A DNA stretch of 32,844 bases from a virus, in IMG/VR virus record IMGVR_UViG_3300021963_000414, positions 1 to 32,844 of that record. The stretch is one strand, 5' to 3'. Shown in pieces: positions 1-32,844 of this stretch. A program made the position numbers and the translations under genes. Every line of letters begins with the position of its first letter. Position 1 is the stretch's first letter. The notes under the pieces are model-generated. The model was not told the DNA's origin and did no database searches. It saw nothing but the letters and a program-made list of their open reading frames with translations.

Positions 1-25
1 AAAAATAGGGTGTGGTAGGTGTGGC
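1..25 (-). repeat. R0: cut end of a 300-bp three-hairpin repeat
   Basis: The first 25 bases equal the last 25 bases of repeat R6 (32787-32811), the arm-A end of the family in reverse orientation. The rest lies outside the window. The flank at 28-46 (CTCATCCATAATGGTCAT-like) matches the outer flank of R2, so this is a true seventh copy and not only a shared hairpin. It abuts the terminator at 48-70. Confidence 0.85.
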
Positions 26-47
26 GGACTCATCCATAATGGTCATG

Positions 48-70
48 AAAAAGCCCCCAGTTACGGGGGC
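48..70 (-). terminator. Rho-independent terminator of the 78-383 gene
   Basis: On the minus strand GCCCCC and GGGGGC pair around a six-base loop and are followed by TTTTT. It lies 7 bases after the stop of the minus-strand gene at 78-383 and directly abuts the outer flank of repeat R0. Confidence 0.85.
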
Positions 71-77
71 GTTCATT

Positions 78-383
78 TTAGAATGCTTGCATGATTTTAC
101 GGGCGGTCACGTTGCCATTTTGGGCTAGTGAGCGGGTAATATCCTGGAATTGCTCCAGTGTGATAAAGACATGCTTGCTTGGGATGCTGTTCTCCATACC
201 GGCCATCGCTTCTGGCAGCTGCACATCTTTACCTAGCATCGCTCGAACCCACTTAAGAGCATCACCGGGGGCGGCTCCGTAAAGGGCTGCAACACTGGCC
301 ACGGTTATGTATATGGTTGAGTTGACGTTACAAGCTTGAACGTGATAATGGGCCAAAGGAATCTGAATCAATACAGCGGGCAT
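78..383 (-). CDS. Small hypothetical protein, 101 aa (Rha/antirepressor-like C-terminal pattern)
   Basis: A 101-residue soluble protein with no membrane segment. The first half has a helix-turn-like stretch (ITVASVAALYGAAPGDALKW, about residues 25-44) and the second half the pattern F-I-T-L-x-Q-F-x-x-I-x-x-x-L-x-x-x-G-N-x-x-A-R-K-I-M (about residues 72-99). I recall similar C-terminal patterns in cyanobacterial and phage hypothetical proteins of antirepressor style, but this is from memory. The two genes at 822-1372 show the same two-part layout. It is a single-gene unit between repeats R0 and R1 with its own terminator. Start chosen at the only early ATG; the ribosome-binding site is weak. 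Function unknown; a regulator is the best guess. Confidence 0.6.
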   Translation of the reverse strand: MPAVLIQIPLAHYHVQACNVNSTIYITVASVAALYGAAPGDALKWVRAMLGKDVQLPEAMAGMENSIPSKHVFITLEQFQDITRSLAQNGNVTARKIMQAF

Positions 384-459
384 TGCAATACTCTCTTAGC
401 GTGACTAAAGTTATGACTCTAAAACTGGAGGCAGGGTTCCAGGCACTAAGGTTCAGTCC
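384..459. other. Short non-coding spacer before R1
   Basis: No gene is seen. The minus-strand promoter of the 78-383 gene should lie here; CATAAC-like sequence around 405-413 is a weak -10 candidate without a good -35. Confidence 0.35.
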
Positions 460-759
460 GCCACACCTACCACACCCTATTTTTAGGGTAGGGTGTTGGC
501 AGGCTCATCCGTGGAAAGTGCCATTTCCCTAGGAGGCTAGAACTTGCCACACCCTACCACACTCTACCACCCCCTATTTCTAATAAATAAGGAGAAGAAT
601 GGAGGGAGGGGAGGGGGGTGGATAGAGGAGAGTAGTTTATAAGGAGTTTTTAAAACAGGGGGTGGTAGAGTGTGGCAGAGTGTGGCAAACCTGGAAGTGC
701 TACCACCAAAGGCTTTCCACTGTTCAGTCTGCCAACACCCTATTTTTTGGGGGTGTGGC
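460..759 (+). repeat. R1: 300-bp three-hairpin repeat
   Basis: Bounded by GCCACACC and GGTGTGGC. Arm A is an imperfect hairpin at 460-500. A spacer carries GTGGAAAG, whose partner CTTTCCAC lies near 715-722. The central stem starts with TTGCCACACCCTACCACACT near 543 and closes with the matching GGGGGTGGTAGAGTGTGG stretch near 658-690, with mismatches. The loop holds TAAATAAGGAG, a G/A-rich tract and a micro-ORF (599-625). Arm C is a hairpin at 731-759. It contains no protein gene of normal size and no transposase. All six complete copies in this window have exactly the same length. Confidence 0.95.
599..625 (+). other. Micro-ORF MEGGEGGG inside R1
   Basis: AAGGAG, a four-base gap and ATG are followed by seven more codons and TAG. 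The same frame, length and Shine-Dalgarno spacing occur in every full repeat copy (10670-10696 minus, 11012-11038 minus, 16882-16908 plus, 24576-24602 plus, 32646-32672 minus), with the second residue changing (E, V or M) and the stop switching between TAG and TAA. It could be a leader peptide or an accident of a purine-rich tract. Confidence 0.4.
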
Positions 760-769
760 GGGGAACATC

Positions 770-798
770 CTGACAAAGGCAACGTTATATGTTATAAT
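770..798 (+). promoter_or_regulatory. Sigma70-type promoter for the 822 gene
   Basis: CTGACA (770-775), a 17-base spacer and TATAAT (793-798). It starts 11 bases after the end of R1. The decamer GTTATAATAA recurs at the promoters at 4037, 6189 and (minus strand) 32451. Confidence 0.8.
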
Positions 799-821
799 AA
801 GGTAGTGTTTCAGGATTCCCT

Positions 822-1097
822 ATGTACTCAAAACGTAATTTGGATGCGATGCTGCGCCAGCGGGCCGGTGATGTGTTCCCGATTTGTGCCGATGTGGTTT
901 TGGTTGAGTGGCTTAATATCGCTGAAGAAAAAGTCAGCTATATTTTAAGCATCTACCACGAATCGGATGACGCGCCTGAGTGTGAGGTAGATGGGGGTGC
1001 TACATGGCTGAGTCTGTACGGTTACGCCTGGTTACTGAACCGATTAAAGCCACGGAATTACCAAGCAATGTTGAGAGATTTATCGGTGCATATCTAA
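822..1097 (+). CDS. Small hypothetical protein, 91 aa
   Basis: Soluble acidic protein of 91 residues, first gene behind the promoter at 770-798. Its middle (ADVVLVEWLNIAEEKVSYIL) and C-terminus (WLSLYGYAWLLNRLKPRNYQ) show the same two-part pattern as the next gene and as the 78-383 product, suggesting three diverged members of one small family. The stop codon overlaps the next start as TAATG, so the two are probably translationally coupled. No catalytic motif or membrane segment is visible. The function is unknown; a regulatory or host-takeover role would fit the leading position of the replication operon. Confidence 0.65.
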   Translation: MYSKRNLDAMLRQRAGDVFPICADVVLVEWLNIAEEKVSYILSIYHESDDAPECEVDGGATWLSLYGYAWLLNRLKPRNYQAMLRDLSVHI

Positions 1098-1372
1098 TGA
1101 TAGTTGGTGAATTCTTGTTCGCGGTTAAAGTCAATGACAATATATACCCAAGTCCATTCCGAGCGCATGCTGTGTTAGTCCACGCGCTAAAGCTCAAAGA
1201 CTTTGAAGCAAAGCAGATAATCAGGAAGTACCTTGAAGCCGGTCATCCTTATTCAGGTACATCTTGGGACACTTACTTGTCCACGGAAGGGCTGTACTTG
1301 CTGAAGAGGTTTTTGTCGGCTGAAAAGGCACAAGAGCTTCAAGACGGGCTGGATTACCTGCTTAATGTGTGA
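1097..1372 (+). CDS. Small hypothetical protein, 91 aa, coupled to the 822 gene
   Basis: The open frame extends upstream to 1004, but that would overlap the previous gene by 94 bases; the ATG at 1097 shares the A of the previous TAA (TAATG coupling) and gives a protein of equal length to its neighbour, so I choose it. It has RAHAVLVHALKLKDFEAKQI at about residues 24-43 and YLSTEGLYLLKRFLSAEKAQ near the C-terminus, the pattern shared with the 78-383 and 822-1097 products. A strong terminator follows at 1380-1410. Function unknown. Confidence 0.65.
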   Translation: MIVGEFLFAVKVNDNIYPSPFRAHAVLVHALKLKDFEAKQIIRKYLEAGHPYSGTSWDTYLSTEGLYLLKRFLSAEKAQELQDGLDYLLNV

Positions 1373-1379
1373 AGAGTAG

Positions 1380-1410
1380 CTGCCCCCCTGGACTGGGGGG
1401 CGTTTATTTT
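1380..1410 (+). terminator. Rho-independent terminator
   Basis: GCCCCCC (1382-1388) pairs with GGGGGGC (1395-1401) and is followed by GTTTATTTT. The T-rich tail runs into the palindrome-family site at 1409-1420 directly upstream of the RusA-like gene. Confidence 0.8.
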
Positions 1411-1421
1411 AGGTAGCCAAA
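1409..1421. repeat. TTAGGCNNCCTAA-family palindrome before the resolvase start
   Basis: TTAGGTAGCCAAA, two bases before the ATG at 1423. It takes the place of a normal Shine-Dalgarno sequence, as at 4511 and 7106. Confidence 0.65.
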
Positions 1422-1422
1422 A

Positions 1423-1815
1423 ATGCATACTTTTTTTGTACCGATAGAGGGTAAGGCAAAACCGGCGGGGACAGTATTCAATGGGCGCATTTCCATGAAC
1501 AAAAGAGGGTACTCGGAATGGAAAGCACTGGCTGACGCATCATGCAAGTATCTCTCAGGAAATGAACTGCCTAAAGGGTTAATGCCTTACGGTTGGGCGA
1601 TTGTACACAGTAACCCAAAATGGAACCGAGGTGATTTACTGAATTTGGCCGGTGCTTCTATGGACACGATGGTCAGGCTAGGGGTTGTGCAGGATGACGC
1701 CCCACGGTGGGTGAACAAGCTGTACACATCACTGGACAGGGGGAACGCTGGGATAACGATTTATATCTGTGAAAACCGAGTGGAGTTTGTGGAGTTACTA
1801 TGCTTATTGGCTTGA
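1423..1815 (+). CDS. RusA-like Holliday junction resolvase
   Basis: 130 residues, the usual size of RusA-family endodeoxyribonucleases, which cut four-way DNA junctions made during replication and recombination. The diagnostic acidic pattern is visible: R69-G-D71-L-L-N74, D81 and V-V-Q-D91-D92, equivalent to the R-D-x-x-N / D-D active site of the family. The N-terminus (MHTFFVPIEGKAKPAGTVFN) fits the first strand with the typical P-x-x-x-x-R/K turn. The gene starts two bases after a TTAGG palindrome site and its last 16 bases overlap the polymerase gene, so the two are probably expressed together. In this phage it would resolve branched replicative DNA before packaging. Confidence 0.85.
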   Translation: MHTFFVPIEGKAKPAGTVFNGRISMNKRGYSEWKALADASCKYLSGNELPKGLMPYGWAIVHSNPKWNRGDLLNLAGASMDTMVRLGVVQDDAPRWVNKLYTSLDRGNAGITIYICENRVEFVELLCLLA

Positions 1816-4019
1816 TTCAGACTGCGACAATCATGGATGCCACTCCCAAAGCGGTGGCTAACACGGTTAAGGCTATAAAGGCAGCCAAAGTGCTGGGACT
1901 GGATATCGAGACGGGGTTCATAGGGGTTGCGCCATTGAAAAAAGATGGCTCAGTAGATTATGAAACCTTGAACCCTCTGACTGGAGCCATTCGTTCCATC
2001 CAAATATGCATTCCGTCGCTTTCATTGGGCGGGCAAGTGCCGGTGATGCAACTACTTGGCGATGAGTGTGAAGGATGTGAAGTTTTGGATGCGTTGCTTG
2101 AGCATGTCCAGGACAAGTCCAAAACGACCGTAATTCACAACGCGCTATATGAAGGGGAATGGTTCCTGCACAAATATGGAGTGCTGATAAACAATGCGTT
2201 TTGCACGTTGGTAGCGCATCAAATTGAGACTGCCGGCTTAGCGGATTGCATTGCCGGACTTTACGGGGGGTCAGCCAACAGCCTTGCCACGGTGACAGAG
2301 CGGAAACTTGGAATAGGGATAACCAAGGAATTGCAAGTGTCAGATTGGTCAAAACCTCTGACTCCAGAGCAGTCAAAGTACGCCATGTTGGATGCCTATC
2401 TTGTTGTGCGGCTGTACGAAAAGTTCAAATATTTGCTGGATACGCCAGCGGCCCGCGCTGAAATGGGCAGTTTGGGCATGTTCATTGTTTTAAACACTCG
2501 CGGGACACCGGCGTCAATACAAAAGCTGAAAGAATTGGAAGCTGATTATAGCCGGATATTAGCCAAACGTAAATCGGAACTAATTAAGGAAGCGGACAGT
2601 TTGATGACTGAGGAGTTGCGGGCTGAGATAATGCCCAAAACCTTGAGCAAGAAAAAGCGGCTGGAATGGGAATTTAATTTAAAAAGCCCGCAGCAAGTAA
2701 AGAAACTGTTGAACAAACTTCTGCGTGAAGCCGGTATGGCGGAGATTGAAAAGACGGATGCAAGCACATTGGAGAAACTGTATCTACCATTTGCTCAAAA
2801 GATTACGGAGTACCGCACCCTGAGTAAATTGCTGGAATACGCTGAAGCTTTTGTTAGCAATTACCGAGAATCTGACCGAGCTGTTTTATGCAAATACTCG
2901 GTTCTAGCTTATAACGCAGCGGCAGGGCGCTCATCAGCCAGCAACGGAAGCTTGCAGATTGTGGCAAACACTTCCCCTCTCTTAGCATCTGAAAACTTAG
3001 GCGGCCTAAAAACGGCATTCCTGCACCCCCGGATTGAGCGCGATAAGTATGGCACATACAATGATGAGGAACATGTTGCCATAAAGTGCGACTTGCCAGC
3101 GTCTCACCTTCAGCTTGTGGCAGCACTGACGGGTGATGAATTGCTCATGTATTGTCTGAGTAATGATGAGAAGGTTCACTACCACACCCTAAACCGGATG
3201 CTGCAACTGATGGGTGTGGACAGTAGCTTTCAGATGGTGAAAACGTGGTTTACTAAACCTAACCACGGGGGAGTAACATTCCAGCGGGGGGCGACGCATA
3301 TTACTGAAGCCGAGATGCAGGCTTATTACGTCCTAGCCAAAAACGTGATTTATTCGTTCATTAACTTTGCTGGGGCTATTAGTCTCAATAACACTTTCTT
3401 GAAAAAGAAGATACACACCACGGTTGATGAGTGCCGAATCTTCTTGCAAGCGTGTAAAGACATGTATAAGAGCGTTTATAACTTTCAACGCGAGATTGCA
3501 CGAACGGCGGAAAGCAACGTTGAGGTTTTATGGGATGAGCCAGAGCATGATGAGGAATGCAATCGTCTGGCAGGGCTGTACGGTGCCCATGTGAGTAAAC
3601 GGGGGGCTTCCTTCCTAGCGCGGGCCGTGTCGAAAATAATGCCAGATGGGCGCAAACTTTACTTCACTGCCAAGGCTGTGATAGATGACAGTATCGACGT
3701 TGGGGATGATTCCGCAGATGAGGTCACATGGAAGTGCCGGCCATCCAATATAGTGGCAGCCCATTGGTTAGCGACTGAGGCAACAATCATGAAATCGGTT
3801 GGTGCGCGGTTGATTGATGCTTTCTTGGCACGTCCTGAGTGGCAGGCGTCAGTGCGAGCGTTTGCGCATGATGAAGTGGTTATATGGGTCAAAAAGTCCT
3901 ACGCTCCAGATGCCGCACAGCTTTACATGGAATTTGTCACAGAGGAGTTTCGCAAGTATGTGCCATTTTTCCAGCCTGAATCTCCAGTTGTGATGAAAAA
4001 TTGGGAGCATAAGTATTGA
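1800..4019 (+). CDS. polA: Family A DNA polymerase with 3'-5' exonuclease domain
   Basis: 739 residues, the replicative polymerase of the element. The exonuclease domain has DIET (D35, E37), an Exo II-like HNALYEGEW near residue 120, and YAMLDA (Exo III) near residue 198; there is no 5'-3' nuclease domain. In the polymerase domain, motif A is D431-L-P-A-S-H-L-Q-L-V-A-A-L-T-G-D instead of the usual D-Y-S-Q-I-E-L-R, so the steric-gate Glu is His and the Arg is Gln. Motif B keeps the Lys (K514, AKNVIYSFINFAGA) but not the classic F-G-x-x-Y-G. Motif C is A-H690-D691-E692. Start at 1800 is supported by GGAG at 1791-1794. It overlaps the resolvase gene by 16 bases. Confidence 0.92.
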   Translation: MLIGLIQTATIMDATPKAVANTVKAIKAAKVLGLDIETGFIGVAPLKKDGSVDYETLNPLTGAIRSIQICIPSLSLGGQVPVMQLLGDECEGCEVLDALLEHVQDKSKTTVIHNALYEGEWFLHKYGVLINNAFCTLVAHQIETAGLADCIAGLYGGSANSLATVTERKLGIGITKELQVSDWSKPLTPEQSKYAMLDAYLVVRLYEKFKYLLDTPAARAEMGSLGMFIVLNTRGTPASIQKLKELEADYSRILAKRKSELIKEADSLMTEELRAEIMPKTLSKKKRLEWEFNLKSPQQVKKLLNKLLREAGMAEIEKTDASTLEKLYLPFAQKITEYRTLSKLLEYAEAFVSNYRESDRAVLCKYSVLAYNAAAGRSSASNGSLQIVANTSPLLASENLGGLKTAFLHPRIERDKYGTYNDEEHVAIKCDLPASHLQLVAALTGDELLMYCLSNDEKVHYHTLNRMLQLMGVDSSFQMVKTWFTKPNHGGVTFQRGATHITEAEMQAYYVLAKNVIYSFINFAGAISLNNTFLKKKIHTTVDECRIFLQACKDMYKSVYNFQREIARTAESNVEVLWDEPEHDEECNRLAGLYGAHVSKRGASFLARAVSKIMPDGRKLYFTAKAVIDDSIDVGDDSADEVTWKCRPSNIVAAHWLATEATIMKSVGARLIDAFLARPEWQASVRAFAHDEVVIWVKKSYAPDAAQLYMEFVTEEFRKYVPFFQPESPVVMKNWEHKY
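2997..3009. repeat. TTAGGCGGCCTAA palindrome inside polA
   Basis: Perfect 13-bp palindrome, encoding L-G-G-L-K in the polymerase frame. It is one of about 17 family members in the window. Confidence 0.8.
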
Positions 4020-4044
4020 TAGTCAGAAGCTGTTTCGTTATAAT
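4016..4044 (+). promoter_or_regulatory. Promoter of the 4074 / parM-like operon
   Basis: TTGATA (4016-4021), exactly 17 bases, TATAAT (4039-4044). The -35 box overlaps the polymerase stop codon. Confidence 0.85.
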
Positions 4045-4062
4045 AAAGGAGTAACGAAACAG
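4030..4062. promoter_or_regulatory. Perfect 11-bp inverted repeat operator over the promoter
   Basis: CTGTTTCGTTA (4030-4040) and TAACGAAACAG (4052-4062) are perfect reverse complements, separated by 11 bases that carry most of the -10 box and the expected start site. A dimeric repressor bound here would block the promoter; the product of the next gene is a candidate for autoregulation. In RNA only the downstream arm would be transcribed in full, so a DNA operator is more likely than an RNA hairpin. Confidence 0.75.
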
Positions 4063-4073
4063 CGAGACACAAA

Positions 4074-4514
4074 ATGCACTGTGGATTCCCAAGAAAATTT
4101 CTGGATTTAAGTACGGTGGACGCCATCGTAAAAGATGGCGTGACACTTTACCGGCTTGAGGATGCTATCACCCAATCGGGAGTGATGTCCGGCAGAACCA
4201 AGTCATCGCTAAATTACCATATTACCAAGGTGCTGAGTACATTTGGCGAGTACCCGCAGTATACTGTTGGGATACGGCGTAAAGGAGAAGGGGGAGTGTT
4301 AACCTTAAGTGGCACTTTAGCACAGCCTGGACATTATGTATGTGAGGCGCTACTGTACAAACTGCTTTTTCTCAGTACCCTTCAAGAGTTCCAAAGATGT
4401 GTGGAAGATATCATCACAGAAGTTGTGCCGCAAGTGATGAAACAGGGTTGGTATATTAGCCCAAACTTGAGTGCTGAACAAAAAAATCAAATCTTGAAAA
4501 CCTTAGCTAATTAG
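4074..4514 (+). CDS. Hypothetical protein, 146 aa (possible DNA-binding regulator of the partition operon)
   Basis: 146-residue soluble protein, first gene behind the palindromic operator at 4030-4062 and followed 10 bases later by the ParM-like gene. The N-terminal half is basic with GRTKSSLNYHITKVLSTFGE at about residues 41-60, which could form a helix-turn-helix-like fold; the C-terminal half is helical (CEALLYKLLFLSTLQEFQRC). I recognise no family. By position it could be an autorepressor or the DNA-binding adaptor of the actin-based partition system (ParR-like), but that is inference from context alone. Confidence 0.6.
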   Translation: MHCGFPRKFLDLSTVDAIVKDGVTLYRLEDAITQSGVMSGRTKSSLNYHITKVLSTFGEYPQYTVGIRRKGEGGVLTLSGTLAQPGHYVCEALLYKLLFLSTLQEFQRCVEDIITEVVPQVMKQGWYISPNLSAEQKNQILKTLAN

Positions 4515-4523
4515 GCTACCTAA
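4511..4523. repeat. TTAGGCTACCTAA palindrome directly before the parM-like start
   Basis: Lies one base before the ATG at 4525, overlapping the stop codon of the previous gene. No other ribosome-binding site is evident. Confidence 0.75.
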
Positions 4524-4524
4524 A

Positions 4525-5598
4525 ATGACTACTTGTAAGCTCTATGTTGGTTGTGACACTGGAAACGGTCTGACTAAAGTTGCCTTCTCTGACGACACCG
4601 GCAATTTAAAAGTCGTAAAGTATCCAAGTTATGTGATTCAAGTGCCAATGGAAGATGTCGCTAACGGCTCTTACGCAAATCTGAGTAATGGGGCAATCAT
4701 TACTTACGTTAGCGGGCCCCGGAAAGATTTAGTTGATACGTCATGGTTATTGGGTAACACGGCATACACCAATTTCCCGGACACTCGGCGGGCTGTTGTA
4801 GAGTCGAATGATGGCAAGGTGCTATATGGGCTGCAACTTTTCTTAGGCAGCCTTGCTATGGCTGGTTTTGTCGGTCGAGAAACTATCCATATACGCCTCT
4901 GTGTGTCTGTCCATAACAAGATCGCCTTCCAAAAGGATATTGTTGAGGCTTATAGCGGGTTGCACCAAATAAAGCAAGCTGAATCCTCACAATCTATTTG
5001 GGTTAATATCTCAGCGGCTTGTGTTGAAGAAGGTCGTGGAACGATATATTACCTGATACAAAAGGGGATTATCACATCAGAAACTCCTTTGGCAGGGTTG
5101 ATAGATTTAGGGGATGGCACTACTCGTGCGAGTATGTACACCATCGGGGACAAGAGTTTTACGGTCATTCCTGAAAGTGTCAAAGTAACCAACACCGGCG
5201 TGCGAAATTTGCTGCGACGCATGGCTAATCACAGTTCTTTGACAGAACCATTGCAGAGCAAAGTTGACCAGGAAATAATTCGGGTTAGCTTGGAAAATAG
5301 TGCCAAAAATGGCATGTATTATGGAAACACCGCCGTGGGTTTGACAGAAGCTTATCAAGCATGCCTTAAAGAGTGGTTGGATTCAAGCGTGCGGCCCGCA
5401 ATAAGCGCCTTAGATTCCTGGAAAGCCGTCGCGGTGATTTACACAATTGGTGGTGGCACACAACTTCCTGGGATTGAAAAGTTACTGTACACACCCAACA
5501 AACTGACGGGACGCCCACGGTTCAACGTAACCCCAGAACCCCAACTGAGTAACGCAATAGGGCTATCAAGTGCTGCAAAAAGGATGGAGAAAGCATGA
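4525..5598 (+). CDS. ParM-like actin ATPase (plasmid/phage segregation)
   Basis: 357 residues, typical for bacterial actin-like ATPases that form filaments pushing or positioning DNA. The actin-fold nucleotide motifs are present in order: phosphate-1 V-G-C-D11-T-G-N-G-L-T-K, phosphate-2 L-I-D194-L-G-D-G-T-T, and the adenosine motif Y-T-I-G309-G-G-T-Q-L-P-G. It overlaps the next gene by ATGA (5595-5598), as ParM-type genes often do with their adaptor. The gene starts one base after a TTAGGC palindrome. Together with the absence of an integrase in the window it suggests maintenance as a plasmid. An alternative is a phage cytoskeletal filament that positions replication sites; the sequence alone cannot separate these. 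Confidence 0.85.
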   Translation: MTTCKLYVGCDTGNGLTKVAFSDDTGNLKVVKYPSYVIQVPMEDVANGSYANLSNGAIITYVSGPRKDLVDTSWLLGNTAYTNFPDTRRAVVESNDGKVLYGLQLFLGSLAMAGFVGRETIHIRLCVSVHNKIAFQKDIVEAYSGLHQIKQAESSQSIWVNISAACVEEGRGTIYYLIQKGIITSETPLAGLIDLGDGTTRASMYTIGDKSFTVIPESVKVTNTGVRNLLRRMANHSSLTEPLQSKVDQEIIRVSLENSAKNGMYYGNTAVGLTEAYQACLKEWLDSSVRPAISALDSWKAVAVIYTIGGGTQLPGIEKLLYTPNKLTGRPRFNVTPEPQLSNAIGLSSAAKRMEKA

Positions 5599-5855
5599 AA
5601 GGCGTTAAAGTATATATGAGTGACGAACTAGTTAAAAAGCTTTTCCCAGATGGTACGTCAAAAACCCTCTTGGAAGTGCTGGATACCGTAAAAAGCCCAG
5701 AATTTAAAGCAATAGCATCAAGCCTGGGTTTGGCTGATAAAGATTGGGCGATTGTGTTTAAATTGGCGGTATGCAACTGGCAAAACAAAGGGCCAGCAAG
5801 ACATCCCACAGTGCCGCCAAACGGACTAGACATTGACATTGACATTTTCAGCTAA
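5595..5855 (+). CDS. Small partner of the ParM-like protein, acidic hydrophobic C-terminal tip
   Basis: 86 residues, start overlapping the actin gene by ATGA, with GGAG at 5585-5588 supporting the start. The body is helical (LFPDGTSKTLLEVLDTVKS...). The C-terminus is N-G-L-D-I-D-I-D-I-F-S, an acidic tip ending in a phenylalanine that resembles partner-binding tails such as that of SSB. In ParM/AlfA-type operons the gene at this position is the DNA-binding adaptor (ParR/AlfB), and the size fits, but I cannot identify a ribbon-helix-helix. It is followed by a strong terminator. Confidence 0.65.
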   Translation: MKGVKVYMSDELVKKLFPDGTSKTLLEVLDTVKSPEFKAIASSLGLADKDWAIVFKLAVCNWQNKGPARHPTVPPNGLDIDIDIFS

Positions 5856-5861
5856 GTTTTG

Positions 5862-5889
5862 AACCTCTGACTAACCTCAGAGGTTTTTT
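5862..5889 (+). terminator. Rho-independent terminator
   Basis: AACCTCTGA (5862-5870) and TCAGAGGTT (5877-5885) form a perfect 9-bp stem with a six-base loop and a T6 run. It ends the 822-5855 gene block. Confidence 0.92.
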
Positions 5890-6190
5890 GTATGCAAACT
5901 TTGGTTTTTTGTATGAAAAGTAAACTTTGTGGGGCCATTTTGTGTCATTGGGGTGTTAAAGGGGTACTTTGGGGGTTAGTCACAGAGTAATTAACCAGTC
6001 ACAAGCTAAATAACCGGGGCAATTTAGGTCAATATGTGGGTGAAAGTACCTCAAATAATCCCAAATTGGGTATACAAGTTAACTTGTTCTGCACTAGTAG
6101 AGGTATCAAAAGTCCCCAAAATGGTCTAAAAGGGTCTAAAAGGGTGTTTTTCCTTATAAGTAGATGCTCAGACGCTTGAAGTTTATGTGT
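5890..6190. other. Non-coding region with direct repeats and a palindrome: possible centromere or origin
   Basis: About 300 bases without a convincing gene. It contains a direct repeat TTTTTTGTATG (5884 and again from about 5906) with nearby AAACTTTG copies, a perfect 14-bp palindrome ACAAGTTAACTTGT (6074-6087), a tandem GTCTAAAAGG pair (about 6124-6143) and many short G runs. Its position just after the ParM-like pair makes it a candidate binding region for the partition adaptor; this is inference. Confidence 0.4.
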
Positions 6191-6196
6191 TATAAT
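6191..6196 (+). promoter_or_regulatory. -10 element of the membrane-gene operon
   Basis: TATAAT inside GTTATAATAA (6189-6198), the decamer shared with three other promoters here. No good -35 box at 17 bases. The start site would be close to the ATG at 6203, implying a very short or absent leader. Confidence 0.6.
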
Positions 6197-6202
6197 AATG
6201 GC

Positions 6203-6439
6203 ATGAGTTTGAGACTTGAAATGAACCCAACTTTTAGAGCTAGATTGCATTGCGCGGCACACTGCCTGTCAACCACGTTGGCAACATGCTCGTGCTGGCT
6301 CACAGGAAGTATAATTGGCCAATTCCTTGCCGGTGTTGCTATTTCCTTATCCCTAAGCGCTTTAGCACCGGCTGCTATGTTAGGTCTGGCCATTGGTTTC
6401 GCCACTTTGCCCACATACATCATAGTGATAACCAAATGA
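6203..6439 (+). CDS. Small membrane protein, 78 aa (holin-like size)
   Basis: The frame is open from 6164, but the -10 box at 6191-6196 lies inside that extension, so I start at ATG 6203 (ATG 6221 is also possible). The product has two hydrophobic stretches, roughly residues 30-55 and 56-76, separated by a small turn, and few charges. Its stop overlaps the next start (ATGA, 6436-6439). Size and topology fit a class II holin or a small subunit of an envelope complex; no family was recognised. It opens a row of seven membrane-associated genes. Confidence 0.6.
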   Translation: MSLRLEMNPTFRARLHCAAHCLSTTLATCSCWLTGSIIGQFLAGVAISLSLSALAPAAMLGLAIGFATLPTYIIVITK

Positions 6440-7104
6440 ACGCTCAAAAAATCGTTAGGAAGTACAGCCTGCAACTTGCGTTGATACTGGCTAGCGGAAC
6501 AGTCGCGCTTGCCGCCCTTATCAGTTGGTGGAGTAACAGTAAACCACCAGAAGTGCTTGTCACTCCGACACTTGATTGCAATAGCGATTGGCTGGTAACA
6601 GAGTCTCAAGATATTGACTACTCGGTTGACCAAATCAGACTCTACCTTAATAACAACGACCCAACATTGTGCCACGGTCAAAGCATGGTAATGGCACAGG
6701 TTTCTATAATGGCCAACCGCTATTTCGCTCAAGCCATCGTGGATACCAATAACCCAAAGCACCCATGTAACCGAAACACAGTAGCGCAATGTCTGATAAC
6801 CTACGGCAGGAATATCACCAAGGAAATGAAGGCTTCTCAATCACCGGCTACAAAAGCGGTACTGATGCTGAGACTTCTAGCACTTTCTCAAGCTGTGCGG
6901 TCGCATATGACAAATTCGCCACTTCCAAATGTCAAGGGCCCCGATGTCAACTTTGCTATCACTCTAGTGGATAACCTTGAGAGGGATATGAAGGCGGCAC
7001 TGACAGTCAGTGAGGAAGGACAGGCAATACAGAGAAGGAAAGACAAAGAGCAGGCTAAAAAGGAAAACGCCGCGCTGGAAAATGAAACAATCGAACTAAA
7101 ATAA
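6436..7104 (+). CDS. Membrane-anchored protein with periplasmic domain, 222 aa
   Basis: The start at 6436 overlaps the previous stop (ATGA); the open frame further upstream would run through the previous gene. Residues 10-32 form one membrane segment (LQLALILASGTVALAALISW) followed by a large, probably exported domain with four cysteines (in LDCNSDW, TLCHGQS, HPCNR and AQCLITY) that could make two disulfides. The C-terminus is highly charged and helical (QRRKDKEQAKKENAALENET), a likely coiled coil. No known family. Context suggests a structural part of the membrane module with the ATPase that follows. Confidence 0.65.
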   Translation: MNAQKIVRKYSLQLALILASGTVALAALISWWSNSKPPEVLVTPTLDCNSDWLVTESQDIDYSVDQIRLYLNNNDPTLCHGQSMVMAQVSIMANRYFAQAIVDTNNPKHPCNRNTVAQCLITYGRNITKEMKASQSPATKAVLMLRLLALSQAVRSHMTNSPLPNVKGPDVNFAITLVDNLERDMKAALTVSEEGQAIQRRKDKEQAKKENAALENETIELK

Positions 7105-7105
7105 T

Positions 7106-7118
7106 TTAGGCAGCCTAA
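7106..7118. repeat. TTAGGCAGCCTAA palindrome before the ATPase start
   Basis: The best family member: TTTAGGC-A-GCCTAAA at 7105-7119 is symmetric over 15 bases and ends exactly at the ATG of the 7120 gene. There is no other ribosome-binding sequence. Confidence 0.85.
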
Positions 7119-7119
7119 A

Positions 7120-8397
7120 ATGAAAGTTATCTTGTCAATTATAGCCCTAAGCAATCTTTTGGTTGGACTGGCACTATTCCATTCAGCCTCCCAACGATTT
7201 CCACAAGTCAATACCGAAACTGAACAAATGACAGCGGCTACCGGTGGAAGGCAAGTGAGCATTATGGCTCCCGCTCCCACGGCCAATCTGCAATGGGGAG
7301 TAGGGCTACTATCAGCGGCCACTGGTGCGGCAGCCGGTGTGGTGGCAATGAGGAACCTAGCGGCGGTGGGTGAGCGGCCTGTGGATGAGGTGGATGAGGT
7401 GGATGAGGTGGATGAGGTGGATGAGGTGGATGAGGTGGATGAGGTGGATGATGCGCCGATATTTTCATGGCTGCCCCAAAAACAACCAGTCCAACCTGTT
7501 TTTAATAGCCCATTGCTAGATAGCCAAAATAACCCCCAACTTGCCAGTGTTATAAAAGCCGGTGCGCTTTTGGTATGCGGGCCGCAAGGTTCTGGTAAAT
7601 CAACACTTATCGGCGGGATTATAGCGGCGAGACTGCAAATGGGGCATGAAGTAATTGTCTTTAACCATCACGCAGCCTACCAAGAATACGCACCGCTGAA
7701 AGTGTATGGAGCCGGCAACAAAGGATTGAGTTTTGATGAAATACAGCAAGGCTTGGTTTGGCTAAAAGAGGAATTGGAAAGAAGGTATGAGATGCGCTCA
7801 CACCCACAAAACCCTGACGGCAAGTGGGATTTTGAAAGTCAACCAATAACGGTGATTTTTGAAGAATTTTCATCGTACTCCAGAAAACTGCCTGACCCCG
7901 ATATCATGGCGGAATTAATGGGGGCTTTTACAGAAGAAATTCGCAAGGCTTGTATTTTCCCCATACTGACTGTTCACTCTCTCAGTGCCCGTAAAGCCGG
8001 TGGTGGAGTTACTGGTATTGTCACCGAACTCAAGAATAACTTTCCTCGGATTATTCTAGGCAATAAACCGGGGCCCAATGGAGAAGGCATGGTGCCGTCA
8101 GGGTTCTGTGAAGTGTTCATACCGGGACAGATGAACGCCAAAAGTGTCAAGGTGCCCCACCGCTCTGAAATGGTGCCGAATCCAGATAAACCATTAGACT
8201 TCACTTCCTTAGTACGCCCGACTAAAGGCGGGATTGCTGACTTGGCTAAAGGCAAGCAAGTGCTGACGTTAGAGGCTGCTATGGAGGCTGGTTACAGTCA
8301 GGAAGAAGTGTTGAGTGAATTCGAGAGGTTGGGACAAACTGGACAAGCTCTACTTAATAAAGAAAAAACCACAATGCGCTTGACAAATCTAACATGA
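7120..8397 (+). CDS. Membrane-anchored FtsK/HerA-like P-loop ATPase
   Basis: 425 residues. Residues 3-22 form a membrane segment and 58-80 a second hydrophobic stretch; then an acidic V-D-E linker (from residue 88) made by a 9-bp DNA repeat. Walker A is G154-P-Q-G-S-G-K-S-T, Walker B I-T-V-I-F-E248-E249-F. L-K-E-E-L-E-R-R-Y between them and L-T-V-H-S-L-S-A after them resemble the E-x-x-x-R and Q/H-sensor segments of FtsK/HerA DNA pumps. Such membrane ATPases move DNA or protein through membranes (conjugation coupling proteins, filamentous-phage Zot/pI, FtsK). Here it sits between membrane proteins and cell-wall hydrolases, unlike the separate cytoplasmic terminase at 25888. Substrate unknown. 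Confidence 0.75.
   Translation: MKVILSIIALSNLLVGLALFHSASQRFPQVNTETEQMTAATGGRQVSIMAPAPTANLQWGVGLLSAATGAAAGVVAMRNLAAVGERPVDEVDEVDEVDEVDEVDEVDEVDDAPIFSWLPQKQPVQPVFNSPLLDSQNNPQLASVIKAGALLVCGPQGSGKSTLIGGIIAARLQMGHEVIVFNHHAAYQEYAPLKVYGAGNKGLSFDEIQQGLVWLKEELERRYEMRSHPQNPDGKWDFESQPITVIFEEFSSYSRKLPDPDIMAELMGAFTEEIRKACIFPILTVHSLSARKAGGGVTGIVTELKNNFPRIILGNKPGPNGEGMVPSGFCEVFIPGQMNAKSVKVPHRSEMVPNPDKPLDFTSLVRPTKGGIADLAKGKQVLTLEAAMEAGYSQEEVLSEFERLGQTGQALLNKEKTTMRLTNLT
7381..7452 (+). repeat. 9-bp tandem repeat, 7 perfect units plus 1 variant
   Basis: GTGGATGAG repeated in frame, encoding (Val-Asp-Glu)n; the last unit ends GAT. Unit length is a multiple of three, so copy-number changes alter linker length without a frameshift. 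Confidence 0.95.
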
Positions 8398-8408
8398 TTA
8401 ACTATAAT
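8380..8408 (+). promoter_or_regulatory. Consensus promoter for the 8434 gene
   Basis: TTGACA (8380-8385), 17 bases, TATAAT (8403-8408): a perfect sigma70 consensus. It overlaps the end of the ATPase gene, so the following genes can be made in excess of the ATPase. Confidence 0.92.
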
Positions 8409-8433
8409 ATAGACAGTGACGGAAGGTTCTAGT

Positions 8434-8886
8434 ATGTCTGAAGAATTTGGATCAATGATGGGGATGGGCGGCGGTTCCCGTAAAAGCAAGAAAGATTGGA
8501 AAGCGGAAGTCGAATCATCTGACTTCGCAATAGGCGGTGTATTTAGCTTCCTGTTTTGGGCAACTGTCAAACAGCCCGGTAAAACCTTGCTGGGCATCTT
8601 TGGAGCTATCGGGGTATTTTCGTCAATTGGGCCGTTCATGATGGGTATTGTGGGTTTGGGTGTTGCTGATAACGCACCCCTAACTCAAAAAATGGCTAAT
8701 GGAGCATCTTTGGGGATTGTGCGACCGGTGGTGAATGGATTTGCTTACGCAGTCACAGCCAACAGTTTGCAAGAGCAAAATAAATTGGCCAACCCTAAGA
8801 GCAATGGAACGTTAACGACTCAGCAAGTTAAAGCGCTGAGTGGCTACACATCCACCAAAATCATGTATGTGACCAACAAGCAATAG
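8434..8886 (+). CDS. Small membrane protein, 150 aa
   Basis: Start at ATG 8434 with GGAAGG at 8421-8426; a GTG at 8416 coincides with the expected transcription start and is less likely. The product begins with a Met/Gly-rich segment (MSEEFGSMMGMGGGSRKSKK), then has hydrophobic stretches about residues 32-45 and 51-78 and a weaker one near 90-108, with a soluble C-terminus. It is the only gene between a consensus promoter and a strong terminator, which suggests high expression. It could be a pilin- or channel-like subunit or an abundant virion membrane protein; no family recognised. Confidence 0.65.
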   Translation: MSEEFGSMMGMGGGSRKSKKDWKAEVESSDFAIGGVFSFLFWATVKQPGKTLLGIFGAIGVFSSIGPFMMGIVGLGVADNAPLTQKMANGASLGIVRPVVNGFAYAVTANSLQEQNKLANPKSNGTLTTQQVKALSGYTSTKIMYVTNKQ

Positions 8887-8893
8887 ATAGACT

Positions 8894-8916
8894 AAGGGGG
8901 ATGCGGGGCCCCCTTT
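8894..8916 (+). terminator. Rho-independent terminator
   Basis: AAGGGGG (8894-8900) pairs with CCCCCTT (8909-8915 region) and T residues follow. It isolates the 8434 gene as a one-gene transcript or an attenuated unit. Confidence 0.8.
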
Positions 8917-8923
8917 TAACTTT

Positions 8924-9256
8924 ATGAAAATAACACTTTGGGCTCCTGTTATTGTGGTATTCTTGGTATTTGTAGCTGATAGGGCCGCGCCTGGTTACGG
9001 GAAGTTTGCACTTTTAGGCGGCCAAAAACAGCTACTTTCCTTCATCAATGAAAACCCGCAATGCGATAAACCCATGACCGCCACAGAATTCCAAAAATTG
9101 AAAACCATGAAAGGCCAAACGGTTGCTCAAGTTATCAAAGCTTTCAAAGGTTCTTACTGTCCGGGAAGCACAATACAGTTGGATTTCAATAAAAAACAGA
9201 TTGAGCCAATATTTGAGGAAGGTAAGCTTAAGGCATTGAAGGTCATTTCGTTATGA
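8924..9256 (+). CDS. Membrane-anchored or secreted small protein, 110 aa
   Basis: An N-terminal hydrophobic segment (residues 4-18, LWAPVIVVFLVFVAD) acts as a signal or anchor; the rest is a small basic domain with two cysteines (QCDKP and SYCPG) that could bond outside the cytoplasm. The end GKLKALKVISL is strand-like. A TTAGGCGGCC palindrome variant lies in the gene (L-L-G-G-Q-K). The stop overlaps the next start (ATGA). Unknown family; in the context of the two following hydrolases it may be an inhibitor, spanin-like or accessory protein. Confidence 0.6.
   Translation: MKITLWAPVIVVFLVFVADRAAPGYGKFALLGGQKQLLSFINENPQCDKPMTATEFQKLKTMKGQTVAQVIKAFKGSYCPGSTIQLDFNKKQIEPIFEEGKLKALKVISL
9014..9026. 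repeat. TTAGGCGGCCAAA, palindrome-family variant
   Basis: One right-arm mismatch (A for T). In frame it encodes L-G-G-Q-K. Confidence 0.65.
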
Positions 9257-9900
9257 GACTGCAATTAGAAGACATCAAGAATCTACCGCCAGAAATCCTG
9301 TACAAGATTATTGACAGGAAAAGTCGCAGTGAATCCCTACAAGAATGGATATCATGCCTACTGACGGTAGCAATGACTATCACCATTACGGTGCAGCCGG
9401 TGAATAAATTTCTTGACGATATGATTCAAATAGCCAAAGTAGGCCAAATTAATCTGGTGTCCAACAGCTCGCTGGGCGAAAACAATATAAAGATTGCTCG
9501 GATGGCGGAAAAGATGCGTGGGACTTATACCGGCAACGGCCCAGATGGCGGGATTAACGCTTGCGCTTGGATGAGCAACGGTCACGTCATAAAAGCGGCA
9601 CTTGGCGGCACCTTAGGGGCCAACCCAAACTGGGTGCCGGATATTGAAAACGATTTAAGGAACGGGTACGGCAAAGAGGTAACAAAGAAACAAGCTAAAC
9701 CGGGGGATGTGATAATCCTGGTAAATGACACCCAAGGGCACATAGGAATTGTTGTCGAAAAGAACGGCAGGCTACGAGGGATATCCACTAGAAGTCGCGG
9801 CCCAAATGGCCCGGATTATAACTGGGATTCCGATTTAAATTTTGACAACTACTATAAGACCGACACGAGAATTTATCGGGTATTGAAGGTGAGAAAGTAA
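9253..9900 (+). CDS. Membrane-anchored CHAP or NlpC/P60-type peptidoglycan hydrolase
   Basis: 215 residues. One membrane segment at about 33-50 follows a short cytoplasmic head. The catalytic domain has I-N-A-C104-A-W (nucleophile), then A-K-P-G-D-V-I-I-L and G-H163-I-G-I-V-V, the Cys/His layout of CHAP and NlpC/P60 peptidases, which cut peptide bonds in the cell wall. ATGA overlap with the gene before and one base to the gene after. Membrane anchoring without a classical endolysin layout resembles the wall-opening enzymes of conjugation systems or membrane-tethered phage lysins. Paired with the lytic transglycosylase next door, both peptide and glycan bonds could be cut. Confidence 0.75.
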   Translation: MRLQLEDIKNLPPEILYKIIDRKSRSESLQEWISCLLTVAMTITITVQPVNKFLDDMIQIAKVGQINLVSNSSLGENNIKIARMAEKMRGTYTGNGPDGGINACAWMSNGHVIKAALGGTLGANPNWVPDIENDLRNGYGKEVTKKQAKPGDVIILVNDTQGHIGIVVEKNGRLRGISTRSRGPNGPDYNWDSDLNFDNYYKTDTRIYRVLKVRK

Positions 9901-9901
9901 A

Positions 9902-10456
9902 ATGTTAAAGCACTTGATAAACTACGGTTGCTTAGGGCTGGTGGTAGCTTTCGGGGTCAAAGCTATAAATATCCCAAGCGTTAAAATGCCAGTGGGTATG
10001 GAACAGCCGAATACGGCGGCAGACAAAAACGTGGATATTTTGATTAGCGCGATAATCAAACAGGAAAGTGGGCGGCAGTACAACTTAGTCAACCCGCATT
10101 CAGGCGCACTCGGTTTTGCGCAAGTAATGCCTGAGAATGTGGGGCCGTGGTGCAGGGAAGCCGGCTTAGGAAATGTGACCCAGCAAGAATTTCTAAACAG
10201 CCCTTCGATACAGAAAAAAGTCATTAGATTTAAAATTGGGCAGTATTATAAAGAAGCCCTTAAACTGGCCAACGGCGATACTCAAATCGCTGCCCGAATG
10301 GTAGCGTCAGCTTGGTACTCTGGGCAGTATAAGAAATACAATGATACCCGCAAGCAATTTTACCCAGATAGTCTAGGGGTGTTACACGAATACCCATCAA
10401 TCGACACCTATACTATGCTTGCGCTGAAATCGGCGAAAGCTATGGGCTTCAAATGA
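9902..10456 (+). CDS. Lytic transglycosylase (SLT family), membrane-anchored
   Basis: 184 residues. A hydrophobic N-terminus (residues 6-23) serves as signal or anchor. The SLT/goose-lysozyme core is clear: A-I-I-K-Q-E55-S-G with the catalytic Glu, then G-A-L-G-F-A-Q-V-M-P and later A-A-R-M-V-A-S-A-W-Y-S-G. It cuts glycan strands with 1,6-anhydro product formation. It is the last gene of the membrane module and is followed by a terminator and repeats R2/R3. The combination of SLT and NlpC/CHAP enzymes with a membrane ATPase recalls type IV secretion and conjugation clusters (VirB1, CwlT), though lysis or virion entry are alternatives. Confidence 0.85.
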   Translation: MLKHLINYGCLGLVVAFGVKAINIPSVKMPVGMEQPNTAADKNVDILISAIIKQESGRQYNLVNPHSGALGFAQVMPENVGPWCREAGLGNVTQQEFLNSPSIQKKVIRFKIGQYYKEALKLANGDTQIAARMVASAWYSGQYKKYNDTRKQFYPDSLGVLHEYPSIDTYTMLALKSAKAMGFK

Positions 10457-10489
10457 TAAAATTAAACCAGAATTACCTTCCTGAAACCG

Positions 10490-10513
10490 ACCCCCGAATC
10501 ACCGGGGGTTTTT
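10490..10513 (+). terminator. Rho-independent terminator of the membrane module
   Basis: ACCCCCG (10490-10496) pairs with CGGGGGT (10503-10509) and is followed by TTTT. The outer flank of repeat R2 starts at the next bases, as at R0. Confidence 0.85.
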
Positions 10514-10535
10514 AATGACCATTATGGATGAGTTC

Positions 10536-10835
10536 GCCACACCCCCCAAAAATAGGGTGTTGGCAGACTGAACAGTGGAAAGCCTTAGGTGGGGGCACTT
10601 CCAGGTTTGCCACACTCTACCACACTCTACCACCCCCTGTTTAGAAAACTCCTTATAAACTACTCTCCTCTATCCACCCCCCTCCCCTCCCACCATTCTT
10701 CTCCTTATTTATTAGAAATAGGGGGTGGTAGAGTGTGGTAGGGTGTGGCAAGTTCTAGCCTCCTAGGGAAATGGCACTTTCCACGGATGAGCCTGCCAAC
10801 ACCCTACCCTAAAAATAGGGTGTGGTAGGTGTGGC
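10536..10835 (-). repeat. R2: 300-bp three-hairpin repeat, reverse
   Basis: Same structure as R1 on the opposite strand. The outer flanks add an inverted repeat of about 22 bases: ATGACCATTATGGATGAG (from 10515) on the left and CTCATCTATAATGGTCAT (to 10856) on the right, so the full unit may be 10514-10857. Central stem: TTGCCACACTCTACCACACT near 10599 pairs with the stretch ending GGTAGGGTGTGGCAA near 10751, about 31 of 32 positions. Confidence 0.95.
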
Positions 10836-10877
10836 AGACTCATCTATAATGGTCATTCTACCATTATGGATGAGTTC

Positions 10878-11177
10878 GCCACACCCCCCAAAAATAGGGT
10901 GTTGGCAGACTGAACAGTGGAAAGCCTTAGGTGGGGGCACTTCCAGGTTTGCCACACTCTACCACACTCTACCACCCCCTGTTTAGAAAACTCCTTATAA
11001 ACTACTCTCCTCTATCCACCCCCCTCCCCTCCCACCATTCTTCTCCTTATTTATTAGAAATAGGGGGTGGTAGAGTGTGGTAGGGTGTGGCAAGTTCTAG
11101 CCTCCTAGGGAAATGGCACTTTCCACGGATGAGCCTGCCAACACCCTACCCTAAAAATAGGGTGTGGTAGGTGTGGC
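10878..11177 (-). repeat. R3: 300-bp three-hairpin repeat, tandem copy of R2
   Basis: Offset of 342 bases from R2 and almost base-identical over its full length, so it is a recent tandem duplication (or an assembly-sensitive spot). The flanks differ: left CTACCATTATGGATGAG, right CTGAACTATAATGGTTG. Confidence 0.95.
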
Positions 11178-11187
11178 AGACTGAACT

Positions 11188-11193
11188 ATAATG
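11188..11193 (+). promoter_or_regulatory. Possible -10 box at the R3 edge
   Basis: TATAAT 11 bases outside R3 and 26 bases before the ATG at 11219. The -35 position (TGGTAG, inside R3) is poor. The repeat flank CATAATGG/TATAATGG may donate a -10 element. Confidence 0.4.
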
Positions 11194-11218
11194 GTTGAAG
11201 TACATATTGCGGTTAACG

Positions 11219-11509
11219 ATGGGTTACAAAATTCCACTGTCAATTGTCCGACAAGATAATGCTGACCATATCAAAGCGCTGCCCGGTATCTCCATAGAGG
11301 ATTCTGAATTAAATTACACGGCAGAGTTTGTTTGGGAGTTTATCCGTGACAAAACCTCTGTTCCTGTCTTAGTCATTGACCCCAACTTGACCATTCCAGT
11401 AATTTGTGTCATGATTGCCCGATTCGCCCGTTACTACAAAGTGGTTACTTTGGGAAACTTGGTAATCTCATCAACTTTTGTAGACTACTCGGTGGGGCTG
11501 AGGGTATAA
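11219..11509 (+). CDS. Orphan small protein, 96 aa
   Basis: Start at ATG 11219, about 20 bases after the expected transcription start; a TTG at 11195 is an alternative. The product alternates strands and helices: VPVLVID, then IPVICVMIARFARYYKVVTL, then LVISS and DYSVGLRV at the C-terminus. This order (strand, Pro-led helix, V-V strand, V-V/I-S strand, V-G end) weakly recalls Csx3/Crn3 CRISPR ring nucleases, but the family's histidines are missing, so I do not assign it. It stands alone between R3 and a convergent operon, a typical place for accessory (defence or counter-defence) genes. Confidence 0.55.
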   Translation: MGYKIPLSIVRQDNADHIKALPGISIEDSELNYTAEFVWEFIRDKTSVPVLVIDPNLTIPVICVMIARFARYYKVVTLGNLVISSTFVDYSVGLRV

Positions 11510-11533
11510 AAAAGGGGGCTGCTACTGCCCCCC
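11508..11533 (-). terminator. Terminator of the head/tail operon
   Basis: On the minus strand GGGGGGC and GCCCCC pair around a 7-base loop, followed by TTTTTT. It overlaps the last codons of the minus-strand gene 11522-11899 and lies right after the convergent gene at 11219. Confidence 0.85.
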
Positions 11534-11899
11534 AATCTTATTTGCCAAATTTTCTAGTGTTTGACATATATTTAGTTTTTCTTTATCCCCCCAAAAACCT
11601 GTTTTTGAGTAAGCCACGATTATAATATTATCCCGGCCTGGTATTCGATGGTAAAGCGCATTAACTTGCCCCGACGGCGCTGATATATTGTATTCGGGGC
11701 AACTTTTAACTATCCCCTGGAATTTCAGCGGTGCCATAATCCCCGCAATATCATCAAAACTTGCCCCGCTGGTAAAAATAACGGCAAGGTAAGTCGGTAA
11801 TATCAGGACTATCAGAAACGCCAATATAAAAATCTGTTTCAGAGTAAATTTTTGCAGCAGCCTTTGTAAGACTACTGCAAACGACTCAAACTGTTTCAT
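11522..11899 (-). CDS. Single-pass membrane protein, 125 aa, end of the head/tail operon
   Basis: One strong membrane segment at about residues 22-44 (IFILAFLIVLILPTYLAVIF) after a basic head; the rest is a small exported domain with two cysteines (KSCPEYN and NICQTL). It starts by one-base overlap (TGATG) with the tail tube gene and is the last gene before the terminator. No family recognised. A membrane protein directly after tail tube and sheath genes is unusual; it could be a spanin-like, superinfection-exclusion or lysis protein. Confidence 0.6.
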   Translation of the reverse strand: MKQFESFAVVLQRLLQKFTLKQIFILAFLIVLILPTYLAVIFTSGASFDDIAGIMAPLKFQGIVKSCPEYNISAPSGQVNALYHRIPGRDNIIIVAYSKTGFWGDKEKLNICQTLENLANKIGGQ

Positions 11900-12408
11900 C
11901 AGCTTCCTAGACCTAAAGATGTCCTAATAGATGCCAGTTGGTTGACGCTGTTGATTTCGTAGATGTAGTTAATGGGGTCAAACTTCAGCTGCACCGTGCC
12001 CCCAACACTGACTTCTATATAGTCAACTTTAACAGTATGCTGGTATTCGCCACCCCCGTCAGTAAAGGCACCCAAGGAAGTGTCTTCCATATACCCTCTG
12101 ACAGTGATTGTGGTGGTAGTGAAAGTTTCACCATCAGAACTTTCACAGCCTGTAAAAATAAAGGTTGTGCGCCCGATACGAGCCAATAACCTTAAAGCTG
12201 CCGTGGTTATACCTTTGGTGGTAAACTCAAGGTTGCCGATTTCATACCCTAATGGGTAGGGAATATTGGCCAAATAGCCAACCCGTTTGTCATCATTAAA
12301 CTGCCTGGAAATCACCGGCAGCTGCACTTCAGTACATTCAATGTTGACATCGGTGGTTGGTGTAGGGGTGGCACCGTTGGATATTCTTAGATTCCAAAAA
12401 TTAATCAT
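11899..12408 (-). CDS. Major tail tube protein (P2 FII-like)
   Basis: 169 residues, the usual size of P2 FII-type tube proteins, which polymerise into the inner tube of contractile tails. The N-terminus carries an E-C-T-E-V-Q-L-P-V-I-S segment and the later part (DPINYIYEINSVNQLASIRT) ends the way these proteins do; the body is strand-rich. It directly follows the sheath gene with an ATGA overlap (12405-12408), the order used by P2-like phages (FI then FII), which strengthens the call. Confidence 0.75.
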   Translation of the reverse strand: MINFWNLRISNGATPTPTTDVNIECTEVQLPVISRQFNDDKRVGYLANIPYPLGYEIGNLEFTTKGITTAALRLLARIGRTTFIFTGCESSDGETFTTTTITVRGYMEDTSLGAFTDGGGEYQHTVKVDYIEVSVGGTVQLKFDPINYIYEINSVNQLASIRTSLGLGS

Positions 12409-13334
12409 GGCTGAAAAGTTAAGTTCACTGTCAGGGTTGTGCCAACTTTCAAAGATGCATCAATTCTGAACGCTAAAGTTGCGCTGGTTGGCGTAAATGT
12501 ACAAAGATTTTCTACCAGCGTTGCTGTACCGCCGTTGATATCTTCTCTGGCAGCTAATGAAGCGCTGATAATGCTTGCCATCCCACGGGCCGTTTCTAAA
12601 TTAACTGGGGTGCCAATTTGAGTTGATAGATACCCTCGCACTTCCTGAATGATAGAGTTCTCTACCACGGTTCTCATCAGTGGAGTGTCTTGTGTGGTTT
12701 GCCCGTACATTAGCGAATTAGAAAACCCCCTAATTAACAGGTTTGGCCATGTCACCGTGACAACCCCGTGCTGTATCAGCCAATCATAATCTTCTGGCAA
12801 CAGCGCAACGGTCACGCCGGTGGCTCCACGCATAAACTCACCGTCAAAAGGCTGACCTAACTGAACTTGGCGGCAAATTAGGCTACCTAAATGTGATGAC
12901 AGGTATTGAACCTCGCTGCCAACCGTGATAGCCGGGAACGCTATAGCCAAGAATCGAGACTTGGTGCCATAGCCGCTACTACTGGCTCTAGCGCTTTGAA
13001 GCGACTCAAAGTCTCCGACAAAATCTATGATTCCTAGGAATTGGTTGGACTGACACGCAGCTGCAAAACTGTCAATGGCCGTACTAGTTTCTGGGTAGAT
13101 TACTACAGTAGGAATTCGTGGTAGAGACTCCAGTGTGTCAAAGTTGCCTAGTCTAATTGCCATGACACTGATACCGTATCCGAGCAAAACTTTGGCGCAA
13201 TTAACTAGGGAGCCACTGCCGAATTGAGCCAAGTCGCTGAGAGTCAGGACATCAATAACCTCTCCAGAAGGGCCGGCGGTGCTGTTGCCAATAACGGCAG
13301 CCCAAACAGGGATTGAATTTTTAGATAACAGCAT
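12405..13334 (-). CDS. Contractile tail sheath protein, compact form
   Basis: 309 residues, shorter than the 390-500 residues common for sheath proteins, so probably a core sheath with few surface domains. The N-terminus (PVWAAVIGNSTAGPSGEVID) and the C-terminal half (WPNLLIRGFSNS..., TPLMRTVVENSIIQEVRGYL, then a strand-rich tail FTPTSATLAFRIDASLKVGT) fit the sheath core in which the last strands interlock between subunits. It lies directly upstream of the tube gene. It overlaps the preceding gene by 14 bases. Sheath contraction drives the tube through the host envelope. Confidence 0.7.
   Translation of the reverse strand: MLLSKNSIPVWAAVIGNSTAGPSGEVIDVLTLSDLAQFGSGSLVNCAKVLLGYGISVMAIRLGNFDTLESLPRIPTVVIYPETSTAIDSFAAACQSNQFLGIIDFVGDFESLQSARASSSGYGTKSRFLAIAFPAITVGSEVQYLSSHLGSLICRQVQLGQPFDGEFMRGATGVTVALLPEDYDWLIQHGVVTVTWPNLLIRGFSNSLMYGQTTQDTPLMRTVVENSIIQEVRGYLSTQIGTPVNLETARGMASIISASLAAREDINGGTATLVENLCTFTPTSATLAFRIDASLKVGTTLTVNLTFQP
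12878..12890. repeat. TTAGGCTACCTAA palindrome in the sheath gene
   Basis: Perfect core on both arms with TA in the centre, inside the minus-strand coding frame. Confidence 0.75.
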
Positions 13335-13704
13335 TGTAAGAAACTTGAGAGTTGGTTAGCGGGAATACTGGCGCTGAACTCTTCATGGTGCTGGTATGCT
13401 CAAAAACAAGCTCTCCGTAATGGCCGTCCGTTCCGGTGTAGACATTGGCCAACCGCCAGTCAAGGATTCCTGGCAACGTCAAAATATCAATGATGGTTTC
13501 CATTTCAGTGTAGAGTTGGGTCATCACCGGGTTTTTAAGTGTCACGTTGACGGTCATGACCATTTGGCGGTTAGGTGCTTGCCTGAATGTTGGGCAGCTA
13601 ACCACAGGAATAGTAACGGGCTTGCCTTTTCTGACACCGGTTGGTGTGTAGTAGGGCAAGCCACTTATTTTTGAGGAAATTGAGTCAAGAACGTCCTGCA
13701 ACAT
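13321..13704 (-). CDS. Probable tail terminator/completion protein, 127 aa
   Basis: Small protein with an N-terminal helix, the strand segment MVMTVNVTLKNPVMTQLYTE and a D-G-H-Y-G-E-L-V-F-E-H-T strand, consistent with the small tail-terminator fold. It sits between the virion morphogenesis gene and the sheath gene, exactly where P2/Mu-like phages encode the tail terminator. It overlaps both neighbours (20 and 14 bases). The call rests mainly on position and size. Confidence 0.55.
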   Translation of the reverse strand: MLQDVLDSISSKISGLPYYTPTGVRKGKPVTIPVVSCPTFRQAPNRQMVMTVNVTLKNPVMTQLYTEMETIIDILTLPGILDWRLANVYTGTDGHYGELVFEHTSTMKSSAPVFPLTNSQVSYNAVI

Positions 13705-14107
13705 GCTGTTTAATTAACCGCCCGATTCTAACTTTGTCATTATCGGTGATGGCTAGAATCAAGCGCTGTGGCATCTTGGAAGTGCCCGTTTGGTGGAATT
13801 TAGCGTAAGGCACATTGGCTGTCAGTCTTAAACCCTCTTGCACAACATCAACCCGGATACCTTTTCTTAAGGGTGTGTAGTGGGTTAGGATTTTATCTTT
13901 GTTTTGCTTTTTTCTGGCGATGGTGTTTGGAGATAGTGGGGCCCATTTTTTACCGTAGGGGTCGTTAAAATTATCGAATTGCCTCTGGATGTCTGTCAGC
14001 TTTTTACGAGCGAATATTGATAGAGGTTTGATGGAATCTTTAATACGCCCGGTAATCTTTTTAACTTCTTCACGGTTTATCCGCACATCAACAGAAAAAT
14101 CACTCAT
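13685..14107 (-). CDS. Phage virion morphogenesis protein (P2 gpS / Mu gpG family)
   Basis: 140 residues. The family pattern is clear: F-N-D-P-Y-G-K-K-W-A-P-L-S-P-N-T at about 48-63, then K-I-L-T-H-Y-T-P-L-R-K, a strand pair and V-P-Y-A-K-F-H-Q-T-G-T with P-Q-R-L-I-L near the end. These proteins act in tail completion or head-tail joining of contractile-tail phages. ATGA overlap with the upstream gene; 20-base overlap with the downstream gene. Confidence 0.88.
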   Translation of the reverse strand: MSDFSVDVRINREEVKKITGRIKDSIKPLSIFARKKLTDIQRQFDNFNDPYGKKWAPLSPNTIARKKQNKDKILTHYTPLRKGIRVDVVQEGLRLTANVPYAKFHQTGTSKMPQRLILAITDNDKVRIGRLIKQHVAGRS

Positions 14108-14454
14108 TGCATGTATTTCACCGTATCACTGGCCAGCACAAGTAACCAGCCAGTTTTGTCAGTCACAACTGTGTAAGGGCTTACATTGATTTCAGTGACT
14201 TTTAAAATATCCCCAACGGCAACCATACCTGACGCTGATTGAGCCACCTTGACAGTATCGCGGACATTGACATCTTTGTTGAATGGAGAAAGTACCCTGA
14301 ATTTATAAAACTGCACTGAGCTGTCCAACAATTCCTGAGGGTAGGTTCTTACGTTACTGGTTGCCGCCGTTAAAATGCCTAAAAGCTGTCCTGAACTGTG
14401 AGTAAGGATAGTTTGATTTATTAGGCGACCTAAAAGGGGAGAGAAAGCGGTCAT
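14104..14454 (-). CDS. Probable head-tail connector/neck protein, 116 aa
   Basis: Strand-rich protein placed between the capsid and the virion morphogenesis genes, where neck or head-closure proteins are encoded. The V-G-D-I-L-K-V-T-E-I-N-V-S segment and the C-terminal W-L-L-V-L-A-S strand fit a small barrel. ATGA overlaps on both sides show tight coupling. No sequence signature was recognised; the function is inferred from gene order. Confidence 0.5.
   Translation of the reverse strand: MTAFSPLLGRLINQTILTHSSGQLLGILTAATSNVRTYPQELLDSSVQFYKFRVLSPFNKDVNVRDTVKVAQSASGMVAVGDILKVTEINVSPYTVVTDKTGWLLVLASDTVKYMQ
14421..14433. repeat. TTAGGCGACCTAA palindrome
   Basis: Lies at the start of the connector gene (S-P-L-L-G-R-L on the minus strand), 21 bases inside its start codon. 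Confidence 0.75.
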
Positions 14455-15392
14455 GCCGGTTTAGCAAAATCTCGGTAGATAATCCTGAGTGGTTGACGAA
14501 CAATAATTTCTGACGAACGCTGATGCATCGCAACACTCCAGTGCATTATTGGATAATTCATCGCGTTAGTTGTTCGCAATGGGGCGGCATAGCGGCTGAC
14601 CGTATCAGGGCTGCGCTGGTAGATAACCAGGCGGTCTTTATTTGTGCCTGCATTAAAGACGCCACCTTCTTCAAGCATCTCGTAAGAAAGCTCTGGAAGC
14701 ATCTCAATATCGGAAAAGTAGATACCCTTTGATGGGTCAGTCAGCATCGAGAATGGAGTGATATTGGGGGAATCCACCGACAGCGGCTCAGTCAGTTGGC
14801 GATAAAGTGCCGGTGGGCAAAGCATGCTGAACTGATTTGGCGCAATCTTAGACTGCCTAGAAACGTTCCAAAGCAGTGAGTGGAAATAAAGGTACAGGTT
14901 TTGGGCTGTTAGAGTGTATGGCGATGTGGTTTCAACGGCTGTTGTGACATCAGGGTGTTTCAAGAAGCCTTTAAAATTGGTATCACCAAAAGCAATGGCT
15001 TTGTTGATATTTTCACCGATAATGCGACTGGCAGCCTGCATTTTTAATTGCACCGGCCCCAACGGTCGAGTTATTTCACCGACAGATTGCGCTCGCTGGT
15101 AATATGTGACTTCTTTCTCATTCCATACAACACTAATAGCCCATTCAGCGGAAGTCCAGCTGTGTGATGACATTAAGACATCAACTGTTGGGATGTCAGT
15201 GGCAATGCCGTTATACCGGGCTGCCATGCCGGTAAAGTCCTGACGGTACTGTTTGATAAAGTCAACTCCATCAGGAAGCTGACCTATGACAGGAACAAGC
15301 ACGCCATTATAAAACCTTAGTTCATCCCTGACAGTTTGAAGAATCTCAGGCAGGACTAAAGTTAGCTCTTTTTCTAAAAATTGAATGCTCAT
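14451..15392 (-). CDS. Major capsid protein (DUF2184-like, HK97 fold expected)
   Basis: 313 residues, right for a capsid protein of the DUF2184/coat family. The N-terminal arm (FLEKELTLVLPEILQTVRDE) is followed by an R-F-Y-N-G-V-L-V-P-V segment and Y-R-Q-D-F-T-G-M-A, then the conserved-looking E-W-A-I-S-V-V-W, A-A-S-R-I-I-G-E-N-I-N-K-A-I-A-F-G-D run that these proteins use before the G-x-x-G-F/L loop (here TNFKGFLKHP). The end (RQPLRIIYRDFAKPA) resembles the usual last strand. It follows protease and decoration genes and precedes connectors, the standard order. Confidence 0.8.
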   Translation of the reverse strand: MSIQFLEKELTLVLPEILQTVRDELRFYNGVLVPVIGQLPDGVDFIKQYRQDFTGMAARYNGIATDIPTVDVLMSSHSWTSAEWAISVVWNEKEVTYYQRAQSVGEITRPLGPVQLKMQAASRIIGENINKAIAFGDTNFKGFLKHPDVTTAVETTSPYTLTAQNLYLYFHSLLWNVSRQSKIAPNQFSMLCPPALYRQLTEPLSVDSPNITPFSMLTDPSKGIYFSDIEMLPELSYEMLEEGGVFNAGTNKDRLVIYQRSPDTVSRYAAPLRTTNAMNYPIMHWSVAMHQRSSEIIVRQPLRIIYRDFAKPA

Positions 15393-15886
15393 TATTTGTT
15401 CAGTTTGATAATTGCCAAACCATTGCTGGTGCCGGAAATAAACATGGCGCCGCTAACCAAGTCGAGCCCTGTGCCAGCGGCAGAGGCAACTCCACCCAAA
15501 GTGGTCTTAGCCCCGTCAGCTGTGTGGCGGACATAGACATTATCACCAGGCTTAGCGCCGTTGGATTCGCAAGATATCCAAATATCCCCTTGAGTCAGAA
15601 TATCTGCAAAACCCCCATTGGGGATGCCATCAGTATTACCGCTCTCAAGGTAGGCAGCATTTTTGGAAGTGTTGTAAACAGTGGCACCAACAATTAACTG
15701 ACCGGTGGCTGACGGCAACTTGATGGTATTGTCGGTTTTATCTAAAGCTACAAGACGGCCAAAGGGGACACTTCCTGATGCTGTCCACTCTGGCACGGCT
15801 TGATAGATTGTCACTTTGTTCGTTGTCGCAATCTGTCCGGGCTGGCCAGGAACAGAGTAAAGACCAATTGAAGTTTGAAGCGTCAT
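15392..15886 (-). CDS. Head decoration/cement-like structural protein, 164 aa
   Basis: Gly/Ala/Thr-rich, strand-rich protein with the pattern VPFGRLVALDKTDNTIKLPS and VGATVYNTSKNAAYLESG, typical of DUF2190-like capsid-associated proteins encoded between the protease and the capsid protein. One-base overlap with the capsid gene and 4-base overlap with the protease gene. It probably trimerises on the head surface; this is by family resemblance and position. Confidence 0.65.
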   Translation of the reverse strand: MTLQTSIGLYSVPGQPGQIATTNKVTIYQAVPEWTASGSVPFGRLVALDKTDNTIKLPSATGQLIVGATVYNTSKNAAYLESGNTDGIPNGGFADILTQGDIWISCESNGAKPGDNVYVRHTADGAKTTLGGVASAAGTGLDLVSGAMFISGTSNGLAIIKLNK

Positions 15887-16683
15887 TTGACTTTCCGATA
15901 AGCTTGGGTTAAACGTAGCATGTAATCACCCTCAAAGTCTTTGGAGGGCGCGTCGGTTTGGGGAATATTAGGGGAAGAGGTTTTAGGCTGCCTAAAATCA
16001 AGCACAGCTTGGCACTCTTTCAGTGACAGAGATGACGCATCCTTGTTTGACAAGGCTGTTACCACTTTCTGCAATAGTGTCAGCTTGTCCCAGTTATAGT
16101 CAGGCTCAATACCGGCGGCAACTAGACTATCCCTGTGAGCTTGATGAAGGCTAACTAATTCAGCAACTGGGGAATCAATCAAAGCTCTAACCTCGCTACC
16201 GGCTCTACCGGATTGTGTAATAGCAATGTGGTTGTATTCACGCTTTGTCTGTTTATAAAGACTGTCAGACAAGGGTTCCTTTTCGGCAAAATAGCCGCTG
16301 CTGACTTCCTTAAGGTTGCCTTTTTCCAAAGCTTCTATGGTAGCTTCATCCCAAATAATCGCAGCGGCGGTCAGGTAACTGGGGTCACTGTCGTGATTTT
16401 CCTGGACAATTTCCTGCAGCACTGTTCCGACAGAATACTTGCGGCGCTCGGCTAGTGAGAGAACCATACCAGGGGGGTGTTCCAATGTTACAGGCACACC
16501 AACAAGACTGCGCATACTCTCGGAGTCAAAAAGGGTGTCCGCTGGGACTGTCTGTTTGTGTGAGCCGTAATCAAGCTCACCGGTACGGGCAACTCGTAAC
16601 CAAGCAAGTAGCGAGCCGTCCGGAAGCTTTTTATAGTTTCTTACACAATCTCCACTGATGGAATCGAATTGAAGATTTGACAT
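15883..16683 (-). CDS. DUF2213-type prohead protease/scaffold
   Basis: 266 residues, first gene of the head operon. The DUF2213 pattern is clear: W-L-R-V-A-R-T-G-E-L-D-Y near residue 29, V-P-A-D-T-L-F-D-S-E-S-M, G-V-P-V-T-L-E-H-P-P, V-G-T-V, Y-L-T-A-A-A-I-I-W-D-E, E-V-S-S-G-Y-F, and Y-N-H-I-A-I-T-Q-S-G-R-A-G-S-E-V. These proteins mature the prohead. The C-terminal 90 residues are polar with a short helix and could act as scaffold. It probably starts from a promoter at about 16703-16715 with an ACGCGCTTAA motif. Repeat R4 lies upstream. Confidence 0.85.
   Translation of the reverse strand: MSNLQFDSISGDCVRNYKKLPDGSLLAWLRVARTGELDYGSHKQTVPADTLFDSESMRSLVGVPVTLEHPPGMVLSLAERRKYSVGTVLQEIVQENHDSDPSYLTAAAIIWDEATIEALEKGNLKEVSSGYFAEKEPLSDSLYKQTKREYNHIAITQSGRAGSEVRALIDSPVAELVSLHQAHRDSLVAAGIEPDYNWDKLTLLQKVVTALSNKDASSLSLKECQAVLDFRQPKTSSPNIPQTDAPSKDFEGDYMLRLTQAYRKVK
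15983..15995. repeat. TTAGGCTGCCTAA palindrome in the protease gene
   Basis: Encodes F-R-Q-P-K on the minus strand; the same five residues are encoded by the copy at 25937 in the terminase. Confidence 0.75.
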
Positions 16684-16708
16684 TTATGCTTTACAGAGCG
16701 GTTAACCA

Positions 16709-16732
16709 TATAATAACGCGCTTAAGCGTTAA
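16709..16732. promoter_or_regulatory. Promoter/operator of the head operon
   Basis: On the minus strand a TATTAT -10 (16715 to 16710) lies about 27 bases before the start at 16683. It is joined to AACGCGCTTAAGCGTT (16715-16730), an imperfect palindrome centred on GCTTAAGC. ACGCGCTT also stands at the terminase operon start (25318) and ACGCGCT in the iterons (29132-29236). No convincing -35. Confidence 0.5.
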
Positions 16733-16742
16733 TGTTGTGTCC

Positions 16743-17042
16743 GCCACACCTACCACACCCTATTTTTAGGGTAGGGTGTTGGCAGACTCATCCGTGGAAA
16801 GTCAGATTTCCCTAGGAGGCTAGAACTTGCCACACCCTACCACACTCTACCACCCCCTATTTCTAATAAATAAGGAGAAGAATGGAGGGAGGGGAGGGGG
16901 GTGGATAAAGTAGAGTAGTTTATAAGGAGTTTTCAAAACAGGGGGTGGTAGAGTGTGGCAGAGTGTGGCAAACCTGGAAGTGCTACCACCAAAGGCTTTC
17001 CACTGTTCAGTCTGCCAACACCCTATTTTTGGTAGGTGTGGC
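16743..17042 (+). repeat. R4: 300-bp three-hairpin repeat
   Basis: Same architecture as R1. The left flank (GTTGTGTCCGCC) is shared with R5 (GTTGTGTCTGCC), showing that R4 and R5 derive from one insertion type or that the homologous unit extends outside the 300 bp. The micro-ORF is at 16882-16908 with a TAA stop. Confidence 0.95.
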
Positions 17043-17316
17043 GGGCGCTACTGTAAGGGTATTGGGATTTAAATGTATGACCATAACGAAACATTTTGCC
17101 CCTTTTCCCCCTACCTCGACCCCCAAAATTGCCTGTTTCCGTGATTGCACTAGGGCTAAAAGACTTCCTTTTGGGGTTAAATGGCACCATTGTTTTCATG
17201 CTGTCACAACTAACTGGCACAGGCTTGTATGGAAAACCAAGGAAAAATTAACTGTGGAATCAGCGTGTATAAGAGTGTCAAAGCGTGAAGTAGCGGTTTT
17301 CTCTATAACTAGAGCT
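17043..17316. other. Non-coding leader region before the primase promoters
   Basis: About 270 bases; open frames here lack a start context and run through R4, so I see no gene. It shares the 10-mer CGTGAAGTAG (17284-17293) and the 12-mer CTATAACTAGAG (17303-17314) with the non-coding region before the portal operon (29070-29079, 29048-29059). Confidence 0.5.
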
Positions 17317-17345
17317 TTGTTCGCTATAAGTATTTGCTGTATAAT
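17317..17345 (+). promoter_or_regulatory. Upstream primase promoter
   Basis: TTGTTC (17317-17322), 17 bases, TATAAT (17340-17345). A GC-rich hairpin (GCGCGG 17353-17358 with CCGCGC 17364-17369) starts near the expected transcription start and could be an operator or a 5' hairpin. Confidence 0.6.
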
Positions 17346-17376
17346 AGATATAGCGCGGACGGCCCGCGCATATTTC

Positions 17377-17417
17377 TTAGGATAATCCTTGACAATCCTA
17401 AACTGAGCGTATATAAT
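17377..17417 (+). promoter_or_regulatory. Consensus primase promoter with inverted repeat over the -35
   Basis: TTGACA (17389-17394), 17 bases, TATAAT (17412-17417). TTAGGAT (17377-17383) and ATCCTAA (17395-17401) form a perfect inverted repeat around the -35 box, a likely operator. Confidence 0.85.
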
Positions 17418-17447
17418 CAAGTTAAGCACTTGCACCCGGAGAATAAT

Positions 17448-20090
17448 ATGTCCACGGCAGTTACAACCAAAACCGTTGCCTTGATGGTCAATGATGCAAT
17501 GAAAGCACTGACCAAATCTGAAGCTCTAACACTAGCCAATCGCAACACAGCTCAAAACTGGAAACAGCAAATTTTCACTGTAGACCAATTTGCATCATAT
17601 ATCTCTTGCGGCGGAACGTGGCGTCCTGGTATCAACAACCACGGAGACAAGAACGTATCGGAAACCATTAACCGGTTTAACTGTATTGCTTTGGACTTTG
17701 ACGGTCTGCCTTTACCGGGGGAGGCTAAGCCAAGCGGTTTTAGTGATGGGGCTATGCTGACTCCAAGTGCTGCGATTGCCTACCGCACTCTCTCGTGGTC
17801 AAAAGAAAAGCCCTACAAGGAACGCTTAGTTTTCATCTTTGACCGCCAAGTAAATGCTGATGAGTACAAGACAATTTTCAAAGAGTTACGCAAGGTTTAC
17901 CCTAATAGCGACCCAGCTTGCGGTGACAATATTCGCTTTTTCTTTGGCTCCAATCAGCCATGCCTGTTTTACCGTGACGTCACTCTTGAAGTTGACAGTA
18001 TCTTGAATAGCGCCCCACAAGAAAAACCAAAAGAGAAGCGGGCTGCAACAAAGTCCAAGAAGACTTCTAAGCATCTGACAATGGCTGAGATTGTCTATCG
18101 TGATATTCTTAGCACTAAACTTGACGGTGACGTAGAAAAACTCTACTGTTTGTGGCCCCACAATTTCAAGGAACGGACTCCTGATGCGGAAGACAGTATC
18201 CTTAAACTTGAAGGGCGCAACCCGTTCTCAGCCACGGATAGCACCGGCAGTTCATTTGTGGTGACTCAGTTGGAAGGGCAGCTACCCATCTGGCATGACC
18301 GCTCAATGAATTTAGGTAGCCAAAATGGTTTCAACGGGGGAAATGGCGGAACCATCTTTGAATACTGGTTTAAACTGCACCCTGATTTCAAAAACAGTGA
18401 TGTGCGATTCAGTATGGCCAGTGTGATTCTCAGCATCTACCGGCATTTTGAAGTCATGATGCCTGATGATTTCTTGATTGAATACTACCTTGATATTTTG
18501 CGCCACCGTCTTCCCGGAAAACTTCGTCTTAATTTGCTTGGCAATCGTGTTGAGTATGATGGCAAGCCTTTACCGGATGAGATTATCACTTGGTTTTCTA
18601 ACAAGACTCTGATTACTGAAACTCGCGTTCAGGTTCTGTTGCAGTGCGTGCGAACAGTGGCTCGTGAGAATGCTTACCACCCTTTCAAAGAGTATCTGGA
18701 GAAGCTAGGAACCAAATATACCCCTAACGCTCAGCTCTGGGATGATTGCGCAACAGTGCTTTTTGGCATACCAAAGAGCAGCCCTTACCACGCACTTTAC
18801 ACAGCGTTCTGGCAAAAATTTTTGCTAAGTACCCTTGCCCGCGTGTACTACCCCGGTATTAAATACGATTGCTCCATCATAATACTGGGGCCGCAAGGTT
18901 GCGGTAAAACCGAAACTTTCCGCTATGCCGTGCCCCCACAATGGCACTACACCAACGGCTCTTTCAAGCTTGACCGCGATACGGTGCTGGCTAGCTGGCA
19001 AGCTGTTTTGGTCGGTTTTGATGATGTTGCCGGTATGCAGCATAAGAAAGAGGTTGAGGAAGTTAAAGCTTACCTGTCATCCTCATCAGCAATTGTGCGG
19101 GAACCTTACGCAACCACTTCCATAGAAATTCCCCGCAGTTGGAATGTCTATATGACCTCTAACGCATCCAAAGCCACGGGGGTTTTAGGAGACGTGACCG
19201 GCCACCGTCGTTTTAATATTATCGACACTGAATACTGCCTTGCGGGCGACATCAAGGTGCCCATTCCTGTCAAATACCAAATCTTTGGGCAACTCTGGCT
19301 ATCAGCCCTAGAACATTTTAAACAGCTACCTCAGGAGGATTTGCACCAGTTATCTTCAGCCTTAAATATTGAGCCTGAGATGTGGGCGTTAAACCACGAA
19401 CATAATGAGCAGTACCTCGCCCGTGGTGTCTTGCTGGAAGCGGTAGACCACGCACTGCAAACCAAATTGGGGCCCGGTGAAGATACCATAACCATGCTGC
19501 AACTTTGCCAAATGGTTGCCCCCGGTACTAATATGTCCTCTCGCGAACAGGGCAACATCGCACAGCACTTGCACAATTTGGGATGGCGTCGTGTGGATAT
19601 GTGGGGCAAAGTAAATGGGCGCACGACTAAAAAACGTGTTTGGAAGCGTCCTGAAGAACAAGAAGACAAAGCACAGAAGGTTTTAGGCTACCAAAAAGTT
19701 GACATTGATTCTTACCTCTTGCCTTTAAAGGAGTCAGCCCCCGCACCGGCCCCCGCACCAAAACCTGCCGCACCGACCCCCGCACCAAAACCTGCCGCAC
19801 CGACCCCCGCACCAAAACCTGCCGCACCGACCCCCGCACCAAAACCGCCCGCACCGACCCCCGCACCCGCACCGTCTCCTGAGGATGCTGAATGGGAGAA
19901 GCAAGTTCAATTAGAGCAAAAACGTCTGCGTGAGGAATTTGAAAGCGGCGTAACACCCACAACTGAATTGGAACCTGAGGAAGAAGATTACTTTGAGGCT
20001 CCTGACCCTGAAAAAGTCAAAGCCATTGTAGAGCGTGTACGGGCACGAATGGTTCTGATAAATAAAGCCGTAAAACCGGAAAACCCTTAG
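17448..20090 (+). CDS. Primase-helicase (AEP-type primase plus VirE/D5-like superfamily 3 ATPase)
   Basis: 880 residues from ATG 17448; the frame is open from 17334 but that start lies upstream of the consensus promoter, and GGAG at 17438-17441 supports 17448. The N-terminal primase-like domain has A-L-D83-F-D85-G and later N-I-R-F-F-F-G-S. The ATPase domain has Walker A G481-P-Q-G-C-G-K-T-E, Walker B V-G-F-D525-D526, the sensor Y-M-T-S-N and G-H-R-R-F (arginine finger), as in virulence-associated E proteins and D5-like helicases. A Pro/Ala linker (about 764-810) made of a 27-bp DNA repeat leads to an acidic helical tail. It probably primes and unwinds the genome. It stands alone among structural genes and overlaps the convergent hub gene by 4 bases. 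Confidence 0.88.
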   Translation: MSTAVTTKTVALMVNDAMKALTKSEALTLANRNTAQNWKQQIFTVDQFASYISCGGTWRPGINNHGDKNVSETINRFNCIALDFDGLPLPGEAKPSGFSDGAMLTPSAAIAYRTLSWSKEKPYKERLVFIFDRQVNADEYKTIFKELRKVYPNSDPACGDNIRFFFGSNQPCLFYRDVTLEVDSILNSAPQEKPKEKRAATKSKKTSKHLTMAEIVYRDILSTKLDGDVEKLYCLWPHNFKERTPDAEDSILKLEGRNPFSATDSTGSSFVVTQLEGQLPIWHDRSMNLGSQNGFNGGNGGTIFEYWFKLHPDFKNSDVRFSMASVILSIYRHFEVMMPDDFLIEYYLDILRHRLPGKLRLNLLGNRVEYDGKPLPDEIITWFSNKTLITETRVQVLLQCVRTVARENAYHPFKEYLEKLGTKYTPNAQLWDDCATVLFGIPKSSPYHALYTAFWQKFLLSTLARVYYPGIKYDCSIIILGPQGCGKTETFRYAVPPQWHYTNGSFKLDRDTVLASWQAVLVGFDDVAGMQHKKEVEEVKAYLSSSSAIVREPYATTSIEIPRSWNVYMTSNASKATGVLGDVTGHRRFNIIDTEYCLAGDIKVPIPVKYQIFGQLWLSALEHFKQLPQEDLHQLSSALNIEPEMWALNHEHNEQYLARGVLLEAVDHALQTKLGPGEDTITMLQLCQMVAPGTNMSSREQGNIAQHLHNLGWRRVDMWGKVNGRTTKKRVWKRPEEQEDKAQKVLGYQKVDIDSYLLPLKESAPAPAPAPKPAAPTPAPKPAAPTPAPKPAAPTPAPKPPAPTPAPAPSPEDAEWEKQVQLEQKRLREEFESGVTPTTELEPEEEDYFEAPDPEKVKAIVERVRARMVLINKAVKPENP
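18312..18324. repeat. TTAGGTAGCCAAA, palindrome-family variant in the primase gene
   Basis: Encodes N-L-G-S-Q-N; symmetric alternative pairing (T/A instead of C/T on each arm). Confidence 0.55.
19683..19695. repeat. TTAGGCTACCAAA, palindrome-family variant
   Basis: Encodes V-L-G-Y-Q-K in the primase-helicase, shortly before the Pro/Ala repeat. Confidence 0.55.
19752..19859 (+). repeat. 27-bp tandem repeat, four units
   Basis: Encodes P-A-P-K-P-A-A-P-T three times and P-A-P-K-P-P-A-P-T once in the primase-helicase linker. In-frame and likely variable in length. Confidence 0.92.
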
Positions 20091-21298
20091 AACTGCATTG
20101 CTTGCAAGTTAAAGCTTGAGGTAAACCCATCCGCTGAGTATCTCATAGCATGCTCCCTGATAATCCAATAACCAGCCAGGGTTGTACCATCCTGCTGATA
20201 CAACCGGCAGCACCTTCCTGGAAGCCACATATCGCCTAGCCTGCCGTAGGTTGTTACCCTTACTGATGCTATATTCTTGATTCCTTCGATCGTAGCTCCC
20301 CTGAGTCTTCTGTCTGCAGCACCAGCTTCATGGTTGTAACCCTCGCTGGCCAAATCAAGAGTATAGCCGTAGGTTGTGTAAGGAATTGTGTAGGTATAAT
20401 AGGTGTTTGCTTTAAATAGCACATTGGTTATAAATTTTGGAGCGTCAATTGATGTGGTAGCCCGCTCAATCTCTAAAATGTCTGTGTCAACTATATATGG
20501 CAAATCCGGTTCATTCCAGTAAGCCTGAAACCACCTTGTGTATATTCGGTCATCCCATATGTAATTAAAATTCCCGTAATTTCTGCCAGTGCTAAAAAGC
20601 AAATCAGCAGCGGAAGTGCTTGACTTGTTCTCTACGTTCTGTTGAGGGTTTGAGGCAGTTCCTACTTGGTAAATTCCCGTTGGGTCATTGATTACTGGGT
20701 AATTCAACCTGACACCGATGTCGGCTATAGCGGCAATCTGGGTTAGAGATACCTGAGTCACGGGGGCATTAGTAACCCCTGGGATTTTTAACTCCACCGC
20801 ATCCAAAGTGATGTACTCATTTGTGCGCCGATAAGAGTCAATATAAAATCTCCCCGGTTCTGTCGGAGTATAACTGGTATTTCTGTACACAGCCCCCCAA
20901 GTCAAGGGCCCGCATACCCCATCTTGTGTCAGCCCATACCAGCCTTGATACAACTTCAATGCTGTATTGGTGTCTGAATCAAAAACCGTTCCGGGAGTTT
21001 GCTGTAAAGCCCCGTGTTCTTTCAACAAAGTTTCCAGCAGCGTCACATTAGAACCGCTGCTCCCGGTAGACAGCGTTGGGGGAGGCGTAATAGCCCACAA
21101 GCTAGCGCCATAACCTAACCGAAGTGCAAATGAGTCCCCAACACCTACTGTTTGGTCATTGGACAGTATTAAGTTGCACTTTGTGACTTGATTTGCACTG
21201 ACAACGACTTCCGCGCTGACAAGATTGTTTGTTCCGTCAATTACACTGGCCCCTTTATAGAATGTCAGCGTATGGCGCAATTGATTAATGTCGAACAT
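20087..21298 (-). CDS. Baseplate hub protein (P2 gpD/late control D-like) with inserted peptidoglycan-binding domain
   Basis: 403 residues, last gene of the tail operon. The N-terminal hub domain (FDINQLRHTLTFYKGASVID..., residues 1-70) is interrupted by a peptidoglycan-binding domain type 1 at about 84-139 (L-L-E-T-L-L-K-E-H-G..., D-T-N-T-A-L-K-L-Y-Q, L-T-Q-D-G-V-C-G-P-L-T-W-G). The hub continues with F-Y-I-D-S-Y-R-R-T-N-E-Y-I-T-L-D-A-V, as in gpD/gp27-like proteins, and ends in a strand-rich OB-like domain (ADGFTSSFNLQAMQF). The hub sits at the tail tip; the inserted domain probably holds the tip to the cell wall. Convergent overlap with the primase gene; no terminator visible. Confidence 0.75.
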   Translation of the reverse strand: MFDINQLRHTLTFYKGASVIDGTNNLVSAEVVVSANQVTKCNLILSNDQTVGVGDSFALRLGYGASLWAITPPPTLSTGSSGSNVTLLETLLKEHGALQQTPGTVFDSDTNTALKLYQGWYGLTQDGVCGPLTWGAVYRNTSYTPTEPGRFYIDSYRRTNEYITLDAVELKIPGVTNAPVTQVSLTQIAAIADIGVRLNYPVINDPTGIYQVGTASNPQQNVENKSSTSAADLLFSTGRNYGNFNYIWDDRIYTRWFQAYWNEPDLPYIVDTDILEIERATTSIDAPKFITNVLFKANTYYTYTIPYTTYGYTLDLASEGYNHEAGAADRRLRGATIEGIKNIASVRVTTYGRLGDMWLPGRCCRLYQQDGTTLAGYWIIREHAMRYSADGFTSSFNLQAMQF

Positions 21299-21687
21299 TA
21301 CTGGACACCTTCCAAAGATACTTGAGCCAATACAAACTCACTGTTTGTAACCCTTTCTGCAAGGTTATCCGTTACCTGAAACATGGCTTGCTTCCAGTCA
21401 ACGTCGGTTTTGACTAAATAAAAATTCCCGTAGGAAACCCCACCTACAGTCACAGCTCTTATGGAAGTGGCTAGCGCTAGCCTATCCGCCCAAATCTGAA
21501 AGGCTTTAGCTCTATCGCAAGTCATAAACTCCAGATAAATGCGGGTAACATCCTTACCGGCATACTGAATAATGGGGTCATAGTATTTAGTTTGTAATTT
21601 AGGCAGCCTAATTCCGTAAGTCAGTTTTAAGGAGACTAACTCCCGCTCATCAATATCTACAACCCCCCATTTGGTTATTGTAGCCAT
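21298..21687 (-). CDS. Tail/baseplate-type protein, 129 aa
   Basis: Strand-rich small protein between the hub and tape measure genes, with the pattern D-V-T-R-I-Y-L-E-F-M-T-C-D-R-A-K-A-F-Q-I-W. The next upstream gene has almost the same length and a similar layout (Y-F-Y-M-S-L-R-V-D-A-A-K-Y-A-Q-W), so the two may be diverged duplicates. One-base overlap with the hub gene. A baseplate hub spoke or tail-tip connector role is inferred from position. Confidence 0.5.
   Translation of the reverse strand: MATITKWGVVDIDERELVSLKLTYGIRLPKLQTKYYDPIIQYAGKDVTRIYLEFMTCDRAKAFQIWADRLALATSIRAVTVGGVSYGNFYLVKTDVDWKQAMFQVTDNLAERVTNSEFVLAQVSLEGVQ
21599..21611. repeat. TTAGGCAGCCTAA palindrome
   Basis: Perfect copy near the start of the 21298-21687 gene, encoding I-R-L-P-K on the minus strand. 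Confidence 0.8.
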
Positions 21688-22074
21688 TCAAATACTCCTG
21701 ACAAATGTCAAGTCTAGTTTGTAAATATAGTCGTATTGACCGGTGCCGTCATTGACTATCTTTTCAATCTCCACATCCATCTTTTCTAAAGCCGCTCCCA
21801 AAACACCCACTGTGTAATCAATCAGCAACGCCCGCTGTAAATCCGTTGGCAACGCTGAGAAATAGGCTAGCCACTGAGCGTATTTTGCAGCGTCAACCCT
21901 CAGAGACATATAGAAATAGTCAAACTGATTGGCTTGTGGCACGGTCAATACATTGGTGTTAACCCTTTGGGACAGGTACTGATTGAGTGTCATCGTTGAC
22001 CTAAATGACAGCATCTCGTGCCGCTCTATAGGAATTGTCCCGTAGGATGCAAAAGTCTGAAGAAATACCGGCAT
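21688..22074 (-). CDS. Tail/baseplate-type protein, 128 aa
   Basis: Strand-rich N-terminus (MPVFLQTFASYGTIPIERHE), a helical middle (YAQWLAYFSALPTDLQRALL) and a C-terminal strand pair (YDYIYKLDLTFVRS). Similar in size and layout to the following gene. Its start overlaps the tape measure stop by one base. Gene order suggests a tail-tip or baseplate role; no family recognised. Confidence 0.5.
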   Translation of the reverse strand: MPVFLQTFASYGTIPIERHEMLSFRSTMTLNQYLSQRVNTNVLTVPQANQFDYFYMSLRVDAAKYAQWLAYFSALPTDLQRALLIDYTVGVLGAALEKMDVEIEKIVNDGTGQYDYIYKLDLTFVRSI

Positions 22075-24413
22075 TAGGATTGCTTCCGATTTTTAAAAAA
22101 TTCACTGCGACTCAGGTAATCCAAAAATTGCCCTTGTGCGCTTCTAAGCGAGTTGATAATTTCGGTGCCACTCATTTGAGAGCTAACATTGACAGTTTGG
22201 TTGTAATTAATTACCACCGACTGACTTTCATTACTGTTATTTACCGGTGCAGGTAGCACACCGCCCGCACTGACTGCTGACAGCACTGGTGACACATTTC
22301 CTTGAATGTTTGGTAATGGCAGCGACGCAAGTATAGATTTTAGGCGGCCTAATAACTCGCCGCCATTGATGTTTGCCGCAAAAGTGCCTAACAGCGCTTG
22401 CCCGGATTTGTCCAAATCTTTCAATGGCCCTTCCTTGGCCGGTGAACTGGGTAGCAGGTTACGAACTTGCTTGACACTATTGGACACGGCATTGTAAGCA
22501 TTAGCCGCACTTGATGCCACCCCTTGAGCAAACGACTGCATCAAAGACGCGCCAGAGTTGAAAAACTGGGGGACGGCATTTTGCACTGCTGACACAGCTT
22601 GAGCCACAGCACTCTTGACATTATTTACCACCCCAATAACGCCCTGGAACGAATTAGTTGCGGCATTGACCATACCATTCAGCGTTGATATCAGGGTTGA
22701 AACAACACCGCCTACCGATTGAGCCACCCCATTAAATGCTTGCCCAACACCGGAAACCGCCTGGGTCACACCGCTGATTACCAACGAAAGGGCCGCTTTG
22801 CTCTGGGAGGCAACATTGGAAATGTACGCAATGGCCGGCTCTAAATTGGTTTTTGCTGCCAACGCAATGGGGGCCAAAATGGCTATTACTGAATTGCCCA
22901 ACGAGGCAAAAGCACTGCCAACCGATTTTAATGCCGCCCATAAATTGCCCATAAGGTAGCCGGCTAGGCTGACTAAAGCATCTCTGCATCCCCCAACATT
23001 GAACGTCAGAGCTACCACAGCGGCAACGGCTGCAGCAATTAATCCAGGCACCGATATCAAAGCACCGCCCACAGCTGCAATGGCTGTACCCAAACCGCCT
23101 AAACCAACCGACAGTGCCCCTGTGACACTGCCCATACCAGCTAGGGCCGCACTGGCACCACCAACAGCACCGCTAATGGCTGTGAAAGCGGTTATCATTC
23201 CACCTATAGCCGTCACAACAGGGCCAATAACCGCTAAGCCCCCACCAGCAATTACAAAAAATTTTGCCCATTCCGGGTTGTTATTCAGAAAGGCTGATAA
23301 GCGCTGGGCTAATGGGGTCAGAACGGCTAAAGCTTGGCTTAACAATGGAACAAGCACTGAACCTAATTGCACCCCTAATGCCGTTAATTGAGCCTGCAAA
23401 ACTTTCGACTGCATTGCAGGGTCTTGCATTTTAAGTCCAAACTCTGACTGCATTTTGGCCAAATTGGCTGTGTCATCGCCTGCAACTTTGAACGCACTTG
23501 AAAGTTTTGTCGTTTGAGTTGCTAGAGTGGCAATTTCTGATGAGGATGTTTTGCCAAATATCTGTATCAGCAAGCTGCTCTTTTGAACGGGGTCAGAAAT
23601 ACTATTTAATCTATTTAAAAACGTCAACAATGAGCCGGTTGCATCCTTGCTCATTGACTGGCCAAAAGTTGCCGCTGAAAATCCCATTGACTCAAAAGCC
23701 GCTTTCGCTTGTGGGGTGGCACTTCCTATGGTGAAAAGTTTTTCTGCAAAGTTTTGGAATGCCGTCCCCGCTCTTTCCGGAGCTATACCTACCGACTCAA
23801 ACACGGAACCAAAGGATGCCACCTGGTTAGCGGTCAGCCCCATCGTCTTGCCAACAGCCCCAACCCTGGAAGTGAACTCCAAAATATTCGGGGTAGTCCC
23901 ACCAATCTTGTCATCCAAAGCATTTACAGCAGCGCCAAATTTTTCAAACTCTGCCGTATTCTGTTGAAAGATTGTTTTGATGGCCCCAGCCTTTTTCGTG
24001 AACTCCCCAATAGGCACATCTGTAATACCGCTTAATTTGGCCAAAACCTGACCAAAAGCAGCAACCTCATCCTTAGCCACACCTAACTTACCCGCTTCCG
24101 CCGCAACATTGGCAAACTCCGTAGGCAGTAACCCCAGTGAGGGGGCCATTGTCAGAATTTCTTTGGAGAGCGCCGCTGTTTCCTTTTTAGTTAAGTCCAA
24201 AGTGCGTGCGGAATTATTCATGGCTGAATTAAACTCCACCGCTTTGGCTGTAGCTGCCCCCATACCAGCAACTATGGGCAGCGTGATACCGGCTGTCATA
24301 GCCCCGCCAATTGCGGCAAAGTTCTTGCCACTGAATTGGCCCATCATACTGTTGAATGCGGTCAGCGCCTGATTTGTTTGGAGCGCTACCAGGATTTCTA
24401 ATGTGTCTGCCAT
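22074..24413 (-). CDS. Tail tape measure protein
   Basis: 779 residues, the longest structural protein. The N-terminal 350 residues match the TP901/phage tail tape measure core (FNSAMNNSARTLDLTKKETA, then G-L-T-A-N-Q-V-A-S-F-G-S-V-F-E-S-V-G-I). The middle has long hydrophobic Ala/Gly helices (around 385-480), probable membrane-inserting segments used during DNA entry. By the usual rule of about 1.5 angstrom per residue the tail would be roughly 115 nm. It starts 23 bases from repeat R5; no ordinary tail chaperone genes with a frameshift lie upstream, which is unusual and fits a broken gene order. Confidence 0.9.
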   Translation of the reverse strand: MADTLEILVALQTNQALTAFNSMMGQFSGKNFAAIGGAMTAGITLPIVAGMGAATAKAVEFNSAMNNSARTLDLTKKETAALSKEILTMAPSLGLLPTEFANVAAEAGKLGVAKDEVAAFGQVLAKLSGITDVPIGEFTKKAGAIKTIFQQNTAEFEKFGAAVNALDDKIGGTTPNILEFTSRVGAVGKTMGLTANQVASFGSVFESVGIAPERAGTAFQNFAEKLFTIGSATPQAKAAFESMGFSAATFGQSMSKDATGSLLTFLNRLNSISDPVQKSSLLIQIFGKTSSSEIATLATQTTKLSSAFKVAGDDTANLAKMQSEFGLKMQDPAMQSKVLQAQLTALGVQLGSVLVPLLSQALAVLTPLAQRLSAFLNNNPEWAKFFVIAGGGLAVIGPVVTAIGGMITAFTAISGAVGGASAALAGMGSVTGALSVGLGGLGTAIAAVGGALISVPGLIAAAVAAVVALTFNVGGCRDALVSLAGYLMGNLWAALKSVGSAFASLGNSVIAILAPIALAAKTNLEPAIAYISNVASQSKAALSLVISGVTQAVSGVGQAFNGVAQSVGGVVSTLISTLNGMVNAATNSFQGVIGVVNNVKSAVAQAVSAVQNAVPQFFNSGASLMQSFAQGVASSAANAYNAVSNSVKQVRNLLPSSPAKEGPLKDLDKSGQALLGTFAANINGGELLGRLKSILASLPLPNIQGNVSPVLSAVSAGGVLPAPVNNSNESQSVVINYNQTVNVSSQMSGTEIINSLRSAQGQFLDYLSRSEFFKNRKQS
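22340..22352. repeat. TTAGGCGGCCTAA palindrome in the tape measure gene
   Basis: Perfect copy; encodes L-L-G-R-L-K on the minus strand. Confidence 0.8.
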
Positions 24414-24436
24414 TTGTTTGGGTTATTGTTGTGTCT

Positions 24437-24736
24437 GCCACACCTACCACACCCTATTTTTAGGGTAGGGTGTTGGCAGACTCATCCGTGGAAAGTCACA
24501 GTTCCCTAGGAGTCTAGAACTTGCCACACTCTACCACACTCTACCACCCCCTATTTCTAATAAATAAGGAGAAGAATGATGGGTGGGGAGGGGGGTGGAT
24601 AAAGGGGAGTAGTTTATAAGGAGTTTTCAAAACAGGGGGTGGTAGAGTGTGGCAGAGTGTGGCAACCCTGGAAGCGCCTCCACCATTGACTTTCCACGGA
24701 TGAGTCTGCCAACACCCTATTTTTGGGGGGTGTGGC
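24437..24736 (+). repeat. R5: 300-bp three-hairpin repeat
   Basis: Same architecture as R1 but the most diverged full copy. In the stem, CCACACTCT replaces CCACACCCT, which improves pairing with AGAGTGTGG of the other side. The loop reads ATGATGGGTGGGGAGGGG; the micro-ORF (24576-24602) becomes M-M-G-G-E-G-G-G with TAA. Confidence 0.95.
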
Positions 24737-24836
24737 TACTTATATAGCTGTTTGATGTACTTGACCATATACGGTAGATAACTGCCTATGGCCCAAAAGG
24801 TTAATTCGGTGGGTATCGAAAAATGGGCCCAAATTA
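24737..24836. other. Non-coding spacer after R5
   Basis: About 100 bases. It holds a 25-codon open frame at 24788-24865 with no ribosome-binding site, overlapping the end of the minus-strand gene; I do not call it. No terminator with a clear stem was seen. Confidence 0.35.
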
Positions 24837-25286
24837 CTACGACATCTTGGGGCGCGATTGGGTAAAAAAAGATGTAAAGTGCTTAACCAAAATCTCGGCG
24901 TGGTGGAAACTTAAGTTATTGGAAATGTCCGCTATTTTGGTGTACTCAGTTTCACCCACTGTTTTCGCCTTGTAGCAAGTATGGATGGCCAGTTTCATTG
25001 CTTTGCCGGTATCCTCTTGCATCATTGCGCTGAAATGAAAATAAAAAGCCCCTGGCACGCTTTCTATTCGGTCAAACTCATAACCTTCGTAAATACAAGG
25101 CATCTCCACCGACAGAGCGCTGTTTTTTCCATTGATGGCCCCCATAAAAGCTAGGGTTTCCCAAAAATCTTTATCGGGGTCAAACTCTGTATAGGTTTGG
25201 ATTAACCAGCGGTCAGCCTGCTCAGAACGCGATTTGCCTCCTAACCTGGACACATATTCAAAATAAGCGCTAAAAGGAATGGCCAT
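24837..25286 (-). CDS. Hypothetical protein, 149 aa
   Basis: Soluble protein, aromatic-rich (PFSAYFEYVSRLGG, FDPDKDFWETLAFMGA, GAFYFHFSAMMQEDTG) with a possible helical C-terminus. It is divergent from the terminase operon, sharing a 42-base intergenic region where TATAAT on the minus strand (25316 to 25311) overlaps the plus-strand -10. Divergent single genes at such a position are often regulators or early genes, but no DNA-binding motif is seen. Function unknown. Confidence 0.6.
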   Translation of the reverse strand: MAIPFSAYFEYVSRLGGKSRSEQADRWLIQTYTEFDPDKDFWETLAFMGAINGKNSALSVEMPCIYEGYEFDRIESVPGAFYFHFSAMMQEDTGKAMKLAIHTCYKAKTVGETEYTKIADISNNLSFHHAEILVKHFTSFFTQSRPKMS

Positions 25287-25310
25287 ATGGTATAGTATTA
25301 GATTAAACGT

Positions 25311-25329
25311 ATTATAACGCGCTTATATA
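25311..25329. promoter_or_regulatory. Overlapping divergent -10 boxes and ACGCGCTTATATATG start motif
   Basis: ATTATAAC gives TATAAC on the plus strand (25313-25318) and TATAAT on the minus strand (25316 to 25311). ACGCGCTTATATATG (25317-25331) includes the start codon of the terminase small-subunit gene and is repeated exactly at 29230-29244 before the adaptor/portal operon. The expected start site is only about four bases from the ATG, suggesting a leaderless message. Confidence 0.6.
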
Positions 25330-25895
25330 TGTCCAATGACTTTCTAACAGCCTTAAAAAATAATAGTGATATTGTTGGGGCCCTTAATGAAAGTGGCATG
25401 TCTCCCAAAGAATATCAGACACTCTACAATTGCGATGAACAATTCCGTAAAAATGTGGATTCCGTTCTCACCGGCAAAACCATCTGTCTTGATGGGAGAA
25501 TCCGGGAGATGGGTCAGCGCAAACTTTTAGACTTACTCGAACATGGTCAAACTGTTCGTAGAATAAAACGCAGAATGCGCTATGGCCCAGATGGCGATTT
25601 ACTTTTCACTGATGTGACAACAGAATCCCTTGAAAGTGGCGCCCCAGAATGGGCTATCCGCGCTGCCATCCAACGAACTGAAATTGAGGATGCCCTGACT
25701 GTTCTGGCCAGCGAATCCCTCTTGCCAACCGATACTGTCCGCGCCGTTATGTCTCAACTGACAAAGAGCCGCCAGGACATTCATACCATCCTTGGCGGCG
25801 TTCGGGACGCTGCGACCGGCGATACAAATTCCGCCATCCTTGAAGCGCAGGCAGCTCTACTTGGTGTCACCCCTGAACAGCTTAATCATGCGTAA
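25329..25895 (+). CDS. Probable terminase small subunit, 188 aa
   Basis: Helical soluble protein directly upstream of, and overlapping by 8 bases, the terminase large subunit gene. The N-terminal 60 residues (SPKEYQTLYNCDEQFRKNVD) could be the DNA-recognition part; residues 60-100 are basic (RRIKRRMRYGPDG); the C-terminus ends LLGVTPEQLNHA. Small terminase subunits find the packaging site and stimulate the large subunit. The call rests on position and general layout, not on a specific signature. The start codon lies within the ACGCGCTTATATATG motif. Confidence 0.65.
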   Translation: MSNDFLTALKNNSDIVGALNESGMSPKEYQTLYNCDEQFRKNVDSVLTGKTICLDGRIREMGQRKLLDLLEHGQTVRRIKRRMRYGPDGDLLFTDVTTESLESGAPEWAIRAAIQRTEIEDALTVLASESLLPTDTVRAVMSQLTKSRQDIHTILGGVRDAATGDTNSAILEAQAALLGVTPEQLNHA

Positions 25896-27237
25896 ACTCT
25901 ATAAAGCGCTTAGTTCCTCCTCTACACTTCCCGCTTTTAGGCAGCCTAAAAACTTCGACGGTTCCCCACTAACCGAGTTACTCTACCGCTCTCAGCTATT
26001 GTGGCTGACCGATTCCTCACAGATGATGATTGCTGAGAAGGGCCGCCAAATAGGTTTTAGTTGGGTGGACTCTTTAAAATCCGTCATTGAAGCCACTCGC
26101 CCCAATAACCCTCGGAACACCTACTACACATCTTTCAACCGCGATACCACCGAAAATTACATCCGTTACGCTACTAAATGGGCACAGTCTCTAGGTCACA
26201 TCCTAGGTCAAACGGCTGGTATCCGGCTTATTGATGACAAAGATACCCTTATGTATCGCCTCAGATTCCTCAACGGTTTCAGCATCACAGCCCTTGCCGG
26301 CAATGCTGTCAACTTGCGGGACAAGTCTGGGGCCGCCATCGTTGTTGATGAGGCTGCATTTAGGCTAGATTTGCCATCCATAATTGATGCCGCCACCGCT
26401 TGTGTTGTTTGGGGCGGCAGTCTAAGGGTCTTTTCAACTCACTTTGGAATTGACTCACCCTTTAATACTCTCATCGGTGAAGCCCAACAGCGCAATTTTT
26501 CCCACCATAGAATACCCTTTAGACTCGCTGTTGATGAAGGGCTTTACAAACGTGTCTGCATTCGTACCGGTCAAGAATGGACTAAAGAGAAAGAGTCTCG
26601 CTGGGTAGATGGCATCTACAGAATGTACGGTGCCGGGGCTAGTCAGGAACTAGACTGCATTCCTTCCGATAATGGCGGTTTAGGACTCTTCAAAAATATT
26701 CTGTACACTTCCTGTGTTTCTAACCCCGAAACGGTTTTTCGCATCCGCAGTTGGGATTTAGCCGCCACGGAGAAAAACGGTTGCTACTCTGTCGGCTGTC
26801 TGATGTGTTACGACACTCTCAGCCGTTCTATAGTTCTTGAGGATGTTATTGAAGGGCAATGGGGGGCCCTTGATGGTGACAACATCCTCATCAGCACCGC
26901 CAAAAATGACGGCCCTTCCACATACCTTATTATTGAAGCTGAAGCCGGTAGCGAATCTATTCGATGGCAGCGTTATATCATTGAACAGCTTCGTGGCTAC
27001 AATATCCAGTTTATTCGGCCATCCACTGATAAACTTACTAGAGCCATCCCATTGGCTAATGCTTTTAATTTAGGCAACCTAAAAGTAGTAGACAGCCCCC
27101 ATAACCGCGATATGATGTCTATGCTTAAGCGCTTTAGTGCTAAAAAACAGCCCCTAATCACAGATTTATGCGACTCTTTGGCACAAGGTTACACCTTTTT
27201 AGCTAATCACTTTATGGATACTATGTTGGGATTATGA
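25888..27237 (+). CDS. Terminase large subunit (Mu gp28-like)
   Basis: 449 residues from ATG 25888; the frame is open from 25792 but that would overlap the small-subunit gene by 104 bases. The ATPase has the atypical Walker A A-E-K-G52-R-Q-I-G-F-S58-W, as in Mu gp28-type terminases (R-Q/R-I-G-x-S/T), and Walker B I-V-V-D-E155-A-A. The nuclease domain begins R-I-R-S-W-D-L-A-A-T with the metal-binding Asp near residue 290, then I-I-E-A-E-A-G-S. It translocates and cuts phage DNA during head filling. Its start region carries a TTAGGCAGCCTAA palindrome. ATGA overlap with the next gene. Confidence 0.88.
   Translation: MRKLYKALSSSSTLPAFRQPKNFDGSPLTELLYRSQLLWLTDSSQMMIAEKGRQIGFSWVDSLKSVIEATRPNNPRNTYYTSFNRDTTENYIRYATKWAQSLGHILGQTAGIRLIDDKDTLMYRLRFLNGFSITALAGNAVNLRDKSGAAIVVDEAAFRLDLPSIIDAATACVVWGGSLRVFSTHFGIDSPFNTLIGEAQQRNFSHHRIPFRLAVDEGLYKRVCIRTGQEWTKEKESRWVDGIYRMYGAGASQELDCIPSDNGGLGLFKNILYTSCVSNPETVFRIRSWDLAATEKNGCYSVGCLMCYDTLSRSIVLEDVIEGQWGALDGDNILISTAKNDGPSTYLIIEAEAGSESIRWQRYIIEQLRGYNIQFIRPSTDKLTRAIPLANAFNLGNLKVVDSPHNRDMMSMLKRFSAKKQPLITDLCDSLAQGYTFLANHFMDTMLGL
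25937..25949. repeat. TTAGGCAGCCTAA palindrome in the terminase gene
   Basis: Perfect copy, flanked by further symmetric T and A bases; encodes F-R-Q-P-K. Confidence 0.8.
27070..27082. repeat. TTAGGCAACCTAA palindrome-family member
   Basis: Encodes N-L-G-N-L-K near the end of the terminase gene. Confidence 0.7.
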
Positions 27238-27560
27238 GTATTGTCAGTCCTGTCACAATTTCTGTCGGTGCCGGTGAGGATAGAGAATGGACTTTTTCTG
27301 TCGTAGGTTTCAATCTAACCAACCATGTTCTGAAATGCCTGATGTCCAAAGATGGCGTGGCTAATCCGGCTTGGGAATTGTCCGCGACTGTCCAGTCATC
27401 AAGCACTTTCCTTCTGGCCATCACAGCGGCTCAATCCAGTGTTTTCCCAGCCGGTGAGTACACTAGCGACATTCGAGCTGAAGATACTACTACCGGCAAG
27501 CGCCGTTTTATTGTCCCGCAGATGCTGGTTACTATCAATGAGCAAGTTACTAAAACCTAA
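27234..27560 (+). CDS. Small strand-rich structural protein, 108 aa
   Basis: Starts with ATGA overlap of the terminase stop. Pattern: ISVGAGEDREWTFSVVGFNL..., then F-L-L-A-I-T-A-A-Q-S-S-V-F-P-A-G-E-Y-T-S-D-I-R-A-E-D: an immunoglobulin-like or BppU-type domain that phages use as fibre or baseplate attachment parts. It is followed by two fibre-like genes, so a host-contact or fibre-assembly role is likely. A structural gene between terminase and portal is not the usual order. Confidence 0.55.
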   Translation: MSIVSPVTISVGAGEDREWTFSVVGFNLTNHVLKCLMSKDGVANPAWELSATVQSSSTFLLAITAAQSSVFPAGEYTSDIRAEDTTTGKRRFIVPQMLVTINEQVTKT

Positions 27561-27910
27561 TGTCTTTTATAATCTTTGAGCTGCCTGAACCTTCTTTGGT
27601 CATCACTCTCGCACCAACTGAAGTCATTACTGTTAACTACGGTTTGACCGTTGATGGTGAGTCAGCCACATTGCTTGAACCTTCCCGCCGTGAGTTTTCC
27701 TTTGTGGATGCCGATTTGACCAATAACCGCATCACCTTTATCCACAATTTAGGCGGCCAAGATTTTGTCGATTACGCTCTATGGGCCCCACAATTCGATG
27801 ACCGCGTTACCCCAGATAAAACCATTTACTCCGTCAATCAGCTGACTTTGGATTTATCCTCATTTCGCCCGCTGATTGGTTCCTGGAAAATTATGATTGA
27901 GCGAAACTAA
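27560..27910 (+). CDS. Small virion/fibre-associated protein, 116 aa
   Basis: One-base overlap with the previous gene. The C-terminal 65 residues (F-V-D-A-D-L-T-N-N-R-I-T-F-I-H-N-L, ... L-T-L-D-L-S-S-F-R-P-L-I-G-S-W-K-I-M-I) match in layout the C-terminus of the next gene (T-W-V-H-N-L, ... V-V-I-D-L-T-G-L-T-I-T-G-T-W-T-A-I-M). Both therefore share a small domain, possibly a fibre tip. A TTAGGCGGCC palindrome variant encodes the N-L-G-G-Q segment. Confidence 0.55.
   Translation: MSFIIFELPEPSLVITLAPTEVITVNYGLTVDGESATLLEPSRREFSFVDADLTNNRITFIHNLGGQDFVDYALWAPQFDDRVTPDKTIYSVNQLTLDLSSFRPLIGSWKIMIERN
27749..27761. repeat. TTAGGCGGCCAAG palindrome-family variant
   Basis: Left arm perfect, right arm CCAAG. 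Encodes N-L-G-G-Q. Confidence 0.5.
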
Positions 27911-27911
27911 T

Positions 27912-28877
27912 ATGTCATCAACTTTCGGTAAAATCTCTCTCGTTAGCGGCAGTAATGAAATATCTTTAAGGGCCCGCACAGGTCTGGCTGTCGATTATAC
28001 TCTCGTTTTCCCTAACACTGCCCCCGGTAATAACCAGACACTCAAATGGGATAATACCAATTCCACTTTTGTCTGGGGCGTCGCAAGCCTTTCTCTGACT
28101 TCAGCTGATGCCAACTCCTTTACTGTTAACGACACCAGCGGCGGGGATGGCACGGCTTTTACTCTGGGCTACCCTTCGCGAAACCAGTCTTTATTTCTGG
28201 CTTCCCCTAGCGGCGGTGCCGGTGTACCCACTTTCCGTTCTATTGTTGACGCCGATATTACTTCCCTTGACGCCGCCAAACTAATCGGCACTATTGCACC
28301 CGCCCAAATTCCCTCTGGCACTAACGCATCCAGTTGGCAGATTGGTGTCTCATCTGGTAACACTCGGCTTGTGGCTGATACCACCAGTATGGCCATACGC
28401 AAATCTGACAACTCTCTTGCAGACTTGGTTGTTAACAAAATCACCGCAACTCAGGTTGATTTCGTTAATGTCTCCACTGTTGACATCGGGGACAATATAA
28501 TTCGTCTGAATACGCTTCTTAGTGACCTCGGCACCCCAACTCAAGATGCTGGACTTCAAATCAAACGAGGCGCTCAGACCGACTTCCAAATTCTCTTTCA
28601 GGAATCAACAGACCAATTAGTAGCTGGGTTTGTTGGCACTCTCTACCCTGTTGCTCGGATAATCTCACGCACCTTTACCTCATCAGATGTCGTCTCCAGT
28701 AACTTGACATGGGTGCATAACTTAAACACACAACTACTAGGAAATGTGTCGGTTATGAACTCATCTGGCAAGGCTTTTGGGGTCGGTTACACTACCGGGG
28801 GTAACGCTAACCAAGTTGTAATTGACTTGACTGGATTGACAATTACAGGAACCTGGACAGCTATTATGGTTGCGTAG
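27912..28877 (+). CDS. Tail fibre or collar-like protein, 321 aa
   Basis: Start at ATG 27912, two bases after the previous stop; an upstream TTG at 27897 would overlap. Sequence style is that of phage fibres: repeated short strands, many Ser/Thr/Asn/Gly, and segments such as ALGNNQTLKWDNTNS-like NNQTLKWDNTNSTFVWG, then I-V-D-A-D-I-T-S-L-D-A-A-K-L-I-G-T-I. The last 65 residues repeat the domain of the preceding gene (H-N-L motif). It probably forms a trimeric fibre or collar structure used in host contact. It is the last gene before the structured non-coding region. Confidence 0.65.
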   Translation: MSSTFGKISLVSGSNEISLRARTGLAVDYTLVFPNTAPGNNQTLKWDNTNSTFVWGVASLSLTSADANSFTVNDTSGGDGTAFTLGYPSRNQSLFLASPSGGAGVPTFRSIVDADITSLDAAKLIGTIAPAQIPSGTNASSWQIGVSSGNTRLVADTTSMAIRKSDNSLADLVVNKITATQVDFVNVSTVDIGDNIIRLNTLLSDLGTPTQDAGLQIKRGAQTDFQILFQESTDQLVAGFVGTLYPVARIISRTFTSSDVVSSNLTWVHNLNTQLLGNVSVMNSSGKAFGVGYTTGGNANQVVIDLTGLTITGTWTAIMVA

Positions 28878-29131
28878 TAGACTTTGCATTCCCATATAAG
28901 TCCATTTGGCTCTAAAACGGTCTTGATTGCCCTATGTCACAAACCAATCTACCAAAAATAGTCAAAAATCCTGTGGAAATTTAGACCCTTTTGAGGAGCA
29001 TTTACCCCCAAAAGGGCTTATATGGGGGTGCAAAGTCTAAATTTGGTCTATAACTAGAGGACAAAAAAACGTGAAGTAGATGTAAAGCGACTAGACTAAT
29101 TTAAACAAGACTAATTAAAATTAGACATGCT
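28878..29131. other. Structured non-coding region with a 21-bp inverted repeat
   Basis: GACTTTGCATTCCCATATAA (from 28879) and its near-complement ending at 29038 match at about 19 of 21 positions around a ~118-base interior. Inside, CCCTTTTG and CAAAAGGG (about 28987-29018) form a second stem. The rest is AT-rich (29080-29130). No gene found. It may be a terminator/regulatory RNA for the fibre gene or, with the iterons that follow, part of a replication origin. Confidence 0.5.
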
Positions 29132-29236
29132 GCAACACACATAATACGCGCTAAAACACATCAAGTACGCGCTAAAACACATCAAGTACGCGCTAAAACA
29201 CATCAAGTACGCGCTAAAACACATCAAGTACGCGCT
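29132..29236 (+). repeat. Five 21-bp iterons before the adaptor/portal operon
   Basis: Four perfect copies of AAAACACATCAAGTACGCGCT (29153-29236) preceded by one degenerate copy (29132-29152). The period of 21 bases equals two helical turns, so bound proteins would lie on one face of the DNA. There are no spacers, so it is not a CRISPR. The next bases, TATATATG, contain the start codon at 29242. Either an operator array for late expression or replication iterons. Confidence 0.9.
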
Positions 29237-29241
29237 TATAT

Positions 29242-29580
29242 ATGCTTAAACCTGATGCATTTCTTATTGTCCAAAGTGTCAACCCTGACGCCAATCCTAC
29301 AGTCATCAATGATTTGCTTGAAGCCAGTAAAGCAAAAACTCAATCTGGGACTGTGACTTACCGCCCATACATCGTTGCCGCTCACACCCTCTCACTCAAT
29401 CCACCAAACAGTAACCTCAAGAAAGCTGACACTCTGGAATGGTTTGACTGGCAATCCAGAGTTAACCAGGCTCTAGCTCTACAAGCCCAAATTGACGCTT
29501 CATTAATTGACATCCCTAGCGGTTGGCAGACATTTCCTGTTGCCTTCTCCTCTTTTGTATCTAACAGTGGACTCCTATGA
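29242..29580 (+). CDS. Probable head-tail adaptor-like protein, 112 aa
   Basis: Small helical protein with D-A-N-P-T-V-I-N-D-L-L-E-A-S-K-A and Y-R-P-Y-I-V-A-A-H-T-L-S-L, similar in style to small phage adaptor proteins that carry a helical bundle. ATGA overlap with the portal gene. The start codon follows the iterons directly (CGCGCTTATATATG), without a ribosome-binding site, so translation may be leaderless. The role is inferred from position next to the portal. Confidence 0.5.
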   Translation: MLKPDAFLIVQSVNPDANPTVINDLLEASKAKTQSGTVTYRPYIVAAHTLSLNPPNSNLKKADTLEWFDWQSRVNQALALQAQIDASLIDIPSGWQTFPVAFSSFVSNSGLL

Positions 29581-30851
29581 ACTATGACAGTAAAGTCCTG
29601 TCCGAGCTTTTTCGCTCCAAAGCTTCGGCCAATCCTAATTACATGGCTCTCTATCAAACTGACACTCTTGTTCGCCGAATTATTGACACTTACCCAGATT
29701 CCGCTTACACCATAGGCGTCACTATTAATGGCCCACCATTCTACCAACGGGCCCTTAACTCTTTGGGCGCTTGGGAAATTTTTCGTCAAGCTTCCATTTG
29801 GGCAAGACTCTACGGTTTGTCGGCAGTTCTTATGGTGACTGACAGCCAGCGACTTGATACCCCTATAGCAGGTAATGTCGTGAAATTGGTTGCCTATAAC
29901 TTGCCCAACAATACCGATTTGTCTCAGCAAACCATCCGACTGGGTATTGATGACATCCATATTTCCCGTTTGTTATTCTTCACCGGCCACAAAAATCTCA
30001 CCGATTTTGGCTACCTAAAAGTTGAATATCAGTCTATCCTTGATGGCATCATTGACGTTCTCTACGATTTCAGGCGAATCCCCTCTGTAGCCATGAAACT
30101 GTTACGCACATCAAACCAAGTTTCAATTGGCACCGCCGGTCTTAGCGCATCTCTCCGAAACGACATCCTGACCAAAACCAACACGGCCCAACAGCAACTT
30201 CTCAGCCGCCTTGACTCTCTCAATGCCGGCAGGGATATCAGTGAAGTCCTGCTCTACGACAAAGACAACGAGGCAATCTCCAATACTTCTCTGTCCCTCG
30301 CAGGCGTGGATAGCCTTTACAACATTTTGGAAAACCAACTTGCTATCCGCACTGACTACCCAATGACCATCCTGTTCAATCGCAACGATGTCAACTCTTT
30401 AGGAAATGGCAGCAACGCTCAATTAATTACCCGGATGGATTGGGCCTCAAAATTGTCTACCTGGATTGATAACAACTGGGTTGAGCCACTTGAAAAACTT
30501 TGCCGCGTTATTGGGCGCTCTTTAGCACTTGGCTCATTCGACATCTCAGTTCCAATGGGTTTAATCATCTCTCCAGATGAACTCGCTGCCATTAATAAAA
30601 CTCAAGCGGAAACTTTGGCCATTATTAACCAGATTTATCCAATGGACTCCTCAGGTATCCAGCAGTACGTCGAAGCCAATTTTACCAACTTCACTCTGCC
30701 TTCCACCACACCCCCCACACCCCCCACACCCCCCACACCCCCCACACCCCCCACCCCAACAGCTGACTCCCTCCTAGACGATTTGTCCAGGCTTGCTAAT
30801 GTCAATTCCGCCGCTGTTGATACGGTTATGCAACGAATCACTGAGGTTTAA
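29577..30851 (+). CDS. Portal protein (DUF1073/phage_portal_3-like)
   Basis: 424 residues. The start of the family is recognisable: L-Y-Q-T-D-T-L-V-R-R-I-I-D-T-Y-P-D-S-A at about 26-44, then W-E-I-F-R-Q-A-S-I-W-A-R-L-Y-G-L-S-A-V-L-M, and later D-Y-P-M-T-I-L-F-N-R and G-S-N-A-Q-L-I-T-R-M-D-W. The portal is the 12-subunit ring through which DNA is packaged. Near the C-terminus a Thr-Pro-Pro linker (about residues 378-392) encoded by a 9-bp repeat joins a final helical segment. A TTTGGCTACCTAAA palindrome variant lies at 30006. It is separated from the terminase by fibre genes and the iteron region. Confidence 0.85.
   Translation: MNYDSKVLSELFRSKASANPNYMALYQTDTLVRRIIDTYPDSAYTIGVTINGPPFYQRALNSLGAWEIFRQASIWARLYGLSAVLMVTDSQRLDTPIAGNVVKLVAYNLPNNTDLSQQTIRLGIDDIHISRLLFFTGHKNLTDFGYLKVEYQSILDGIIDVLYDFRRIPSVAMKLLRTSNQVSIGTAGLSASLRNDILTKTNTAQQQLLSRLDSLNAGRDISEVLLYDKDNEAISNTSLSLAGVDSLYNILENQLAIRTDYPMTILFNRNDVNSLGNGSNAQLITRMDWASKLSTWIDNNWVEPLEKLCRVIGRSLALGSFDISVPMGLIISPDELAAINKTQAETLAIINQIYPMDSSGIQQYVEANFTNFTLPSTTPPTPPTPPTPPTPPTPTADSLLDDLSRLANVNSAAVDTVMQRITEV
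30006..30018. repeat. TTTGGCTACCTAA palindrome-family variant
   Basis: Mirror of the TTAGGTAGCCAAA type; encodes F-G-Y-L-K in the portal. Confidence 0.5.
30708..30752 (+). repeat. 9-bp tandem repeat, five units
   Basis: ACACCCCCC repeated in frame in the portal gene, encoding (Thr-Pro-Pro)n. Like the repeats at 7381 and 19752 the unit keeps the frame. Confidence 0.95.
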
Positions 30852-30853
30852 AG

Positions 30854-31441
30854 ATGGATGTCAATAATCTGGTTTCTGCAAGCCCAACCAATCAATTTGG
30901 CTCAGTCAAAAATACCTACTCTTCCACGGCACCTACGTCACCCAGCAACGGAGATTTATGGTATGAGCCTGGTTCTCGTTACGGGGCACCGTGGGAGTGG
31001 GAAAGTTCATCATCTCGGTGGTACAGCCAACCCGTAGATATTCAGTACCCAGCCGAATTAAACCTTACCGCAACCACACGCCGTCGCGGTGCCACTGAAT
31101 TTTATAACTCTCAGTACGGTACTGGACAAGCCACAAAATTGCTTTTTGTCAATATTGTTGCTGTTGCCGGTGCTGTGGCTCATAACGCCACCAACTATTT
31201 CACCTTTGATATCGAACACTTTTCCAGCGGCGTCTTTAATACGCTGGTAACTACTACGGACAATACCGGCACTACACCCAGCGCTTTGGGAGCCAATGGC
31301 TCGCGTAGAATTAACCAGACTACCTCGCTTTATTTTCCAGGAAATGCCTGGACTATTGGCTATCGGGCTGTTCTAAACGGTTCCGGTGTGTCACTTGCTG
31401 AATTATCGGTAAAAATAACTGTCCGCTACCCTAGACCGTAA
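30854..31441 (+). CDS. Structural protein, 195 aa (fibre-like N-terminus)
   Basis: The N-terminus has T-A-P-T-S-P-S-N-G-D-L-W-Y-E-P-G-S, a motif often found at attachment regions of phage fibre and virion-associated proteins; the rest is a strand-rich domain with many Thr and Asn (TGTTPSALGANGSRRINQTT). It lies between portal and gpF-like genes with two-base spacing to the portal stop and one-base overlap to the next gene. Probably a virion surface or fibre part. Confidence 0.55.
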   Translation: MDVNNLVSASPTNQFGSVKNTYSSTAPTSPSNGDLWYEPGSRYGAPWEWESSSSRWYSQPVDIQYPAELNLTATTRRRGATEFYNSQYGTGQATKLLFVNIVAVAGAVAHNATNYFTFDIEHFSSGVFNTLVTTTDNTGTTPSALGANGSRRINQTTSLYFPGNAWTIGYRAVLNGSGVSLAELSVKITVRYPRP

Positions 31442-32100
31442 TGGCAAAAATTGGTGACTTAGTTTATGACCCCCGTGTTAAAAGGTTCCGTTATCCTGAG
31501 GGGACTTTTGCAACTTCAGCCGCTGTCAAATACCAAACGGAAAAATTTATTCGGGTTAAAACAGATGAGCTTATTGGACTGGCCACATCCCTGAAAGCTA
31601 ACCCCCGTGACACTTCCTTGCAGGCTAAAGCTGCTGACATCTTGCGGGACATCCATGTCGCTCAAGCGTCTTTGGCTGCCGGCGGCCCCCAATTTCTTTA
31701 CGCCAATGACTACCTGATTGTCGGGCGGAATTTGCGCTCCCAATACGGTCTTTCCGAGAACGCCCCCCAACCTTTTGGGCTTAAATACCTGTTTGATGAC
31801 ATCGCTAAACTTAACCCCAGTGACGCTAAGTTGGCTCAACGGTTGGGTATGTACGCGGATAGCGGTAAGGTTTCCTACTTTGCCGTGCAGAATAATAAGA
31901 AAAAAATTGACGGCTATACTCACGCACGCCGTCACCTATCTCCAGTAGAAAATTGCAAGGAATGTGTTGACTATGCTGGCTACGGTTGGGTTGGTATTGA
32001 TGAGCTGATTCTACCAACCCAAAAATGCAGCTGCAAGAGTAACTGCAAGTGTACTGTCGAGTACGCTACTTCAGCGCTCGGTCAACCATACAACGAATAA
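31441..32100 (+). CDS. Mu gpF-like head morphogenesis protein
   Basis: 219 residues. The C-terminal part has the family's metal-site pattern: R-R-H-L-S-P-V-E-N-C-K-E-C-V-D-Y-A-G, Y-G-W-V-G-I-D-E-L, then C-S-C-K-S-N-C-K-C-T-V-E-Y, i.e. paired CxxC/CxC motifs of the minor head protein that helps DNA injection or head assembly. The N-terminus (YDPRVKRFRYPEGTF, then helices) is shorter than in Mu. It follows the portal region as usual in Mu-like phages and converges with the HTH gene, overlapping it by 35 bases. Confidence 0.8.
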   Translation: MAKIGDLVYDPRVKRFRYPEGTFATSAAVKYQTEKFIRVKTDELIGLATSLKANPRDTSLQAKAADILRDIHVAQASLAAGGPQFLYANDYLIVGRNLRSQYGLSENAPQPFGLKYLFDDIAKLNPSDAKLAQRLGMYADSGKVSYFAVQNNKKKIDGYTHARRHLSPVENCKECVDYAGYGWVGIDELILPTQKCSCKSNCKCTVEYATSALGQPYNE

Positions 32101-32419
32101 CGTCTAACTTCTTCCCGACGCTGGCCATTTCTGATTGGCAGGCAACTTCTACCATTTTAGGTAGCCCAAAATGGCTTACTCGGTAGAAATAGCCACCGGG
32201 CACTCGGTCACGGTAGACATATGCTTTGTCAATCGACTCTGCTAGTTGCGCAATACCTTCCCGCGAAATTCCAGTCCAGCGGGACAGTGTGTCATAATCA
32301 ATCCGCACGCCGGCAGTTGTCCGGTTAAGTTTACAGTAATCATAAACTTCCCGATAGACAGGTTCTAACACCCACAATACGTCTTTTTGTGGGCGGGCAT
32401 CCTTAGACCATTCAGACAT
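32066..32419 (-). CDS. Putative HTH regulator, 117 aa
   Basis: The frame is open to 32461, but TATAAT on the minus strand (32449 to 32444) lies inside that extension, so ATG 32419 is chosen. A winged-helix-type segment is plausible at about residues 38-70: I-D-Y-D-T-L-S-R-W-T-G-I-S-R-E-G-I-A-Q-L followed by a strand pair (YVYRDRVPGGYFYRVS). C-terminus helical. It has its own promoter with the GTTATAATAA decamer shared by three other early promoters, and its 3' end overlaps the gpF-like gene by 35 bases. A transcription regulator is likely but not proven. Confidence 0.6.
   Translation of the reverse strand: MSEWSKDARPQKDVLWVLEPVYREVYDYCKLNRTTAGVRIDYDTLSRWTGISREGIAQLAESIDKAYVYRDRVPGGYFYRVSHFGLPKMVEVACQSEMASVGKKLDVIRCMVDRALK
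32157..32169. repeat. TTAGGTAGCCCAA palindrome-family variant
   Basis: Right arm shifted by one base; within the HTH gene. Confidence 0.4.
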
Positions 32420-32441
32420 ACACGTTTTCAACTCAATACGT

Positions 32442-32451
32442 TTATTATAAC
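32442..32451 (-). promoter_or_regulatory. -10 region of the HTH gene
   Basis: GTTATAATAA on the minus strand, 25 to 30 bases before the ATG at 32419. The -35 position reads GGTTTG, weak. Confidence 0.55.
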
Positions 32452-32511
32452 CAATAAACATATAAACAAACCATCAACCAATCGGGTGATATTTGGGTTA
32501 AAGTCGAGTCC

Positions 32512-32811
32512 GCCACACCTACCAAAAATAGGGTGTTGGCAGACTGAACAGTGGAAAGCCTTTGGTGGGGGCACTTCCAGGTTTGCCACACTCTACCACA
32601 CTCTACCACCCCCTGTTTAGAAAACTCCTTATAAACTACTCTCCTTTATCCACCCCCCTCCCCTCCCTCCATTCTTCTCCTTATTTATTAGAAATAGGGG
32701 GTGGTAGAGTGTGGTAGGGTGTGGCAAGTTCTAGACTCCTAGGGAACTGCCACTTTCCACGGATGAGGCTGCCAACACCCTACCCTAAAAATAGGGTGTG
32801 GTAGGTGTGGC
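32512..32811 (-). repeat. R6: 300-bp three-hairpin repeat, reverse
   Basis: Same architecture as R2 in the same orientation. The stem TTGCCACACTCTACCACACT (from 32582) pairs with the stretch ending near 32726 at about 31 of 32 positions. The micro-ORF at 32646-32672 (minus) reads MEGGEGGG with TAA. The right flank CTCATCCATA resembles R0 and R2. Confidence 0.95.
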
Positions 32812-32844
32812 AGTCTCATCCATACCCCCTTACGGTTCTGTCCG
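32812..32844. other. End of window after R6
   Basis: 33 bases without a recognisable feature. Joining them to position 1 does not rebuild a complete repeat, so the window is not evidently a closed circle. Confidence 0.5.

Follow-up and report, generated by a model that had tools for sequence, protein, structure and literature searches.

The sequence of a tailed-phage genome supports an actin-type (type II) partition cassette, which was claimed in the original prediction and is backed by homology, gene order and a C-terminal tail common to the small partner proteins of the family. The window, that is, the whole stretch of DNA that was analysed, is the whole virus record IMGVR_UViG_3300021963_000414, with 32,844 bases and 41 called genes. 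Judged by its genes for the terminase large subunit (25792-27237, plus strand), the portal (29577-30851), the major head protein (14451-15392), a protease (15883-16683) and the tape measure (22074-24413), all markers of tailed phages, it is such a phage. In our preferred reading, to which we assign a probability of about 0.55, a plasmid-derived ParM operon maintains the phage in its host as a plasmid prophage of low copy number: ATP-bound ParM would polymerise, an adaptor seated on the phage DNA would grip the filament by its acidic-aromatic C-terminal tail, and the filaments would move or separate the phage DNA circles, which would maintain them in the plasmid state.

A phage-plasmid is expected to have virion and packaging genes, which are present in the window, and partition or plasmid replication genes without an integrase; of such genes, ParM and a primase-helicase are found. 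The portal protein has no match in the plasmid collection, and perfect 9-bp tandem repeats (CCACACCCC, 30706-30754) occur in the C-terminal part of its gene. The earlier remark that no integrase is seen holds for the 29 of the 41 genes compared with PHROGs, which cover every called gene longer than 215 aa; the record may be incomplete and, since it starts inside a copy of a 330-bp repeat and ends 20 bases beyond another, its completeness is undemonstrated and the missing integrase is no proof. At about 2,629-2,657 kb, a cyanobacterial genome (G146:C1, L067-L068) contains prophage-like genes distantly related to the structural genes, with a terminase 33% identical over 429 aa; this genome has no ParM match at E 1e-6. 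These genes, together with the cyanobacterial plasmid kin of window genes described below, suggests that the host is probably a cyanobacterium.

The actin-like protein, its partner and the putative operon

The 357-aa ORF at 4525-5598 (plus strand) was correctly recognized in the original prediction as ParM-like, and PHROG 691, "partition protein", covers its residues 7-355 with an E of 2.1e-11. As a single sequence, the protein remains below the Pfam cut-offs (ALP_N 19.2 bits, cut-off 26.3; MreB-like_C 17.6, cut-off 27.8) and its best match to the solved ParMs has an E of only 0.052; a profile built from the family alignment (7 rows), when compared with solved structures, finds the ParMs of pSK41 (3js6, 5.8e-16) and pCBH (1.5e-12), Alp12 (2.2e-9) and CorM (9rmi, 1.1e-8). 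Residues D11, G13, K18, E169, D194, G196 and G309-311, which we take to be the phosphate, catalytic and adenosine positions of actins, are invariant in this alignment. An AlphaFold model made from the seven sequences was too poor for a fold search (pLDDT 41.6).

The relatives of this protein point to plasmids. By tblastn, none of 50,697 phage records matched and 65 of 72,556 plasmid records did, with identities of 26-32% among the 30 matches listed, the closest of which reaches 31.9% over 98%. Of the 65 records, 58 belong to cyanobacterial genera, the genera of the other seven not being named in the tally. Among 386 cyanobacterial genomes, 15 have a match at E 1e-6; since one or more of these matches lie on a 7-Mb contig, the family extends beyond plasmids. 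In IMG/VR, no other contig with this ParM or with the polymerase that precedes it was found. A tree of 41 rows contains a well-supported split that separates 22 rows from the window and 18 others, and the long branch of the window makes its nearest kin unsure. Overall, the cassette is closest to the ParMs of cyanobacterial plasmids and was probably drawn from cyanobacterial plasmid stock.

The gene that follows encodes 86 aa (5595-5855, plus strand), overlaps parM by 4 bases and ends in LDIDIDIFS, in agreement with the small coupled partner with an acidic end that had been predicted; by position and tail we regard it as a ParR-like adaptor. In the loci that were fetched, some of them twice, a small ORF comes next after parM for 47 of 48 ParM hits, giving 39 distinct proteins, and the remaining hit has none in the range searched; the start chosen for 8 of the 39 partner ORFs lies 64-118 bases on. 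The partners end in a similar manner, with LDFDL, NFEDLFVA, DDLDDVFAA, DADLGDLFEEAA and DWSE besides the tail of the window. Defined as an acidic residue at most three places ahead of an aromatic one within the last 12 residues, a motif set post hoc, after inspection of the tails, this trait is present in 36 of 39 distinct partners, which are mutually related. Among 91 controls, other small plasmid proteins picked by hand from the annotated genes of seven plasmid loci with a few small CDS omitted, 24 have it. Counted by BLAST clusters of partners, it is found in five of seven, and a stricter form of the motif, applied with no control set, in 34 of 39. The acidic-aromatic tail of the partner is a family trait. 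The likeness is limited to place and tail, hhalign giving a Prob of 0.1 of 100 between the window partner and those of the plasmids. Adaptors of type II systems are DNA-binding proteins of the ribbon-helix-helix type; no match of the 86-aa protein to a DNA-binding family was found, and its single-sequence model (pLDDT 53.7) was too poor for a fold search; binding to DNA would be part of its putative adaptor role.

The presence of CorM among the structure hits of the ParM profile recalls another use of such genes. In filamentous cyanobacteria, the accessible part of one report (PMC12645912) describes FcmB-FcmC, an actin and a small partner derived from a plasmid partition pair and arranged in the same order, which serve cell shape. 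A filament pair repurposed in this way, as in Nostoc punctiforme, would not move DNA, and we consider it very improbable here: FcmBC is reported there as a chromosomal pair, whereas the pair of the window lies in a phage genome beside plasmid-type genes.

The region from 4016 to 5887 is probably one operon, in which a promoter under autoregulation would precede the genes of a 146-aa phage protein, of ParM and of the ParR-like adaptor, followed by a terminator, because three successive genes together with a promoter-like site, an inverted repeat and a terminator-like hairpin have the appearance of a single unit with its operator. The promoter-like site (TTGATA-17-TATAAT, 4016-4044, within the element 4016-4063 on the plus strand) has 11 of 12 consensus matches and is offered as a suggestion, as the scan found eight such sites in the window and 5.7 in shuffles. 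Over its -10 box lies an inverted repeat with perfect 12-bp arms (4029-4040 and 4052-4063), equalled in none of 100 shuffles, which is a likely operator and a candidate site for the adaptor or a regulator. The other site formerly proposed, at 4030-4062, is real as an inverted repeat, with its arms at 4029-4063 over a near-consensus promoter, and stronger than the one proposed downstream. The first gene of the putative operon (4074-4514, plus strand) encodes the 146-aa protein, which stops ten bases upstream of parM, matches no Pfam family and, over residues 60-135, weakly resembles phage antirepressor profiles (phrog_130, E 2.3e-4). A terminator-like hairpin with a T tail follows the partner gene (5861-5886, plus strand).

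A DNA polymerase gene precedes the cassette, no repressor was identified, and the inverted repeat at the promoter resembles in its location the alpS repeats of the AlpC-AlpA system of prophage CGP3, in which, according to the accessible part of the source, an actin-like protein is co-transcribed with its adaptor and repeats occupy the promoter region (PMC4446434). These features would suit proteins that position or feed phage DNA as it replicates in the productive cycle, without any plasmid prophage. We regard this as possible and distinctly less probable than maintenance as a plasmid, in view of the plasmid ParMs that are the nearest kin, of the ATPase and primase-helicase that also have plasmid kin, and of the weak antirepressor match of the 146-aa protein, a hint of lysogeny. 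One use does not preclude the other.

Candidate DNA sites

The non-coding stretch that follows the cassette (5887-6163) had been proposed as its centromere. The stretch is there (5856-6163 from the end of the partner gene), with a perfect 14-bp palindrome (6074-6087) and repeats, namely two-copy families of 19 and 17 nt and two short Tandem Repeats Finder rows, but the repeats do not exceed shuffles: by the sole statistic applied, 10-mers with at most two mismatches, 4 copies were counted against 3.6 (P 0.49). The best hairpin of the region is the terminator, and the palindrome is one of three perfect 14-bp palindromes in the window, so that a centromere at 5890-6190 is unsupported. Iteration does not exceed shuffles in 3900-4200 either, where the single inverted repeat 4029-4063 is the one feature that stands out; a dispersed palindrome lies further on, at 4510, and no centromere was found for the cassette by sequence. 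Better candidates for an anchor site are the promoter inverted repeat and the palindrome that abuts the parM start. Iterated 10-mers precede parM in 7 of 32 related loci (P at most 0.03, 40 shuffles each), with 6 to 10 copies in L023-L027, of the TAGGGTATAT type in four of them, and 5 copies in L007 and L042; most loci have none, and a missing iteron is thus not unusual.

The palindrome at parM (ATTAGGCTACCTAAA, 4510-4524, plus strand), which ends directly at the ATG, belongs to a dispersed set of 15-bp sites. Within two mismatches of TTTAGGCNGCCTAAA, the window contains 17 copies between 1408 and 32170, with 0.1 expected; the first is at 1408-1422 and the others start at 2996, 4510, 7105, 9013, 12877, 14420, 15982, 18311, 19682, 21598, 22339, 25936, 27069, 27748, 30005 and 32156. 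Their spacing is more even than random placement would give (CV 0.45, P 0.0008). Three end exactly at an ATG, those of a RusA-like gene (1423; a weak match, E 0.0018), of parM (4525) and of the ATPase gene (7120), and most of the others are intragenic. A related phage, IMGVR_UViG_3300047553_000874 (L087, L109), has 40-78% protein identity over the structural half, and its locus L109, which represents that half only, has nine sites in 16.5 kb. Of the five window palindromes located in DNA that aligns with L109, three are conserved, one with 13 and two with 14 identical bases out of 15; 340 of 8,832 background 15-mers reach 14. Among the IMG/VR matches listed (151 loci, picked by an exact match to a palindrome variant or as terminase kin), at least three palindromes occur only in the near copy of the phage and in L109.

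HIP1 is an iterated palindrome of cyanobacteria. The palindrome of the window was rejected as one of this host type, as far as hosts within the sample are concerned, as the exact TTTAGGYNRCCTAAA occurs once each in 8 of 386 cyanobacterial genomes and GCGATCGC is absent from the window. Nor do ParM relatives in general have it: in L002-L007 and L045, all of them plasmid loci and seven in number, top scores are 2-4, compared with 10 for the window and 8 for L109, and three plasmid loci searched with at most two mismatches have none. As far as seen, the palindrome is a trait of the phage lineage. Its link with the cassette is a guess, and the idea that the 17 TTTAGGYNRCCTAAA sites form a genome-wide distributed centromere or capture site, at which the adaptor or another phage protein would bind so that the filament could grip any part of the genome, is a long shot, weakened by the want of a comparable palindrome in the seven plasmid loci.

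Plasmid-type neighbours and the probable unity of the record

Two further genes seem to derive, like the cassette, from cyanobacterial plasmid stock. The P-loop ATPase at 7120-8397 (plus strand) is related to an ATPase gene that comes after parM in Nostoc sp. UHCC 0870, on its plasmids NZ_CP091920 (3e-15) and NZ_CP091921 (2e-9). Such kin lie downstream of parM in 3 of 13 parM loci searched (L045, L007, L008), and seven plasmid records match, from Nostoc, Planktothrix and Pseudanabaena; the genes at the same place in L003 and L004 gave no match, and that of L006 only a P-loop stretch (4e-4). The likely replication gene, a primase with a VapE-type helicase (17448-20090, plus strand), has its kin divergent from parM on NZ_CP091921 (L007; 30% over 247 aa, 3e-19) in 1 of the 13 loci; the large ORFs in divergent orientation in L002 and L006 do not match it. 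In all, it matches 59 plasmid records of mixed bacteria. One Nostoc plasmid therefore shares kin of ParM, ATPase and primase with the phage. A fixed plasmid module was considered and rejected in view of these counts of 3 and 1 in 13. From the plasmid kinship of ParM, the downstream ATPase and the primase-helicase, we lean to a plasmid prophage over the positioning of replicating DNA, a choice that sequence cannot decide.

Other features of these genes are recorded here as observations. The primase-helicase stands on the plus strand amid minus-strand head and tail genes, and its C-terminal part has proline-alanine repeats (27-bp unit, 19741-19867); in the ATPase gene, perfect 9-bp tandem repeats (GTGGATGAG, 7381-7451) encode a Val-Asp-Glu run. 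The segment 7120-10456 contains in a row the P-loop ATPase (FtsK/TraG-like, sub-threshold), small ORFs and CHAP and SLT matches below the Pfam cut-offs, and could be a small module for DNA transfer or entry.

Between gene blocks lie six near-identical palindromic repeats of about 330 bp (447-762, 10518-10853, 10860-11195, 16730-17045, 24422-24736 and 32498-32824, with a further piece at 1-46), which we take to be MITE-like. Copies on both sides of the cassette segment, and two at 10.5-11.2 kb that are 99.4% alike, would allow an assembly chimera, in which a plasmid segment (0.76-10.5 kb) is fused to a phage (11.2-32.5 kb) at these repeats. A second contig of 18.1 kb, IMGVR_UViG_3300021962_000981, which agrees with the window at 99.98% identity across 13 kb of compared sequence, begins at window position 10801, inside the junction repeat; it thus verifies the repeat copies at 16.7 and 24.4 kb and not the join. 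In L109, the 24.4-kb repeat is missing, and the short gap at that place contains a dispersed palindrome. The composition of the record speaks against a fusion: palindromes, rare outside the phage as described above, number 5 in the cassette segment (0.51 per kb) and 12 in the remainder (0.58 per kb), and tetranucleotide profiles of the cassette segment correlate at 0.59-0.71 with those of the structural segments, which correlate at 0.60-0.72 with each other, but at 0.30-0.43 with four stretches of three plasmids. The 330-bp repeat itself has no match in 386 cyanobacterial genomes, an empty answer that by itself shows nothing, and an exact 33-base piece of it was found in IMG/VR only in the second contig, the window's own record being excluded from the scan, a result that also favours a single genome. 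Given the shared palindromes, repeats and tetranucleotide profile, a chimera appears unlikely.

Comparison with known systems

The cassette would extend the actin-type partition of tailed phages, described for Bacillus in the accessible parts of the sources, to a lineage whose cassette has cyanobacterial-plasmid kin, and suggests that phage-plasmids exist in that lineage. It also offers the partner's acidic-aromatic tail for testing as a filament-binding element in a branch of ParM that has received little study, and it brings to light an evenly spaced dispersed palindrome as a putative protein-binding site.

R1 is the type system of ParMRC, or type II partition. As in ParMRC systems (pSK41 and pCBH by profile), an actin-like ATPase is followed directly by a small partner in the window, at low sequence identity, and the tail of this partner would likewise bind the filament; unlike in ParMRC, no iterons were found beside the operon, parM stands second, after the 146-aa ORF, and the partner is assigned by position and tail. 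The closest kin in sequence, ParM/StbA of cyanobacterial plasmids, have the same partner position and tail; some of these loci have iterated 10-mers before parM, unlike the window, and the annotation of the plasmids inspected, five of which were covered partially, includes no tailed-phage genes, which the window has.

Among phages, the accessible parts of published reports offer several parallels. The Bacillus plasmid prophages B83, IEBH and Bp8p-C are tailed phages in which parM is accompanied by the gene of a small adaptor (PMC6669507, PMC8026635); in what those sources describe, the hosts are Bacillus, and B83 carries Xer recombinases as well as a RepA-like gene, of which no counterparts are seen in the window. 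The long-tailed cyanophage Mic1 has ParABS genes, a parS-like palindrome and a prophage antirepressor, taken as a sign of plasmid-like lysogeny (PMC7156551); it is described as a tailed phage with partition genes, as is the window, of class I (ParA/ParB) in Mic1 and of the class II actin type here. Phage-plasmids with ParA/B are likewise reported from ice viromes (PMC4490671). In CGP3, the AlpC-AlpA-alpS system combines a phage actin that assists the replication of phage DNA, a co-transcribed adaptor and repeats at the operon promoter (PMC4446434, PMC5539076), and deletion of alpAC led to a two-fold drop in circular phage DNA (PMC4446434); unlike the window, CGP3 is described as an integrated 187-kb prophage with an integrase, and alpS as a TTAAnnG repeat. 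Among the papers listed on cyanophage ParM or on cyanobacterial phage-plasmid partition, titles and abstract openings mention no ParM cyanophage. The kind of system is thus already known, from the ParM prophages of Bacillus and the ParABS of Mic1, and what is new is another phage member, with a cassette of the cyanobacterial-plasmid type.
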